A stretch of 64,000 nt of DNA, taken from NCBI RefSeq assembly GCF_003201595.1, contig NZ_QJJS01000014.1:62001-126000 (forward strand), written 5' to 3'. A program made the translations under genes and the position numbers. Shown one piece after another: positions 1 through 64,000 of this stretch. The stretch comes from Sphaerotilus hippei. Its GTDB lineage: Bacteria > Pseudomonadota > Gammaproteobacteria > Burkholderiales > Burkholderiaceae_C. Position 1 is the first letter of the stretch. Every line of letters begins with the position of its first letter. The notes beneath the pieces were generated by a model. It saw only the letters and a program-made list of their open reading frames with translations. It made no database searches and was not told where the DNA came from.

Positions 1-135
1 GGCCTGGGACAGCAGGGTGCGCACCAGCACCGACGGATCCGCGTCATCGGCACGGGCGTGCTCGAGGGTCTGCACGAAAGCGCCATGCTGCGCCTGGAAG
101 AAAGCCAGCGGACCGGCATCGACAGCGTCATTCAT
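1..135 (-). CDS. 5' end of an unidentified gene cut by the window edge
   Basis: Reading leftward from an ATG at 135, an open frame of 45 codons runs off the window without a stop, beginning MNDAVDAGPLAFFQAQHGAF. The segment is acidic and probably helical. It shows no signal peptide or recognisable motif, and I do not recognise the family. It lies in the same orientation as the LysR gene at 229-1134, with a 93-base gap that holds nothing I can name. Only the N-terminus is visible, so no function is proposed. Confidence 0.45.
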   Translation of the reverse strand, partial: MNDAVDAGPLAFFQAQHGAFVQTLEHARADDADPSVLVRTLLSQA

Positions 136-228
136 GGCCGCACAGGCTAGCGGCGACCCGTCCGCGCGGCTTGACCTGCCGCAAGCTCCTGCTCCTGCAC
201 ATGACCGCGGGCCTGGCTCCGGGGCCGC

Positions 229-1134
229 TCAGGGAAAGGACGGCGATGCCAGCGCGGCCGTGCTCACCCAGTCGCTGAAGGCCTCCACCTCGGGGCGCTT
301 GCCATGGCGCGGCGGGTGGACCAGGAAGTGAGCCAGCACCTTGACCGACCACTCGGGCGGGAACACCGGGGCCAGCCGCCCCTCGGCCAGCAGCACGCCG
401 GCGATGGTCGCGCTCTCCAGCGCCACGCCCAGGCCCTGGACCGCTGCATCCATCGCCAGCTGGGCCCGGTCGAAGCGCAGCGCGAACCGCTCGGGCCCCT
501 GGTTCACGCCGCGGTCGGCCAGCCAGTCGGACCACTGCACCACGCTCACCGTGCTCTGGATCAGCGGCGTCTGCAGCAGGTCGGCCGGCGTGCGCAGGCG
601 GTAGCGCTCGATGAAGGCCGGACTGGCCAGCGGCAGGATGTGCTCCTCGAACAGCGGGCGCACCAGCAGGTCGGGCCACTGCGGCCGGCCGTAGCGGATG
701 TCGAGGTCGGCCTGGCCGAGCGCGAAGTCGCTGTGGGTCGGCGAAGCCGACAGGAACAGCGAGATGCCCGGATGCTGGGCCGCGAAATCCGCCAGCCGGG
801 GCATCAGCCACAGGCTGGCGAAACTGGGGCTGGCGTGAACGTACAGGCTGTTGCGCACGCCCTGGCGCACGTCGTCGGTGGCCGCGCCGATGGCGCCCAG
901 CGCCCCGGCCACGCGCCGCAGGTAGGCCTCTCCGGCGACCGACAGGCGCACGCCCTGGGCGCTGCGGTCGAACAGCTTGACGCCCAGGAAACCTTCCAGC
1001 TTGGCCACCTGGTGGCTCACCGCCGAGGCGGTCAGGCTGAGTTCGCCGGCGGCCAGCGCGAAGCTGCGCCGGCGGGCCACTGCTTCGAAGGCCTGCAGCG
1101 TGGCCAGAGGGGGGAGATGGGCCATGTCGGACAC
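229..1134 (-). CDS. LysR-family transcriptional regulator (GcvA-like)
   Basis: The 301-residue protein has the normal LysR length. An N-terminal winged helix-turn-helix (about residues 7-66, with LQAFEAVARRRSFALAAGEL and a following SAVSHQVAKLE recognition helix) is followed by a LysR substrate-binding domain (about 95-295). The conserved opening and the HQVAKLEGFLGVKLFDR stretch resemble the GcvA subgroup. The start MSDMAHLPP at 1134 is used; MAHLPP, three codons later, is an alternative. It is divergent from the SDR/TRAP/transketolase operon starting at 1334, the usual arrangement for a LysR regulator controlling its neighbour. The inducer is unknown, presumably the substrate or an intermediate of that operon. 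Confidence 0.9.
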   Translation of the reverse strand: MSDMAHLPPLATLQAFEAVARRRSFALAAGELSLTASAVSHQVAKLEGFLGVKLFDRSAQGVRLSVAGEAYLRRVAGALGAIGAATDDVRQGVRNSLYVHASPSFASLWLMPRLADFAAQHPGISLFLSASPTHSDFALGQADLDIRYGRPQWPDLLVRPLFEEHILPLASPAFIERYRLRTPADLLQTPLIQSTVSVVQWSDWLADRGVNQGPERFALRFDRAQLAMDAAVQGLGVALESATIAGVLLAEGRLAPVFPPEWSVKVLAHFLVHPPRHGKRPEVEAFSDWVSTAALASPSFP

Positions 1135-1217
1135 CGGTGAAGAGAGGGAGCCGGGCGGTACCGCCCGGTTGCATGACCGCCACGAGGGCGGCCGACCGTG
1201 CCAAGCGTGGTTTCCCT

Positions 1218-1234
1218 ATGCTGCACAGCAGCAT
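1218..1234. promoter_or_regulatory. Dyad in the LysR/SDR divergent promoter region
   Basis: A perfect inverted repeat with arms ATGCTG and CAGCAT separated by five bases (CACAG) lies midway between the divergent LysR start (1134) and SDR start (1334). LysR regulators bind imperfect dyads in this position. The exact T-N11-A arrangement is not clean, so the assignment as operator is an inference. Confidence 0.4.
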
Positions 1235-1333
1235 GACAAACCATCATCAAGCACTGAAATCTTATCGCTTGTCTTCATGTGGCCGGCGCCAAAGAATCCG
1301 CCCCATTCCATTCCCCCACCTGGAGACGAACGA

Positions 1334-2083
1334 ATGCTGCTGAACAAGAAAGTTGCCGTGATCACCGGCGGCGCCGGCCTCAACGGCCTGGGTTTCTCCA
1401 CCGCCCGCATGATGGCCGCCCAGGGCGCCCGGGTCGTGATCCTCGACCTGGCCGGCGCCAACCCGGCCGCCGCCGCCGCCCAGCTCGGCGAGGGTCACGT
1501 CGGCCTGGTCGCCGACGTGACCGACAAGGCCAGCTGCGACGCCGCCGCCGCCGCCGTGCTCGAGGCCTTCGGTCGCATCGACATCCTGGTCAACAACGCC
1601 GGCATCACCCAGCCGGTCAAGACGCTGGACATCACCGGCGCCGACTACGACCGCATCCTGGACGTGAGCCTGCGCGGCACGCTGTACATGTCGCAGGCCG
1701 TGATCCCCGCCATGCGCGCCCAGAAGGCCGGCGCCATCTGCTGCGTCTCGTCCGTCTCGGCCCAGCGTGGCGGCGGCATCCTGGGCGGCCCGCACTACTC
1801 GGCCGCCAAGGCCGGCGTGCTCGGCCTGGCCCGCGCCATGGCACGCGAGTTCGGCAACGACGGCATCCGCGTCAACTGCGTGACGCCGGGTCTGATCGCC
1901 ACCGACATCAACAAGGGCCTGATCCCGGACGACAAGATGAAGGCCATCCTCGAAGGCATTCCGCTCAACCGCGTGGGCGTGCCTGACGACGTGGCGGGTT
2001 GCCTGGTCTTCCTGGCCAGCGACCTGGCCAAGTACCTGACCGGCGTGACCCTGGACGTCAACGGCGGCATGCTGATCCACTGA
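1334..2083 (+). CDS. SDR-family NAD(P)-dependent oxidoreductase
   Basis: The 249-residue classical short-chain dehydrogenase has a Rossmann motif near the N-terminus (TGGAGLNGLG), an NNAG motif (LVNNAGIT), catalytic Ser in CCVSSVSA and the YSAAK catalytic pair. The C-terminal VNGG is typical of the FabG-like subgroup. The start MLLNKKVAV at 1334 follows a purine-rich GGAGACGAA; the open frame extends further upstream but would run into the regulatory region. It is the first gene of the operon that continues with the TRAP transporter, so it probably oxidises or reduces the imported polyol or sugar. The substrate cannot be read from sequence. Confidence 0.9.
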   Translation: MLLNKKVAVITGGAGLNGLGFSTARMMAAQGARVVILDLAGANPAAAAAQLGEGHVGLVADVTDKASCDAAAAAVLEAFGRIDILVNNAGITQPVKTLDITGADYDRILDVSLRGTLYMSQAVIPAMRAQKAGAICCVSSVSAQRGGGILGGPHYSAAKAGVLGLARAMAREFGNDGIRVNCVTPGLIATDINKGLIPDDKMKAILEGIPLNRVGVPDDVAGCLVFLASDLAKYLTGVTLDVNGGMLIH

Positions 2084-2223
2084 GTCCGCCGACCGGCGAC
2101 CCCCCCGGCCTGCCGGCCCCTCGACGTCAGGGTATTGCGCAACGCGCAGGCCCTGGCGGGCAGAGATGATCCCCGCTGACAACACCCCGCCGCGCACGCA
2201 CGTGGCGACACTGGAGACAAGAC

Positions 2224-3210
2224 ATGCAACGCAAGACCTTCACCCTGGCCGCTCTCGCACTGGCCGCGCTGGCCGCCCTGCCGGTGGCGCAGGCACAGAC
2301 CGTCAAGCTGACGCTCGGGCACGGTGCGGCCCCCGGCAATCCGCGCCACGAGGCGTCGGTGAAGTTCGCCGAGGTGGTGAAGGCCCGCTCGGGCGGGCGG
2401 GTCGAGGTGCAGGTGTCGCCGTCGGCGCAGCTGGGCGACGACGCGGCGATGGTCACCGCGATGCGCACCGGCGCGCTCGACCTGTCGGCCAACTCGCAGG
2501 GTGCGGTGGCCGCGGTGGTGCCCGAGTTCGCGGCCTTCGGCATGCCTTTCCTGTTCAGCGGCCTGCCGCAGGCCTGGAAGGTGCTCGACGGCCCGCTGGG
2601 CCAGGAGCTGGCCGGCAAGGCGGCCGAAAAAGGCCTGGTCGTGCTGGGCTACTGGGACAACGGCATCCGCCACATGTCCAACAGCAAGCGCCCGATCCTC
2701 AAGCCCGAGGACCTGAAGGGCCTGAAGATGCGCACCCCGCCCGACGCGGTGACGGTCGACATCATGCAGAGCCTGGGCGCCGAGGCGCAGCAGATCAAGT
2801 TCGCCGAGCTCTACGTCGCGCTGCAGCAGGGCGTGGTCGACGGCCAGGAGAACCCGCTGATGAACATCCACGCCAGCAAGCTCTACGAGGTCAACAAGTT
2901 CATCTCGCTGACCGGCCACAAGTACGAGATGACGCCGCTGCTGATGAGCAAGCGCACCTGGGACCGCCTGGGTGAAGCCGACCGCAAGGTGCTCCACGAG
3001 GCGGCCGCCGAAGCCACCGCGCTGCAGCGCAAGCTGTCCCAGGAAGCCGACGAGAAGCTCGTCGCCGACCTGAAGTCCAAGGGCGTGCGCGTGGACGTGG
3101 CCGACAAGGCCGCTTTCGAGAAGGCCACCGGCACGGTGGACGACAAGTGGATGGCCAGCCCGATCGGCCCCTTCGTGAAGAAGGTGATCGCCGCTGCCCG
3201 CGGCAAGTGA
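2224..3210 (+). CDS. dctP: TRAP transporter periplasmic solute-binding subunit (DctP family)
   Basis: The 328-residue protein has a Sec signal peptide (about residues 1-24, cleavage after VAQAQ) followed by a DctP-fold binding protein. The family-typical basic anchor of ligand carboxylates is visible in the LKGLKMRTPPD region, and the VDGQENPLMNI segment is diagnostic of the family. It delivers substrate to the membrane subunits encoded by the next two genes. The Arg-containing motif suggests an acidic ligand such as a sugar acid, although DctP proteins binding neutral polyols are known. A strong intercistronic hairpin follows at 3244-3272. Confidence 0.92.
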   Translation: MQRKTFTLAALALAALAALPVAQAQTVKLTLGHGAAPGNPRHEASVKFAEVVKARSGGRVEVQVSPSAQLGDDAAMVTAMRTGALDLSANSQGAVAAVVPEFAAFGMPFLFSGLPQAWKVLDGPLGQELAGKAAEKGLVVLGYWDNGIRHMSNSKRPILKPEDLKGLKMRTPPDAVTVDIMQSLGAEAQQIKFAELYVALQQGVVDGQENPLMNIHASKLYEVNKFISLTGHKYEMTPLLMSKRTWDRLGEADRKVLHEAAAEATALQRKLSQEADEKLVADLKSKGVRVDVADKAAFEKATGTVDDKWMASPIGPFVKKVIAAARGK

Positions 3211-3243
3211 TCCACCACCGCTGACGCGTCCCAACCTGATCCC

Positions 3244-3272
3244 GCGGTGCGCCGGCCACGCCGGCGCACCGC
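3244..3272 (+). repeat. Intercistronic inverted repeat between dctP and dctQ
   Basis: Two perfect 12-base arms (GCGGTGCGCCGG and CCGGCGCACCGC) are separated by five bases in the 76-base gap between dctP and dctQ. There is no following T-tract, so full termination is unlikely. Such hairpins after a binding-protein gene commonly stabilise the upstream transcript, letting the periplasmic subunit be made in excess over the membrane subunits. That role is inferred here. Confidence 0.6.
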
Positions 3273-3286
3273 CTCCGGAGATTCCG

Positions 3287-3823
3287 ATGAAGTTGCTGGA
3301 ACGAGGCATCGTCCTGACCTGCCAGACGGTGATGTGGATCTCCACCACCGTGATCTTCCTGATCCTCAGCGTCAACACGGTGCTGCGCTATTCGACCGGC
3401 AGCAGCCTGCAATGGGGCGCCGAGCTGCCCGAGCTGCTGTTTCCGTGGCTGGTGATGGCCGGCGTGGTCCTGGGTGCGGCCCACGGCTCGCACATCACCA
3501 CCACCTTCCTCGTCGAGACCCTGCCCGCCAGCGTGCGCCGGGTCATCGCGCTGATCGTCTGGCTGACCGTCGCCGCGCTGTACGGCACGCTGGCTCGCGC
3601 CACCTGGAACATGCTGGAGATCGTGGCCGACGAGAAGAGCCCGATCCTGCAGGTGCCCGGCTCGGTCACCTACGGCTGCGTGATGGGCGGCATGGTGATG
3701 CTGTCGCTGCTGGCCCTGGTCTCGGCCTGGCGGGTCTGGTGCGACGGCCCGGCCGGCTCGACCGACGGCCACGCCCAGAACCCGCCGATCGACACCGCGC
3801 GCGACGCGGTCCACCTCGCCTGA
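3287..3823 (+). CDS. dctQ: TRAP transporter small membrane subunit (DctQ family)
   Basis: The 178-residue protein has four predicted membrane segments (about residues 12-33, 48-66, 84-105 and 128-148), the DctQ topology. The short ELPELLFPWLVMAGVVLGAA stretch after helix 1 is family-like. The start ATG at 3287 follows a CTCCGGAGATTCCG ribosome-binding site. It partners DctM in the inner membrane to form the sodium-coupled transporter. It lies 13 bases upstream of dctM, so the two are probably co-translated. Confidence 0.88.
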   Translation: MKLLERGIVLTCQTVMWISTTVIFLILSVNTVLRYSTGSSLQWGAELPELLFPWLVMAGVVLGAAHGSHITTTFLVETLPASVRRVIALIVWLTVAALYGTLARATWNMLEIVADEKSPILQVPGSVTYGCVMGGMVMLSLLALVSAWRVWCDGPAGSTDGHAQNPPIDTARDAVHLA

Positions 3824-3836
3824 ACCGGAGCACGAC

Positions 3837-5096
3837 ATGACCGGATTGATCCTCATGGTGTTCGGCATCGGGGCTGTCGCCGCGATGCCGATCGCCCACG
3901 CCCTGCTGATGGCGGCCATGGCCGCCACCGCCAGCTCCGACCGCGTGCCGCTCGACCTGCTGGTGCAGCAGATGGTGGCGCAGGTGCAGAGCTTCCCGCT
4001 GATCGCGATCCCCTTCTTCATGCTCACCGGCTCGCTGATGATGGGCGGCAAGCTGGGCGAGTCGCTGATCGGCGTGCTCAGCTCGCTGATCGGGCGCTTC
4101 CACGGCGGCCCGGGCCAGGTCGGCGTGCTGTCGTCGACCATCTTCGGCGGCGTGTCGGGCTCGGCCGTGGCCGATGCCTCGGCCATCGGCTCGCTGCTGA
4201 TCCCGTGGCAGAAGCGCCTGGGCTACCCGCCGGCGTTCTCGGCCGCGACGCTGGCCGCGGCGGCCACGATCGACATCCTGATCCCGCCGTCGATCCCGAT
4301 GATCCTGTTCGCGCTCAGCTCCAACACCTCGGTGGCGGCGCTGTTCGTGGCGGGCATCCTGCCGGGCCTGCTGATGTGCGGCGGTTTCATGGCCGCCTGC
4401 TGGTGGGTGGGCAAGCGCCGCAACTTCCCGCGCGACACCCGCAAGCTCGAGTGGGGCCCGTTCAGCCGGCAGCTGCTCTACGCCTCGCCCGCGCTGGTGC
4501 TGCCGGTGCTGATCATCGTCTTCCTGCGCTTCGGCATCGCCACGCCCACCGAGGTCAGCGTGCTGTCCACGCTCTACGCCGGCGTGGTGTCGGCGGTGAT
4601 CTACCGCGACCTGGGCCTCAAGCGACTGCACCATGCGGTCGTCGAGGCCGGCCTGGCCACCGGCGTGGTGCTGCTGGTGATCATGGCCTCGGCGGCCATC
4701 GGCTGGCTGCTGACCTTCGACCACATGCCCGACGGCGTGGTGGCCTTCGCCAAGGACTTCCTCGACAGCCCCTGGGCCATCATCCTGATGATGAACCTGC
4801 TGATGCTGGTCTGCGGCATGTTCATCGACCTGCCCGCGGCGGTGCTGCTGCTGACGCCGGTGTTCGTCCCGCTGGCCAACGCCATCGGCATGGACCTGGT
4901 GCAGCTGGGCATCATGATGACGGTGAACCTGGCCATCGGCCTCTACACCCCGCCGGTCGGCACGACGCTGTTCATCACCAGCGCGGTGGCCAAGGTCAAG
5001 GTCGGCGAGACGGTGCGCGAGCTGGGACCGTTCTACCTCGTCGCCTTCGGCGTGCTGGCCCTGGTGTCCTATGCACCGAGCCTGATCCTGGGCTGA
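3837..5096 (+). CDS. dctM: TRAP transporter large permease subunit (DctM family)
   Basis: The 419-residue hydrophobic protein has about 12 membrane segments, the DctM length and topology. Family motifs include IPFFMLTGSLM, GGVSGSAVADASAIGSLL and LIPPSIPMILFA, plus a C-terminal TPPVGTTLF. These contribute the sodium sites and the elevator transport domain. With dctP and dctQ it completes a TRAP importer. The tight spacing shows one operon from the SDR gene through the transketolase genes. Confidence 0.93.
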   Translation: MTGLILMVFGIGAVAAMPIAHALLMAAMAATASSDRVPLDLLVQQMVAQVQSFPLIAIPFFMLTGSLMMGGKLGESLIGVLSSLIGRFHGGPGQVGVLSSTIFGGVSGSAVADASAIGSLLIPWQKRLGYPPAFSAATLAAAATIDILIPPSIPMILFALSSNTSVAALFVAGILPGLLMCGGFMAACWWVGKRRNFPRDTRKLEWGPFSRQLLYASPALVLPVLIIVFLRFGIATPTEVSVLSTLYAGVVSAVIYRDLGLKRLHHAVVEAGLATGVVLLVIMASAAIGWLLTFDHMPDGVVAFAKDFLDSPWAIILMMNLLMLVCGMFIDLPAAVLLLTPVFVPLANAIGMDLVQLGIMMTVNLAIGLYTPPVGTTLFITSAVAKVKVGETVRELGPFYLVAFGVLALVSYAPSLILG

Positions 5097-5130
5097 CCCG
5101 CCCATCCCCTCGAGATCCAGGAGAGAGTCC

Positions 5131-6015
5131 ATGAACAGAGATTCGATGCCGGCTGCCGCCGGCAGGAATCGCATCGTCTCGGTGTCGGGTGCCCCCTACG
5201 ACGGCTACCCCGCGCCGATGATGCTGGAGAGCCTGGCCCGCATCGGTGCCAGCCACGTCGAGCCGGCCTTCATCGTCGGCTACACCGAGCCCTTCGACGA
5301 GTCGGCCTTCCGGCCCGAGCGGGCGGTCGAATACGCCCGCTGGCTGGCCGACGCGGGCATCGGCTGCCACGCGCTGTCCTCGCACATCGACCTGGGCCGC
5401 CCGGACGCGCTGGCGGTCTTCACCGGGCGCATGCACTTCGCCGCCCGCATCGGCGCGCGGGTGATCAACACCAACGCCGCCGCCCGGGCCAACGAGACGC
5501 GCTTCTTCCAGAACATCGCCCCGCTGGCCCGGCTGGCCGAGGAACTCGGCCTGGTCATCGGCCTGGAGAACCCGGGCGACGGGTCGGACAACCTGCTCAA
5601 CACCGCCGCCGACGCCACCGCGCTGCTCGAGCGCATCGGCCACCCGCGCGTCGGGCTGAACTACGACGCGGGCAACACCATCTCGCACCGCCCCGGCGTG
5701 CCGGCGGCCGACGATGCGCTGGCGGCGATGGCGCAGTGCGTGCACACCCACGTGAAGGACGTGCGGCGCACGGCGCAGGGCTGGTTCTTCACGGCGCTGG
5801 GTGAAGGCGACATCGGCTGCGACCGCATCGTGCAGGCCATCGCCGGCACGTCGCTGAGCCTGTCCATCGAGATCCCGATGCGCCTGCACCGCGGCCCGGA
5901 CGCCCAGCCCAGCCGCCTGGCCTGGCGCGTGCCGCTGACCGACATCGAGGCGCGCCTGTCGGCCGCGCTGAAGTTCGTCGACCACCACCTGTCGACCGTG
6001 GAGCAGACCGCATGA
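5131..6015 (+). CDS. TIM-barrel sugar (phosphate) isomerase/epimerase, hydroxypyruvate isomerase-like
   Basis: The 294-residue protein of the AP-endonuclease-2/xylose-isomerase-like TIM-barrel superfamily has candidate divalent-metal ligands in the usual places: Glu in GLENPG, Asp in LNYDAGN, His in VHTHVKDV and Glu in SIEIPM. Members isomerise or epimerise ketoses, hydroxypyruvate, tagatose, psicose or erythrulose phosphates. A GAGAGAGTCC-type ribosome-binding site precedes ATG 5131. Its stop overlaps the start of the next gene (ATGA at 6012), so it is translationally coupled to the transketolase subunits and likely feeds them a ketose. Confidence 0.8.
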   Translation: MNRDSMPAAAGRNRIVSVSGAPYDGYPAPMMLESLARIGASHVEPAFIVGYTEPFDESAFRPERAVEYARWLADAGIGCHALSSHIDLGRPDALAVFTGRMHFAARIGARVINTNAAARANETRFFQNIAPLARLAEELGLVIGLENPGDGSDNLLNTAADATALLERIGHPRVGLNYDAGNTISHRPGVPAADDALAAMAQCVHTHVKDVRRTAQGWFFTALGEGDIGCDRIVQAIAGTSLSLSIEIPMRLHRGPDAQPSRLAWRVPLTDIEARLSAALKFVDHHLSTVEQTA

Positions 6016-6896
6016 ACATCCCCCCATCCGAGGCCCTCGACGACGTCGCCGAAACCGACCGGCAGGCGCTGCTGAGCGCCCTGCGGGCGCGGGCCCGCCG
6101 CATCCGCCGCCTGGCGGTGCGCATGGGCGCGGTCCAGGGCCAGGGCTACGTCGGCCAGGCGCTGGGCGTGGCCGACCTGCTGGCCGTGCTGCACGGCCAT
6201 GTGCTGCGCTTCGATCCGGCCGAACCGCGCTGGCCCGGTCGCGACCGTTTCCTGCTGTCCTGCGGCCACTACGCGATCGCGCTCTATGCGGCGCTGATCG
6301 AGTCCGGCGTCATCCCCGACGCGGAACTCGAGACCTACGGCAGCGACGACAGCCGCCTGCCGATGAGCGGCATGGCCAGCTACACGCCCGGCATGGAGAT
6401 CTCCGGGGGATCGCTCGGCCAGGGGCTGACCATCGCCGTGGGCATGGCCCTGGGCCTGCGCCACAAGGGCAGCGACCGCTGGGTCATCAACCTGATGGGC
6501 GACGGCGAGCTCGACGAAGGCTCGACCTGGGAAGCCGCCCAGGCCGGCGCGCACCACCGCCTGGGCCGGCTGATGGCCATCGTCGACGCCAACAACATGC
6601 AGGCCGACGGCCCGTCCAGCGACGTGATGCGCTACGAGCCGCTGGTCGACAAGTGGGTCGCCTTCGGCTGGCGGGTGCGGCGGGTCGACGGCCACGACGT
6701 GGCCGCGCTGGTCGAGGCCTTCGACGACCTGCAGCAGGGCCCGGGCGATGCACCCTGCATGTTGATCGTGGACACCCGGCTCGGCCGGGGCGTGCCGTTC
6801 CTGGAGGGCCGCGAGAAGGCCCACTTCATCCGCGTCGACCCGCATGAATGGGATCTGGCGCTGGAAGCCCTGGCTGTCGAGGAAACCCCCGCATGA
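6012..6896 (+). CDS. Transketolase N-terminal (thiamine-diphosphate-binding) subunit
   Basis: The 294-residue protein corresponds to the PP/ThDP-binding third of a transketolase. It carries the GDGELDEGSTWEAA motif followed by DANNMQ (Mg/ThDP site), GSLGQGL and RDRFLLSCGHYA. Full-length transketolases are near 660 residues, so this is the split form. It pairs with the next gene, which starts by a four-base ATGA overlap. Split transketolases often act in specialised carbohydrate pathways rather than in the central pentose phosphate pathway. A separate full-length transketolase domain is encoded at 19941. Confidence 0.9.
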   Translation: MNIPPSEALDDVAETDRQALLSALRARARRIRRLAVRMGAVQGQGYVGQALGVADLLAVLHGHVLRFDPAEPRWPGRDRFLLSCGHYAIALYAALIESGVIPDAELETYGSDDSRLPMSGMASYTPGMEISGGSLGQGLTIAVGMALGLRHKGSDRWVINLMGDGELDEGSTWEAAQAGAHHRLGRLMAIVDANNMQADGPSSDVMRYEPLVDKWVAFGWRVRRVDGHDVAALVEAFDDLQQGPGDAPCMLIVDTRLGRGVPFLEGREKAHFIRVDPHEWDLALEALAVEETPA

Positions 6897-7897
6897 ACTC
6901 CGCCGTCTCCACCCCGACGAGGCTCAAGACCTCGGCCATGATCGCCTCGATCGCCGCCGAGGGCCAGCGCACCGTGGCGGCCCCGTTCGGCCACGCGCTG
7001 GCGGCACTGGCCGAGAGCCGGCCACAGATCGTCGGCCTGAGCGCCGACCTGGCCAAGTACACCGACCTGCACATCTTCGCGCGGCAGCACCCGCTGCGCT
7101 TCTTCCAGATGGGCATGGCCGAGCAGATCCTGATGGGCGCGGCCGCCGGCCTGGCCCATGAAGGCTTCATCCCGTTCGCCACCACCTACGCGGTGTTCGC
7201 CACGCGGCGGGCCTACGACTTCATGCACCAGGCGATCGCCGAAGAAGGCCTGCCGGTCAAGATCGTCGCCGCGCTGCCCGGCCTGACCACCGGCTACGGG
7301 CCCAGCCACCAGGCCGCCGAAGACCTGGCGCTGATGCGCGCCATGCCCGGCATGACGGTGATCGACCCCTGCGACGCGCACGAGATCACGCAGGCCGTGC
7401 CGGCGATCGCCGCGCACGACGGCCCCGTCTACATGCGCCTGCTGCGCGGCCAGGTGCCCTGCGTGCTGGACGAATACGGCTACACCTTCGAGCTGGGCAA
7501 GGCGAAGATGCTGCGCGACGGCCGCGACGTGCTGATCGTCTCCACCGGGCTGATGACCATGCGCGCGCTGGAGGTGGCCGAGCAGCTGCGAGGCGACTCG
7601 GTCGACGTGGCGGTGCTGCACGTGCCCACCCTCAAGCCGCTGGACGAGGCGGCCATCGTGCAGGCCTGCGCCCGCGAAGGCCGGCTGGTGGTGGTGGCCG
7701 AGAACCACACCGTCATCGGCGGCCTGGGCGAAGCCGTCGCCGGCGTGCTGATGCGCCACCGCGTGATGCCGGCCGGCTTCCACCTGGCCGGCCTGCCCGA
7801 CGAGTTCCTGGCCGCCGGGGCGCTGCCGACGCTGCACGACCGCTACGGCATCTCGCGCGAGGTGCTGGCCCGGCGCATCCAGGGCTGGCTGGGCTGA
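6893..7897 (+). CDS. Transketolase C-terminal (pyrimidine-binding) subunit
   Basis: The 334-residue protein contains the transketolase pyrimidine-binding domain, with the catalytic Glu in QMGMAEQILMG, the GYGPSHQAAEDLALMR substrate region and a C-terminal transketolase domain (ENHTVIGGLGEAV). The start MNSAVSTPTR at 6893 overlaps the previous stop, giving tight coupling and a balanced alpha2beta2 assembly. The upstream in-frame extension lies wholly inside the preceding gene and is discounted. It ends the operon; the convergent histidine kinase gene ends 26 bases away. Confidence 0.9.
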   Translation: MNSAVSTPTRLKTSAMIASIAAEGQRTVAAPFGHALAALAESRPQIVGLSADLAKYTDLHIFARQHPLRFFQMGMAEQILMGAAAGLAHEGFIPFATTYAVFATRRAYDFMHQAIAEEGLPVKIVAALPGLTTGYGPSHQAAEDLALMRAMPGMTVIDPCDAHEITQAVPAIAAHDGPVYMRLLRGQVPCVLDEYGYTFELGKAKMLRDGRDVLIVSTGLMTMRALEVAEQLRGDSVDVAVLHVPTLKPLDEAAIVQACAREGRLVVVAENHTVIGGLGEAVAGVLMRHRVMPAGFHLAGLPDEFLAAGALPTLHDRYGISREVLARRIQGWLG

Positions 7898-7923
7898 AGC
7901 GGGACGCCGCCGCGCCGCGCCGC

Positions 7924-11763
<3,840 letters not shown>

Positions 11764-11883
11764 TCGGCCCTCCCCATCACGTCACCCGTGCGCCCCTCGG
11801 CACGCACTGCGGCACATGTTGCCGCAGTTTCAGCGCAGGGCGGCGCCCGGGACCGTGAAGAAGCCCTGGACCGGGCCGCAGGC

Positions 11884-12102
11884 TCAGGTGGCGCTGGCCT
11901 TGCGCAGGATCACGTAGAGCTCGTCCTTCAAGTGCAGCTTGCGCTTCTTCAGCGCCTCGATCTCCTCATGGGTCGCCGGTTCGATGCGGTTCTCCATGTT
12001 CTTGATCTTCTGGTCCAGCTCGTTGTGCTGGTCGAACAGGTGCTGGAAGTGATGGTCGGAGGTCTTCAGGCGGGAGATCAGGTCGCGGTACTCGGGGAAC
12101 AT
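11884..12102 (-). CDS. YdcH-like small coiled-coil protein (DUF465)
   Basis: The 72-residue protein is highly charged and helical, with the DUF465/YdcH pattern: FPEYRDLI near the N-terminus, a LFDQHNELDQKI segment and EEIEALKKRKLHLKDEL. Members are short cytosolic coiled-coil proteins of unclear function. It is a single gene with its own promoter region (12103-12287 is shared with the divergent next gene). The 120 bases between it and the kinase start hold nothing I can name. Confidence 0.85.
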   Translation of the reverse strand: MFPEYRDLISRLKTSDHHFQHLFDQHNELDQKIKNMENRIEPATHEEIEALKKRKLHLKDELYVILRKASAT

Positions 12103-12287
12103 GGCAACTCCTTGAAAGGATGGAAGGGAAGATGGACTGCACCCAGCCTAAGCCGGCGGCCCCGGACCGGCCTTGACATCGGACAGGGTCCGGCGAGAGG
12201 ACCGGTGCGTCGATGCCCTCGCGGCGCCTGCCCATAATGCAGGCCCGCCTCACGAATGCACGAATGCAGGAACGCACGGCCGACGCC

Positions 12288-12533
12288 ATGAGCACCGACA
12301 CCGACCTCATCCCCCTGCCGGCCACCCCGCCGGGCCGCTACCGCCACTACAAGGGCGGCGACTACGAAGTCATCGGCGTGGCCCGCCACAGCGAGACGCA
12401 GGAGCCGCTGGTCGTCTACCGCCCGCTGTACGACGACTCCGGCTGGTGGGTGCGCCCGCACGCGATGTTCTTCGGCACCGTGGAGATCGACGGCCGCAGC
12501 GTGCCGCGCTTCGCGCCGATGGCGGCCGGCTGA
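12288..12533 (+). CDS. DUF1653-family small protein
   Basis: The 81-residue protein has the DUF1653 core: GRYRHYKGGDYEVIGVARHS, a VVYRPLYDD motif and WVRPHAMFFG. Members are small beta-rich proteins of unknown function, often called KorB-like or SH3-like folds. The ATG at 12288 (MSTDTDLIPL) is preferred over in-frame upstream codons because the family core begins about 20 residues later and the longer N-terminus looks like noncoding sequence. It faces the MocR-type gene convergently. Confidence 0.8.
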   Translation: MSTDTDLIPLPATPPGRYRHYKGGDYEVIGVARHSETQEPLVVYRPLYDDSGWWVRPHAMFFGTVEIDGRSVPRFAPMAAG

Positions 12534-12579
12534 ACCCGCACCCACTCCCGGGCACCGGACACCCGCCCGGGCGCGGACC

Positions 12580-13914
12580 TCAGACGGGAGCCGCCTCGAT
12601 CACCCGCCGCACCCGCTCCAGGGCGGGCCGCAGCTGGTGCAGCTCGACCGAGCCGAGCGCCAGGCGCAGCGCATGCGGCACCTGGGCGGTGCTCGCGTAA
12701 GGCTCGGCCGTCGACACCAGGATGCCCTCGCGCAGCAGCGTCATCGCCACCTGGTCGGCACGGACCTCCTCGGCCAGGGGCAGCCAGGCGAAGTAGGACG
12801 CCGGGTGGCGCATCCATGCGAAGCCGGCGAACACCTCGGCGGCGATGCGCTGGCGGGCCCTCGCGTCGCGTCGCTTGGCCGCCTCGAGCCGGGTGACGGT
12901 GCCGTCGTCCAGCCAGCGGCAGGCCATCGCCGTCATCACGCCGGGCGTGTTCCAGGTGGTGGCACGGATGGCCCGCTCGATCCTCGACACCCACGGCGCC
13001 GGGGCCGCGACGAAGCCGACGCGCAAGCCGGTCGCCACGCTCTTGGACAGCCCCGAGACGTACACCGTCGCCTCCGGCGCCAGCGCGGCCAGCGGCGCGG
13101 GCGGATCGGCATCGAGGAAGGCGTAGGCCGCGTCCTCGATGAGCAGCAGGCCGTGCCGGCGCACGATCTCCACCAGCTGCCGCCGCCGGCCCGCCTCCAT
13201 CACCCAGCCCAGCGGGTTGTGCAGCGTCGGCATGGCGTAGACGGCCCGCACGTGGCGGCGCCGGCACCCGGCCTCCAGCACGTCCAGGTCCGGGCCCTGG
13301 CCCGCGGCGGGGATCGCCAGCAGTTCCAGGCGATGGGCCTCGGCGAGCACCTTGAAGCCCGGGTAGGTCAGCGCGTCGACCGCGACCACGTCGCCGGGCT
13401 GCAGCAGCGCCATCACCGTCGTCGCCAGCCCGTGCTGCGCCCCGTCGACGATGGCCACCTGCGACGCCGTCAGCGCCAGGCCGCGGCTCGCCAGGTGGCG
13501 CGCCACGGCGTCGCGCTCGTGGGGACGGCCGCCGTGCGGCTGGTAGCGCAGCAGCGCCTCCAGATCACCGCAGGACGCCAGCTCGCGCAGCGCCGAACGC
13601 AGCAGGTCGGCCTGGCCGGGCAGCGACGGGTGGTTGAAACCCAGGTCCGTCAGCCCCGGCGCGGCGGCGGGCCGGTCGATGCCCAGGCCGCGTGGCAGCG
13701 ACGTCTCGCGCACGAAGGTGCCACGCCCCTGCTCGCCGGTGACCAGGCCCATGGCCTCGAGCTCGGCATAGACACGGCTCGCGGTGACCAGCGCCAGGCC
13801 TTCCCTGGCGGCCAGCGCCCGGTGCGTGGGCAGGCGGGTGCCCGGCGCCAGACGGCCGCCCCGGATGTCGGCCGCCAGCGTGTCGACCAGCGTCTTGTAG
13901 CGAGCATGGGCCAT
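12580..13914 (-). CDS. MocR-type regulator: GntR DNA-binding domain fused to aminotransferase
   Basis: The 444-residue protein has a GntR winged helix (about residues 1-75, with GTRLPTHRALA and VTASRVYAELEAMGLV) followed by a fold-type-I aminotransferase domain. The PLP site is visible: MPTLHNPLG, LLIEDAAYAF and the Schiff-base Lys in SGLSKSVATGLRVGF. MocR proteins use the PLP domain as a sensor for PLP or amino-compound ligands. It is divergent from a broken DJ-1/PfpI gene, and a perfect dyad lies just upstream of its start. The original target may have been that now inactive gene. Confidence 0.9.
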   Translation of the reverse strand: MAHARYKTLVDTLAADIRGGRLAPGTRLPTHRALAAREGLALVTASRVYAELEAMGLVTGEQGRGTFVRETSLPRGLGIDRPAAAPGLTDLGFNHPSLPGQADLLRSALRELASCGDLEALLRYQPHGGRPHERDAVARHLASRGLALTASQVAIVDGAQHGLATTVMALLQPGDVVAVDALTYPGFKVLAEAHRLELLAIPAAGQGPDLDVLEAGCRRRHVRAVYAMPTLHNPLGWVMEAGRRRQLVEIVRRHGLLLIEDAAYAFLDADPPAPLAALAPEATVYVSGLSKSVATGLRVGFVAAPAPWVSRIERAIRATTWNTPGVMTAMACRWLDDGTVTRLEAAKRRDARARQRIAAEVFAGFAWMRHPASYFAWLPLAEEVRADQVAMTLLREGILVSTAEPYASTAQVPHALRLALGSVELHQLRPALERVRRVIEAAPV

Positions 13915-13931
13915 GCGTCAATGCATCCATG

Positions 13932-13947
13932 ACAATCATTTGATTGT
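13932..13947. promoter_or_regulatory. Dyad upstream of the MocR gene (candidate operator)
   Basis: A perfect inverted repeat ACAATCA-TT-TGATTGT sits 17 bases upstream of the MocR start codon, in a short AT-rich island within GC-rich surroundings. It lies between the regulator and the divergent DJ-1/PfpI remnant, where an autoregulatory operator would be expected. Binding by this regulator is inferred. Confidence 0.55.
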
Positions 13948-14277
13948 ATTGCTTGCGATGCCCAGAACAGCGTGGTGCTGGAAGCCCAGGCCACGCTGCA
14001 CGAGGCCTGCAGCGCCGACGTGGTCCTCGTGGGCAGCGGCCTGCAGACGCGTGAAGTCGCCGACGTGCTGGACCAGCCCTTCGTGGCCCGCGGCAACGTG
14101 GCCACCGCGGGCGGCTGCCTCGCGTCGGTCTACCTGGCCGCCTGGGTGATCGCCCGGCAGGAAGGGGTCGACGCGGCCCGCAGCGCGATCCACGACGTCG
14201 CCCCGGTGGGGGAGAAGGAGGAGCATGTCGAGCGGGCGATGCGCCACGTCATGCCCTTCCTCGGCGCGCCGGCCTGA
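13933..14277 (+). pseudogene. Remnant of a DJ-1/PfpI-family gene
   Basis: The open frame encodes the back end of a DJ-1/PfpI-type protein: ACDAQNSVVLEAQ, ADVVLVGSG and then ARGNVATAGGCLASVYLAAW, with APVGEKEEHVERAMRHVMPF at the end. There is an in-frame stop at 13930 and no start codon with a normal N-terminus. From family knowledge, the stretch between VLVGSGLQTREV and LDQPFVARGNV seems too short, as if the nucleophile-elbow region with the catalytic Cys had been lost. A GTG at 13972 could give a 101-residue fragment, but I regard the gene as inactivated by 5' truncation plus an internal deletion. Confidence 0.6.
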
Positions 14278-14326
14278 TCCCGCCGCGGCAGGGCTGGCGA
14301 ACGGGTGGAGCGGCGGGGCTGCCGCG

Positions 14327-14698
14327 CTAACGAGCGTGAAAAGGTGCGATCACCGTGACGTCAATGGCTTGACCATCACGCACGTAAGGCTGGTATTGCG
14401 CCTTCCATGCCGCCTTGACGAAAGCTTCATCCAGATTGGTGTGACCACTGGATTCCAGGCGATCGACTTTCTGCGCGCGGCCGTCGCTGTCGACATGGAT
14501 GCGCAGGACGCAGGTCCCGGCAGGCCGCCCGTTCGTGATGTTGTAGAAGTAAGAAATGGCCATGGGCTTGACCGGCTTCACCTCTTCGATGGCGACGACG
14601 GTCGCGGGCCACGGCACGCGTGCAGCCGGCGGGGTGGCACAACCCGCCAGCATGGCAACGCAGCACGCCAACGGCAGCGACACTTGCTTCAAGAACAT
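14327..14698 (-). CDS. Lipoprotein with TonB-like C-terminal domain
   Basis: The 123-residue protein starts MFLKQVSLPL at 14698 with a lipoprotein signal (lipobox LAGC, lipidated Cys about residue 20). The rest resembles a TonB C-terminal domain: GTCVLRIHVDSDGRAQKVDRLESSGH, then LDEAFVKAAWKAQYQPY. TonB proper has an N-terminal membrane anchor and a Pro-rich linker; here the domain is held by a lipid, so it is a periplasmic relative rather than an energy transducer. It stands alone, downstream of the dehydrogenase-like gene in the same direction. Its role is unknown. Confidence 0.75.
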   Translation of the reverse strand: MFLKQVSLPLACCVAMLAGCATPPAARVPWPATVVAIEEVKPVKPMAISYFYNITNGRPAGTCVLRIHVDSDGRAQKVDRLESSGHTNLDEAFVKAAWKAQYQPYVRDGQAIDVTVIAPFHAR

Positions 14699-14795
14699 TC
14701 CCTGTACTCCTCTTGTTGAAAAGTTCGCTGACGATGATGAACAGCCAGGACGCCCCACGTCCCACACAGATGCGGAGACAGACAGGAGCCGCCGT

Positions 14796-16109
14796 CTAGC
14801 CCGTCACCCGCCAGATCACGTTGCCCACGTCATCGGCCACCAGCAGGGAGGCGCGGTCGGGGCCGATGGCGACGCCGACGGGGCGGCCCCGGGAGACCGT
14901 CTCGTCGGGGGCCAGGAAGCCGGTGAGCAGGTCGCGCGGGGGGCCGGCCGGTCGACCGTCGACGAAGGGCACGAAGATCACCTTGTAGCCGCTGAGGGTG
15001 CTGCGGTTCCAGGAGCCGTGCTGGCCGATGACCATGCCGTCGGGGAAACCGGGCAGGGTGCCGGCGGGCAGCCAGCACAGGCCGAGCGAGGCGGTGTGGC
15101 CGCCCAGCGCGTAGTCGGGCTCGAGGGCCTGGGCCACGGCGACGGGGTCCTGCGGCACGCGGTCGTCGACGGTGCCGCCCCAGTAGCTGTAGGGCCAGCC
15201 GTAGAAGCCGCCGTCGCGCACGGAGGTGAGGTAGTCGGGCGGGGTCTCGTCGCCCAGGCCGTCCCGTTCGTTGACCACGGTCCAGAGCTGGCCGGTGGTG
15301 GGCTCCCAGGCCAGGCCGACGGGGTTGCGCAGCCCGGCGGCGAAGATGCGGCGGTGGCCGCTGACCAGGTCCAGCTCGTGGATGCAGGCGCGGTCGACCT
15401 CGGCGTCCAGGCCGTCCTCGCCGATGTTGCTGAGCGAGCCCACGCCGATGTAGAGCTGCTGGCCGTCGGCACTGGGCAGCAGGCTGCGGGTCCAGTGGCC
15501 GCCGGGCTTGAAGGTGGTCAGCAGGCGCCCCGGGGCGGCGAGGCGGGTCGCGCCGGTGGCATAAGGAAAGGCGAGCACGCCGTCGGTGTTGCCGACGTAG
15601 AAGGTCTCGCCCAGCAGCGCCATGCCGAAGGGCTGGCTCAGGCCTTCGAGCAAGGTGGTGCGGACCTCGGCCACGCCATCCCCGTCGGCGTCGCGCAGCA
15701 GCGTGATGCGGTTGGGGCTGATGCCGGCGGCCGCCGCACGTTTCATCGTGCTGACCATCGCGTAGTCGAACAGGGAGTTGACGGCACCGGGCAGGAAGCA
15801 GGCCTCGGAGACGGTGACGTCGCCGTTGGGCAGCACGAGCATCCAGCGTGGGTGGTCGAGGCCGGTGGCGTAGGCCTGCACCTGCAGGCCGGGCGCGGCC
15901 ACGGGCTTCTGCCCGGGACCCCAGCCCTGGGCGGTGGGCATCTTCAGCGTGGGCAGGCGGCCCTGCGGCCGGGCCTCGGGAATGGTGGGCGAGGGTCCCA
16001 TCGCCGGGCGGGGCGTGCTGCCGTGCAGCCGCCGCCACACGATGGCCGCCTCGCCGACCCGGGCGACCACCCGGGCCATCACCTGCGCCAGAACACCGGA
16101 TCCGCTCAT
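14796..16109 (-). CDS. Sorbosone/glucose dehydrogenase-like beta-propeller protein
   Basis: The 437-residue protein has the soluble PQQ glucose/sorbosone dehydrogenase fold. It shows repeated propeller blades with LDHPRWMLVLPNGDV, PFGMALLGETFYVGNTDGV, GLRNPVGLAWEPTTGQLW and GFYGWPYSYWG, a Gly-Trp pattern typical of the family. The start at 16109 is set by a perfect AGGAGG six bases upstream of the ATG. No clear signal peptide is visible, which is odd because these enzymes are usually periplasmic. PQQ binding is not proven by sequence. It would oxidise an aldose or similar substrate if active. Confidence 0.8.
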   Translation of the reverse strand: MSGSGVLAQVMARVVARVGEAAIVWRRLHGSTPRPAMGPSPTIPEARPQGRLPTLKMPTAQGWGPGQKPVAAPGLQVQAYATGLDHPRWMLVLPNGDVTVSEACFLPGAVNSLFDYAMVSTMKRAAAAGISPNRITLLRDADGDGVAEVRTTLLEGLSQPFGMALLGETFYVGNTDGVLAFPYATGATRLAAPGRLLTTFKPGGHWTRSLLPSADGQQLYIGVGSLSNIGEDGLDAEVDRACIHELDLVSGHRRIFAAGLRNPVGLAWEPTTGQLWTVVNERDGLGDETPPDYLTSVRDGGFYGWPYSYWGGTVDDRVPQDPVAVAQALEPDYALGGHTASLGLCWLPAGTLPGFPDGMVIGQHGSWNRSTLSGYKVIFVPFVDGRPAGPPRDLLTGFLAPDETVSRGRPVGVAIGPDRASLLVADDVGNVIWRVTG

Positions 16110-16172
16110 GCCACCCCTCCTGTTGTCTGCACGCATGTTAGGCGCAAGTGCGCCCGGCGCCGCGTCGTGAAC

Positions 16173-17189
16173 TCAAGCGGCCTTGCCGCCCCGCATCGCG
16201 TCATCCAGGTGCAGCACCGCCATCGCGTTGCTGGCGGTGGTCGCCAGGGTGTTGACGGTGCCGGTGCGCAGGCCGCCGAGCACGGCCGTGACCTTGCTCG
16301 ATTCGGCGGCGATGGCGATGACGTTGGGGATGCGGCGCAGGTCGGTCGCGCTCAGGCCGACCACGCGGCCCTGGATCGGCGTCATCGCGGGCTGGCCGTG
16401 GATGTCGATGAAGTCGTAGCCCATCATGTCGCCGACGGTGCCCACCCGCTTGGCCTCGGCGATCTCCTGGGCGCTGAACCAGCCCATGCGCACCATGTTG
16501 CTGTCCTCGCTCATGTCGCCGATGCCCACCAGCGCGACGTCGGCGCGGCGCGCCTTGTCCAGACTCTGGCGCACGGTGTCGTTCTCGAGCAGGGCGGTGC
16601 GCACGGCGGGGTCGTCGATCATCGCCGGCGCGTAGAGGGTCTCGCTCTCGCCGCCGAAGCGGGCGGCCAGGCGGCGGCAGATGTGGTCGGGGTTCATCGT
16701 CTCGCCACCGCGGTAGCTGCCGCCGATGGCGCAGACGAAGGTGGCCGCCCGGCGGGTCGCGCTCATCGCATGCTCGCTGACCGCGCTGACGTTGCGGCCC
16801 ATGCCGACGGCGACGATCGCGCCGTCGCTCAGGTTGCGGTCCAGCCAGGTGGCGACCAGGCCGGCCAGCAGCGCACGCTGCTTCTCCGGGTCCTGGTGGT
16901 CGACCGACAGCAGCGCCCGGCTGATGCCGAAGCGGCGCACCAGCTCACGCTCCAGGTCCACGGTGAGGGTCGGGTGGTGCTGCACCCGGATCTCGACGAT
17001 GCCCAGCTCCTGGGCCCGCTTGAGCATGCGGCCCACGGTGGCACGGCTGATGCCGAAGCGGCGCGACAGCTCCTCCTGCGTCTGCCCGTCGACGTAGTAC
17101 AGCGTGGCGATGCGGGTCAGCTCTTCCATCGACATGGACGAGGACGGGGCAGCGGTCTGCGGGGCACGGGGGCGAGGGGCTTCGGTCAT
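16173..17189 (-). CDS. SorC/DeoR-type sugar-binding transcriptional regulator
   Basis: The 338-residue protein has an N-terminal helix-turn-helix (about residues 20-60, YYVDGQTQEELSRRFGISRA and VGRMLKRAQELGIV) and a SorC-type sugar-phosphate-binding domain (about 75-330) with GMGRNVSAVSE and ADVALVGIGDM. This class includes EryD and SorC, which bind phosphorylated sugars. The start at 17189 (MTEAPRPRAP) is chosen; an N-terminal extension to 17243 reads like noncoding sequence. It is the second gene after rpiB and is divergent from dhaKL and the transketolase-transaldolase gene, which it probably regulates through the dyads at 17806-17973. Confidence 0.88.
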   Translation of the reverse strand: MTEAPRPRAPQTAAPSSSMSMEELTRIATLYYVDGQTQEELSRRFGISRATVGRMLKRAQELGIVEIRVQHHPTLTVDLERELVRRFGISRALLSVDHQDPEKQRALLAGLVATWLDRNLSDGAIVAVGMGRNVSAVSEHAMSATRRAATFVCAIGGSYRGGETMNPDHICRRLAARFGGESETLYAPAMIDDPAVRTALLENDTVRQSLDKARRADVALVGIGDMSEDSNMVRMGWFSAQEIAEAKRVGTVGDMMGYDFIDIHGQPAMTPIQGRVVGLSATDLRRIPNVIAIAAESSKVTAVLGGLRTGTVNTLATTASNAMAVLHLDDAMRGGKAA

Positions 17190-17255
17190 GGAGCGTGATT
17201 GTGCGCGAGGGCTCGCCACGGCGGCCCCGGCGCACACCAGCACCCCGGGCGAGGC

Positions 17256-17705
17256 TCAGCGGCGGCGCAGGCGGTCCTCGTGGGCCGACAGCGCATCCAG
17301 CTTCGATTGCGAACGCGGTTCGAAGGAACTGCCGATGAAGGCCTGCACGATGGCCTTGGCCAGCTCCACTCCCACGACGCGCGCACCGATCGTGATGATC
17401 TGGGCGTCGTTGCTCTTGCTGGCACGCTCGGCCGAATAGGTGTCGTGGGCCTGCGCGGCGCGGATGCCCGGCACCTTGTTGGCCGAGATCGCCATGCCGA
17501 TGCCGGTGCCGCAGAACAGCAGGCCACGCTCGGCCTCGCCGCGCGCCACGCCTTCGGCCAGCGCCACGCCGATGTCGGGGTAGAGCACCGGGGCGTTGTC
17601 GTGCGTGCCGTAGTCCTGCACCTCGTGGCCCTGGGCGGTCAGCTCGGCCTTGATGGCGTCCTTCATCTGGCAGGCGGCTTCGTCGCAGCCGATGGCGATC
17701 TTCAT
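17256..17705 (-). CDS. rpiB: RpiB-type sugar-phosphate isomerase
   Basis: The 149-residue protein is of RpiB/LacAB family length. It begins MKIAIGCDEAACQMKDAI, with the catalytic Cys in LLFCGTGIGMAISANKVPGIRAA and the phosphate-binding DTYSAERASKSNDAQIITIGAR region. RpiB enzymes interconvert ribose-5-P and ribulose-5-P, but relatives act on allose-6-P or erythrulose-4-P. Location beside a SorC regulator, a dihydroxyacetone-type kinase and a transketolase-transaldolase suggests use of a tetrose or triose ketose. The regulator gene follows after 66 bases in the same operon. Confidence 0.88.
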   Translation of the reverse strand: MKIAIGCDEAACQMKDAIKAELTAQGHEVQDYGTHDNAPVLYPDIGVALAEGVARGEAERGLLFCGTGIGMAISANKVPGIRAAQAHDTYSAERASKSNDAQIITIGARVVGVELAKAIVQAFIGSSFEPRSQSKLDALSAHEDRLRRR

Positions 17706-17744
17706 GACGGGTCTCCTGTGGGATGCCCGGCGCCCGCAGCGCAC

Positions 17745-18048
17745 TGAGCATCTGATCTGTTGGTGAGCGGATTAGCGCATGCATCTTGCGCATTTGTCAA
17801 ACGCATGATCATGTGATCACAGCCAGCAGACCCATCGCTCGGCGGCAGCTGAAGTCGATTTCCCTATGAAAGGCCTTTGAAAAGGGTGGTCACCGGGTAT
17901 TCCCTGAGCCCATTCTCACGCAGCTTCAGGACTCACTCGCTTGCGCATCCGCTCATCATCAAATACATTTGATCAACATCAGAGCCCATGACCGAGCCGC
18001 GCCCATGTCAGCATCGGCCGCGCCGGCAGCCCCCAGGAGACAACCCCC
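17745..18048. promoter_or_regulatory. 304-bp divergent intergenic region with several dyads
   Basis: No gene is present here. The region is less GC-rich than its surroundings. It contains TGATCA-TG-TGATCA (17806-17819), a perfect inverted repeat ATCAAAT-AC-ATTTGAT (17958-17973) and two direct copies of CTTGCGCAT (17785-17793 and 17940-17948). It must hold the promoters of rpiB-regulator (minus) and dhaKL (plus). The sites are the obvious candidates for binding of the SorC-type regulator. Confidence 0.65.
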
Positions 18049-19806
18049 ATGGCCCTCAATCGTGTCATCAACAACCCCGACCTCGTCGTCGAAGACATGC
18101 TCACCGGCTGGCTGCATGCCCATGCCGACAGCGTCTGCGCGACCGACGAGAACCCGCGCGTGGTCAAGCGGGTGCAGTCGCCCGAGGCCGGCAAGGTCGG
18201 CGTGGTGACGGGCGGTGGCTCGGGCCATGAGCCGGCGTTCATCGGTTACGTCGGCGACGGCATGGTCGACGCGGTGGCGATCGGCGAGATCTTCTCGTCG
18301 CCCACCGCCCGCAGCTTCCTCGACGCGATGCGCGCGGCCGACGGCGGCGCGGGCGTGGCCTGCCTGTACGGCAACTACGCCGGCGACAACATGAACGTCA
18401 AGATGGCCATCCAGATGGCCGAGCGCGAGGGCATCGTCGTGCGCACCGTGGTGGCCAACGACGACGTGCCATCCGCGCCCAAGGGCGACGAGGCCCGCCG
18501 CCGCGGCGTGGCCGGCGAGATCTTCCTGTGGAAGGTGGGCGCGGCCAAGGCGGCCCAGGGCGCCAGCCTCGACGAGGTGATCGCCGCGTCGCGCAAGGCC
18601 ATCGACCGCACGCGCAGCATCGGCATCGGCCTGTCGGCCTGCGTGATCCCGGCGGTGGGCCACGCCAACTTCACGATCGAGCACGGCACGATGGAAGTCG
18701 GCATCGGCCACCACGGCGAGCCCGGCATCGACGTGCGCGCCACCGCCAGCGCGGCCGAGATGGCCGAGATGATGTTGAAGGTGGTGCTGCCGGATCTGCC
18801 CTTCGGCCGCGGTGACCGCGTCGCGGTGCTGGTGTCGGGCCTGGGCGCCACGCCGCTGATGGAGCAGTACATCCTGTACGGCGAGATCCGCAAACGCCTG
18901 GCCGAGCAAGGCATCACGGTGGCCTTCAACCAGGTCGGCAACCTGTTCACCTCGCTGGAGATGATGGGCGTGACGCTGACGCTGATGCAGCTCGACGAGG
19001 AGCTGGAAGCCTGCCTGAAGCACCCCTGCCACTGCGTGGGACTGACGGTGGCGGGCCAGGCTTCGGCCGGCCGCGCCTACACCGGCTCGGCCACGGCGCG
19101 AGCGAGCGGTCCGGTGGCCACGCGCGCTGCAGTCGCCGCACGCACCGCGGTCGGCCCGGCGCTCGCGCTGGAAAGCACCGGCGCCCTGGTGCGCGACCTG
19201 ATCGACACCATCGTCGCCAACCGCCAGTACCTCAGCGACATCGACGGCCTGATCGGCGACGGCGACCACGGCATCAACATGGCCAAGGGCTTCACCGGCT
19301 GCGGCACGCGGCTCGACGCGCTGGGCGACGCGGCGCAGTCGCTGCCCGCCGCGCTGGAGCAGCTGTCCAAGGCGCTGATGGACGACATCGGCGGCTCGAT
19401 GGGCCCGCTCTACGGCAACTTCTTCCTCGGCTTCGTCAACACGCTGGAGCCGCACACCCTGCTGGACGCGGCGCTGTTCGGTGATGCGCTGGCCGCGGCG
19501 GTCGCCAACGTGCAGGCCATGGGCAACGCCCAGGTCGGCGACAAGACGCTGATGGACACGCTGATCCCGGCGCTGGCGGCGTTCCAGGCCGCGCATGCGG
19601 GCGGCGCCGACTTCAGCGCCGCCTTGTCCGCGATGAGCGCGGCGGCCGAGGCTGGCAAGGATTCCACGAAGGCGCTGCAGGCCCGCATCGGCCGCTCGGC
19701 CCGGCTGGGGCCGCGCTCGATCGGCGTGCTCGATGCCGGCGCCACCTCGTGCTGCCTGATCCTGCAGACGCTGGCGCGCTCGCTGCAGCAGCGCCTGGCG
19801 GGCTGA
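18049..19806 (+). CDS. Fused dihydroxyacetone kinase (DhaK and DhaL domains)
   Basis: The 585-residue ATP-type kinase has an N-terminal DhaK domain (about 1-330) with [22 protein letters not shown] and the substrate-linking His in GHHGEPG (about H222). Its C-terminal DhaL domain (about 370-580) carries the ATP-magnesium aspartates in [14 protein letters not shown] (about residues 404-406) and [10 protein letters not shown]. It phosphorylates dihydroxyacetone or a related ketose such as erythrulose. A CAGGAGACAAC ribosome-binding site precedes ATG 18049. It is first in an operon with the transketolase-transaldolase gene. Confidence 0.93.
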
Positions 19807-19851
19807 CGCCGGCCGCATCGCCCAGCCCCCGTTTCCCTCCCGATCCGAACG

Positions 19852-19884
19852 GCCCCGCAGGCCGCCGATGCGGCCCTGCGGGGC
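19852..19884 (+). terminator. Strong hairpin between dhaKL and the transketolase-transaldolase gene
   Basis: A stem built from GCCCCGCAGGCCGC and its near-perfect complement (one bulged C) with loop CGAT lies in the 134-base gap between the two genes. No T-run follows. It may partially terminate or act as a transcript-stabilising element that lowers downstream expression relative to dhaKL. Whether it terminates is uncertain. Confidence 0.5.
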
Positions 19885-19940
19885 GTCCGCTCGTCCCTGT
19901 CCGACCCGCTCCTCTGCCTCCACCTGCCGGAATCCATCGC

Positions 19941-22900
19941 ATGACCGCACCGACCCGAACCACCCTGGCCAACGCGCTGCGCGTGCTGGCGATGGACGCC
20001 GTCCAGCAAGCCAACTCCGGCCACCCCGGCATGCCGATGGGCATGGCCGACATCGCCGAAGCGCTGTGGCGCCACACGCTGCGCCACAACCCGGCGAACC
20101 CGAAGTGGCCGAACCGCGACCGCTTCGTGCTGAGCAACGGCCACGGTTCGATGCTGCTCTACGGCCTGCTGCACCTCACGGGTTATGACCTGCCGATCGA
20201 GCAGATCAAGCGCTTCCGCCAGCTGCACAGCCAGACGCCGGGCCACCCCGAACTCGGCTACACGCCGGGCGTCGAGACCACCACCGGCCCGCTCGGCCAG
20301 GGCATCGCCAACGCGGTCGGCCTGGCGCTGGCCGAGCAGCTGCTCGCGGCCGAGTTCAACCGCGACGGCCTGCCGGTGGTCGACCACCACACCTACGTCT
20401 TCCTCGGCGATGGCTGCCTGATGGAAGGCGTGAGCCATGAGGCCTGCTCGCTGGCCGGCACCTGGGGCCTGGGCAAGCTGGTCGCGTTCTGGGACGACAA
20501 CGGCATCTCGATCGACGGCCACGTCGAAGGCTGGTTCACCGACGACACGCCCGGCCGCTTCGAAGCCTACGGCTGGCAGGTGATCCGCGGTGTCGACGGC
20601 CATGACCCGGCCGCGCTCGATGCGGCCATCGCCGCCGCCCGTGCCGAGTCGGCCAAGCCGACGCTGATCTGCTGCAGGACCGTGATCGGCAAGGGCTCGC
20701 CCAACAAGGCCGGCACGCACGACAGCCACGGCGCGCCGCTGGGCACCGCCGAGATCGCCGCCTCGCGCGCCGCACTGGGCTGGACGCACGCGCCGTTCGA
20801 GATCCCGGCCGAGGTCGGCGCCGCGTGGGATGCACGTGAAGCCGGCGCGCGGGCCGAAGCGGCGTGGAACGAGTCGTTCGCCGCCTACGAACGTGCGCAC
20901 CCGGCGCTGGCCGCCGAGTTCCGGCGCCGCATGGCCGGCGAGCTGCCGGCCGGCTTTGCCGATCTGGCCGAGGCCGCACTCGCCCAGGTCGTCGACCAGG
21001 GCGAGACCATCGCCAGCCGCAAGGCCAGCCAGAACGCGATCGCCGCGCTGGTGCCGGCGCTGCCGGAGATGGTCGGCGGCTCGGCCGACCTGGCTGGCTC
21101 CAACCTGACGCTGTGGCCGCAATCGCGCAACGTGATGTCGCCCGAAGGTGGCAACTACGTGCATTACGGCGTGCGCGAGTTCGGCATGGCCGCGATCATG
21201 AACGGCCTGACGCTGCACGGCGGCCTGCGCAGCTTCGGCGGCACCTTCCTGATGTTCAGCGAGTACGCGCGCAATGCGCTGCGCATGGCCGCGCTGATGA
21301 AGCTCAACCCGATCTACGTCTTCACGCACGACTCGATCGGCCTGGGCGAGGACGGCCCGACGCACCAGCCGGTCGAGCAGACCGCCACGCTGCGGCTGAT
21401 CCCGAACATGGACGTCTGGCGCCCGGCCGATGCGGTCGAGACGCAGGTGGCGTGGACCGCGGCGATCGAGTCGACCGACCACCCGACCAGCCTGATCCTG
21501 AGCCGCCAGAACCTGCCGCACAACGCGCGCAGCGCCGAGCAACTGGCCGCGATCCGCCGCGGCGGCTACGTGGTGAGCGAGGCTTCGGGCGGCGCCGCGC
21601 GCGCCGTGATCATCGCCACCGGCAGCGAGCTGGGCCTGGCGATCGCCGCGCAGAAGCAGCTCGCCGCGCAAGGCGTGCCGGTGCGCGTGGTGTCGATGCC
21701 GTCGACCAACGTGTTCGACCGGCAGGACGCCGCCTGGCGCGACAGCGTGCTGCCAAAGGGCCTGCCGCGCGTCGCGGTCGAGGCGGGCGTGAGCGATTTC
21801 TGGCGCAAGTACGTGGGCCTGGAAGGCGCCGTGGTCGGCATCGACCGCTTCGGCGAATCGGCCCCGGCGGGCGAACTCTACAAGTTGTTCGGCGTCACCG
21901 CCGACGCGGTGGCGGCGGCCACGCTGGGCGTGCTCGGCGTGTCGGCCAAAGCGGGCAGCCGGGTCGCGCCGGTGGCGGCGCACGGCCAGCAGATCTGGCT
22001 CGACAAGCTCTCGCGCAGCCTGGTGGCCAGCGGCGAGCTGCAGCGCTGGGTCGACGAGCACGCGGTGGCCGGCGTCACCAGCAACCCGGCGATCTTCGCG
22101 CAGGCGCTGGCCGATGACGCGGCCTACGCGCCGGCATTGGCCGAACTGCGCGGCGTCGAGCCGGATCTGGAGCGCCGCTTCGAGTTGCTTGCGATTCCCG
22201 ACGTGCAGGCCGCCTGCGACGTGCTGCGCCCGCTGTACGAACGCAGCCACGGTGATGCGGGTTACGTGAGCTTCGAGGTCTCGCCCAGCCTGTCGCGCGA
22301 TGGTGCCGGCACGCTGGCCGCGGCGCGCCGCCTGTGGGCACAGATCGCACGTCCCAACGCGATGATCAAGATCCCCTCCACGCCCGATTGCCTGGAGGCG
22401 ATCAGCGCCGCGCTGGCCGACGGCATCAACATCAACGTGACGCTGATGTTCTCGCCGCGCCAGGTGCGGCAGGTGTTCACGGCCTGCACCGAAGGCCTGC
22501 GCCGCCGCCACGCCGCGGGGCTGCCGCTGGCCGCCGTGCGCTCGGTCGCCAGCCTGTTCGTCAGCCGGGTCGACACGCTGGTCGATGCCCAGCCGGGCGC
22601 GTCGACCGACGGCCTGAGTGGTGAGGTCGGCATCGCCAATGCCCGCGCGGCCTACGCCACCTGGCTCGACACCTACGGTGGCGCGGCCTTCGCCGGCCTG
22701 CGCGCGGCCGGCGCCACGCCGCCGCTGTGCCTGTGGGCCAGCACCGGCGTGAAGAACCCGGCCTGGCGCGACACCTGCTACGTCGAGGCGCTGATCGGCC
22801 CGCGGACCGTCAACACCGTGCCCGACGCGACGCTGGCCGCCTTCGCCGACCACGGCGAGACGGCGCGCACGCTCGACACCGACCTGCCCGGCGCGTGGGC

Positions 22901-23021
22901 GGTGCTGGCCCGGGCCGCGGCGGCAGGCATCGACCTGGACACGCTCGGTGAGCAGCTGCAGGCCGAAGGCCTGAAGCAGTTCGAGCAGGCCTTCGAGCGG
23001 CTGCTGCAGTCGGTGCGCTGA
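19941..23021 (+). CDS. Transketolase-transaldolase fusion
   Basis: The 1026-residue single open frame has full transketolase at the N-terminus (about 1-655). It shows [45 protein letters not shown] with the ThDP site, then [17 protein letters not shown], where the catalytic Glu of the pyrimidine domain precedes at [11 protein letters not shown]. It is followed without break by a transaldolase barrel (about 680-1026), with [13 protein letters not shown], the Schiff-base Lys in NAMIKIPST and VTLMFS. The two enzymes share erythrose-4-P, glyceraldehyde-3-P and sedoheptulose-7-P, so the fusion joins consecutive pentose phosphate steps. The start at 19941 ([11 protein letters not shown]) matches the usual transketolase N-terminus. 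Confidence 0.93.
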
Positions 23022-23038
23022 GCTGAGCTGAGCTGAGC
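23019..23038 (+). repeat. Pentanucleotide repeat overlapping the fusion gene stop codon
   Basis: Four tandem copies of TGAGC begin with the stop codon of the transketolase-transaldolase gene and continue into the intergenic region. The first copy supplies the TGA, so changes in copy number would not affect the protein. Confidence 0.9.
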
Positions 23039-23130
23039 GGGGCTGAGCTCAACGGGACGGGGCGGAGTGTGGCGGGGCGCTTCAGCGGCCGTCGGCCGGC
23101 AGGCGGCCGAGCAGGGCTCGGCGGCAACCC

Positions 23131-23157
23131 TCAAGTTGCCGGCCGATCCGCCGAAAT
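23131..23157 (+). promoter_or_regulatory. Sigma-28 (FliA)-type promoter
   Basis: TCAAGTTG, an exact 11-base spacer and GCCGAAAT closely match the flagellar sigma-28 consensus (TAAAGTTT/TCAAG, N11, GCCGATAA). It lies 48 bases before the first possible start of the CHASE histidine kinase, whose operon ends with a methyl-accepting protein, as expected for the motility regulon. Confidence 0.75.
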
Positions 23158-23205
23158 GAGGTTGCGCAGCCTTTCTGCCCAGCCGCGCGGATCGCCGTAC
23201 CGGGC

Positions 23206-26142
23206 ATGTTCCTGCCTCAACCGACCGGTTCCTGCATGTCACCGACTCCCGCCGTGCCCACCCGCCTGCCAGCCCTCGTGCTGCTGGTCGGGCTGTGCAT
23301 CTCCGCGGCGGCCGGCCTGGCGCTGCAGCACGGCGTCGAGGCCCGAGCGGACACGCTGCTGCAGCACAACGCCGAGCGGGTGGCAGAGGAGATCGAACGG
23401 CGCTTCCGCCTGCCGCTGTACGGCCTCAGGGGCGCCGCCAGCTTCCTCGCCGCGAGCCCGCAGGCCGGCCGCGAGGCCTTCCGCATCCATGTGGCGTCGC
23501 GTGACCTGCCCCGGGAATTCCCGGGGGTGCGGGGCTTCGGTTTCATCCAGCGGGTCACGCCCGGACAGCTGCCGGGCTTCATCGCTGCCCAGCGGGCCGA
23601 CGGCGCACCGGATTTCAGCCTGAAGCGCCTGAGCGGGCAGCCCGCTGACGAACACTACGTGATCCGCTTCATCGAGCCGATGCAGGCCAACCGGGGTGCA
23701 CTGGGCCTCGATGTGGGCTCGGAGTCGCGTCGGCGCACGGCCTTCGAGCATGCGATCGCCTCCGGACAGCCCTGGATGACCCAAGTGATCACGCTGGAAC
23801 AGGACCCCTTGCGGCGTCCCGGCTTCCTGCTGTACCTGCCGGTCTTCACGCGGGACGCTCCCCAGGCCAGCACCGAGCAGCGCCAGGCCGCCCTGGTCGG
23901 CCTGCTCTATGCGCCCATCGTGGCCACCGAGCTGCTCGACGGGCTGGTCCAGCGCGACCCGGAAGAACCCGAACATCAGATCGACGTCACGCTGTCCGAC
24001 GCCGAGCTCGACGATCCGGCCGCTGCGCGGATCTTCGACTCGCGAGCCGCAGGCCTCAGGCCGAGCCGCTTCGAGGCCCGCAAGCGGGTGCGACTGTCGG
24101 GGCACACCTTCAATCTGCTGGTCAGCGGTACCCCCGAATTCGAGCGGCACGCCCGCAGCGCCTCGCCCTGGCTGGCCCTGGCCATCGGCGTGCTGGCCAG
24201 CACGCTGCTGGCCGTGCTGCTGAGCCAGCAGACGCTGGGCCGGCGCAACGCCGAGGTACGGGCCCGGCGCATGAGCGCCGACCTGGCGCGCCTGTCCCGG
24301 GTCGCCCGCGACACCTCCAACGCGGTGATCATCACCGACACGCGGCGGCGCATCACCTGGGTCAACCACGGCTTCGAGCGGCTCACCGGCTACCGCTTCG
24401 ACGAGGTGATCGATCGCACCCCCGCCGAGCTGCTGCAGTTCGAGGGCACCGATCCGGGCTGCATCCGGCGCATGCGCGCAGCGCTCGATGCCGGGCAGGC
24501 CTTCGGCGGCGAGATCTGCAACCGGGACAAACACGGCGACCTGCACTGGATCGAGCTCGACATCCAGCCTCTGCACGACGGCGAGGGCCGGCTCACCGGC
24601 TTCTTCTCCATCCAGTCGGACGTGACCGAGCGCAAGCTGACCGAGGCCGCGCTGCGGGCCAGCGAAGCCTTCCTGGACAAGGCCGGCCGCATCGGCGGGG
24701 TCGGAGGCTGGTCCTTCGACCTGAACACGCGCACGCTGCGCTGGACCGAACAGACCGGCCGCATCCTGGGTTTCGAGCCGGGCCACCTGCCGACCGTGCA
24801 GGACGTGTTCCAGTGCTGCGACGAGGCGACCCGCCAGCGGCTGCAGCAGGCGATCGAGACCCGCTTCGCCGCAGGCGCCGACCGTGACCTCGAGCTGGCC
24901 ATCACCACGGCACGAGGAGCGGCCCTCTGGGTGCGCCTGGTGGCCGAGGGCGAGTATGCCGACGGCGGCATGGCACGCATCGTGGGCACGCTGCAGGACA
25001 TCACCGCCCGCCGGGCGATGGAGGACGACGTGCGGCGCAACGCCGCGCTGCTGCGCGGTGCGATCGACACGCTCGACGAGGCCTTCGTGCTCTACGACCC
25101 GCAGGACCGCATCGTGTTCTGCAACGACAAGTACCGGCAGATCTACCCCACGATCAGTCACATGCTCCAGCCCGGTGCCCGCTTCGAGGACATCATCCGG
25201 GCCGCCGCGCAGCGGGGGCAGGTGCCGGCGGCCATCGGGCAGGTCGAGCCCTGGGTGGCCGAACGCCTGGCGCAGCACCGGCAGGGCAACACCGACCTGG
25301 TGCAGCACCTCGACGACGGGCGCATCCTGCGGGTGGTGGAGCGGCGCATGCACGACGGCCACACCGTGGGCTTTCGCATCGACATCACCGACCTGGTCCG
25401 GGCCACCGAAGCGGCCGAGCGGGCCAATCTGGCCAAGTCCGAGTTCATCGCCACCATCAGCCACGAGCTGCGCACGCCGCTGCAGTCCATCATGGGCTTC
25501 TCGGACCTGGGCATGCATTTCGCGCAGGACCAGGAGCAGTTCCGGCAGATGTTCACCGACATCCACGCCGGCGGCCAGCGCATGCTGACCCTGGTCAACG
25601 GCCTGCTCGATGTCGCCAAGATCACCGAGGGCGATCGCACGCTGCAGCTGCGCCCGGCCAACCTGGCGCAGCTGGCCACCGACGTGGCGCGTGAACTGCA
25701 CAGCCTGGCCGACCAACGGCAGGTGCGGCTGCAGCTGCAGCGCGCCGACCCGCTGCCGCAGTGGCCGGTGGAGGTCGACGGCTTCCGGCTGCAGCAGGTC
25801 ATCCGCAACGTGCTGGCCAACGCGATCCGGTTCTCGCCCGCAGGCAGCACCGTCGAGATCGACGGGCAGGCCACGGCCGCCGGCGTGACGCTGACGATCC
25901 GGGACCATGGCCCCGGCATTCCCGCGGACGAACTCGAGACCATCTTCGACGCCTTCGTCCAGTCCAGCCGCACCCGCGACGGCGCGGGAGGCACCGGACT
26001 GGGCCTGACCATCAGCCGCAAGATCATGCGTGCCCATGGGGGACGCATCGAAGCCGGCAATGCCCCCGACGGGGGCGCCCTGATGCGACTGCATCTTCCC
26101 GCTGCCCCCGCGCAGCCCCTGGACGCACGGACCACCGCATGA
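23206..26142 (+). CDS. CHASE-domain PAS sensor histidine kinase
   Basis: The 978-residue membrane kinase (968 if started at ATG 23236) has helix 1 at about 19-41, a periplasmic CHASE domain at about 55-300 ([25 protein letters not shown]) and helix 2 at about 318-342. Three PAS domains follow (about 355-475, 485-600 and 612-730). The HisKA domain has phospho-acceptor H753 in [13 protein letters not shown], and the ATPase domain has [16 protein letters not shown] and GTGLGLTIS. It has no receiver of its own; its stop overlaps the start of a lone receiver gene, the likely partner. CHASE domains sense small ligands outside the cell. The sigma-28-like promoter ties it to motility. Confidence 0.92.
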
Positions 26143-26555
26143 CCACCCCCCCTGCCGCGACCGCCCCGAGCATGAATCACACCGTGCTCACCATCGAGGA
26201 CCAGCCCGACATCCGCCGGCTGATCCGCATGACGCTCGAGTTCAAGGGCTTCCAGGTGCTGGAGGCCGGCGACGGGGAACAGGGCCTGGCCCTGGCCCGC
26301 AGCCGCGCGCCCGACCTCATCCTGCTGGACGTGATGATGCCCGGCATGGACGGGCTGAGCGTCAGCAAGATCCTGGCGCAGGACCCCGCGCTGCGGCAGA
26401 TCCCGGTGGTGATGATCTCCGCGCTCGGCCGCGCCGACGACGTGGCCCAGGGCCTGGAGACGGGCGTGCGCGCCTACCTCGTCAAGCCGTTCAGCCCCTG
26501 GGAGCTGCTCGACCTGACCCATCGACTGCTCAACGAAAGCAAGGCCACGTCATGA
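26139..26555 (+). CDS. Single-domain response regulator
   Basis: The 138-residue protein is a bare receiver: acidic pair in [10 protein letters not shown], phospho-acceptor Asp in [14 protein letters not shown], the switch Ser in [12 protein letters not shown] and Lys in [12 protein letters not shown]. It has no output domain, as in CheY-like proteins. The start overlaps the kinase stop (ATGA); a second ATG at 26172 ([10 protein letters not shown]) would remove an 11-residue Pro/Ala lead. It probably receives phosphate from the CHASE kinase and passes the signal to the methyl-accepting protein or another partner. Confidence 0.9.
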
Positions 26556-27814
26556 AGCAGACCTCCGCACCCACACCCGCACCGGCAGGCGCCAGCGCGG
26601 GCAGGCCTTTCCCGTGGCTGCGGCTCGGGGCCGCCAGCCTGACGCTGCTGGCGCTCGCCGCCGGCGCGCCCTGGCTGCTCGAGGTCGCCTGGCCGGCCCT
26701 GGGCCTGTCCCCGGCCTCGGGCCTGCCGGCGGCGGCGCTGCTGGGCCTGCTGGGCACGCCGCTGCTGGAGGCGCTGGGCCGGCGGCTGCTGCGCGGGATC
26801 GGCCGGAGCCGGCCGAGCGGCATGCCCCGGGCGCACCTGCTGCAGGAGGTCCGCGACATGTCCCCCTACCTCGGCCTGATGGACCGGCAGCTCGACACCG
26901 CCCTGCAGGACTACGAAGAGGTGACGCTGAAGGTGATCGACCGGATCAGCTCGATCCACCAGGTCTCCGTCGAGCAGTTCGAGCGCATCCGCACCACCGA
27001 GGCCAACAGCGAGGCCCTGGTGCGCACGATGCAGGAGAAGTCGATGGTCGACACCCAGCTGGGCTCCATCCTGCAGATGTTCGTCGAGAGCCAGGAGAAG
27101 GACGTCGAGAACAACCTCGAGCGCATCAAGCGGCTGCAGGGCGTCAGCGGCCTGGTGCCGCTGGTGGACGTGATCGCCCAGGTGGCGCGCCAGACCAACT
27201 TCCTCGCCATCAACGCCGCGATCGAGGCGGCCCGGGCGGGCGAGTCCGGGCGCAGCTTCTCGGTGCTGGCCGCCGAGATCCGCGGGCTGGCCCAGCGCAC
27301 CGCCGAGGCGGCGGCCGACATCAGCGAGCAGATCGGCCTGGCCACCCGCGGCATCGACAAGGAGCTGGCCGACGCGGTGCAGGCCTCCGAGCGCCAGACC
27401 ACGACCAGCAACATGCGCAAGGTCATCGCCGACATCGGCGAGATGCAGACCCGCTTCAGCGACTCGGTGTCGCAGCTGGCGCTCCACCAGGTGATCACCG
27501 AGATCAAGGTCGGCCACCAGGCGATCGAGGAGCAGCTGACCGACGCCCTCGGCCAGATGCAGGAGCAGGACGTGATGCGCCAGCGGGTGGGCGGGGTGCA
27601 GGGCGCGCTGCACGACCTCGACGCCCACCTGCAGGGCCTGGCCGAACACCTCCAGCAGCGCACCTGGCAGCCCGACGCCGGCCCGTCGATGAAGGTCAGG
27701 CTGGAGTCTCAGCACCGCCACTACGTCACGCAGGCGCAACGCCAGGTCCATGCCGGCGTGGCCGGGCAGAGCCGGGCCGGCACCCCGGCCGAGCCGCTGA
27801 TCGAGCTGTTCTGA
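26552..27814 (+). CDS. Methyl-accepting chemotaxis-type protein without sensor domain
   Basis: The 420-residue protein has two N-terminal membrane helices (about 30-50 and 58-78) with almost no periplasmic loop and no HAMP domain. A cytoplasmic methyl-accepting region follows, with the conserved tip [20 protein letters not shown] (about residue 215-235) and [15 protein letters not shown]. The start overlaps the receiver stop by four bases. With no ligand-binding domain it may take its input from the upstream kinase and receiver. The C-terminal part (about 340-420) is less conserved and ends at a convergent hairpin. Confidence 0.85.
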
Positions 27815-27827
27815 CGCCGCGCGCCGG

Positions 27828-27849
27828 CCGGACCCGGGGGTGGGTCCGG
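27828..27849. terminator. Convergent hairpin after the chemotaxis gene
   Basis: Perfect 8-base arms CCGGACCC and GGGTCCGG with a G-rich six-base loop lie between the stop of the methyl-accepting gene (27814) and the stop of the convergent GST gene (27855). There is no T-tract, so it is a weak intrinsic terminator candidate usable in both directions. Confidence 0.5.
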
Positions 27850-27854
27850 GCGCC

Positions 27855-28514
27855 TCAGCGGTAGCCTTCTTCCCGAAGCACCTGGTGGACCACCGGCCGC
27901 GCCTTCATTCTCGCCAGGTGGGCGGCGAGGCCCGCAGGCATCGCCAGCCCGATGCGCTCGGCCCAGAACTCGGTGTAGAACAGCGCCGCATCGGCGATCG
28001 AGAAGGCCCCGCAGACCCAGCCGCCCTGATCGGCATGCGCGGCGAGCTGGCGGTCGAGCAGGTCGAAGCCTTCGCTCACCAGCGCCCGGCCGCGCGCCTG
28101 CAGCCGTTCACGCCGGGCGGCGGCCGACGGGCCGGCCTCGTCGCCCTCCAGCAGATGGGCCTCGGGCGTGAAGATGCGGGTGTAGCCCTGGCCGTGCACG
28201 GTGCCGACCACGTGGTTGACGGTGGCCAGCACCCGGGCCTGGGCGGCCGGCTCCTCGGGCAGCAGGCCGGCACGCGGGTGGGTCCGGCCCAGCCACCAGG
28301 CGATCGACAGCCAGTCGGTCAGCGCCTGGCCGTCGGGCAGCACCAGCGTCGGGATGGTGCCCTTCGGGTTGAGCGCGAGGTAGCCGGGGCGGCGGTGCTC
28401 GCCGGCCGGCAGGTGGACGACGTGGACCTCGAAGGGCAGCTCGAGCGTCTCGAGCAGCACGTGGATTCCGGTGCTGCAGGAGCCCGGGGTCATGTGGAAC
28501 TGCATCGTGGCCAT
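27855..28514 (-). CDS. Glutathione S-transferase family protein
   Basis: The 219-residue protein has an N-terminal thioredoxin-like domain. It has the TPGSCSTGIHVLLE region with a Cys at the position of the bacterial beta-class catalytic residue, the cis-Pro in NPKGTIPTLVL and TDWLSIAWWL for the glutathione carboxylates. A helical C-terminal domain follows, with ADAALFYTEFWAE. It is 17 bases downstream of the small nif-operon gene, so it is probably the last gene of that long transcript. GST genes occur beside nif genes in several diazotrophs. Its role there, possibly oxidative protection, is not established. The start at 28514 is used; 28505 is an alternative. Confidence 0.85.
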   Translation of the reverse strand: MATMQFHMTPGSCSTGIHVLLETLELPFEVHVVHLPAGEHRRPGYLALNPKGTIPTLVLPDGQALTDWLSIAWWLGRTHPRAGLLPEEPAAQARVLATVNHVVGTVHGQGYTRIFTPEAHLLEGDEAGPSAAARRERLQARGRALVSEGFDLLDRQLAAHADQGGWVCGAFSIADAALFYTEFWAERIGLAMPAGLAAHLARMKARPVVHQVLREEGYR

Positions 28515-28531
28515 CGTCGTGCGGCGCCCGT

Positions 28532-28888
28532 TCAGTAGACGATGGCGAACAGCTCGGGCTCACGGCGGCGCAGCTTGTCGAGCAGCACCAGCGTGGCGGG
28601 CACGAGTGCGCAGACCGCATACCAGACGATGTCGCGGCGCGGCTCCTGCCCGGCCTGCAGCGCCTGGTGCACCGCCCCCCAGCCGGCCCAGTCGATCTGC
28701 GGCAGGCGCAGGTGCAGGATGGGCGGCAGGTGCGCCATGGTGTTGGCCATGATGCTCAGCTGCAGCTCGATCGCCGCCAGCGTGTTGGGGCTGGCGAACA
28801 GCTCGTCGGCGCCTTGCATCTCGACCACCAGGTCGAGGATGGCCTCGCCGGTGTGGCTGATGATCTCGAACAGGGAATGGGTGTACAT
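28532..28888 (-). CDS. Uncharacterised nif-operon protein, 118 residues
   Basis: I do not recognise a named family. The protein begins MYTHSLFEIISHTGEAILDL, is mostly helical and amphipathic, has no Cys cluster, and has one moderately hydrophobic segment near residues 88-106 (DIVWYAVCALVPATLVLLDK). It starts nine bases after the AAA ATPase stop, which points to co-translation and a possible partner or substrate role for that ATPase. No function is proposed. Confidence 0.7.
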   Translation of the reverse strand: MYTHSLFEIISHTGEAILDLVVEMQGADELFASPNTLAAIELQLSIMANTMAHLPPILHLRLPQIDWAGWGAVHQALQAGQEPRRDIVWYAVCALVPATLVLLDKLRRREPELFAIVY

Positions 28889-28897
28889 GGCGGGGTT

Positions 28898-30637
28898 TCA
28901 GTCGTGCAGGCCGTCCAGCCCGCGGAAGATCGCGCAGCGCTGGAACACCTCGACCGAGGGCAGCACCTGCTTGTGGTGGCAGTACTTGGCGACGAGCTTG
29001 GCCAGGCCCTTGATGTCGCGCCCGCTGGCCTCGGGGTAGGCCTCGGCCAGCCAGGCGAGCCGGGTCTCGTCGAGCGCCAGGGCGAACTGCCCGGCCATGA
29101 CGCGCCAGATGCGCTCGCGCGCCGCGCGGTCGGGCGAGTGGTAGCGGATCAGCGCGATGCAGCGGCTGACGATGGCCTCGTCGATGTCGTCGATGCGGTT
29201 GGTGGTCAGGAAGAGCAGGCCGTTGAAGTACTCCAGCACGCGCAGGAACACGCCCACCACCGCGTTGGCGGCGATGTCGTCGCTGCGCTTCCTGATGTAG
29301 ACGTCGGCCTCGTCGATCAGCATCACCGCGCCCCAGCGCTGGGCGCGGGTCAGCGCCTCCTTCAGCGCGCTCTCCATCGCGGCCACCGACAGCCCGAGCT
29401 GGCCGGAATGCACACGGTAGAGCGGGCGGCCGATGACCTCGGCGTAGACCTCGGCCGTCAGCGTCTTGCCCACCCCCGGCGGGCCCGCGCACAGCACGGT
29501 GGTGCCACCGCTCTTGCCCGCGACGATGTCGTCCATCAGCACGTCCATCTCGGCCGTCAGGATGTCGATCAGGTCGGTCTGCTCACGCGGCAGCACCAGC
29601 TTGCCCTTGAGCTCAGGCGTGTAGACATGCGGCTCGATGTCGTCCACGTGCACCCACAGGTGCTGGTGCAGCTCGAGGTGGAACATGAACAGATAGGCGT
29701 GCACCGGCAGGCGCGAGAACAGCGGACCGTCCTGGCCCACCTCGTTGCGGAGCCGCTCGCGCAGCGCCTTGACCTCGTCCTCGTATTCATAGTCGCTGCT
29801 CTTGCCGGCCTTGCGCAGGTAGGGGCCGACCACGTCGCCGGCCGCGTCCAGCGCGGTCGAGCGCGGGGGCAGGATGCCTTCGTCGTTGACCAGCTTGCTC
29901 AGCCCGCCGCCGGAGGCCAGCACGATGCGGTCCTTGCGCGCCCAGTCGGTGTCGCGGTGGGTGGCGTTCGGGTCCTCGGCGTGGAAGCCGATGCCGCTGC
30001 CGTTGAACAGCGCGCCGTAGCGACCTCGCCACTCGATGTAGCGCTCGAGCGAGGCATCGGCGGCGGCCAGCAGCTCCGGCGTCTCCTTCAGGAAACCCTT
30101 GGCGGCGAGCAGCTCGGCGATGGTCGGCCCGGCGGGATGGGCAGCGTGGCGCAGGTCGGCGTCGGCCAGGCGGATGCTCTGGCTCAGCACGGTGGCACGC
30201 GCCTGGGCCTTCAGCTCGATCATCAGCTTGGCGTTTTCCTCCGACGAGCCGGCGACGAAGTCGACCCGGGTGACGACCCAGCCCAGCGGCTTGCCCTCGG
30301 TGTTGGCGGCGAAGAGCCAGCCGCGCCGGCCGTCGTCGATCAGGTAGCGCAGCAGGGCCGGCAGCAGCGCCTCGAGCTCGCTGCCCGGAGCGAAACGCTG
30401 CCCCTGCGCCCCGTGGCGCAGCGCGTGCACCAGGCCACGCAGCTGCGCGGCCCGGCCGGCCAGCGCGCTGCCGGCCTGCAGGTAGAGGTCGGCCAGGAAG
30501 TCGAGCGCCTCCAGCGACAGGCTGGAGGCGGCCACCTCGATGCGGTGGCCGTAGCGCAGCTGCTCCTGCAGCCGCTCCAGGCCCGGAAAGGCATCGGTCA
30601 GCGCGAGCACGTGGGGGCGATCGAGGTGCAGTTTCAT
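28898..30637 (-). CDS. AAA ATPase of the nif accessory operon
   Basis: The 579-residue protein has an unrecognised N-terminal region (about 1-340) and a C-terminal AAA domain. The Walker A is GPPGVGKT (385-392), Walker B VMLIDEADVY (about residue 440), sensor-1 LLFLTTNRID and a second-region SRCIALIRY. The layout is that of a remodelling ATPase (like CbbX, NorQ or gas-vesicle ATPases) with a dedicated substrate-recognition N-terminus. In a nif operon it could load, unload or protect a metalloprotein. It lies 25 bases downstream of the CCG-domain gene and nine bases upstream of the 118-residue gene. Confidence 0.85.
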   Translation of the reverse strand: MKLHLDRPHVLALTDAFPGLERLQEQLRYGHRIEVAASSLSLEALDFLADLYLQAGSALAGRAAQLRGLVHALRHGAQGQRFAPGSELEALLPALLRYLIDDGRRGWLFAANTEGKPLGWVVTRVDFVAGSSEENAKLMIELKAQARATVLSQSIRLADADLRHAAHPAGPTIAELLAAKGFLKETPELLAAADASLERYIEWRGRYGALFNGSGIGFHAEDPNATHRDTDWARKDRIVLASGGGLSKLVNDEGILPPRSTALDAAGDVVGPYLRKAGKSSDYEYEDEVKALRERLRNEVGQDGPLFSRLPVHAYLFMFHLELHQHLWVHVDDIEPHVYTPELKGKLVLPREQTDLIDILTAEMDVLMDDIVAGKSGGTTVLCAGPPGVGKTLTAEVYAEVIGRPLYRVHSGQLGLSVAAMESALKEALTRAQRWGAVMLIDEADVYIRKRSDDIAANAVVGVFLRVLEYFNGLLFLTTNRIDDIDEAIVSRCIALIRYHSPDRAARERIWRVMAGQFALALDETRLAWLAEAYPEASGRDIKGLAKLVAKYCHHKQVLPSVEVFQRCAIFRGLDGLHD

Positions 30638-30662
30638 CGGGGCCTCGGAGGCTTCGGCGGGG

Positions 30663-32204
30663 TCAGGGGGACACGGCGGCGGGCGCCACCGCCGGACCGT
30701 CGGGGAGCGATGGCGAGGGCGACAGCGCGGCCCGCAGCAGCAGCGCCAGGTGCACGGCCTCGCGGCCCGCGCCGTCGCGGATCTGGTGGCGGCAGCTGGT
30801 GCCGCTGGCCAGGATCAGGTCGTCCGGCGCGGCCGCGCGCACGGCCGGCAGCAGCGCCAGTTCGCCCATGCGCATCGAAGCGGCATGGTGCTCGGCCTCG
30901 TAGCCGAAGCTGCCAGCCATGCCGCAGCAGCTCGACTCGATCCACTGCACCTGCAGGCCCGGCACCAGGCCGAGCAGCTTGCGCATCGCCTTGAGCGTGC
31001 CGAAGGCCTTCTGGTGGCAATGGCCGTGCACATGCACCGTGCGCTCGAGCGCCCGCCAGGGCAGGGCCAGGCGCCGGGCGTCGTGTTCACGCACCAGGAA
31101 CTCCTCCATCAGGAAGACCTGGCGCTCGAGCTTCTTCACCGACCCGGGCGGCAGGCGCAGCAGGTGCACCTCGTCGCGCAGCATCGTCAGGCAGGAAGGC
31201 TCCAGGCCGATCACCGCGCGGCCCGCGTCCAGGTGCGGCTCCAGCGCCTGCAGCAGCCGGCCGGCGTGGGCGCGGGCCTCGTCGACCAGCCCGGCCGAGA
31301 AGGCGGTGCGCCCGCAGCACAGCGCGCCGCCATCGGCCGCCCGCAGCAGGTGGACGCGCAGGCCCGCGGCCTGCAGCACCACCACGGCCGCCTCGGCCAC
31401 CTCCGGATCGAGATGGTTGGCAAAGCAGTCGACCAGCAGGACCACTTCACGGGCCGGACCGGCCTGGGGCAGCGGGGTCGGGGTCGGCCGATCCAGGAAC
31501 GGACGCGCCGCCAGGCGCGGCAAGGAGCGCGCGGCGGCGATGCCGGTCAGCCGCTCGCCGAGCCGCGCCACCCAGGGCAGGCGATCGCGCCAGACCAGCA
31601 GCGAACGCAGCGGCCGCAAGCGCGGCAGGTGGAGGGGCAGGGCGGCAAAGAAGCGGGTGCGCCACGGCGGGCGCTGCCGGTGCCAGCGCTGCGCCAGGGT
31701 CTCGGCGCGCAGCGCGGCCATGTCGACCCCGTTCGGGCACTCGCGCTTGCAGCCCTTGCAGGCCACGCAGAGTTCCATCGCGGCGTCGAGCCGCTGCGCG
31801 GCGGCGGCGTCCCACAGCGGCGAGGTCGCCGCCGCGGCCAGACCGGCCGTGCCGCCGGGCGCGAGTTCGCCGTCGAGGGCCTCGCGCAGCGCGGCCGCCC
31901 GGCCGCGCGTGCTGTGCAGATCGTCCTGCGTGATGCGGAAGCTCGGGCACATCAGGCCCTTGTCGCCGGCATCGCCGCGGGCCTTCTGGCACTGCCGGCT
32001 GCCGATGCACAGCGAGGCTGCCTTGCCGAAGCCCTCGCCTCGCCCGGGCACCGCCGCGTAGGCGTCGCCCTGGCCGTAGGCGTCATGGGCCGACCAGTCG
32101 AGCTGCAGCGCGCTCGGCCCGGCCGGCCCGCACGCGCCGGGCGGCATCGGCTCATCCATGCCGGGCGGCCCCATCGGCAGCTCCATCGAAGGCAGATCGG
32201 CCAT
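30663..32204 (-). CDS. Fe-S protein with CCG domains (GlpC/YdiJ C-terminal-like)
   Basis: The 513-residue protein has two cysteine clusters near the N-terminus: CIGSRQCQK with a later LMCPS (about residues 66-88), then CVACKGCKRECP (about 145-156), giving two [4Fe-4S] sites. Two CCG repeats follow (GALCCGRTAF and ESSCCGMAGSFG). This is the Fe-S/CCG half of YdiJ or GlpC-type dehydrogenases without the FAD-binding half. The separate FAD protein and [2Fe-2S] ferredoxin encoded nearby could supply the missing flavin and electron route. It may move electrons for nitrogenase or an associated reaction. The start at 32204 lies four bases after the previous stop. Confidence 0.82.
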   Translation of the reverse strand: MADLPSMELPMGPPGMDEPMPPGACGPAGPSALQLDWSAHDAYGQGDAYAAVPGRGEGFGKAASLCIGSRQCQKARGDAGDKGLMCPSFRITQDDLHSTRGRAAALREALDGELAPGGTAGLAAAATSPLWDAAAAQRLDAAMELCVACKGCKRECPNGVDMAALRAETLAQRWHRQRPPWRTRFFAALPLHLPRLRPLRSLLVWRDRLPWVARLGERLTGIAAARSLPRLAARPFLDRPTPTPLPQAGPAREVVLLVDCFANHLDPEVAEAAVVVLQAAGLRVHLLRAADGGALCCGRTAFSAGLVDEARAHAGRLLQALEPHLDAGRAVIGLEPSCLTMLRDEVHLLRLPPGSVKKLERQVFLMEEFLVREHDARRLALPWRALERTVHVHGHCHQKAFGTLKAMRKLLGLVPGLQVQWIESSCCGMAGSFGYEAEHHAASMRMGELALLPAVRAAAPDDLILASGTSCRHQIRDGAGREAVHLALLLRAALSPSPSLPDGPAVAPAAVSP

Positions 32205-32207
32205 CGT

Positions 32208-32684
32208 TCAGCCCCGGTGCTCGCAGAGCAGGGCGTTGGCGCGCAGCGCGAAGTCGCGCCAGGTGGCGGCGAGTTCGCGGCGGATCAGCGCCAGGGTCGC
32301 GGTGCTGGGGCGGTGTTCCTGCGGGAAGTTCGACAGGGCGCAGGAGGTGTTGTTGAACTTGACCACCTCGGTCACCAGCGCTTCGGCCGACCCGCGGAAG
32401 GGGGCCAGCACCTCGGGCGTCAGCCGGTGGCGCCCGGCCTCGACCGGCAGATGCGCGGTCGCTGGCCCGCCTGCCAGGCGGGCCAGCGCCTCGCCGTGGA
32501 ACGCATCCATCACCGCCAGCACGGCGTTGAGGGTCAGGTCCTCGGCCTGCTGGCTCGACAGCGCCGCATGCACCTGCTCGCGGTAGCGCTGCATCAGGCC
32601 TGCGCGGCCACGCTGCACCGCCTCGGCAAAATCGGCCAGCCAGGGCCCGTGCTCGACCGGCGACGCGGGGCTCGGCGCGGTCAT
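32208..32684 (-). CDS. Uncharacterised nif-operon protein, 158 residues
   Basis: I do not recognise the family. The protein is predicted helical, with LADFAEAVQRGRAGLMQRYR near the N-terminus and a conserved-looking EVVKFNNTSCALSNFP segment in the middle (about residues 112-126) that includes one Cys. There is no signal peptide or membrane helix. Its start overlaps the stop of the FAD oxidoreductase gene (ATGA), and its stop is four bases before the CCG-domain gene, so it is firmly within the operon. Confidence 0.7.
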   Translation of the reverse strand: MTAPSPASPVEHGPWLADFAEAVQRGRAGLMQRYREQVHAALSSQQAEDLTLNAVLAVMDAFHGEALARLAGGPATAHLPVEAGRHRLTPEVLAPFRGSAEALVTEVVKFNNTSCALSNFPQEHRPSTATLALIRRELAATWRDFALRANALLCEHRG

Positions 32685-33892
32685 GGCAGCGCGCCTGCCG
32701 GCACCGGGACGGGCGCGGCATCGTTGGCGGCCTCGGTCAGCAGGCGGCGCAGCCGCGCGGCGGCCGACAGCGCCCCTTCGAGATAGCCCCCGCCCTGGCG
32801 GGCCGTCTCGCTGCCGCCCAGCAGCAGCCGGCCCTGCCACAGCGGCCGCTGCAGCGCCTCGTCACCGTAGACCGGGTGGCCACCGGGCTGACCGTCTTCG
32901 GCGACATCGAGTGCGGTGCAGGTCAGCGGCTCGCGGGCCCAGTCCTGCAGGTGCTGTTCGAGCACGCCGAGGCCGGTGCCGGCACCGAACAGCATCTGGA
33001 CCTGGCTCTCGATCAGCATCGGCAGGCCGACGCGGAACTGGTCGCGCTGCGAAGCGCCCAGCGCCAGGAAACCGGCCAGCGCGGCGCCTTCGCGCGCATC
33101 GGCCGGCCCGGCATCGAACACCTCGGCCAGCACGGCCTGCGGGTGGGTGACCCAGGCGTTGCCGCTGAGCCCCTGGTCGCGCCAGGCGGGCCGGTCGCAG
33201 CGCACGGCCGCCTTGGCGGCGGTGGCCATCCAGGTCGGGGTGGCGCGCAGGGCCGCGTCCAGCGGTTCGGGCAGCGCCGGCTCGAAGGCCAGCGAGGCCG
33301 CCGCCAGTCGGGGCGGCAAAGCCAGCACCACCCGCCGCGCGGTCAACCGCGCGGTCGAGGTCGACCCGCAGGCCTCGGGCGCCGAAAAATGCAGTTCGAC
33401 ATGGTCCCCGCGGTCGACCAGGCGCAGCAGGCGCTGCCCCAGGCGCAGGCGCTGGGCCGGCAGCATCGCCTGCATCGCGCCGGTCAGGGCGCTCATGCCA
33501 CCGGTCAGGCGGCGGGCGCCACCGTGCAGCGCGCCGGCCTGGGCGGGGGTGCGGTCGCCCTCGGCACGCAGCGTGCCGGTGTGCGGGTCGAAGGCGCGCG
33601 GGGTCGGCACCCGGTTCGGGTCGTCCAGCAGCAGCACGCGGCCATCGTCGGGCTGCTCGATCCAGTCCAGCCCCAGGTCGTCGATCAGGCGGGTGATCGA
33701 CGGCTGGGTGGCCGGCCAGAACCAGGTCGGGCCCAGGTCCAGCGCCGGACCGGTGCCGGCCGGGCTGCCGAGCACACGACCACCGAGGCGGTCGCGGCCC
33801 TCGAAGAGTGCCCAGTCCATGCGGCGGGCCTGGAGGCTGTGCGCAAGCGCCAGCCCGCACAGGCCGCCACCGATGATCGCGATGTCCAGCAT
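32681..33892 (-). CDS. FAD-dependent amine-oxidase-type oxidoreductase
   Basis: The 403-residue protein begins with a Rossmann dinucleotide motif (IAIIGGGLCGLALAHSLQ, residues 4-21), then an acidic ribose-binding EGRDRLGGRV. It ends in the flavin-adenylate loop GGSETARQGGGYLEGALSAA, the monoamine-oxidase/protoporphyrinogen-oxidase pattern. The start at 33892 (MLDIAII) is fixed by the family motif. In the nif operon it could be the flavin partner of the CCG-domain Fe-S protein. The substrate is unknown. The 71-base gap before it holds no clear promoter. Confidence 0.82.
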   Translation of the reverse strand: MLDIAIIGGGLCGLALAHSLQARRMDWALFEGRDRLGGRVLGSPAGTGPALDLGPTWFWPATQPSITRLIDDLGLDWIEQPDDGRVLLLDDPNRVPTPRAFDPHTGTLRAEGDRTPAQAGALHGGARRLTGGMSALTGAMQAMLPAQRLRLGQRLLRLVDRGDHVELHFSAPEACGSTSTARLTARRVVLALPPRLAAASLAFEPALPEPLDAALRATPTWMATAAKAAVRCDRPAWRDQGLSGNAWVTHPQAVLAEVFDAGPADAREGAALAGFLALGASQRDQFRVGLPMLIESQVQMLFGAGTGLGVLEQHLQDWAREPLTCTALDVAEDGQPGGHPVYGDEALQRPLWQGRLLLGGSETARQGGGYLEGALSAAARLRRLLTEAANDAAPVPVPAGALP

Positions 33893-33963
33893 GGCAGGAA
33901 CTCCCCTGTAGCGGTGATGCAGGCCGGCGCGGCACGGGCCGCCCGGCGACGGCCCGTGGTGAC

Positions 33964-34266
33964 TCAGTTGAGCGCGCCCAGCAGCTCGACCGTCACCGGC
34001 TCGGTGCCCAGCAGCGTGACCTGGCAGGCCAGGCGCGACTTGGAGCCGATGCCCACGAGGGTGTCGAGCTTGGCGTTCTCGGCCGGGGTCAGCTTGGACA
34101 CGCCCTTGCGGCCTTCCTTGACGAAGATGTGGCAGGCGCCGCACTTGGCCTCGCCGCCACACTTGCTGGCCAGCGCTTCGCCGGCGGCGAGGATGGCCTT
34201 GAGCAGGTTGGTGCCGGCTTCGAATTCGAAGGTCTTGCCCGAAGGCTGGAGGGTGAGCGTGGTCAT
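33964..34266 (-). CDS. [2Fe-2S] ferredoxin of the nif operon
   Basis: The 100-residue plant/Shethna-type ferredoxin has ligands C36, C42 and C45 in KCGGEAKCGACHIFV, plus C81 in LACQV. The N-terminal beta hairpin (MTTLTLQPSGKTFEFEAG) matches the fold. Nif-linked [2Fe-2S] ferredoxins act in electron transfer or as protective Shethna proteins that bind nitrogenase under oxygen. Which applies here is unknown. It lies between the SIR2-like gene and the FAD oxidoreductase gene. Confidence 0.9.
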   Translation of the reverse strand: MTTLTLQPSGKTFEFEAGTNLLKAILAAGEALASKCGGEAKCGACHIFVKEGRKGVSKLTPAENAKLDTLVGIGSKSRLACQVTLLGTEPVTVELLGALN

Positions 34267-34303
34267 GGAAAAACTCCTGTGCTTGGAGGGTGGGTGGGGG
34301 AAA

Positions 34304-35146
34304 TCAGGCGGCGACGGGCGTGCCGGTGGTCAGCCGGGCCGCCACGTCGGCCAGGGGCAGGGCGATCCGGGTGATGCCCTGCTCCTCGAGGAAACGGACC
34401 TCCATGCGCGAGGGCTCGTCGGGCAGCACCGCGTAGTGCGGACCGCCGGAGCGTTTCATGATCTGGCGGGCGAAGGCGCGCGGCAGCTGGTCGTTGAAGC
34501 GGCAGCCGAGGAAGACGAAGCCCCGCTCGCTGCGGCGCTGCTGCACCAGCGCCGGGATCGGCGTCTGGATGTCGATCTCGGTCAGCACCTCGACCATGTC
34601 GGTGTCGGAGACCAGGAAGTTCTCGGCCGGCGCCCGGCCGCCCCAGGGCTTGTAGAGCACGGTGCGGGCCTCGACCGGATCGGGGCTGCCCTCGCCGGTG
34701 GCGCCGTACCAGCCCACCCAGGTGCCGAAGTGCTCGCTCTGGCTCAGGCCCTGGACCTCGGCCCAGTCGCTGCGACCCGCCAGCGCGCTGCGCATCGTGT
34801 CGTCGTACCAGGTGTCGACGATGAACGGCGCGCCCAGCGTCGCCAGCCACTGGTGCAGCGGCGACGGCGCGGCCTGCGTCGCGAAGGCCTCGACCATCGC
34901 CTTGACCAGGGTCTTGCGGTGCTTGAAGTTCTCGATGAACTGGGCCGCGGCGGTCAGGCGGTTCTTGATCTTGCCCGGCACCGACACCTTGGCGGTGAGG
35001 AACTGGGCCAGGCCCAGCGGATCAGGCGGCGGCGTGCTGCCGCTGCACAGGGCCAGCATGCCCGGGCCCAGGTAGGGCACCAGGGTGCCGGCGGCGAGGC
35101 CCTCGGCCACGGCAGGGGGCAGGTGATCGACGGTCGGATGGCTCAT
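34304..35146 (-). CDS. SIR2-like domain protein of the nif operon
   Basis: The 280-residue protein resembles the SIR2-like (SIR2_2) group. It has an N-terminal nucleotide-binding motif LVPYLGPGML (about residues 22-31), a central alpha-beta region with PFIVDTWYDD, and a C-terminal GFVFLGCRFNDQLPRAFARQ that matches the SIR2-like LxGxSxxD region. No zinc-binding Cys quartet is visible, so a true deacetylase is unlikely. SIR2-like domains also act as NADases in phage defence; here the conserved place in a nif operon suggests NAD-dependent control. The start at 35146 (MSHPTVDHL) is chosen; upstream codons overlap noncoding sequence. Confidence 0.7.
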   Translation of the reverse strand: MSHPTVDHLPPAVAEGLAAGTLVPYLGPGMLALCSGSTPPPDPLGLAQFLTAKVSVPGKIKNRLTAAAQFIENFKHRKTLVKAMVEAFATQAAPSPLHQWLATLGAPFIVDTWYDDTMRSALAGRSDWAEVQGLSQSEHFGTWVGWYGATGEGSPDPVEARTVLYKPWGGRAPAENFLVSDTDMVEVLTEIDIQTPIPALVQQRRSERGFVFLGCRFNDQLPRAFARQIMKRSGGPHYAVLPDEPSRMEVRFLEEQGITRIALPLADVAARLTTGTPVAA

Positions 35147-35192
35147 GGGGCGCCTCGTGGAGAGTGGGGTGGACGGGGGGAGGAAGGCAGGA

Positions 35193-36401
35193 TCAGTAGA
35201 TCGCCGCCCCGGCACCGACGTTGACCGACGAGTCCTTCATCGTCTTGACGATGAACTTGACGTGGTCGGGCTCGAGGTGGCCGTGGAAGGGCAGGGCCAT
35301 CGCCCGGTCGGCGATGCGCTCGACCAGCGGGAACTGGCCGCGCTTCCAGCCCAGCTGCTGGTAGTGGAACTGCTGGTGCAGCGGCTGGCAGTACAGCACC
35401 GACTCGATGGACTCGGCGCTCATGTCCTCGATGATCTGCTCGCAGGCGCTGGCGGTGAACCGCTTGCCCAGGTGCACGATGAACAGCATCCAGTGCACCT
35501 CGTCGACGTCCTGGCCGACATACGGCGGCTTGATGCCCTCGAAGCTCTGCATCTGCTCGAGGTAGCAGCGCTCGACCGCCTTGCGCCGCTCGAGCAGCTC
35601 GGGCAGCCGGGCCAGCTGGCCGGCGCCGAGCGCGGCGGTCAGCTCGCTCATGCTGGCCTGCAGCGGCACGCGCGAGCCGACCGAGACGCTGCGGCGGTCG
35701 GCGATGGAGCGCGAGCGCAGGTAGCGCAGCTCGGCCGCCAGCGTCGCATCGTCGGTGACGAGCATGCCGCCTTCGCCGCAGCACAGCGCCGAGGGCTGCG
35801 AGAAGTCGAACACCGACACGTCGCCGAAGGTGCCCACCTCGCAGCCGCGGTAGCGCGAGCCGATGGCCTCGGTGGAATCCTCGATCAGCTTCAGGCCGTG
35901 CTGGTCGGCCACCGCGCGCAGCTCGTGCCAGGCCGCCGGGTGGCCGTTGATGTTGCCCGCCAGGATGGCGCGGGTCGCCGGCGTGATCTGGGTGGCCGCC
36001 CGCACCGGGTCGAGGCAGCCGGTCCAGTAGTTGATGTCGGAGAAGACCACGCGAGCGCCGGTCAGGCCCACGGCGTGAGCCACCTGGTGCCAGCCATAGG
36101 GCGAGGCGATCACCTCGTCGCCCGGGCCGATGCCCATCGCCCGCAGGGCCAGCCAGACACCGATCGTGCCGCTGGCCACCGCCACCGCATGGGCACGGCC
36201 CAGGTGGCGGGCGAACGCCTGCTCGAAGTGCTCGACCATGCGCCCGGCCGACAGCCGCGGCTCCTTCAGCGCGGCCAGCACCAGCTGCTGCTCGACCTCG
36301 CTGACGTCGGGATCGCTCAGCAGCAGCCAGTCGTCGGGCAGGTCGAAGTGCTCCTGCTCGTCCTCGGCGGTGGTCTCCATCAGGTCGGGGAAGGCGCTCA
36401 T
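35193..36401 (-). CDS. DegT/DnrJ aminotransferase-fold protein lacking the PLP lysine
   Basis: The 402-residue protein has DegT/DnrJ/EryC1 features: ASGTIGVWLALRAMGIGPGD, IASPYGWHQ, the PLP-ring Asp in LIEDSTEAIG and the loop ending GEGGML. The Schiff-base Lys normally found seven residues into the FSFH-A-T-K-N loop is Ser here (S204 in FDFSQPSALCCGEGG), and two Cys (C207, C208) sit beside it. A normal transaminase mechanism therefore seems impossible. It may be a PLP-binding pseudoenzyme or a thiol protein. The stop of the DUF6129-like gene is four bases upstream of its ATG, so it is co-transcribed with nif genes. Confidence 0.82.
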   Translation of the reverse strand: MSAFPDLMETTAEDEQEHFDLPDDWLLLSDPDVSEVEQQLVLAALKEPRLSAGRMVEHFEQAFARHLGRAHAVAVASGTIGVWLALRAMGIGPGDEVIASPYGWHQVAHAVGLTGARVVFSDINYWTGCLDPVRAATQITPATRAILAGNINGHPAAWHELRAVADQHGLKLIEDSTEAIGSRYRGCEVGTFGDVSVFDFSQPSALCCGEGGMLVTDDATLAAELRYLRSRSIADRRSVSVGSRVPLQASMSELTAALGAGQLARLPELLERRKAVERCYLEQMQSFEGIKPPYVGQDVDEVHWMLFIVHLGKRFTASACEQIIEDMSAESIESVLYCQPLHQQFHYQQLGWKRGQFPLVERIADRAMALPFHGHLEPDHVKFIVKTMKDSSVNVGAGAAIY

Positions 36402-36405
36402 CGCA

Positions 36406-36681
36406 TCACCCCCGGTCGCTGATGAAGAAGCCGACGGCCCGGGCCGGATCGGCCGTGACCTGCCAGCAATGGCCATCGCTGGCACCGAGGTAGAGGGCAC
36501 GCCGCTCGCCCTGCGCGGCCGGGGTCTCGGCGCGCATGTCGAAGGCGTCGACCACGACGATCCTCATCGGGGCAAAACGGGTGCGCAGCGCCGCGGCGGC
36601 TTCGCGCACGGTGGCGGCGGCCTCGGCGAGGCCGAGGGCTTCGTCCAGCGCGGTGGCATCGATGGCCAGGGTGGCGGTCAT
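36406..36681 (-). CDS. DUF6129-like small nif-operon protein
   Basis: The 91-residue protein has a helical N-terminus (ALDEALGLAEAAATVREAAA) followed by a beta-rich half with MRIVVVDAFDMRAE and a C-terminal VGFFISDRG. Small proteins of this type accompany nifT and nifS in several nif clusters; I assign it to DUF6129 from memory of that context, with moderate certainty. No function is known. It lies seven bases after nifT and four before the DegT-fold gene. Confidence 0.65.
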   Translation of the reverse strand: MTATLAIDATALDEALGLAEAAATVREAAAALRTRFAPMRIVVVDAFDMRAETPAAQGERRALYLGASDGHCWQVTADPARAVGFFISDRG

Positions 36682-36688
36682 GGCGGCC

Positions 36689-36913
36689 TCACTCGGCGGC
36701 GGTGGCGTCGGCCAGCTTGCGGGCCTCCACCGTGATCGGCAGCGTCGTGCCGGCGGGCATCTCGGGCAGGGTCAGCACCCAGCCGTTGGCCAGCGTGACG
36801 TTGCCGCCCCACAGGTCCGGCCGGTCCTGCGCGACGACGGGCTCCTCCAGGTCCTTCTTGGGCACGTAGACCGACAGGATCCCGGCAGCGTTGCGGCGCA
36901 TCATCACTTTCAT
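36689..36913 (-). CDS. nifT: NifT/FixU protein
   Basis: The 74-residue protein has the NifT size and pattern: MKVMMRRNAAGILSVYVPKK, DLEEPVV and WGGNVTLANGWVLTLPEM. NifT is a small conserved nif protein with no proven role, usually located near nifK or nifS/nifZ. The start at 36913 gives the normal family N-terminus. It is 23 bases after nifS. Confidence 0.88.
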   Translation of the reverse strand: MKVMMRRNAAGILSVYVPKKDLEEPVVAQDRPDLWGGNVTLANGWVLTLPEMPAGTTLPITVEARKLADATAAE

Positions 36914-36936
36914 CACGTTCTCCAGAGGGGTTTCAA

Positions 36937-38130
36937 TCAGGCCGCCATCGCGGTGGTTTCGATCGGGGCCAGCAGCGGGCCGATCACCCGGGCCACGGCG
37001 TCGAGGGCACGCTGGATCTCGGCGGCGGCGGTCTCGCGGCCGAGCGAGAAGCGCACGCCCGCCTTGGCATGCAGCGCGCTCTCGCCCATCGCCAGCAGCA
37101 CGTGCGAGGGCTGGGTGCCAGCCGCGGTGCAGGCCGCGCCCGACGAGGCGACCACCCCGGCGTTCTCCAGCCGGTTGAGCACCTGGTCGCTGTCGAGCGC
37201 GCCGAAGCGCAGGCACACGGTGTTGGGCAGGCGAGCGGCCTGGCGGCCGTAGACCTGCACCTGCGGCCAGGCCCTCAGACCGTCCTCGAGCCGCTCGCGC
37301 AGCGCCGTCATGCGCGCCAGGTCCTCGTCGAGCGTGCGCCGCGCCAGCTCGCAGGCGGCGGCGAAACCGGCGATGCCGGGGGTGTTCTCGGTGCCACCGC
37401 GGCGGTTGCGTTCCTGGCGGCCCGACAGCAGCGCCGGCAGCACCACGCCCTTGCGCACGACCAGCGCGCCCACGCCCTTGGGGCCGTGCAGCTTGTGGGC
37501 CGACACGCTCATCAGGTCAATGCCCGAGGACGCGAAATGCAGCCGCGACTTGCCCAGCAGCTGGGTCGCATCGACGTGCAGCAGGCTGCCCGCGGCGCGG
37601 GCCAGCGCGGCCAGCTCGGCCACCGGCATCAGCACGCCGGTCTCGTTGTTGGCGCCCATCACGCTGACCAGCGCGACGTCGTCGCGGATCAGCGCCCGGG
37701 CGGCGTCCAGGTCGAGGCGGCCCTGCGTGTCCACCGGGATCAGGTCGACCGGCACGCCTTCACCCTGCAGGCGCCGGGCCAGGGCCAGCAGGCCGGGGTG
37801 CTCGACCGCCGACAGCACCAGGCGGCGGCGCTGGCCGCCGGAGGCCGCACGGGCCGCCTCCAGCGCGCCGAGCACCGCCATGTGGTTGGCCTCGGTCGCG
37901 CCGCTGGTGAACACCAGCTCCGTGCCCTGGCAGCCCAGGAAGGCGGCCACGCGGGTGCGGGCGTCGGCCAGCAGGCGGCGGGCGCCCTGGCCGGGCTCGT
38001 GGGTCGAGGACGGGTTGGCCCAGCCCAGCTCCAGCGCGTCGACCATCTCGGTCACGACCTCGGGGGCCGGCCGCGTGGTGGCGTTGTGGTCGAGGTAGAC
38101 GAGCGAAGCGCCTGCAAGCGACATGTTCAT
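36937..38130 (-). CDS. nifS: Cysteine desulfurase NifS
   Basis: The 397-residue class I cysteine desulfurase begins with YLDHNATTRPAPEV. It has the PLP-ring residues in VDATQLLGK, the Schiff-base Lys K213 in SVSAHKLHGPKG and the catalytic Cys C334 in SSGAACTAAGTQPSHVL. It removes sulfur from cysteine for nitrogenase Fe-S cluster assembly, normally onto NifU or an IscA-type scaffold. The ATG at 38130 overlaps the stop of the previous gene (ATGA). The usual partner nifU is not in the window, but an IscA-like carrier is encoded upstream in the same operon. Confidence 0.95.
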   Translation of the reverse strand: MNMSLAGASLVYLDHNATTRPAPEVVTEMVDALELGWANPSSTHEPGQGARRLLADARTRVAAFLGCQGTELVFTSGATEANHMAVLGALEAARAASGGQRRRLVLSAVEHPGLLALARRLQGEGVPVDLIPVDTQGRLDLDAARALIRDDVALVSVMGANNETGVLMPVAELAALARAAGSLLHVDATQLLGKSRLHFASSGIDLMSVSAHKLHGPKGVGALVVRKGVVLPALLSGRQERNRRGGTENTPGIAGFAAACELARRTLDEDLARMTALRERLEDGLRAWPQVQVYGRQAARLPNTVCLRFGALDSDQVLNRLENAGVVASSGAACTAAGTQPSHVLLAMGESALHAKAGVRFSLGRETAAAEIQRALDAVARVIGPLLAPIETTAMAA

Positions 38131-38501
38131 TGCCAGTACTCCCGGTCACGGTCTTCACAGACGAGGTCCAGCGCCCGGGGCAGCGTCAGGCCTGCCCCCT
38201 TGCGCACCCAGCGGCCCGACGCGTGGTCACGGGCGTGCAGCGCCCAGCGATCGCCCTCGGGCTCGAACCAGGCGATGTCGATCTCGCCACCCATCGGATC
38301 GATGTTGCGCGAGCAGTTCGCGCTGACGATCTTCCAGCCGTGCCCTTCACGCTCCAGGCGCGGCTGCACGTACTTGTAGCGGGCCCGCCGCTCCAGCGCC
38401 CGTTCGATGCGGCGCCGCGACAGGTCAGTGACCGGACCGGCGACGGCGCCGCCCGGAGGGCGCGGCCGGCTGCCCCGCGGAGGGACGGTGTGCGGAGTCA
38501 C
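38127..38501 (-). CDS. DUF3024-like nif-operon protein
   Basis: The 124-residue protein probably starts at GTG 38501, which overlaps the previous stop (GTGA). It has the pattern IERALERRARYKYVQPRLE, then WKIVSANCSRNIDP, IDIAWFEPEGDRWALHARDH and WVRKGAG, which I match to DUF3024 family members from memory. The N-terminal 25 residues are Pro/Arg-rich and poorly conserved-looking. The function is unknown; in nif clusters it sits beside nifZ and nifS. Confidence 0.65.
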   Translation of the reverse strand: MTPHTVPPRGSRPRPPGGAVAGPVTDLSRRRIERALERRARYKYVQPRLEREGHGWKIVSANCSRNIDPMGGEIDIAWFEPEGDRWALHARDHASGRWVRKGAGLTLPRALDLVCEDRDREYWQ

Positions 38502-38770
38502 GCGGCGACTCCCTCGGCCTCGGGCACGTAGAGCCCGGGCGGCACGATCTCCTCCTCGAGACAGCCCAGCACCACGATGCCGAAGTCGACCATGTAGAGC
38601 GGGATGTTGGCCTCGCCGTGATGGCCCACCTGCACGATCTCGCCCGGGCCGCCGGCGGCGACGACCAGCTGGTCCTCGGGCACGTCGGGCAGGCTGCCGT
38701 CGTTGTAGAGATCGGTGGCGGCCACCACCTCCTGGCCCCACTCGTAGCGGGGCAGACGCTGGTCGATCAT
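38498..38770 (-). CDS. Second NifZ-like protein
   Basis: The 90-residue protein has the NifZ beta-fold pattern: YEWGQEVVAATDLYNDGS, then GEIVQVGHHGEANIPLYMVDF and GIVVLGCLEEEIVP. It is shorter than the neighbouring NifZ and differs strongly in sequence, so it is an old duplicate or a related family member. Its start is 12 bases after the nifZ stop. It probably also assists P-cluster maturation, but that is inferred. Confidence 0.75.
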   Translation of the reverse strand: MIDQRLPRYEWGQEVVAATDLYNDGSLPDVPEDQLVVAAGGPGEIVQVGHHGEANIPLYMVDFGIVVLGCLEEEIVPPGLYVPEAEGVAA

Positions 38771-38782
38771 GTCGGGCTCCTG

Positions 38783-39118
38783 TCAGCGGATGTCATTGAG
38801 CTGGGTGAAGCGCTCGCCCAGCTGGGCCAGCACCTCCTCGGGCAGGTGGTCGAGCGTGCACAGCTCCTTGGCGCGCATGCCGACCTGGTGGCCGGAGTCG
38901 ACGAACTCGACGGCGTAGATGTAGAACATCTGCAGGAAGGTGCCGATCGAGCGCACGTAGCCGATCTCGCCCTTGTTCACCAGCACGTCGCCGATGTCCT
39001 TGCCGTTGTAGGTGCCGTCGTTGCGCACCACCGAACGGCTGATCACGCGCTCGCCCATCGAGAAACGGGGCGGCAGGGAGATCTCGAGCACGTCGTCGTC
39101 ACGGGAGATGTCAGCCAT
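38783..39118 (-). CDS. nifZ: NifZ protein
   Basis: The 111-residue protein contains the family core: LPPRFSMGERVISRSVVRNDG, DVLVNKGEIGYVRSIGTFLQ, YIYAVEFVDSGHQVGMRAKE. NifZ is a chaperone-like factor needed to form the second P-cluster of the MoFe protein. Its ATG overlaps the end of the LRV gene by eight bases, so translation is coupled. Confidence 0.9.
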   Translation of the reverse strand: MADISRDDDVLEISLPPRFSMGERVISRSVVRNDGTYNGKDIGDVLVNKGEIGYVRSIGTFLQMFYIYAVEFVDSGHQVGMRAKELCTLDHLPEEVLAQLGERFTQLNDIR

Positions 39119-39923
39119 CGGAGCACTCCTGGGTTGCGGAAGGAATCAGCTGCAGCAGGCGGGTGCGCACCTGCTCGCGCACCTCGGCCTCGTCGTCGTC
39201 GCGCAGGCGGGCCAGCAGCGCCGGGGCGGCCCGGCCGGCCACGTGCCAGCGCACGACCCAGTCGGGGTCGTGCACCAGGGCCTCGAGCAGCCCGGCGGGC
39301 AGGCGCTCGGCCACGAGGCGACGCACCTCCGGATCACGGTCGGCGGCCAGGCGCAGCAGCGCGGGCATCTCGAGGCGGCGCGCCACCTCCAGACGCACCT
39401 GCAGGTCGGTGTCGTGCATCAGCAGCGGCAGCAGGGCGACCGGCAGGCGGCGGGCGACGACCTTGCGCACCTCGTAGTCGCCGTCGCCCAGCATCGAGGC
39501 CACGTCGGCATCGGCCAGGCGCTGCGCCACCCGGATGCGCACCTCACGATGGGGATCCTCGCGCAGCCGGCCCAGCAGCCGCTGCGGCAGGCGCAGCGCG
39601 ACCTGCAGCCGCACGGTCTCGTCGGGATCGTCCATCAGCGCGGGCAGCTGGAAGACGTCGGCATAGCGGGCGGCGATCGCCCGCACCTCGAAATACGGGT
39701 GGCCGAGGTGCCGGCCGGCCAGCGTGCGGTGCTGGCGGAAGAAGCGGTCGATGCGCCGGGCATAGGCGTCCTGCATGCAGCAGCGCCCGGGCGCGCAGCC
39801 GGCGTCGGCCCCCAGGGCCAGCAGGTCCTGGTGCGGGCAGGCGCTGCAGTCCAGCGGACCGCCCTGCCAGTCGAGCACGGGGATGTCCTGCCAGGCCGGG
39901 GGGGAGTTGGACAGGTCGGCCAT
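39111..39923 (-). CDS. [4Fe-4S] leucine-rich-variant (LRV) repeat protein
   Basis: The 270-residue protein has an N-terminal Cys cluster (C26, C29, C43 and C48/C49 in CSACP and APGRCCMQDA). About seven helical repeats follow, each with a pattern like DPEVRRLVAERLPAGLLEAL. This is the architecture of the LRV protein first described from the Azotobacter vinelandii nif region. The Fe-S domain and repeat superhelix suggest a protein-binding adaptor. The start at 39923 (MADLSNSPPAWQ) is fixed by the domain. It overlaps nifZ by eight bases and lies 20 bases after the TPR gene. Confidence 0.9.
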   Translation of the reverse strand: MADLSNSPPAWQDIPVLDWQGGPLDCSACPHQDLLALGADAGCAPGRCCMQDAYARRIDRFFRQHRTLAGRHLGHPYFEVRAIAARYADVFQLPALMDDPDETVRLQVALRLPQRLLGRLREDPHREVRIRVAQRLADADVASMLGDGDYEVRKVVARRLPVALLPLLMHDTDLQVRLEVARRLEMPALLRLAADRDPEVRRLVAERLPAGLLEALVHDPDWVVRWHVAGRAAPALLARLRDDDEAEVREQVRTRLLQLIPSATQECSDG

Positions 39924-39943
39924 GGCGGGGGTCCGTCGCTGTC

Positions 39944-40540
39944 TCAGGCCGAAGCGCCCGGGCGGTGGCCGGTGCCCGAGGCCCGGGCCCACGCGGCGGC
40001 ACCGAAGGCCGGGGCGTCGGCAGCGTCGGGCGCGTCCGGGTCGTCACCCACCAGCGCACGCACCCGCACGGCCTCGAGCAGCGCGCCGCCGACCCGGTCC
40101 TCCGGGTCCAGCTCGCGCAGCTTGGCCAGCGCGTCGCGGGCCTCGTTCTGGTCGTCCAGGCGCAGGCTGAGGTAGGCGTAGCCCTTGAGCACGAACAGGT
40201 AGAAGCGGGTGCGGGCGCCACTGCCCGCCTCGGGCAGCGGGCGGTCGGGCACGTCGCGCCAGACGGTCGGCAGGTCCAGCGCCAGGGCGCCCACGGTCAG
40301 CGCCCGGCGGGCGATGTCGCGGGCCGCCGCCAGGCGGTGGCCGTAGAAATGGTGGCGGTAGAAGGCGATCAGCACCGCCGGATGGTCCGGCGCCAGCGAC
40401 CGGGCCCGCATCAGGGCGGCCATCGCCAGCGCCGGCTCCACGCCGCGCAGCTGGCCGGCTTCTTTCAGGGCCGCCTCGGTCTCGGCCGACAGGCCGCCCC
40501 CCAGCACCGCATCGTCGAAGTCGGCCAGCCCGTCCATCAT
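39944..40540 (-). CDS. TPR-like helical nif-operon protein
   Basis: The 198-residue protein consists of paired helices that look like tetratricopeptide repeats: ALAMAALMRARSLAPDHPAV, GHRLAAARDIARRALTV and RFYLFVLKGYAYLSLRLDDQ followed by ARDALAKLRELDPEDRVGG. The start at 40540 overlaps the IscA-like stop (ATGA). The C-terminal 30 residues are low complexity (Asp/Ala-rich). It probably mediates protein interactions in the Fe-S maturation group; no partner can be named. Confidence 0.75.
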   Translation of the reverse strand: MMDGLADFDDAVLGGGLSAETEAALKEAGQLRGVEPALAMAALMRARSLAPDHPAVLIAFYRHHFYGHRLAAARDIARRALTVGALALDLPTVWRDVPDRPLPEAGSGARTRFYLFVLKGYAYLSLRLDDQNEARDALAKLRELDPEDRVGGALLEAVRVRALVGDDPDAPDAADAPAFGAAAWARASGTGHRPGASA

Positions 40541-40929
40541 GCCCTCACCGTGCGCTTGATGGAGTCCAGCGAGACGCTGGTCTCGGCCGGCATCGCGGCC
40601 GCGTCGCCCGAGCTCGAGCAGCCGCAGGCGGCCTGGTTCGGGTTGACGAAGGTCAGGCCGCTCTTGGTGGGCGTGTCGGCGAAGTCCACCGTGATGCCGT
40701 CGAGCATCAGGCGGCTCTCGGCCGGCAGGAACACCTGCACGTCGTTGACCATCAGCACGCTGTCGCCGGCCATCGGCCGGGGCTCGACGGTGAACTCGCT
40801 CGAATAGCCCGAGCAGCCGCCGGGGCTGACGGTCAGGCGGAAGCCGCCGGCCGGGTGCTCGGAAAAACGCACCATGCGCCGCATGAACTTCTCGGCCGCC
40901 GGCATGACGATCACGTTGGGTTGCAGCAT
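40537..40929 (-). CDS. Nif-specific IscA-like Fe-S carrier
   Basis: The 130-residue A-type carrier has the three conserved Cys: C39 in SPGGCSGY and C102, C104 in AACGCSSSG. The HesB/IscA core is VMPAAEKFMRRM, followed by FRLTVSPGGC and later GITVDFADTP. It would carry or assemble Fe-S clusters for nitrogenase along with NifS. The start at 40929 (MLQPNVIVM) is used; GTG 40938 overlaps the ferredoxin stop and is an alternative. The tail beyond the last Cys (about 25 residues) is longer than in housekeeping IscA. Confidence 0.9.
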   Translation of the reverse strand: MLQPNVIVMPAAEKFMRRMVRFSEHPAGGFRLTVSPGGCSGYSSEFTVEPRPMAGDSVLMVNDVQVFLPAESRLMLDGITVDFADTPTKSGLTFVNPNQAACGCSSSGDAAAMPAETSVSLDSIKRTVRA

Positions 40930-40934
40930 GTCGC

Positions 40935-41129
40935 TCACACTTTCTTGATGCAGTTGTCGACCGGGCACACTGCGACGCACTGGGGCGAGTCGAACTGGCC
41001 TTCGCACTCGGTGCACTTGGCCGGATCGATGATGAAGGTGCCGCCCTTCTCGCGGATGGCGACGTTGGGGCACTCGGGCTCGCAGGCGGAGCAGCCGGTG
41101 CACATCGAGGCAATGATCTTGAGAGCCAT
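40935..41129 (-). CDS. fdxN: 2[4Fe-4S] ferredoxin (FdxN-like)
   Basis: The 64-residue ferredoxin has two clusters: C10, C13, C16, C20 ([12 protein letters not shown]) and C39, C42, C51, C55, plus a further C60 near the C-terminus. The longer [13 protein letters not shown] insertion is typical of nif-linked FdxN. FdxN next to nifB serves as electron donor for NifB-co synthesis in Azotobacter. It lies 44 bases after nifB and just before the IscA-like gene. Confidence 0.92.
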
Positions 41130-41173
41130 GTCTATCTCCTTGGGCTGGATGGGTGGGGGGGCGTGGAAGGAAT

Positions 41174-42754
41174 TCAGGCGGCCGCTTCGGTGCCGCTGGT
41201 GAAGGCACCCTGGCGGATCTGCGCATCACCGCGGACCTGGTGGGTGATGGCACCGCTGGCGATGCGCTGGCGGTAGTCGGAGAACCAGGACAGCGCGGCC
41301 TTCTCGATGAACTCGTGGGCGTACTGGTCGACCGGCTCGATGCCGGCGGCCTTCAGCTCGTCCCGCGGGCAGGCGCCGATCTTGGAGACCAGCACGGCGT
41401 GGCAGTCGTTGATCGCGCTGACCACCGAGGGCAGAGCCTCGTCCTCGCCATAACCGCCCTGGCAGTACAGGTCGACGCGGCGGTGGCCGACGAACAGCGC
41501 CTCGGCCTTGCTGACCTCGAAGATCTGGAACTCGGTGGCGTGGCCGAAATGCTGGTTGACCTTGCCATGGCCTTCGGTGGCCACGGCCACCAGCACCTTG
41601 ATGCTGGGGTCCACGCCGTCGTCGGCCTGGGCGGCGACCAGCGCGGCGCGCTTGGCGTCGACCTGGGCCTGGCGTTCGGCCTCGACCTTGTCCTGGTAGG
41701 TGCGGCGCTTGTCCAGGTCGTAGACGATCTCCATCTCCTCGATCTTGTCGAGGGTGAACTCCTCGGAGCGGTCCTCGCCCAGCAGGCCCACCGCATCGGC
41801 ACGGCACTGGCGGCAATGCCGCATCAGGTTGGCGCCGCCCATGCAGGCGTCCTGCACGGCCTTGAGCTCCTGCGCGGTCGGGCCGCGCTGGCCGTTCAGG
41901 CCGAACCAGGTGCCGTGCTCGGCCTCGCTGATCAGCGGCATGATGTTGTGCAGGAAGGCGCCGCGCTTCTTGACCTCGCGGTTCACCTCGATCAGGTGCT
42001 CGTCGTTGATGCCCGGGATCAGCACCGAGTTGATCTTGGTGAGCACGCCGCGCTCGGTCAGCATCTCCAGGCCCTTCATCTGCTGCTCGTGCAGGATGCG
42101 GGCGGCCTCGACGCCGGTGACGCGCTTGTGCTCCCAGAAGATCCACGGATAGATCTTGGCGCCGACCTCCGGATCGACCATGTTGATGGTGATCGTGACG
42201 TGGTCGATGTTGTACTTGCAGATCTCGTCGACCAGCGCCGGCAGCGCCAGGCCGTTGGTCGACAGGCACAGCTTGATGTCGGGCGCCTGCTCCTGCAGCA
42301 TCTTGAAGGTGGCGAAGGTCTTGGTCGGGCTGGCCAGCGAGTCGCCGGGGCCGGCGATGCCCAGCACCGTCATCTGCGGGATCTCGCTGGCGACGGCCAC
42401 GACCTTCTTGACCGCCTGCTCGGGCGTCAGCTTCTGGCTGACGACACCGGGGCGGCTCTCGTTGCTGCAGTCGTACTTGCGGTTGCAGTAGTTGCACTGG
42501 ATGTTGCAGGCCGGCGCCACCGCCACGTGCATGCGGGCGTAGTGGTGATGGGCCTCTTCCGAGTAGCAGGGGTGGTTCTTGACCTTGTCCCAGATCTCCT
42601 GGGGCATGTCGTCGGGACCGGCCGACGTGCCACAGCTGGCCTTGCCCTCGCCGCCGGTGGTGCCGCAGCCTCCACCGGTTTCGATGACCTCGCTGACTGC
42701 CTTGTGACCTTTTCGCAGGTCACCGATCGAAACGAATGCCGTGGTGCTGGACAT
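41174..42754 (-). CDS. nifB: Nitrogenase cofactor biosynthesis protein NifB
   Basis: The 526-residue protein has a radical-SAM N-terminal domain with the AdoMet-cluster motif C83-x3-C87-x2-C90 (ACNIQCNYC). Further Cys that bind the K1/K2 clusters are visible (HPC near residue 63 and CSNES). A C-terminal NifX/NafY-like domain (about 405-500, [20 protein letters not shown]) follows. It converts [4Fe-4S] clusters into NifB-co, the [8Fe-9S-C] precursor of the FeMo cofactor. The start at 42754 is preceded by a -24/-12 promoter and a NifA-type upstream site. It is the first gene of the nif accessory operon. Confidence 0.96.
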
Positions 42755-42794
42755 GGGCTTGCCTTTGGGACGTCAGTGGTACGTGCAACCCTCA

Positions 42795-42811
42795 TTGCGA
42801 GAGCCGTGCCA
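42795..42811 (-). promoter_or_regulatory. RpoN (-24/-12) promoter of nifB
   Basis: On the minus strand the sequence TGGCACGGCTCTCGCAA matches the sigma-54 consensus TGGCACG-N4-TTGCA with one mismatch in the -12 box. The GG and GC pairs are exactly 10 bases apart. It lies about 40 bases upstream of the nifB start codon. Confidence 0.88.
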
Positions 42812-42877
42812 AGCCGTCCGATGGCAAATACACCAGACAAATCAATCGGTTGCGCTGGATCAAGGCGCATGTCGGGA

Positions 42878-42893
42878 TGTGCGGATCGCGACA
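42878..42893. promoter_or_regulatory. NifA-type upstream activator site
   Basis: TGT, ten bases (GCGGATCGCG) and ACA form the classical NifA-binding motif TGT-N10-ACA. It lies about 67 bases upstream of the nifB -24 element, the normal range for an enhancer acting on a sigma-54 promoter. The remaining bases between nifB and 42985 hold no gene. Confidence 0.8.
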
Positions 42894-42984
42894 AAGTCGA
42901 CAGATCGCGGCGGGGCCGCGACAAAGCCCCGGGCGCGCCGCAGCGGCCGAAGCCGATGCACCGAGGTGCCGGCGGGCCGCGGGC

Positions 42985-43962
42985 TCAGTCGAGCTGCAGG
43001 CCGATCTTCTTGACCAGGCGGCCGAAGCGCGCGCCTTCGCTGCGCATGAAACGGCCGGCCTCCTCGGGGCTGCTCATGCGGATCTGGTTGCCCTGGCGCA
43101 GCATCGCCTCCTTGACCTCCGGCGCGTTGAACGCGGCGCTGAAGGCGGCATGCAGGCGCCGCACCTCGGCCGCCGGCAGCCGGGCCGGGCCGACGATGGC
43201 GAACCAGCCTTCGGCCTCGGCACCGGGCAAGCCCTGTTCGGCCAGCGTGGGCAGGTCCGGGGCCGCGGCGATGCGCTCGCGGCTCATGACGCCGATCGCC
43301 CGCAGCGCGCCGCTGCGCAGGTGCGGCTGCACCACCACCAGCGCGCTGACGCCCATCTCGACCTGGCCGCCCAGCAGGTCGGCGATCTGCGGGCCGGTGC
43401 CCTTGTAGGGAATGTGGCGCGCGCTGGCGCCCATCTCCTCGACCACCAGCTCGCCGGCCAGGTGGACGATGGTGCCGTTGCCGGCCGAGCCGTAGTTGTA
43501 GCCGTCAGGTCGGGCCTTGAGCAGCGCGGCCAGCTCCTTGACGTTCCTGGCCGGCACCTTCGGGTGGACCACCAGCACCATCGGCGAACTGCCGCCGATG
43601 GCGATCGGGGTGATGTCCTCGTAGGTGTCGTAGGGCAGCTTCTTGTAGACGCTTGGGTGGACGACGTGGTTGTTGGACAGCACGCCGAGGGTCAGCCCGT
43701 CCGGCGCGGCCTTGACCAGGGCGGACGTGCCGGTGATGCCTCCGGCGCCGGGCAGGTTGTCGATCACCACCGGCTGGCCGCCGAGCGCCTTGCTCAGCGC
43801 GCCCTGGGTGGCCCGCATGATGGTGTCCACGGCCGAGCCGGCGCTGACCGGCAGGATCAGGCGCAGCGGCGCGGTGGAGGTCTCGGCGCGCACCGGCAGG
43901 GCGGTGGCCAGCAGGGCCGGGGCGGCCCCCAGCAGCAGGCGGCGTTTCAGGTCGGGGTTCAT
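42985..43962 (-). CDS. Bug-family tripartite tricarboxylate transporter substrate-binding protein
   Basis: The 325-residue periplasmic binding protein starts MNPDLKRRLLLGAAPALLAT at 43962 with a Sec/Tat-like signal (cleavage near VRAE). It has the Bug-family DNLPGAGGITGTSALVKAAPDG segment, here split as NLPGAGG and ALVKAAPDG, and YGSAGNGTIVHLAGELV. The TTT permease genes (tctA, tctB) are not adjacent, so it is an orphan as is common in Burkholderiales. The ligand is probably a small carboxylate. It ends the region beyond the nifB promoter but is not part of the nif operon. Confidence 0.9.
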   Translation of the reverse strand: MNPDLKRRLLLGAAPALLATALPVRAETSTAPLRLILPVSAGSAVDTIMRATQGALSKALGGQPVVIDNLPGAGGITGTSALVKAAPDGLTLGVLSNNHVVHPSVYKKLPYDTYEDITPIAIGGSSPMVLVVHPKVPARNVKELAALLKARPDGYNYGSAGNGTIVHLAGELVVEEMGASARHIPYKGTGPQIADLLGGQVEMGVSALVVVQPHLRSGALRAIGVMSRERIAAAPDLPTLAEQGLPGAEAEGWFAIVGPARLPAAEVRRLHAAFSAAFNAPEVKEAMLRQGNQIRMSSPEEAGRFMRSEGARFGRLVKKIGLQLD

Positions 43963-44258
43963 GGGCGGGTCTCCGGGCAACGGGGATCGGGAAGCACGCG
44001 GCCGCGCCGCGCCTGGTTGGCCTTCTGGTGAGCCCTCTGGTGACACAGGCTGGTGCGCACGCGCGCCCCTGAACGGCACGCCGATCCCCCGATGTCGGGC
44101 ATCGTTGCACGTTCTTGTCGGATTTCGGACAGGCACGTGACGTGCATGTGACAGATGTGCTTGGTTCCCGGGGCGGACTTGCCCTAAGGTGGTGACGTGC
44201 TCCATCGAGCGCAGCACCGCCCGGACCGGATCGTGCACCGAACTGCCATCGAACTGCC
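43963..44258. other. 296-bp divergent intergenic region
   Basis: No gene is seen between the Bug-type gene (minus) and the amidotransferase-like gene (plus). The right end holds a direct tandem duplication of CGAACTGCCAT (44239-44249 and 44250-44260) whose second copy supplies the first two bases of the ATG of the next gene. A CACGTGACGTG segment near 44136 is the only other palindromic feature. No clear ribosome-binding site precedes ATG 44259. Confidence 0.5.
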
Positions 44259-44864
44259 ATGTGCCTCATCATCAAGAAGCCCGCTGGACGCCAGATCGCC
44301 ACCGATTTCCTCGCCAACGCCTGGCAGCACAACAGCCACGGCTGGGGCAGCTTCCATGTGCAGCGCGGCCAGCTGATCCGGTCGCGGGGCATGGCCTTCG
44401 AGGAACTGGTCGACCACAACGCCGGGCTGCCGGACGACACCGAGGTCTACGTGCACCTGCGCCACGCCACGCGCGGGGCGATCTGCCCGGACATGGCCCA
44501 TCCCTACGTGGTGCGCGACGGCCTGATGCTGATGCACAACGGCACGCTGACGCACCTGGCGCTGCGTGACGCCGCGGTCAGCGACACCTGCGAATTCGCC
44601 GCCCTGCTGCGCGACATGCTGTCGGGCCTGAGCGATGCGCAGGCCGCCGCGCTGATCCGCTCGCAGGGCTTCTCGCGCCTGCTGGCCCCGATGGTCGACG
44701 GCTCGATGGTCGTGCTGCTCGACGAGCAGGGCGCCGTGCGCCTGGGCCGCGGCTGGCACCAGCTGCAGCCGGGCGACTGGCACGACACGATGACCGGCCT
44801 GGAGGTCTCCAACGACCGCCGCTGGAGCCGGCTGCACGAGGTGGCCGCGCCGCTGGCGGCCTGA
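44259..44864 (+). CDS. Class II glutamine amidotransferase-like protein
   Basis: The 201-residue protein begins Met-Cys, the pattern where removal of Met exposes a catalytic N-terminal Cys, followed by NSHGWGSFH, HLRHATRGAICPDMAHPY and the LMLMHNGTLTHL segment, matching the N-terminal-nucleophile amidotransferase fold. It has no synthase domain, so it may hydrolyse an amide or serve an unknown partner. Similar stand-alone proteins occur in phages and plasmids as well as chromosomes. Convergent with the next gene, with two bases between their stops. Confidence 0.75.
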   Translation: MCLIIKKPAGRQIATDFLANAWQHNSHGWGSFHVQRGQLIRSRGMAFEELVDHNAGLPDDTEVYVHLRHATRGAICPDMAHPYVVRDGLMLMHNGTLTHLALRDAAVSDTCEFAALLRDMLSGLSDAQAAALIRSQGFSRLLAPMVDGSMVVLLDEQGAVRLGRGWHQLQPGDWHDTMTGLEVSNDRRWSRLHEVAAPLAA

Positions 44865-44866
44865 GT

Positions 44867-45109
44867 TCAGTCCACCGGGCGGCGATCGCCCGGTCGAAGG
44901 CCCTGCCACGCCTGGCGGATGGCATCGTCGAGCTGGCGGTAGCGCCGGCCCGCGTGCTCGTAGAGCACACCGTCGAAGCGGATCGAGAATTCGTCCAGCA
45001 CCCGGTCCCGCTCCAGCTGCGCAGCGATCTCGGTGGCGGTGCGCGCCGGACGGAAGGGGATGGCGGGACACGGCAGGGTGCTGCCGGCCTTGCGGTGGGT
45101 TCGGGTCAT
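44867..45109 (-). CDS. Small uncharacterised protein, 80 residues
   Basis: I do not recognise the family. The protein is basic at the N-terminus and contains TEIAAQLERDRVLDEFSIRF, then DGVLYEHAGRRYRQLDDAIR. The pattern is compatible with a small alpha-beta or nucleic-acid-binding protein. ATG 45109 (MTRTHRK) is preferred over an in-frame start at 45169. It is divergent from the DUF4398 gene. Confidence 0.5.
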   Translation of the reverse strand: MTRTHRKAGSTLPCPAIPFRPARTATEIAAQLERDRVLDEFSIRFDGVLYEHAGRRYRQLDDAIRQAWQGLRPGDRRPVD

Positions 45110-45268
45110 GCCGTCAGTCTGGGCGCGGCGGCACGCCCTGTCTGTGGGCCACGGCACACAGGCGGACACCGACGGATCCGAGCCCGCGCATCGCCCCCTG
45201 CGTGCGTCAGCGCACCGACGTCAGCCCCGCCTGAGCCCAATCTGGCCGTCCGGATCCCCGAACCATGG

Positions 45269-45688
45269 ATGGACGACACGATGACCTGCTCACGCCTGCC
45301 TCGAAACCCCGACCGCCCGACGGCGATCGCCCGCCTGCCCGTGCTGCTCGCCAGCCTGGGCCTGCTGCTGCTGGGCGCCTGTGCCAGCACACCCCCACCC
45401 ACCGCGCAGATGGCGGTCTCGACCGCCGCGCTGGCCCACGCCGCCGGGGCGGGTGGCAACGAGTGGGCACCGGTGGAGATGCGCTCGGCGCGCGACAAGC
45501 TCGACCGGGCCCGGGCGGAGATGAGCGCCGAGCACCACGACCGCGCGCGGTCGCTGGCCCAGAAGGCCCAGGTCGATGCGCAGCTGGCCGAGGCCAAGGC
45601 CGAAGCGGCCAAGGCCCGCAAGGCCGCCGTCGAGGTGCAGGAAGCCGCGCGGGTGCTGAGCGAAGAGATGGCTCGCCAGCCCCGTTGA
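45269..45688 (+). CDS. DUF4398-type lipoprotein
   Basis: The 139-residue protein has a lipoprotein signal ending at LLLGACAS (lipidated Cys about residue 37). A long helical region follows, with AALAHAAGAGGNEWAPVEMR, RDKLDRARAEMSAEHHDRAR and an Ala/Lys-rich coiled coil to the end. This matches DUF4398. ATG 45269 or 45281 can serve as start. It lies 24 bases before the OmpA gene, forming a two-gene envelope operon. A role at the outer membrane or periplasm is inferred. Confidence 0.8.
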   Translation: MDDTMTCSRLPRNPDRPTAIARLPVLLASLGLLLLGACASTPPPTAQMAVSTAALAHAAGAGGNEWAPVEMRSARDKLDRARAEMSAEHHDRARSLAQKAQVDAQLAEAKAEAAKARKAAVEVQEAARVLSEEMARQPR

Positions 45689-45712
45689 TCGATGTCGAAC
45701 CAGGAGCCGACC

Positions 45713-46570
45713 ATGAAACAGCAATGCCGCTACATCCTGACCCTCACCGCCGCAGTGGCGATGGGCACCCTGGCTGCCTGCAGCAGCGCGCCGACGGCCA
45801 ACACCCAGCTCGACCAGGCCCGCAGCGACTACCGTGCCGCGCAGGACAACCCGCAGGCCCGCGAACTGGCCAGCGTCGAGCTGCGGCAAGCCGCGGACGC
45901 ACTGAACCAGGCCGATGCGGCATGGACCCGCCGTGACCTGCCGGCCGAGGTCGATCACTGGGCCTATCTGGCCCGCCAGCGGATCGCGATCGCCCAGGAG
46001 ACCGGCCAGCAGAAGGCCGCCGAGCAGGCCGTGGCCAACGCCAACCAGGTGCGTGACCAGCTGCGCCTGGCCGCCCGCACCAGCGAGGTCGACGTGGCCC
46101 GGCGCAGCGCGGACGTGGCACAGCAGCAGGCCAGCAGCGTCCAGGTGCGCAACAGCCAGCTGGAGGCGCAGCTCAAGGCACTCAACGCCAAGCCGACCGA
46201 TCGGGGCATGGTGATCACCATCGACGACGTGCTGTTCGACACCGGCGGAGACCGGCTCAAGTCCGGCGGCCTGCGTGGCATGGACCGGCTGGTGGCCTTC
46301 CTGAAGGCCTACCCGCAGCGCAAGGCGATGGTCGAGGGCTTCACGGACAGCGTCGGCAGCGATGCGCACAACCAGGCCCTGTCGGACCGGCGGGCCGAAG
46401 CGGTGCGCACCGCGCTGGTGGGCATGGGCATCGGCAGCGAGCGGCTGACCAGTCAGGGTTATGGCGAGGCCCATCCGGTGGCCGGCAACGACAGCGCGGG
46501 CGGACGGCAGATGAACCGCCGCGTCGAGATCGTGCTGTCCGACGACAGCGGCACGATCGCCCCCCGCTGA
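45713..46570 (+). CDS. OmpA-family lipoprotein with DUF4398-type N-terminus
   Basis: The 285-residue protein has a lipobox LAAC (lipidated Cys about residue 23), a helical DUF4398-like region (about 30-160) and a C-terminal OmpA peptidoglycan-binding domain (about 165-280). The latter shows VLFDTGGDRL, VEGFTDSVGSDAHNQALSDR, then RAEAVRTAL and NRRVEIVL. The start at 45713 (MKQQCRY) has an AGGAG ribosome-binding site; a start at 45692 is possible but less good. It links the outer membrane to peptidoglycan. Confidence 0.9.
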   Translation: MKQQCRYILTLTAAVAMGTLAACSSAPTANTQLDQARSDYRAAQDNPQARELASVELRQAADALNQADAAWTRRDLPAEVDHWAYLARQRIAIAQETGQQKAAEQAVANANQVRDQLRLAARTSEVDVARRSADVAQQQASSVQVRNSQLEAQLKALNAKPTDRGMVITIDDVLFDTGGDRLKSGGLRGMDRLVAFLKAYPQRKAMVEGFTDSVGSDAHNQALSDRRAEAVRTALVGMGIGSERLTSQGYGEAHPVAGNDSAGGRQMNRRVEIVLSDDSGTIAPR

Positions 46571-46576
46571 CCGGGG

Positions 46577-46610
46577 GCGGCCGGCCTCCCGCCGCGGGAA
46601 GGCCGGCCGC
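46577..46610. terminator. Bidirectional hairpin between the OmpA and amt genes
   Basis: A GC-rich stem of about 14 base pairs (GCGGCCGGCCT with its complement, continued by CCCG/CGGG, one bulged A) sits in the 55-base gap between two convergent genes. There is no T-tract, but its position and strength fit a shared terminator. Confidence 0.6.
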
Positions 46611-46625
46611 ACGCCCGCCGGGCGG

Positions 46626-48359
46626 TCAGTCCTGGTAGGCGACCTCGCCGTGCGCGTGCAGGTCCAGCCCCTCCCGCTCGGATTCCGTCGACACCCGCAG
46701 GCCGAAGACCAGGTCGGCGACCTTGAAGGCGAGGAAGGACACCACGCCCGACCACACGACCGTGATCAGCACCGCCTTGGCCTGGATCCAGACCTGGCTG
46801 GCGATGGAATAGGCCTCGGGGGCGATGATGCTCACGCTGACCCAGTCGGTCACGAAACCGGGGCCGCCCAGGCCGGGCGCGTTGAACACCCCCGTCAGCA
46901 GCGCGCCGAGGATGCCGCCGACCCCGTGCACGCCGAAGACGTCCAGCGAGTCGTCGGCACCGAGCAGCTTCTTCAGGCCGGTGACCCCCCACAGGCAGAC
47001 CAGCCCGGCCAGCAGGCCGATCAGCAGCGCGCCGCCCAGGCCGACGTTGCCGGACGCCGGCGTGATCGCCACCAGCCCGGCGACCGCCCCCGAGGCTGCG
47101 CCCAGCATCGAGGCCCGGCCCTTGACCAGCACCTCGCCCAGGCACCAGGCCAGCACGGCCGCGGCCGTGGCCAGCAGGGTGTTGATGAAGGCCAGCGCCG
47201 CCACCCCGTTGGCTTCCAGCGCCGAGCCGGCGTTGAAGCCGAACCAGCCCACCCACAGCAGGCCGGAGCCGACCATCGTCAGCGGCAGGTTGTGCGGCGC
47301 CATCAGCTCCTTGCCGTAGCCCACACGCGGGCCGAACAGCCAGGCGCCCACCAGGCCCGCCACGGCGGCATTGATGTGCACGACGGTGCCGCCAGCGAAG
47401 TCCAGCGCGCCCATCTGCCAGATGAAACCGGCCTTGGCGTTCATCGCGTCGACCACGTCGGCGCTGGCGTAGGCATCGGGCCCCATCCAGTACCAGACCA
47501 TGTGGGCGATCGGCGCATAGCTGAAGGTGAACCACAGCACCATGAACAGCAGCACCGCCGCGAAGCGGGCACGCTCGGCGAAGGCGCCGACGATCAGGCA
47601 GCAGGTGATGCCGGCGAACGTCGCCTGGAAGGCGGCGAAGACGATCTCGGGGATGTAGACGCCCTTGCTGAAGGTCGCGGCCGGCACGAAGGTGCCGGCG
47701 ACGTGGTCCCAGAGGCCCTTCATGAACAGGCGGTCGAAGCCACCGATGAAGGCGTTGCCCTCGGTGAAGGCCAGGCTGTAGCCGTAGACGGCCCACAGCA
47801 CGACGATCAGCGAGAAGGTGACGAACACCTGCATCAGCACCGACAGCATGTTCTTGGCGCGCACCAGGCCGCCGTAGAACAGCGCCAGGCCCGGAACGGC
47901 CATCAGGATGACCATCAGGGTCGACAGCATCATCCACATCGTGTCGCCCTTGTCGATCACGGGTGCGGGCGCCGCTTCCGGCACGGCCAGCGTGATCTCG
48001 ACCCGGCGGGCCTGCTCGCCCTCGCCGGCGGTCACGTCATCGGGCTTCTGCAGCACGATGCGCTCCTCGTCCAGGCCGGCCGCCTTCAGCGCGGCCGCGA
48101 CGGCCAGCGCCCGCTGGCGGGCCAGGGCCTGGTTGGCCTCGGGCGAGCCGGTGGCGTCGACGAAGCCCGACAGCAGCACCTTCGCGTCGGGGTGGGCCGC
48201 CAGGAAATCGAGCACCGGCTTCAGGTCGGCCTCGGCCGGCACGGTGGCCTGGCCGCTCTCGAACAGCACCCGGGTGCCGGGGAAGTCCTCGGCGGCCAGC
48301 GCCATCGAACTCAGGAGCAGGCTGGTGCAGAGCAGCAGCCATCGGAGCATGCGCGTCAT
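46626..48359 (-). CDS. amtB: Ammonium transporter with N-terminal OmpA domain
   Basis: The 577-residue fusion has a signal peptide (about 1-23), an OmpA-type domain (about 28-125) and a full Amt channel (about 140-577). The OmpA part shows TRVLFESGQATVPAEADLKP, SGFVDATGSPEANQALARQR and QARRVEITLA. The channel shows VPGLALFYGGLVRAKNMLSV, the pore His pair in VVHINAAVAG and FGVHGVGG, and GWFGFNAGSALEANG. Start at ATG 48359 has a GAGA ribosome-binding site. Normal AmtB proteins have a short signal-like first helix, so the OmpA domain is an unusual periplasmic addition. It follows glnK in the same direction. Confidence 0.9.
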   Translation of the reverse strand: MTRMLRWLLLCTSLLLSSMALAAEDFPGTRVLFESGQATVPAEADLKPVLDFLAAHPDAKVLLSGFVDATGSPEANQALARQRALAVAAALKAAGLDEERIVLQKPDDVTAGEGEQARRVEITLAVPEAAPAPVIDKGDTMWMMLSTLMVILMAVPGLALFYGGLVRAKNMLSVLMQVFVTFSLIVVLWAVYGYSLAFTEGNAFIGGFDRLFMKGLWDHVAGTFVPAATFSKGVYIPEIVFAAFQATFAGITCCLIVGAFAERARFAAVLLFMVLWFTFSYAPIAHMVWYWMGPDAYASADVVDAMNAKAGFIWQMGALDFAGGTVVHINAAVAGLVGAWLFGPRVGYGKELMAPHNLPLTMVGSGLLWVGWFGFNAGSALEANGVAALAFINTLLATAAAVLAWCLGEVLVKGRASMLGAASGAVAGLVAITPASGNVGLGGALLIGLLAGLVCLWGVTGLKKLLGADDSLDVFGVHGVGGILGALLTGVFNAPGLGGPGFVTDWVSVSIIAPEAYSIASQVWIQAKAVLITVVWSGVVSFLAFKVADLVFGLRVSTESEREGLDLHAHGEVAYQD

Positions 48360-48387
48360 GGGGTCTCTTTCAGGGTCCGTGGGTTCA

Positions 48388-48813
<426 letters not shown>

Positions 48814-48925
48814 TCACGGACTCACCGGTGGACGCGCACGCTGGCACCGCGCTGGTGCGGATCCCGGGCGTCACCACGCCGGGTGGGCCGTCGTGGCGCA
48901 TCGGGCGTGGCGGCACCGGTCCGGG

Positions 48926-51900
48926 TCAGCGGATCGGCGTGTCGTGCAGCAGCGGGATCAGCAGGGTGCTCTGCGGGGGCAGGTCGACCCAGGCCAGCCA
49001 CTCGCCGGGCCACAGCAGCCGGGTGTCGGCCGGCACCAGGGCCTCGACGGCCCGCAGCGTCGGACCGCGCAGCAGCAGGAAACGCATCGTGCGCCCGTCG
49101 CGACGCAGCGTCAGCTCCGCCTGGGGCCAGTGCGAAGGCAGGCAGGGGTGAAAGCGCAGGCGGTGGGCCTCCAGCTGCAGGCCGAGGATGGACTCGACCG
49201 CCGCCCGGTGCATCCAGGCGGCGGCCCCGGTGTACCAGCTCCAGCCGCCCCGGCCGGTGAACGGCGGCTGCGAGCAGACGTCACCCGCCATCACGTAGGG
49301 CTCGATGCCGTAGACCGCCCGCTGCGCCGGGTGGGCCGCCCGGTGGGCGGGGCTCAGCCAGGTGAAGCAGCGGTAGGCCAGGTCGGTGGCCGCGCGCGGA
49401 TCGGCCAGGGTCTGCGCATGACGGGCCAGGGCCATCACGGTCCAGGCCCCGGCGTGTGAATACTGGCCGCCGTTCTCGCGCACCCCGGGCGGGTAGGCCT
49501 GGATGTAGCCCGCGCTGGGCACGGCATGGGCCAGCGGCGGGTCGAGCAGGCGCACCAGCCCGGCGACCGGGTCGAGCAGATGCGCCTCCACCGCCGCCAG
49601 CGCCATGCCCTGCATGGCCGGCGGCGCCACGCCGGACAGCACGGCCCAGGCCTGGGCGATCAGGTCGATGCGCGCCTCGGCATCGGCCTGCGAGCCCAGG
49701 GTCTGTCCGCCGTCGAAGAACGCCCGCCGGAACCACTGGCCATCCCAGGCCGGCCCCAGCAGGGCCGTGGTCCAGCCCTCGGCGGCCTCGGTCCAGCGCC
49801 GGGCCCGGTCGGACTCGCCACGCTCGCGGGCCAGCGGCGCGAAGTCGGCCACCAGCTGGCACAGGAACCAGCCCAGCCAGACGGACTCGCCCCGCCCCTC
49901 GTGGCCGACGCGGTTCATGCCGTCGTTCCAGTCGCCGCTGCCCATCAGCGGCAGGCCGTGCGCGCCCACGCGCAGGCTGCGGTCGATGGCCCGCGCGGCG
50001 TGTTCATAGACCGTGGCCTGCTCGGCGCTGACGCTCGGGGTGGCGTAGGCGTCCTCGGCGCCCTCGGGGATGGTGACGCCCTCGATGAAGGGTACCCGCT
50101 CGTCGAGCAGGGTGCGGTCGCCGGTGACGCGCAGGTGGTGCACGCAGGCATGGGCCAGCCACAGCAGGTCGTCGGAAAAATGGGTCCGCACCCCGGCCCC
50201 GCCGGGCAGGTGCCACCAGTGCTGCACGTCCCCTTCGACGAACTGGCGCGAGGCGCAGCGCAGGATCTGCGCCCGCAGCATCGCCGGCTCGGCCCAGGCC
50301 AGCGCCATCGCATCCTGCAACTGGTCGCGGAAACCCGTCGCCCCGCCGGCCTGGTAAAAACCGGCCTTGGCCCAGAGCCGGCACGACACCGCCTGGTAGA
50401 GCAGCCAGCGGTTGACCATCACGTCGAACAGCGGGTCCGGGGTGCGCACGGTGGTCGCGCCCAGGAGCCGGTCCCAGTGCGCGGCCACCTGCTCCAGGCG
50501 CCGCTCCGGCGCGGTCGCGCCCGCGCGGACCACCAGCTGCCGCGCGGCCTGCGGGCTGTGCGCATGACCGAGCAGGAAGACCCGCTCGGCGCGCTCGCCG
50601 GGCCGCAGCAGCAGCCGCGTCGACAGCGCCGCGCACGGGTCCAGGCCCTCGCCCTCGGACTGGCCGAAGTGGTCGGGCAGCACCAGCCGGCCCCGGGCAT
50701 CGAGGCACTCGCGGCGGTCGCAGGTCCAGTCGTGCTCGTCATCGCCGCCGAGCAGCGCGAGGAAGGCGGTGCCGTCACCGAAGCCGGCCGAGCGCTCGTG
50801 CTGCGTGCACAGCAGCGCGGTCAGCGGGTTCGCCGGGAGCGCCGGGCGGTAGAGCGCGGTGGAGACCGTGCTGCGGTCGCTGCGGTGGGCCCCCATCATC
50901 CATTCGGCCAGCCCGACCAGGCGCAGGTGCAGCGCCCGTGCGCCCCGGTGCATCAGTTGCACCCGCACCTGCTTGACCGCCAGCTGCGGATCGACGCACC
51001 AGGTGACGCAGACCTCCAGCTCGCCGTGGCGGTGGCTGATCTGGCTGCGGCCCGGGCCGTGCACGACCCGGTAGCCCGTCCCGGCCCGGCCCCAGGCCGA
51101 CGCGCCCAGGCTCCAGACCTCCATCGAGCGGGTGTCCTGCAGCAGGAACCACTCGGACGGCGGATCGGCCACCGGGTCGTTGGACCAGGCGGTCAGCTGG
51201 TTCATGCGGCTGTTGACCGCCCAGGTGCAGCCGCCGGCGCTCTCCGACAGCTGGGCCCCGAAGTCCGGGTTGGACAGCACGTTGATCCAGGGCCGCGGCG
51301 GACGGCAGGTCATGCCGACCTCGAAGCCGAATTCGCCCGATCCGTCGGCGAAGCTGCCGACCGGCGCGGGCACCGCCACGGCCGGCCCGCGCGGGGTCGG
51401 CACCGGCGAGGTGGACAGGTCGTGGCGGCGCTCGAACGCCTCCTCGTGCTGCTCGATCCAGGCCTGCACATGGTGCAGCAGCGGGCGGCCGTCGGCCTGC
51501 AGGCTCAGCCGCGCCAGGCCATGCAGCGTGCTCAGCTCGTCGGCCGACAGCTCGTCGGCGCGCAGCAGGTGGAAGCTCGAGAGCGCGGCACCGGCCGGCC
51601 CGGTGCCCGTCCCGGTGTCGGCCTGGTAACGCTCGCGCAGCGCGGCGATCTCGCGGTGCAGGCCCTGGTGGTAGGAGGCCGGCTCGGCATTGATCACCAC
51701 CAGGTCGCAGGCCACCCCGCCCCACGACCACAGGCGCAGCGCCTGCACCATCGAGCGCATCAGGCCCAGGCCCTGGGGCATGCCGGCCGTCACCACGACG
51801 ATCGGCCGGTCGCCCGAGATGCCCAGGCGCCACAGCAGCCGCCGGTCGCGGACCGGCACCCCCTGGCCGTCGGCCCGGTCGGCACCGGTGGACGGCCGGC

Positions 51901-54900
51901 TCAGGCTGAACAGCAGCGCGGTGCTCAGCGTCTGCACGCAGGCGAACTGCTCGGCCCCGATGTTCAGCGCCCGCAGGCGGATGCCGGTCAACGTGGCCGA
52001 CATCAGCGAGGCCCGCTGCACGTGGCGGGGCTGGCGGTACTTGTCGATCACCGCCGCCAGCGTGCCGCCGTCGTCGCAGACGGCCGTCGCCAGCGTCAGC
52101 CTGGCCTTGCTGCCCGGCAGGATGCGCAGGCGCACGGCCAGCGCGCAGACCGGATCCAGCCCGGTGTCGAGCAGGCGGTCGTGGGCCGGGGCCACCGCCA
52201 GTTCCCCCAGCGGCTGGCTGGCCAGCCGGTTGCGGCCCAGCCAGCGCTGCCGGTCGGTCTGCAACCGCAGGCCGACCACCTGCGGATCGGTGTCGGCCAG
52301 GAAATGCGCCGCATGCAGGCCACGCTCGGTGACCAGGCGCGGGCGCCGCTCGAACACCAGCGCCTGCGCACTCGCCAGCCAGCGCGCCCGCACGAACAGG
52401 TTGGTGAACGCGGGGTGGGCCTCGTCGGCCCGCGGGTCGGTCAGCGTCACGTCGAAGGTGGAGATCAGCTCGATGTCGAGCACCTGGTCGCCCAGGTTGC
52501 GCAGCTCGACCTGCCGGAACTCGATGTCGTCCTCCGGGCTGACCCAGACCGTCATGCTCGACTGCAGGTCGGGCCAGCTCGCGTCCAGGCTGACCCGGTC
52601 GGCGTGGAAGGTGCTCTGGTAGTCGGCCTCGGGATCGGGCGCCGGGTGCTGGGTGATCGACACCAGCTGCGCCTGCCGGTCGCGGCGCAGGTAGAAGAAG
52701 CTGCCGTGGGCGTCCCGCAGCGCATCGTCGCGCCAGCGCGTGATGCCCGCCGTGCCCCAGCGGCTCCAGCCCGCGCCGTTGGCACGCAGCGACACGCTGT
52801 AGCGGCCGTTGGACAGCAGGTGGGTGGGTGCCAGCGCGGTCGCGCCCGGGCGGACCTCGCGCAGCATGCCCGGGGTGCGCTGCTGCAGCACCTGCACCGG
52901 CGGGCCGGCCGGCGGAGCCGACAGCACCGACACCTCACGCGGCACACGTTCCTGCAGCAGCGACGACACCGCCTCGATGTGGGCATTGGCCATGCCCCAG
53001 CGCCGGGCGACGCCGTCGAGCAGCACATTGGCCAGAGCCACCAGGCTCATGCCCTGGTGGTGGGCCATGAAGGTGCCCACCGGCGTGACCACGCCGGCAT
53101 CGACCTGGCGCACCGGCGTGAAGTCCAGCGCCTCGATGAAGCCGTAGCGGCCGCGGCCCGCCAGCGCCGTCAGCGCCAGGAAGTTGCCCACCGCGCGGTG
53201 GGCGTCGACCTGCGCGGCCAGCGCGGTCGCGTAGGGCGCGATGACCAGCTCGTCGGGCGGCGTGCGGCGCAGGGCCAGCCGCGGCACGCCCTGCGGGGCG
53301 TACTGGTAGGCCAGCGTGTGGTCCCGCCCGGCGTAGGCCGACTCGGAGATGCCCCAGGGCACGTGCTGGGCCTGGGCGAAGCCGATCTGCTCACGCAGCG
53401 CCGCGCAGCAGGCGTCGTGCAGCACGCTGCCGTGCGGCTCGGCCAGCACCAGCGTGGGCATCAGGTATTCGAACATCGAGCCCGACCAGGACCGCAGGCC
53501 GGCATGCACGCCCACGGCGTAGAACGGCCGGCCGAGCGAGGCCCAGTGGCTCACGGGCACGTCGCCCTTGGCGATGGCCAGCAGGCTGGTCAGCCGCGAC
53601 TCGGAGGCCAGCAGGTCGTAGAAGCCGGCGTCGAGCTGCTGCTCGGCCACCCGGTAGCCGATGTGGAACAGGTGGCGCCTGGGGTGGTAGAGGAAGGCGA
53701 AGTCGGCCTGCCAGGCCATCTGCTCGCAGGTCCGCGCGAGGGCCTGCAGGCGCGCGGCCATGCGGGCTTCGCCGGAGGCCGGCGCCAGGGTCGTGGCCTG
53801 CTCGTCGCGCCAGAAGGTGCGCAGCGTGGCCAGGTGATCGCCCAGGCACCAGATCAGCTCGTCGCGGGCCGCGGGCAGGGCCGGCGGCACGGTGACCTCC
53901 GCCTCGCGCAGCGCGGACAGGGCCGCCAGCTCGGCGCCGGCCTCGTCGAGCAGGCCGGTGAAGGTGGCCGGATCGAGCCGCGCGAAGGCCGGTGGATCGG
54001 CCAGCTCGACCAGCCGGTCCAGCGCCGAGCCGGCCGGCAGCGTGGGCAGCAGCTCGCTCCAGCGCCGTGACCACGGGGCCAGGCGACGGGCCGAGGCCCC
54101 CAGCGCGCGCCGGATGGCGCCGGTGTCCGCCGGCGCGCGGGCCAGCTCCAGGCAGGCCTGGGCCACCGCCAGCAGGTGGCCGCTGAGGTTGCCGCTGTCG
54201 ACGGTCGAGACGTACATCGGCAGCAGCGGCGCGCAGGTCTGCGTGTCGTACCAGTTCAGCAGGTGACCGCGGTGGCGGCTCAGGCTGGCCAGCGTCGCCA
54301 GCGTGGCCTCCAGGCGGTCGAGCAGGTCCTGCGTGCCGATCCAGCCGAACTGGCGCGCGCAGGCCGCGCTCAGCAGGTAGAGGCCGATGTTGGTCGGCGA
54401 GGTGCGGTGCGCGAGCATGTCGCCCGGCATGACCTGCAGGTTGTCGGGCGGCAGGTGGTGATCGTCCGGGCCGATGCAGCGCTCGAAGAAGCGCCAGGTG
54501 TCGCGGGCGATGCCCTCGAGCGTGCCGCGCTCGGGCTCGGGCAGCGCGGCCGCGCGCATCAGGTAGGGCCGGCTGACCCACCAGGTCCACACCGGCGAGG
54601 CCGCCCACAGCAGGCACAGCACGGTGGCCAGCTCCGGCACGGGCGTGCCGTGCCACAGCAGCCCGCCCAGCAGCAGCAGGGCGATGACCGGCTCGCTGCG
54701 GTGGCGCCGCAGCGCCGCGGCGAAACCGGTGCGCGCCGAGGCCTGCTCGGCTGCCGACGTGGTCCACTGCAGCAGGTGCCGGCGGCTGATGACCGTGCGG
54801 TAGATGGCCCGCACGATCGCGTCCCCCGCCTGCAGCGACTGCTGCAGCAGCTGGCCCAGATGCCACAGCCCGCCGCACACGGTGCGCAGCAGGTCGGTCG

Positions 54901-57559
54901 ATCCGAGGCGGTAGAAGTGGCGCCGCGCCAGGTCCTCGCGCCCCGGCGACAGGCCGGCCACCGCCCCCATCAGCGGCCCGGAGACGAAGGCGGCCGCCAC
55001 CAGCGCCAGGGCGGCCCAGGGGTCCACGACCTCGCCGGCCAGCGACATCAGCAGCAGCAGCAGCGACACCGGAGCCACCAGCGAGCGGCGCAGGTTGTCG
55101 AACATCTTCCAGCGGTTGACCGCCCGCAGCCGGTGACGCCGCGGCCGCAGCAGGAAGGGCAGCAGCTGCCAGTCGCCGCGGGTCCAGCGGTGCAGGCGTG
55201 CGGCCGCCACGTCGGCATGGAAGGGCGCCTCCTCGATCAGCGTGATGTCGGTCACCGCGGCACAGCGGGCCAGCGAGCCTTCCAGCAGGTCGTGGCTCAG
55301 CACCTGACCCTCGGGCAGCCGGGCCGACAGCACGGCATGCATGGCCTGCACCTGCAGCAGCCCCTTGCCGGTGAACGTGCCTTCGCCGAACAGGTCCTGG
55401 TAGACCTCGGAGGTCGCGGCGCTGTAGGGGTCGGTGCCGCAGCGCCCGGCGAACAGCCAGTGGTAGCGGGTCAGCTCGGCCAGTGCCGGCAGGGGCGTGA
55501 CCACACGCGGCTGCAGGATGCCGTAGCCGCCGATGACCAGGTGCCGGTCGGGCGACAGGCGGGGCTGGTTGTGCGGGTGGGCGGCCACGCCCACCAGCTC
55601 GCGCAGCCGGCCCGGCGGCAGCTGGGTGTCGCTGTCGAGGGTCAGCAGATGGGGCGTGCCGGGGGCCGGGCGCGACAGTTCGCCCAGGTCGATGAAGCTG
55701 GTGTCGCGGCCGGTGGCCAGGGCGTCGAGCAGCTGCTCGAGCTTGCCACGCTTGCGCTCCCAGCCGATCCAGCGCTGCTCGGTCGGGCTGAAGCGGCGTT
55801 CGCGGTGCAGCACGATGAAACGCAGCAGCGCGGGCGCATCCGCCCGCGGCGGCATCGGCGCATGGCGGCCGTTGAGGGCCAGCACCTGCGCCTGGGCATC
55901 GGCCAGCAGCGCGGCGTCGGTGGGCCGCTGCGCGGTGTCGGCATCGGTCCAGTCGGTCAGCAGCGCCCACTGGGCCTGGCTTTCCGGATTGGCGAGGTGG
56001 TGCATCTCCAGCCGGTGCACCAGCTGCGCGGTGGACGCCGGATCGCTGAGCAGCCCCGGAATCACCACCAGCACCCGATGGGCCGCCGGAATGCCCGAGG
56101 CCAGGGCCAGCCGGGGCAGCCGGTCGGGCCGCACCGACTCGCCGATCAGCCGGTTCATCACCGCCACGACCGCCTCGGAGGCCGGAAAGACCAGCAGCAG
56201 CACGCCGAGCCCCTGCCACCAGGGCGAGTCGGCCGGGGTCGACCCGGGCGCCGGATGGTGTCGGCTCAACCAGGCCACGAGGGCGGCCGTGCCCAGCAGC
56301 AGCGCGCCCAGGTAGAGCGGGAACAGCGCGCCGCGCAGGCGCGTGCGCCAGCGCAGGGGCTCGTGGTCGGGCAGGCCCAGCGCCCTGGCCAGCTCGGGCC
56401 GCCCGGCACCGCCCAGCCAGTGGCCGGCCACCTCGGTGGCACTGCCCGGGGCGGCCATCGCCTGCATCAGGCCCAGCAGCGTGCGCGCCACCGCGACCTC
56501 GCTGCGCCGGCTGCGCCGGGCGAGCTGCTCGATCGCGTGCAGGGTCTGGTCGCGGGTGGCGGCATCCTCGCCCTCGAACACCGGCGAGGTCAGCATCACC
56601 TGCATCAGCGGGCTGGTGCGGGCCACCAGGTCCGGCCAGTCGGCGTCCCCGATCGCCCGCAGCGAGGTCACCGCGTTGCTCACGCTCAGGTTGTCGGCGG
56701 CCTGCTCGGCGCTCTGCCGGGTCAGCAGCGCGGCTGGATCGGGCAGCACGCGGCGCAGCCAGTCGTGGTGGCGCGTCGGGTCGGCATCACCCGGCGACGG
56801 GCGACGCTCCTGCAGCCGCTGCGCCATCTGCGCCAGGAACACCTGGGACAGGCCACGTCGCTCCATCAGGGACAGCAGCCGGTCGAGCTGGCCCGGGTCC
56901 ATGCCCTCGAGCTCGTCGCAGCAGAGGTTGGCGGCCGCCCGGGCGGCCTTGCTCGTCGCCACCCGCTCGGCCAGGCGACGCAGGTTCTCGATCAGCACCA
57001 CCCTCAGCGTGGTCGGCAGGGCCCACATCTCGCTGAGGTTGAGCTCGCGGCTGTCCTGGTAGGCGCGCAGGAAGTCGACCAGCAGATCGTCGTCGAAGGC
57101 GCCGTCGGTGTGCGCCACGAAGGCCCAGGCCACGCCGTAGACCCGTGGCAGACCGGCCAGCGGCTCGTCGATCAGCATCGGCAGGCTGCGGAAATAGCGG
57201 CGCGGCAGCCCCTCGTGGATCTCCTTGAGCTGCGCCTCGATCAGGTGGAAGTTGTCAAGCAGCCATTCGCCGGCGGGGCTGATGTCATAGCCCGTGCTGG
57301 CCTGCAGGCCGATGTAGGCATGCGCCTCGCGCAGCATGCGGATGTTGCTGCGCAGGCGCGGCACGAAGGTCGCGGTGCGCAGGCCCGCACGGGCGGCCCG
57401 GTGGGTCGTGCCCAGGCTGCGGCCGTGCTGCGCAAAACGCAGGGCGCCGAAGATCTCGGACCGGATCGGCGGCAGCACCGGTCCGCGCGCCACGTCGAGC
57501 AGCCGGCACAGCGCCGGGGAAGCCGCAGGGATCAGGCGCGACAGCGTCGGTGGCGCCAT
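48926..57559 (-). CDS. ndvB: Cyclic beta-1,2-glucan synthase (NdvB/Cgs family)
   Basis: The 2877-residue protein has the full family architecture. A glycosyltransferase-84 module has LTLDSDTQLPPGRLRELVG (about residue 643) and is embedded among membrane segments (about 410-480 and 830-890). A glucoamylase-like middle (about 1050-1550) and beta-sandwich supersandwich domains follow. The C-terminal glycoside-hydrolase-94 phosphorylase has its acid Asp in GSGDWNDGMNRVGHEGRGES (about residue 2542) and YIQAYPPGVRENGGQYSHAG. It makes and cyclises beta-1,2-glucan for the periplasm, important for osmoadaptation and host interaction. Initiating residues in the N-terminal domain were not checked. It is four bases downstream of a small membrane-protein gene. 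Confidence 0.93.
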   Translation of the reverse strand: MAPPTLSRLIPAASPALCRLLDVARGPVLPPIRSEIFGALRFAQHGRSLGTTHRAARAGLRTATFVPRLRSNIRMLREAHAYIGLQASTGYDISPAGEWLLDNFHLIEAQLKEIHEGLPRRYFRSLPMLIDEPLAGLPRVYGVAWAFVAHTDGAFDDDLLVDFLRAYQDSRELNLSEMWALPTTLRVVLIENLRRLAERVATSKAARAAANLCCDELEGMDPGQLDRLLSLMERRGLSQVFLAQMAQRLQERRPSPGDADPTRHHDWLRRVLPDPAALLTRQSAEQAADNLSVSNAVTSLRAIGDADWPDLVARTSPLMQVMLTSPVFEGEDAATRDQTLHAIEQLARRSRRSEVAVARTLLGLMQAMAAPGSATEVAGHWLGGAGRPELARALGLPDHEPLRWRTRLRGALFPLYLGALLLGTAALVAWLSRHHPAPGSTPADSPWWQGLGVLLLVFPASEAVVAVMNRLIGESVRPDRLPRLALASGIPAAHRVLVVIPGLLSDPASTAQLVHRLEMHHLANPESQAQWALLTDWTDADTAQRPTDAALLADAQAQVLALNGRHAPMPPRADAPALLRFIVLHRERRFSPTEQRWIGWERKRGKLEQLLDALATGRDTSFIDLGELSRPAPGTPHLLTLDSDTQLPPGRLRELVGVAAHPHNQPRLSPDRHLVIGGYGILQPRVVTPLPALAELTRYHWLFAGRCGTDPYSAATSEVYQDLFGEGTFTGKGLLQVQAMHAVLSARLPEGQVLSHDLLEGSLARCAAVTDITLIEEAPFHADVAAARLHRWTRGDWQLLPFLLRPRRHRLRAVNRWKMFDNLRRSLVAPVSLLLLLMSLAGEVVDPWAALALVAAAFVSGPLMGAVAGLSPGREDLARRHFYRLGSTDLLRTVCGGLWHLGQLLQQSLQAGDAIVRAIYRTVISRRHLLQWTTSAAEQASARTGFAAALRRHRSEPVIALLLLGGLLWHGTPVPELATVLCLLWAASPVWTWWVSRPYLMRAAALPEPERGTLEGIARDTWRFFERCIGPDDHHLPPDNLQVMPGDMLAHRTSPTNIGLYLLSAACARQFGWIGTQDLLDRLEATLATLASLSRHRGHLLNWYDTQTCAPLLPMYVSTVDSGNLSGHLLAVAQACLELARAPADTGAIRRALGASARRLAPWSRRWSELLPTLPAGSALDRLVELADPPAFARLDPATFTGLLDEAGAELAALSALREAEVTVPPALPAARDELIWCLGDHLATLRTFWRDEQATTLAPASGEARMAARLQALARTCEQMAWQADFAFLYHPRRHLFHIGYRVAEQQLDAGFYDLLASESRLTSLLAIAKGDVPVSHWASLGRPFYAVGVHAGLRSWSGSMFEYLMPTLVLAEPHGSVLHDACCAALREQIGFAQAQHVPWGISESAYAGRDHTLAYQYAPQGVPRLALRRTPPDELVIAPYATALAAQVDAHRAVGNFLALTALAGRGRYGFIEALDFTPVRQVDAGVVTPVGTFMAHHQGMSLVALANVLLDGVARRWGMANAHIEAVSSLLQERVPREVSVLSAPPAGPPVQVLQQRTPGMLREVRPGATALAPTHLLSNGRYSVSLRANGAGWSRWGTAGITRWRDDALRDAHGSFFYLRRDRQAQLVSITQHPAPDPEADYQSTFHADRVSLDASWPDLQSSMTVWVSPEDDIEFRQVELRNLGDQVLDIELISTFDVTLTDPRADEAHPAFTNLFVRARWLASAQALVFERRPRLVTERGLHAAHFLADTDPQVVGLRLQTDRQRWLGRNRLASQPLGELAVAPAHDRLLDTGLDPVCALAVRLRILPGSKARLTLATAVCDDGGTLAAVIDKYRQPRHVQRASLMSATLTGIRLRALNIGAEQFACVQTLSTALLFSLSRPSTGADRADGQGVPVRDRRLLWRLGISGDRPIVVVTAGMPQGLGLMRSMVQALRLWSWGGVACDLVVINAEPASYHQGLHREIAALRERYQADTGTGTGPAGAALSSFHLLRADELSADELSTLHGLARLSLQADGRPLLHHVQAWIEQHEEAFERRHDLSTSPVPTPRGPAVAVPAPVGSFADGSGEFGFEVGMTCRPPRPWINVLSNPDFGAQLSESAGGCTWAVNSRMNQLTAWSNDPVADPPSEWFLLQDTRSMEVWSLGASAWGRAGTGYRVVHGPGRSQISHRHGELEVCVTWCVDPQLAVKQVRVQLMHRGARALHLRLVGLAEWMMGAHRSDRSTVSTALYRPALPANPLTALLCTQHERSAGFGDGTAFLALLGGDDEHDWTCDRRECLDARGRLVLPDHFGQSEGEGLDPCAALSTRLLLRPGERAERVFLLGHAHSPQAARQLVVRAGATAPERRLEQVAAHWDRLLGATTVRTPDPLFDVMVNRWLLYQAVSCRLWAKAGFYQAGGATGFRDQLQDAMALAWAEPAMLRAQILRCASRQFVEGDVQHWWHLPGGAGVRTHFSDDLLWLAHACVHHLRVTGDRTLLDERVPFIEGVTIPEGAEDAYATPSVSAEQATVYEHAARAIDRSLRVGAHGLPLMGSGDWNDGMNRVGHEGRGESVWLGWFLCQLVADFAPLARERGESDRARRWTEAAEGWTTALLGPAWDGQWFRRAFFDGGQTLGSQADAEARIDLIAQAWAVLSGVAPPAMQGMALAAVEAHLLDPVAGLVRLLDPPLAHAVPSAGYIQAYPPGVRENGGQYSHAGAWTVMALARHAQTLADPRAATDLAYRCFTWLSPAHRAAHPAQRAVYGIEPYVMAGDVCSQPPFTGRGGWSWYTGAAAWMHRAAVESILGLQLEAHRLRFHPCLPSHWPQAELTLRRDGRTMRFLLLRGPTLRAVEALVPADTRLLWPGEWLAWVDLPPQSTLLIPLLHDTPIR

Positions 57560-57562
57560 GCG

Positions 57563-57808
57563 TCAGATCACCATCAGCAGCGCACCGGCCAGCATCGCCA
57601 CCGCGGCCAGCGTGGTCACGAAGCGGGAGGCGACAAAACCCTGCAGCCCGTCCGCCCCGCAGCGCAGCGCGAACATGCGCCCGCGCCCGGTGCGGCAGAC
57701 CGTCAGGTGTTCGCCCAGCGCGGACAGCTCCATCGGCGAGGTCTCGGCACTGCCTCCATCGGAGGCCGTGGTCCAGCAGGCGTCGGCCCGGGTCTTGGTG
57801 TTCGTCAT
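57563..57808 (-). CDS. Small membrane protein upstream of ndvB
   Basis: The 81-residue protein starts MTNTKTRADACWTT at 57808. The first 50 residues are soluble and Cys-containing (VCRTGRG, FALRCGADG). One C-terminal membrane helix, about residues 64-80 (TTLAAVAMLAGALLMVI), anchors it with the N-terminus inside. Its stop lies four bases before the ndvB ATG, so the two are co-translated. No family is recognised. A link to glucan synthesis is inferred only from the spacing. Confidence 0.6.
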   Translation of the reverse strand: MTNTKTRADACWTTASDGGSAETSPMELSALGEHLTVCRTGRGRMFALRCGADGLQGFVASRFVTTLAAVAMLAGALLMVI

Positions 57809-57903
57809 GAAGCGCTCCGCCCGCACGTCCCGGAGAGGGCGTGCGGTCAAGGGAAAAGGAAAGAAGCCGGTCACCGGATGCCCTGACAGGGCATCACGGG
57901 GGC

Positions 57904-58263
57904 TCAACGGGTGCCGGTCACCTCGATCTCGACCCGGCGGTCGGCTTGCAGGCAGGCGATCAGGCGGGCATTCGGGGTGTTGCCCTTGCAGTCCTGAGGC
58001 TGGGTCACTGGCATGGTTTCACCCCGGCCCGTGGCCGAGATCTTCATCGGGTCGACCTTGCCCGAGGTGACGAGATGGTCCTTGACCGACTCGGCGCGTT
58101 GCGTCGACAGTTTCTGCTTATACGCCGATGTGCCGAGGCAGGTGGCATCGAGCGCGCGGGCGACGTGGTCGAGCGGCCATCCGGCGCCAGGGCAGGCGGG
58201 GCCGCCGTCAAGGCGCCCATGGCGGCCAAGGTCGAGGACATGCCCCGCACGAGTGGAGATCAT
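57904..58263 (-). pseudogene. Remnant of an OmpA-family gene
   Basis: The frame ends in an OmpA-type C-terminus: GTSAYKQKLSTQRAESVKDH, ISATGRGETMPVTQ and ADRRVEIEVTGTR. The segment before it (PLDHVARALDATCLGTSAYK) looks like the OmpA domain with roughly 15 residues missing. The natural N-terminus (a signal-peptide-like MSSTLAAMGALTAAPPALA near 58241) lies in another frame. I read this as a gene broken by a frameshift and a short deletion. The expected OmpA beta-strand and VGHTD-type motif are absent. Confidence 0.6.
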
Positions 58264-58530
58264 CCGATGCTTTCAGGCCAGGCGGGACTTCGGTGGTGCA
58301 CGGACGCCGGAACATCCGGTGCCGCTCATCGAAGCCCCTTTTTAGGCTCACCGGATGAGCCCGTCTGTGCGCTGGCAGACCAAGACCCTGCCATCGCCCT
58401 TGCGAAACATCACCACTTGCTGCCGTCCCTGCGCATTCGCGGCCGCCTTGTGTGCGCTGGCGAACAGAGGGTGTTACCTTGGTTCCCTACAGTGAACGGT
58501 GCGCTGCGCACCCCGACAGGAAACCCGCCG
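58264..58530. other. Region before the first Crp/Fnr-type gene
   Basis: No gene is seen in these 267 bases. A short perfect inverted repeat GGCTCA-CCGGA-TGAGCC lies at 58345-58361, preceded by a five-base T-run on the plus strand, so it is not a normal terminator for either strand. The bases before ATG 58531 contain an AGGAAA ribosome-binding site. The promoter of the regulator must be here, but I cannot point to it. Confidence 0.4.
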
Positions 58531-59244
58531 ATGACCTCCGACGCGATCAGCAACCAGCTTCTGGCCGCACTGCCGCCGCCCGAACGGGTGCGCTGGCAGC
58601 CCCGGCTCGAGCCGGTCGACCTGGTGCTGGGCCAGGTGCTCTACGAGTCCGGCGTGGCGCTGGGCCATGTCTACTTCCCGACCACGGCGATCGTCTCGCT
58701 GCTGTACGTGATGGAAGATGGCGCGTCGGCCGAGATCGCCGTGGTCGGGCACGAAGGCCTGGTCGGCATCTCGCTGTTCATGGGCGGCGAATCCACGCCC
58801 AGCCGTGCGGTGGTGCAGAGTGCGGGGCAGGGCTACCGGCTCAAGGCGGCCGACCTGAAGGAAGCCTTCAACCGCTCCGGACCCGTGATGCACCTGCTGC
58901 TGCGCTACACGCAGGCGCTGATCACGCAGATGGCCCAGACGGCGGTCTGCAACCGCCACCATACGCTGGACCAGCAGCTCTGCCGCTGGCTGCTGCTGAG
59001 CCTGGACCGGCTCCAGGGCAGCGAGCTGGTGATGACCCAGGAGCTGATCGCCAACATGCTGGGCGTGCGTCGCGAGGGCGTGACCGAGGCGGCGCTGAAG
59101 CTGCAGAAGCTGGGGCTGATCCGCTATGCGCGCGGGCGCATCTCGGTGCTCGACCGGCCGGGGCTGGAGGACCGCACCTGCGAGTGTTATGCCGTCGTCA
59201 AGAAGGAATACGACCGCCTGCTGCCCGACCGCCCGGCCACCTGA
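58531..59244 (+). CDS. Crp/Fnr-type transcriptional regulator (first of a tandem pair)
   Basis: The 237-residue protein has an N-terminal cyclic-nucleotide-binding-like beta barrel (about 20-145, VYFPTTAIVSLLYVMEDGAS and AVVGHEGLVGISLFMG) and a C-terminal winged helix (about 150-225, MTQELIANMLGVRREGVTEA). No Fnr-type Cys cluster is present, so a direct Fe-S oxygen sensor is unlikely. The start at 58531 (MTSDAISNQ) follows AGGAAA. Its paralogue follows 159 bases later in the same direction. Confidence 0.85.
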   Translation: MTSDAISNQLLAALPPPERVRWQPRLEPVDLVLGQVLYESGVALGHVYFPTTAIVSLLYVMEDGASAEIAVVGHEGLVGISLFMGGESTPSRAVVQSAGQGYRLKAADLKEAFNRSGPVMHLLLRYTQALITQMAQTAVCNRHHTLDQQLCRWLLLSLDRLQGSELVMTQELIANMLGVRREGVTEAALKLQKLGLIRYARGRISVLDRPGLEDRTCECYAVVKKEYDRLLPDRPAT

Positions 59245-59403
59245 GCGGGGGGCCGGGTCATGCGCCCCTGTGTGGGCTGGGGCACAGTCGGGCGACGGGG
59301 CGAGGGGCAGACTGCAGCCTCGCATCGCCCCCTGCATCGCACGGCCGCGATCCCGGGACTCCCCCCGCCCGGCGGAGGCGCCCCTCCTGTCCGAGCATCC
59401 CCT

Positions 59404-60114
59404 GTGGCCCACCCCCAGAACCACCTGATCGAATCGCTGCCCCCGTCCGATCGCCAGCGCCTGCTCGAGCACTGCGAGCCGGTCGACCTGAGGCTCTCCG
59501 AGGTGGTGTGCGAGCCGGGCGAGGCCACCCGCCATGTGCACTTCCCGGTCGACGGCTTCATCTCGCTGGTCACCCGGATCGACGATCACCCGGGGCTGGA
59601 AGTCGGCATGGTCGGGCGCGAAGGCATGCTCGGCGCGCAGCTGATCCTGGGCGTGGACCGGACCCCGCTGCGGGCGCTGGTGCAGGGGCCGGGAGCCTCG
59701 CTGCGCATCGGCGCCACGGCCTTCCGGCGCGAGCTGGTGCGCAGCGGCGTGCTGCAGCGCCGCCTGCACCGCTACCTGTACGTGCTGATGGCCCAGCAGG
59801 CGGCCGCGGCGGCCTGCCTGCGCTTCCACCTCATCGCCTCACGCCTGGCGCGCTGGCTGCTGATGAGCCAGGACCGCGCCCACGCCGACCATTTCCACGT
59901 GACCCACGAGTTCCTGGCCTGCATGCTCGGCGTGCGCCGGGTCGGCATCACGGTGGCCGCCGGCGCACTGCAGCAGCGCGGGCTGATCCGCTACCACCGC
60001 GGCGAGCTCGAGGTGCTGGACCGGCCGGGGCTGGAGGCCGCCGCCTGCGGCTGCTACGCCGCCGACCGGCAGGTCTACCGCGACGTGATGCACGGGCCCG
60101 AGGAGCCTGGATGA
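59404..60114 (+). CDS. Crp/Fnr-type transcriptional regulator (second of a tandem pair)
   Basis: The 236-residue protein is clearly related in plan to the preceding gene: VHFPVDGFISLVTRIDDHPG, GMVGREGMLGAQLILG and VTHEFLACMLGVRRVGITVA. The family start region is at GTG 59404 (VAHPQNHLIESL); upstream codons in the same frame look non-coding. Like its neighbour it has no Fe-S Cys motif. Sequences diverge strongly, so this is an ancient rather than a recent duplication. It could respond to a different signal. Confidence 0.8.
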   Translation: MAHPQNHLIESLPPSDRQRLLEHCEPVDLRLSEVVCEPGEATRHVHFPVDGFISLVTRIDDHPGLEVGMVGREGMLGAQLILGVDRTPLRALVQGPGASLRIGATAFRRELVRSGVLQRRLHRYLYVLMAQQAAAAACLRFHLIASRLARWLLMSQDRAHADHFHVTHEFLACMLGVRRVGITVAAGALQQRGLIRYHRGELEVLDRPGLEAAACGCYAADRQVYRDVMHGPEEPG

Positions 60115-60222
60115 CCCGCCGGGCTTCGTTGGACAACGCACAGACGTCGATGCCGACCGCGGTCAAGCTGACATCAAGGCACGCCATCCGATGCGCTCGT
60201 TTCCATTCCAGGGAGGTCCTCC

Positions 60223-60753
60223 ATGACCACGATCCAGAACGGCCCCGCGGTCCGTCAGCCGCATCACCCGCCCCGTGCGCGCCCGGCGGGCGGACCCTCG
60301 AGGCCGCGGGCCACGGACCTCGAAGGGGACACCGAGCCCATCCGCGACCACCCCGACAGCAGCGGCTTCATCGCGCTGCTGTCGGCCAACCGGGCCAGTG
60401 GCGGCACCGCCCGCGCCGACGACCTGGTGACGATGCTGGCGGACCTGCACGAGGGCGATCAGGTGTGCCTGGCGCGGCTGCTCGCCTCGGGCACCATCTT
60501 CGGCTTCGAATGGCGCCACGCCTTCTGGGTGCCGATGTTCCAGTTCAACCTGGACGACCTGAGCGTGCGGCCCGGGCCGCAGCAGGTGCGCGGCGAACTG
60601 CTCGGCCAGACGACGGACGGCTGGCACCTGGCTGCCTGGTTCGCCCGGCCCAACCCCTGGCTGGCCGGCCAGCGCCCGGCGGACCGGGTGGGATCGGACC
60701 TGCCCGCCGTGCTGGCAGCCGCCCGGGCCGATCACTTCGTCGCGACGCTCTGA
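60223..60753 (+). CDS. Protein with a possible ParS/MbcA-like C-terminal domain
   Basis: The 176-residue protein has a disordered Pro/Arg-rich N-terminus (about 1-40). The middle (ADLHEGDQVCLARLLASGTI, then FGFEWRHAFWVPMFQF) and the end (LAAWFARPNPWLAGQRPADR with VLAAARADHFVATL) resemble the ParS/MbcA/Xre toxin-binding domain, where a PNPWLDGxxP motif is common. No RES-type toxin gene follows; the next gene is a diguanylate cyclase 28 bases away. The assignment is tentative. A GGGAGGTCC ribosome-binding site precedes ATG 60223. Confidence 0.6.
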   Translation: MTTIQNGPAVRQPHHPPRARPAGGPSRPRATDLEGDTEPIRDHPDSSGFIALLSANRASGGTARADDLVTMLADLHEGDQVCLARLLASGTIFGFEWRHAFWVPMFQFNLDDLSVRPGPQQVRGELLGQTTDGWHLAAWFARPNPWLAGQRPADRVGSDLPAVLAAARADHFVATL

Positions 60754-60781
60754 GCGCGCGCCGACGCCAGGAGGACACGCC

Positions 60782-61669
60782 ATGCCCCGTTGCCAGGACT
60801 GCAGCGCCGCCCCCACTCCACGCGCCCGGGCGACGGACGGCCCCGCCGGGGTGCCGTGCGCCGACTGGAACGCGCTGTTCGAGGCGATCCGGGATCGCCT
60901 TCAGGCGGCGGTGAGCGGCAGCGACGTCGCCCCCCCGCTGCGAACCTGCGTGTCCGAATGCCTCGACGCCTTCGGCCTGCTGCAGGCGATGCTCGACCAG
61001 GAGCGGGCCCGGGGGCACGAGACCGAGCAGGCGCTGTGCGGCGCCTGCACCGCGCTGTCGCAGGCCCGGGCCGAGCTCGTCGGCACGCAGGCCGGCGAGC
61101 TGCAGGCCCGCCACCTGGCGCTGCACGACGGCCTGACCTCGCTGCCCAACCGCCGCTACTTCAGCCAGCGCCTCGACCAGGCCCTGGCCCGGCACACCCG
61201 CGTGGCCGTGCTGTTCGTCGACCTGGACGACTTCAAGCCGATCAACGACCTGCACGGTCACGAGATCGGCGACGAGCTGCTGCGCATCATCGCCCACCGC
61301 CTGGCCCGGTCGATGCGCGCCGGTGACATGGTCGGACGCCTCGGGGGTGACGAGTTCGCCTGCCTGCTGGCCGACGAGCCCGATGCGGAGCAGCTGCGCC
61401 AGGTGGCCTGCAAGCTCTACGACACCGTGTCCGCCCCGCTGCAGCTGGGCGATCTGCAGCTGGTCGTGCACCCGAGCATCGGCATCGCGAGCTGCCCGAC
61501 CGACGGCACCACCTCGCAGGCCCTGCTGCACAACGCCGACACCGCGATGTATGCCGCCAAGCGGCAGCGCTGCGGCCACGCCTTCTTCGAGCACGGCACG
61601 GCGCTGCCGCCCCCGCCCCCGCACACGGCGGCCGCGGCGACGCGACGCCCGAACCAGCCGCGGGGCTGA
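60782..61669 (+). CDS. Diguanylate cyclase (GGDEF domain)
   Basis: The 295-residue protein has an N-terminal helical region with several Cys (CQDCSA, CGACTALSQ; about residues 1-110) and a C-terminal GGDEF domain (about 120-280). The catalytic signature RLGGDEFACLL is intact, and the inhibitory site RxxD occurs five residues before it (RAGDMVGRL). It should synthesise cyclic di-GMP. No PAS or membrane part is seen; the Cys-rich N-terminus might be the input. The last 30 residues are Pro/Ala-rich. Confidence 0.9.
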   Translation: MPRCQDCSAAPTPRARATDGPAGVPCADWNALFEAIRDRLQAAVSGSDVAPPLRTCVSECLDAFGLLQAMLDQERARGHETEQALCGACTALSQARAELVGTQAGELQARHLALHDGLTSLPNRRYFSQRLDQALARHTRVAVLFVDLDDFKPINDLHGHEIGDELLRIIAHRLARSMRAGDMVGRLGGDEFACLLADEPDAEQLRQVACKLYDTVSAPLQLGDLQLVVHPSIGIASCPTDGTTSQALLHNADTAMYAAKRQRCGHAFFEHGTALPPPPPHTAAAATRRPNQPRG

Positions 61670-61816
61670 TCGCACCGGAGGCGCACCGGGCGCGGTCCGG
61701 CCCGTGGCGCCAGGTCCGCAAGACAGGCCAGCACCACGGACCCGGACAGCGCATACTCGGGCGGTGAAAAAATCCGCCCCCCGACCGCAGCGCCGCCTCG
61801 TCGCCGCTCCCGCCGC

Positions 61817-62704
61817 ATGATCCGGCTCGAACTCGGCCTCGAGCTGGCCTACGAGGTCGGCGACCGGGGTGCGGACTTCGTGTTCAACATCCACGCCGCC
61901 CACACCCCCTGCCAGAGGGTGCTCGACGAGCGCCTGGTGCTGAGCCAGCCGGTCGTGCCGCGCCTGCACGTCGATCCGGCCACCGGCAACCGGACGATGT
62001 TCCTGCACGCCGGACCGGGCGAGCTGAAGCTGGCCTACGACGCCACCATCGAGCTGTCGCATGCGGTGGCCGATCCCGCCGACCTCGCGGAGGTGCCGAT
62101 CCAGCAGCTGCCCCCGGAGGTGATGACCTACCTCTACCCGAGCCGCTACTGCCAGTCGGACCAGCTGTTCCAGTTCGCCGGCCACGAGTTCGGGCACCTG
62201 CCGCAGGGCCACGCCCGGGCGCAGGCCATCCACGACTGGGTCGGCCAGCGGGTCACCTTCAGCTCCAACACCTCGAACGGCAACACCTCGGCGCTCGAGA
62301 CGCTGGCCGACCAGGTCGGTGTCTGCCGCGACTTCGCTCACCTGATGATCGCGCTGTGCCGGGCGGTCAACCTGCCGGCCCGCTTCACCACCGGCACCGA
62401 CTACGGCGCCGATCCGATCCTCGGCCCGCCGGACTTCCACGCCTACGTCGAGGTCTATCTGGGGGGGCGCTGGGTGATCTTCGATCCTTCGGGCACGGCC
62501 ATCCCGATGGGCCTGGTGCGGCTGGCCACCGGCCGCGACGCGGCCGACGTGGCCTTCGCGACCATCTTCGGCGGGGTCGTCGCCCACCCGCCGGTCATCC
62601 GGACCGACGCCGTCGACGATCCGGCCCGGGGCCTGGTGCTGCCTCAGCACAGCCCTCAGGCGCTGTCGACCGACCTCGGCCCGGTCACCGACACCGGCGT
62701 CTGA
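61817..62704 (+). CDS. Transglutaminase-like cysteine protease family protein
   Basis: The 295-residue cytosolic protein has an N-terminal beta domain (about 1-105, as in bacterial transglutaminase-like proteins) and a transglutaminase core. The catalytic Cys is in GVCRDFAHLMIALCRAV (about residue 172), the His in PPDFHAYVEVYLGGRWV and the Asp in IFDPSG. ATG 61817 is used. Members hydrolyse or cross-link peptides, but substrates are rarely known. It is a single gene with a 147-base gap before it. Confidence 0.85.
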   Translation: MIRLELGLELAYEVGDRGADFVFNIHAAHTPCQRVLDERLVLSQPVVPRLHVDPATGNRTMFLHAGPGELKLAYDATIELSHAVADPADLAEVPIQQLPPEVMTYLYPSRYCQSDQLFQFAGHEFGHLPQGHARAQAIHDWVGQRVTFSSNTSNGNTSALETLADQVGVCRDFAHLMIALCRAVNLPARFTTGTDYGADPILGPPDFHAYVEVYLGGRWVIFDPSGTAIPMGLVRLATGRDAADVAFATIFGGVVAHPPVIRTDAVDDPARGLVLPQHSPQALSTDLGPVTDTGV

Positions 62705-62823
62705 GGTCCGGCGGGCCTGCGTGCGCTGTCGCACCGACGCCCGCGGCCCGACCCGCTACCTTGAACGCCTGCCGATGCGGCGCTCCGACCGGGGCCCACC
62801 CATCGGCGCGGGCGAGGGCAGGC

Positions 62824-63420
62824 ATGCGGATCTTTGCGATGGAACACAGCCGGCTGGCCTACGGCGCGGACTTCGTGCTGTACGCCGGCTCGGTGCTGGC
62901 GATGCTGGCCTTCCTGCTGATGTGGGGCCCGCTGGCCGAGCAGTGGCCCGGCATCGCCGGTTTCACCGTGCTGGGGCTGGCGAGCTGGAGCGCGATCGAG
63001 TACGCGCTGCACCGCTTCGTGCTGCACGGGCTGCAGCCGTTCCGCCGCTGGCACGAGGATCACCACCGGCGCCCGCAGGCGCTGATCTGCACGCCGACGG
63101 TGCTCAGCGGCACGCTGATCGCCGGGCTGGTCTTCCTGCCCGCGCTGCTGCTGGGCGATCTGTGGCGCGCCTGCGGCCTGACGCTGGGCCTGCTGATCGG
63201 CTACCTGGGCTATGCGGTCACGCACCACGCCATCCACCACTGGCATGCCGATCGCGGCTGGCTGAGGCGGCGCCAGCGCTGGCATGCACGCCACCATCAC
63301 CTCGGGCGACCCGGCTGCTACGGCGTGTCCAGCGCGTTCTGGGACCATCTGCTGGACAGCATCTGCCAGCCCGGTGCGCCCCGGCCGCACCCGAAGCCGT
63401 CGCCTCACCAGGAGCCGTAG
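62824..63420 (+). CDS. Fatty acid hydroxylase/sterol desaturase-type membrane protein
   Basis: The 198-residue protein has four membrane helices (about 15-38, 45-62, 98-118 and 122-140) and the diiron His boxes HRFVLH, HEDHH, HHAIHHW and HARHHH. The start at 62824 (MRIFAMEHSRL) is chosen because the longer frame overlaps the transglutaminase gene. It should hydroxylate or desaturate a lipid, fatty acid or carotenoid. Its end overlaps the convergent HD-domain gene by 16 bases. Confidence 0.85.
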   Translation: MRIFAMEHSRLAYGADFVLYAGSVLAMLAFLLMWGPLAEQWPGIAGFTVLGLASWSAIEYALHRFVLHGLQPFRRWHEDHHRRPQALICTPTVLSGTLIAGLVFLPALLLGDLWRACGLTLGLLIGYLGYAVTHHAIHHWHADRGWLRRRQRWHARHHHLGRPGCYGVSSAFWDHLLDSICQPGAPRPHPKPSPHQEP

Positions 63421-63995
63421 CCCCGTCCGGGCGCGCTGGCCGCCACCCGCGGCTCGGTGCACAGCTCCGACAGCAGGCAGAGGTAACGCTGGATCGGTGG
63501 CACCGACTTGCCGGGCGTCCGGGCGAGGTCATCCCAGCGCCGAAGCGCCAAGGCCTGTGGCGCATGGGGCAGGGCCTCGAAGGCCGAGAGCTCCGGCTCG
63601 CTCATCGGGCCGCCCTGCAGGGCCAGCGTCTGCAGCGACGCCGGCGACAGGCTGCCCAGGTAGCGGGCGTCGGTGCGCACCAGATACCGCTTGGCCTGCA
63701 CGTGCAGGCGCACCGGCTGGACCACGTCGGCGCCGAAGCCGCGGCTGAGGAAAGGCACGGCCCGCAGTTCGTGGGCATCGTCGATCAGGCCGCCACTGGG
63801 GGCGGCATCGATGAAATGGCCGATGTCGTGCAGGAAGGAGGCCGCCACCAGTTCGGGCGGCGCATCGGCCCATTCGGCCAGCTGCGCGCACTGCAGCGCA
63901 TGGGCCAGGGCACTCACCGGCTCGCGCGGGGCGGCGCTGCAGGTGCGGGCACCAAACTCGAGGAACAGCGCCTCGATGCGTTCGACGAAATGCAT
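63405..63995 (-). CDS. HD-domain protein related to PhnZ-type oxygenases
   Basis: The 196-residue HD-domain protein has H32, H56-D57 (SFLHDIGHF), H75, H98 and D155. This spacing closely matches the six iron ligands of PhnZ (H34, H58, D59, H80, H104, D161). E25 fits the PhnZ Glu27, but the gating Tyr (Y24 in PhnZ) seems replaced (A22). LQGGPMSEPELSAFEA and LRRWDDLART are typical of the phosphonate-linked HD group. It may oxidise a phosphonate-like or other alcohol substrate, but no phosphonate genes are near in this window. The start at 63995 leaves five bases to the edge. Confidence 0.75.
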   Translation of the reverse strand: MHFVERIEALFLEFGARTCSAAPREPVSALAHALQCAQLAEWADAPPELVAASFLHDIGHFIDAAPSGGLIDDAHELRAVPFLSRGFGADVVQPVRLHVQAKRYLVRTDARYLGSLSPASLQTLALQGGPMSEPELSAFEALPHAPQALALRRWDDLARTPGKSVPPIQRYLCLLSELCTEPRVAASAPGRGYGSW

Positions 63996-64000
63996 GACAC

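Follow-up and report, generated by a model that had tools for sequence, protein, structure and literature searches.

What is the function of the genes that follow nifT on this stretch of Sphaerotilus hippei DNA, 64,000 nucleotides in full and called the window here? Eight open reading frames (ORFs), all on the minus strand behind nifB, are located at positions 28532-36401, where the original prediction counted nine genes. They encode, in order, a DegT-fold protein, a SIR2-like protein, a ferredoxin, an FAD protein, a 158-residue protein, a 4Fe-4S/CCG protein, an AAA protein and a 118-residue protein. The run and its surroundings are as follows.

42878-42893, minus strand: candidate NifA-type upstream box TGT-N10-ACA, from a pattern scan; 65 bp upstream of the sigma54-like site
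42796-42812, minus strand: sigma54-like -24/-12 site, 41 bp before the nifB start
36937-42754, minus strand: nif context of nifB, a 4Fe-4S ferredoxin, an LRV-FeS protein, two nifZ, DUF3024 and nifS (Pfam matches)
36689-36913, minus strand: nifT (PF06988, 104.4 bits)
36406-36681, minus strand: 91-residue gene, DUF6129 family (DUF6129 is matched by 13 of the 14 family members aligned, but not by the window copy)
35193-36401, minus strand: DegT-fold protein without the PLP lysine (PF01041; Lys in 0/92 in the lysine column)
34304-35146, minus strand: SIR2-like protein without the Asn/His pair (PF13289; both residues in 0/138)
33964-34266, minus strand: [2Fe-2S] ferredoxin, ISC/adrenodoxin-like (PF00111 and PDB matches; four Cys in 76-78 of 78)
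32681-33892, minus strand: FAD protein, monoamine-oxidase-like (PF01593, amine oxidase; a relative matches PDB amine oxidases)
32208-32684, minus strand: 158-residue helical ORF overlapping the FAD ORF (no Pfam family; fused to FAD in 28/28 loci; model pLDDT 93.5)
30663-32204, minus strand: 4Fe-4S/CCG protein (PF13183 and PF02754; GlpC/YdiJ-like, below cut-offs)
28898-30637, minus strand: AAA ATPase whose N-terminal region is unassigned (PF00004 at residues 381-494, the C-terminal part; Walker residues in 21/21)
28532-28888, minus strand: 118-residue protein of a weakly HepT-like family (PF01934 weak in 10 of 27 members, best 8e-5)
27855-28514, minus strand: GST-family protein, last of the run (PF13409 and others)

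The protein types named in the original prediction (DegT-fold, SIR2-like, [2Fe-2S] ferredoxin, FAD, CCG and AAA) are borne out by Pfam. From the DegT to the 118-residue ORF, the gaps are 46, 37, 71, -4, 3, 25 and 9 bp, and the sole overlap in the module is between the FAD and 158-residue ORFs (-4 bp). Upstream, nifS and nifT are separated by 23 bp, nifT and the 91-residue gene by 7 bp, and this gene and degT by 4 bp. The link to nifT and nifS is therefore close spacing and not the overlaps that had been claimed, and the earlier gene list omitted the DUF6129-type gene at 36406-36681 between nifT and degT. The GST gene follows 17 bp downstream of the 118-residue ORF. All gaps from nifS to GST are between -4 and 71 bp on one strand. 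A 97-residue neighbor, considered as a possible CowN, has no Pfam match.

With at most 1 mismatch allowed against the sigma54 consensus used, the site at 42796-42812 is the only hit in the window. Allowing 2 mismatches gives six sites over the two strands, against an expectation of 1.45 per strand from base shuffles. The TGT-N10-ACA pattern occurs at five places in the window. The spacing and these candidate sites, found by sequence match, suggest that the run from nifB to GST may be a nif accessory operon controlled by NifA and sigma54.

Comparison of 80 loci centred on the SIR2-like gene revealed a recurrent order, nifS-nifT-DUF6129-degT-SIR2-ferredoxin. Adjacent pairs are nifS-nifT in 70 loci, degT-SIR2 in 70, nifT-DUF6129 in 66 and SIR2-ferredoxin in 62. 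A core nif gene is present in 75 of the loci; in the remaining five, the sequence available upstream is shorter than 1.7 kb. The core order is kept across beta-, gamma- and alphaproteobacteria, and the SIR2-like gene is also found in simpler nifB-nifZ-nifT-SIR2 operons without degT or ferredoxin. Ferredoxin and FAD genes are adjacent in 27 loci; by tblastn, FAD is found in 36 and CCG in 2. The GST gene is on the opposite strand in four of five loci. The AAA, CCG and GST genes are often located away from nif, elsewhere in the genome, and the content and order of this outer layer vary. In Methylococcus sp. EFPC2, most of the set is on a nif plasmid that also carries clpP, clpX and lon. The original prediction treated the set as a single module of equal parts. 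Instead it is layered: the SIR2-like gene comes first, DUF6129, DegT-like and ferredoxin genes form a common second layer, and FAD, 118-residue, CCG, AAA and GST genes are optional.

Co-occurrence with nitrogenase, a check that had been proposed earlier, was observed for the SIR2-like protein with NifH as the marker. Among the Burkholderiales genomes examined, it is present in 37 of 38 with NifH and in 1 of 22 without, a comparison in which 21 NifH-negative genomes were hand-picked, not random, and the Fisher tests ignore shared ancestry. Two SIR2-like subtypes pair with two NifH types in 37 of 37 genomes. The core of the set accompanies nitrogenase in many bacteria, and the recurring order and the co-occurrence of the encoded proteins with NifH are more than chance. 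In a sample of the phylum, the SIR2-like protein is absent from 26 of 40 NifH-positive genomes, so it is not a general requirement. Two SIR2-positive genomes (G489 and G291) have no NifH match, yet carry nifB-nifZ-nifT beside SIR2. G316 has SIR2 with no NifH match and no nif match within 14.3 kb, and in G135 SIR2, DegT and AAA are present with no NifH match. Of 250 genomes, 72 have an AAA match at E <= 1e-10, and only the 17 with E < 1e-150 are counted as carrying the nif type. Shorter AAA relatives are found in four NifH-negative genomes (G158, G119, G072 and G025), the NifH-positive G034 carries an AAA fragment with a stop, and broader relatives (~40% identity) are found on many plasmids of non-diazotrophs.

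SIR2 NADase or deacylase activity requires both an Asn and a His. The window SIR2-like protein matches PF13289 at 67.6 bits (cut-off 24.5) and has Trp at both positions. None of the 138 SIR2-like sequences contains the pair. Trp occupies the Asn column in 123 and Asn is kept in 15. Nine retain the His, and each of these is alphaproteobacterial or comes from the alphaproteobacterial portion of the sampling; a SIR2-like protein taken as a conventional reference (G206:C28) is without it. Nearly every sequence has a changed GAGxS loop, its Ser being Leu in 133, and the PYxGP stretch of the nucleotide loop is invariant or nearly so. In a comparison set of SIR2_2 proteins (14 translated and 13 aligned; L222 was left out, and L235, with an internal stop, was not used), Asn is present in 12 of 13, and the His column holds 10 His, 2 Asn and 1 Phe. 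The alignments suggest that the SIR2-like protein has an enzyme-like fold without catalytic residues and probably does not catalyze a reaction. Branches that keep the His or the Asn may be active. The DegT-like protein (PF01041, 293.4 bits) presents a similar picture. The Schiff-base lysine, aligned to that of 3bn1, is found in none of 92 sequences, and the pocket Asp is kept in all 92. The protein may still bind PLP or PMP, and is probably a non-catalytic relative of an enzyme fold.

Family alignments show conserved cofactor residues in the three redox proteins (ferredoxin, FAD and CCG) and conserved ATPase residues in the AAA protein. Of the redox, NAD-binding and ATP-driven parts in the original prediction, the redox and ATPase parts thus stand, whereas an NAD-linked activity finds no support in the absent Asn/His pair and the altered GAGxS loop. 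The ferredoxin scores 54.0 bits against NCBIfam fdx_isc (cut-off 132.1), and none of its 30 PDB matches at E <= 1e-4 has a Shethna or FeSII name, a comparison by name and not by direct alignment. The 158-residue region, previously listed as an unknown gene of its own, is fused within the FAD ORF in all 28 loci that have both. It is probably the C-terminal part of the FAD protein, split off here into a separate overlapping ORF. Its model (pLDDT 93.5) has no Foldseek match at E <= 0.001. The best VIA match is a designed helical filament (Z 9.1, rmsd 3.5, 107 residues aligned), which may be chance for a helical bundle. PDB profile searches with the 158- and 118-residue families gave nothing below E 0.1. 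The 118-residue window copy itself does not match PF01934 and no family is above cut-off. The CCG protein scores 189.2 bits against NCBIfam GlpC (cut-off 278). The AlphaFold2 model of the AAA protein has a mean pLDDT of only 46.2.

Published proteome studies cover two further nif clusters with a SIR2-like gene. In nif cluster A of Rhodobacter capsulatus, the SIR2 family protein Rcc03262 is located beside NifT (Rcc03263). According to the proteome data in PMC6925177, it is NifA-dependent: wild-type cells contain it, and it was not detected at all in the nifA1-nifA2 mutant. Its abundance there (7.3 and 6.6 fmol) is close to that of NifE, NifN and NifS; FdxD (17.1 and 22.9) and NifHDK are well above it, with NifH at 325.3 and 404.5 (PMC6925177). 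Such a level, near NifE, NifN and NifS and far below NifH, is what an assembly factor should show, although abundance in a single organism is a weak argument. In Zymomonas mobilis, the SIR2-like ZMO1821 is inside the nif cluster, 30 of whose 31 proteins rise on the shift to N2 in passages that do not include its own value (PMC8594446). The function of nifT is described as still unsettled in a passage of PMC3557214. As the original prediction stated, the set has no known nif function: no published study of it was found in the open-access full texts of one library.

Because the SIR2-like and DegT-like proteins are without catalytic residues, they probably help to build or look after nitrogenase and do not catalyze a reaction. 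NifB, NifZ, NifS and the LRV-FeS protein, all encoded nearby, act in the biosynthesis or maturation of clusters. We tentatively favor, at somewhat less than even confidence, the reading that the set is a layered accessory section of the nifB-nifZ-nifS-nifT operon that serves the maturation and quality control of nitrogenase, with non-catalytic SIR2 and DegT scaffolds and with redox and ATP-driven helpers. During the insertion of metalloclusters, the proteins encoded next to nifT (SIR2-like) and near nifS (DegT-like) would serve as scaffolds or ligand-binding chaperones. Redox adjustment of clusters or thiols would fall to the ferredoxin, FAD and CCG proteins, and the AAA protein would remodel or release stalled or damaged complexes. 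Operon context and published abundance make maturation slightly better supported than protection, repair or electron supply. It is possible, if doubtful, that many proteobacterial diazotrophs, making up a large branch, assemble nitrogenase with the help of an overlooked pair of dead enzymes, one of SIR2 fold that partners the orphan NifT and one of DegT fold, without the lysine, that partners NifS; the pair would optionally have its own AAA remodeler and a flavoprotein with a helical Cys-motif domain.

Alternatively, the ferredoxin, FAD and CCG proteins could pass electrons along a short chain to nitrogenase or to its maturation, or serve to remove oxidants, with the SIR2-like and DegT-like proteins as scaffolds. 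Their intact cofactor residues are consistent with this, as are the 62 loci with ferredoxin adjoining SIR2 and the 27 with the ferredoxin-FAD pair. However, the most conserved member is the SIR2-like protein, which also occurs in operons without degT and ferredoxin, FAD and CCG are found in only 36 and 2 of the 80 loci, and the published SIR2 level is well below those of FdxD and NifHDK (PMC6925177), which makes such redox supply or oxygen protection somewhat unlikely. The SIR2-like and DegT-like proteins might also bind NAD or ADP-ribose and a PLP- or sugar-nucleotide-like ligand without turnover, and signal the energy or sulfur state to NifT/NifS or the AAA protein. The universal DegT pocket Asp and the conserved PYxGP stretch agree with such sensing, but the Ser to Leu and Asn to Trp replacements in most SIR2-like sequences render it improbable.

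It is very improbable that nitrogenase is switched off by an NAD-dependent catalytic activity of the kind known from DraT/DraG or SIR2 NADases. The SIR2 fold, the His kept in 9 sequences and a DraG-like ADP-ribosylglycohydrolase gene elsewhere in the nif region would suit it; the pair missing from all 138 sequences, the altered GAGxS loop and the two Trp of the window protein argue against it, and the switch-off suggested by the original prediction is disfavored. Least probable is that the outer genes are passengers, carried along with nif in horizontal transfer and playing no part in nitrogen fixation. Outer-layer content and order differ between loci and the GST gene is mostly on the other strand, but the core order is conserved in beta-, gamma- and alphaproteobacteria, the SIR2 subtype tracks the NifH type, and SIR2 production is NifA-dependent in the R. 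capsulatus proteome (PMC6925177). The case for passengers is stronger for GST and CCG than for the core.

Transfer of nitrogen fixation to new hosts rests on short gene lists, and by its abstract the nine-gene Paenibacillus nif set includes none of these genes (PMC4761190). The SIR2-like gene follows nitrogenase on rhizobial plasmids and in nearly all NifH-positive Burkholderiales examined. It opens the role of NifT, and of late steps in nitrogenase maturation, to direct tests, and may account for poor stability or activity in some hosts.

Several known systems resemble parts of the set. GlpC and the C-terminal half of the D-2-hydroxyglutarate dehydrogenase YdiJ have a similar 4Fe-4S and CCG layout; unlike them, the CCG protein is a stand-alone ORF under the NCBIfam cut-offs. 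The DegT-like protein is similar over its whole length to DegT/DnrJ/EryC1/StrS aminotransferases such as perosamine synthetase (3bn1, E 5e-73), but differs in that its lysine is replaced (92/92), its NxNGHPAxW stretch does not vary and its C-terminal tail is conserved. SIR2 NADases such as KomC, ThsA and DSR2 resemble the first half of the SIR2-like protein in profile comparisons (E 3e-4 for KomC); the window family is without their Asn/His pair and its GAGxS loop is altered. The Z. mobilis passages assign ZMO1821 no function (PMC8594446). The R. capsulatus cluster is compared here by its published description, and the paper's table names no DegT, FAD or AAA protein (PMC6925177). On the pSym of Rhizobium tropici CIAT 899, the annotated 18.8 kb contain no DegT, DUF6129, ferredoxin or outer genes and the SIR2 protein keeps the His, but the genes nifB-4Fe4S-nifZ-nifT-SIR2 are found in the same order and on the same strand as in the window, with SIR2 proteins that are 52% identical.

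The window lies at C14:62001-126000 of a 4.43-Mb source genome in 46 contigs (C14 is contig NZ_QJJS01000014.1). Of the genome's eight hits to the NifH family, a single one (1.8e-128), located outside the window, is clearly NifH. The genes under study belong to a single minus-strand run.

Gene run on the minus strand of the window
From 42754 downward, minus strand: nifB, 4Fe-4S ferredoxin, a stretch of about 1 kb, LRV-FeS protein, two nifZ, DUF3024, nifS, nifT
Continuing after nifT to 27855, minus strand: 91-aa gene, DegT-like, SIR2-like, [2Fe-2S] ferredoxin, FAD protein, 158-aa, CCG, AAA, 118-aa, GST

Intergenic distances from nifS to GST are -4 to 71 bp. A sigma54-like site is located 41 bp ahead of nifB, the sole site in the window within one mismatch of the consensus used, and a TGT-N10-ACA box lies 65 bp upstream of it. 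Allowing up to two mismatches, the window contains six such sites on both strands together (expectation 1.45 per strand, from base shuffles). No sigma-70-like sites were found in 27-44 kb of the window. Terminator-like sites number five against 3.0 expected, and downstream of 36401 none separates two module genes on the minus strand. A single NifA-driven transcript for the nifB-GST run is plausible from the sequence. The stretch of about 1 kb (39923-40935, minus), between the 4Fe-4S ferredoxin and LRV genes, starts with a frame that appears IscA/HesB-like by eye; at this position, annotated relatives encode an accessory protein of Fe-S assembly along with a hypothetical protein. Elsewhere in the window, 48926-57559 (minus) holds a 2877-aa open frame with coding-like base composition.

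Co-occurrence with NifH was analyzed for SIR2, AAA, DegT, FAD, 158-aa and CCG. NifH (E <= 1e-80) is found in 38 of 250 genomes of the order Burkholderiales, and full-length AAA (E < 1e-150) in 17, 16 of them NifH-positive. The five other proteins were searched in 60 genomes: the 38 with NifH, G135 (AAA-positive, NifH-negative) and 21 NifH-negative genomes chosen by hand. SIR2 is present in 38 of these, comprising every NifH-positive genome except G132 (37 genomes) plus G135. DegT at 53% identity or above is found in 21 (20 NifH-positive plus G135), including a fragment at a contig end in G236; the remaining DegT matches are 28-37% identical. FAD at 48% or above (11 genomes) and the 158-aa protein (6) occur exclusively with NifH. 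Weaker FAD matches (40-42%) are found in G217 and in the two NifH-negative genomes G173 and G138. CCG gave 19 matches at E <= 1e-30: nine NifH-negative with open frames of at least 984 aa, nine NifH-positive with frames of at most 716 aa, and NifH-positive G132 with long frames. Several short-frame matches contain an internal stop within the matched range. Fisher p values for association with NifH, which ignore shared ancestry, are 6e-14 (SIR2), 5e-14 (AAA), 2e-4 (DegT) and 5e-3 (FAD). The AAA family also matches 156 plasmids at E <= 1e-50, mostly from Citrobacter and Klebsiella and 155 below 60% identity, which counts against its nif specificity. Shorter AAA relatives (about 540 aa) are found at four loci of NifH-negative genomes (L057-L060), preceded in two by a 225-237-aa frame that appears hydrolase-like by eye.

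The SIR2-like protein follows the nitrogenase type. In 11 order genomes, SIR2 has 24-30% identity to that of the window, and exactly these 11 have NifH at 75-77% identity; in the other 26 SIR2- and NifH-positive genomes, NifH is at least 89% identical. Among 398 genomes sampled across the phylum Pseudomonadota, 17 have SIR2, 40 have NifH and 14 have both. SIR2 is present in 10 of the 11 with full-length NifH at 83% or above (G283 is the exception), and absent from G524, with a partial NifH at 85%, and from most NifH-positive genomes at about 73-77%. SIR2 is therefore a feature of one large branch of nitrogenases, not of every nitrogenase.

Similar gene orders are observed in relatives. We analyzed the best 80, mostly betaproteobacterial by title, of at least 531 SIR2 relatives from a scan of named genomes. 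At least one of nifB, nifZ, nifS, nifT, nifH or nifK is found in 75 of these 80 loci; in the remaining five, SIR2 is less than 1.7 kb from the upstream end of the stretch. Among the same best 80, nifT is present in 74, degT in 71, nifS in 70, 91-aa in 68, ferredoxin in 63, nifB in 62, FAD in 36, 118-aa in 32, 158-aa in 28, AAA in 8, GST in 5 and CCG in 2. Shorter nifB-nifZ-nifT-SIR2 operons occur in some betaproteobacteria, in several phylum-sample genomes and on plasmids of Rhizobium tropici, Sinorhizobium fredii, a Mesorhizobium and two other Rhizobium strains. SIR2 matches are found in 75 of 72,556 plasmids from seven genera (Rhizobium 55, Sinorhizobium 7, Mesorhizobium 7, Paraburkholderia 2, Bradyrhizobium 2, Methylococcus 1, Microvirga 1), and seven of the 75 plasmids were retrieved for inspection. 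In Methylococcus sp. EFPC2, one 89.6-kb plasmid carries most of the set beside nif genes, clpP, clpX, lon, isc genes and grxD, with no match to the 118-aa protein. The fetched stretch of it (L240, NZ_CP070492.1:22000-71000) contains nifA, nifB, nifL, nifV, nifW and further nif accessory genes, adjoined by isc, clpP, clpX, lon, BolA and Grx genes. The plasmid is possibly a dedicated nif support plasmid. At L240 and three other loci (L041, L042, L137), two families of small proteins (about 97 and 92 aa), neither with a Pfam match, and a fumarylacetoacetate-hydrolase-like gene recur adjoining AAA and GST.

In all 28 loci matching both, FAD and 158-aa form a single frame, 519-574 aa long. A FAD part by itself (368-386 aa) is found in six loci, and locus L151 has a 146-aa piece. 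The window FAD frame ends in an ATGA overlap; the two window genes are a split gene, either naturally or through a sequencing error. The 158-aa domain is predicted with confidence to be helical (mean pLDDT 93.5), a fold search with the model gave no clear match, and the Cys of its motif N-x-x-S-C-A-x-S-x-F is present in 29 of 29 sequences. A second 118-aa-family copy, 29% identical, is located near the nifHDK region of the source genome (G000), at 19591-19965 (minus) of the fetched stretch L039 (G000:C14:40000-59999). Not far from it is an ADP-ribosylglycohydrolase (DraG-like) gene (L039 11567-12472).

SIR2 enzymes need an Asn and a His, and the PDB entry names KomC(H146N) and DSR2(H171A) are in line with this. 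Among 138 SIR2-like proteins, His is found in 9, Asn in 15 and both in none, compared to 10 and 12 of 13 other SIR2_2 proteins; the Ser of GAGxS is retained in 1 and replaced by Leu in 133. In 92 DegT-like proteins, the column aligned to the perosamine synthetase lysine contains Ser (64), Gly (17), Leu (6), Ala (2), Cys (2) or Gln (1), and the pocket Asp is kept in all 92. In four other proteins, the cofactor or ATPase residues are kept: the four ferredoxin cysteines (76-78 of 78), the Walker and sensor residues of AAA (21 of 21, apart from a variable Pro 387 in the Walker motif), the three FAD-motif glycines (36-37 of 37) and 14 of 16 CCG cysteines (common to all 6 sequences). The loss is thus specific to the SIR2-like and DegT-like proteins, which rank among the best conserved members. 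Within the SIR2-like proteins, one mostly alphaproteobacterial branch, including L207 (genome G372) and the rhizobial plasmid loci L203, L204 and L205, keeps the His and has Trp for Asn, which suggests that the SIR2 active site may have been lost stepwise.

This loss of catalysis, the location among cluster-biosynthesis genes and an assembly-factor-like protein level in one organism fit a role in nitrogenase maturation. The SIR2-like and DegT-like core would act as non-catalytic scaffolds or chaperones, and the redox and ATP-driven proteins would be optional helpers. We favor this proposal tentatively, at somewhat short of an even chance. From gene adjacency, we infer that DegT may pair with NifS and SIR2 with NifT. 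Redox supply or protection, for which the ferredoxin, FAD and CCG proteins with their intact motifs would be the agents, ranks second and is unlikely. A catalytic switch is quite improbable, with none of the 138 SIR2-like proteins keeping both Asn and His. That the genes are passengers is the least probable reading. No functional study of the gene set was found in one open-access library, with most subscription journals outside coverage and long match lists covered in part, and passages of PMC7825797, PMC2820453, PMC11227200, PMC2907700 and PMC3557214 give no function for these genes. In three other papers, Zymomonas ZMO1821 is SIR2-like and belongs to a nif cluster (PMC8594446), a Rhodovulum figure legend gives the order LRR-nifZ-nifT-SIR2 (PMC9412634), and Rcc03262, which R. 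capsulatus data list beside NifT as a member of the SIR2 family, is present at 7.3 and 6.6 fmol in the wild type and was never detected in the nifA1-nifA2 mutant (PMC6925177).
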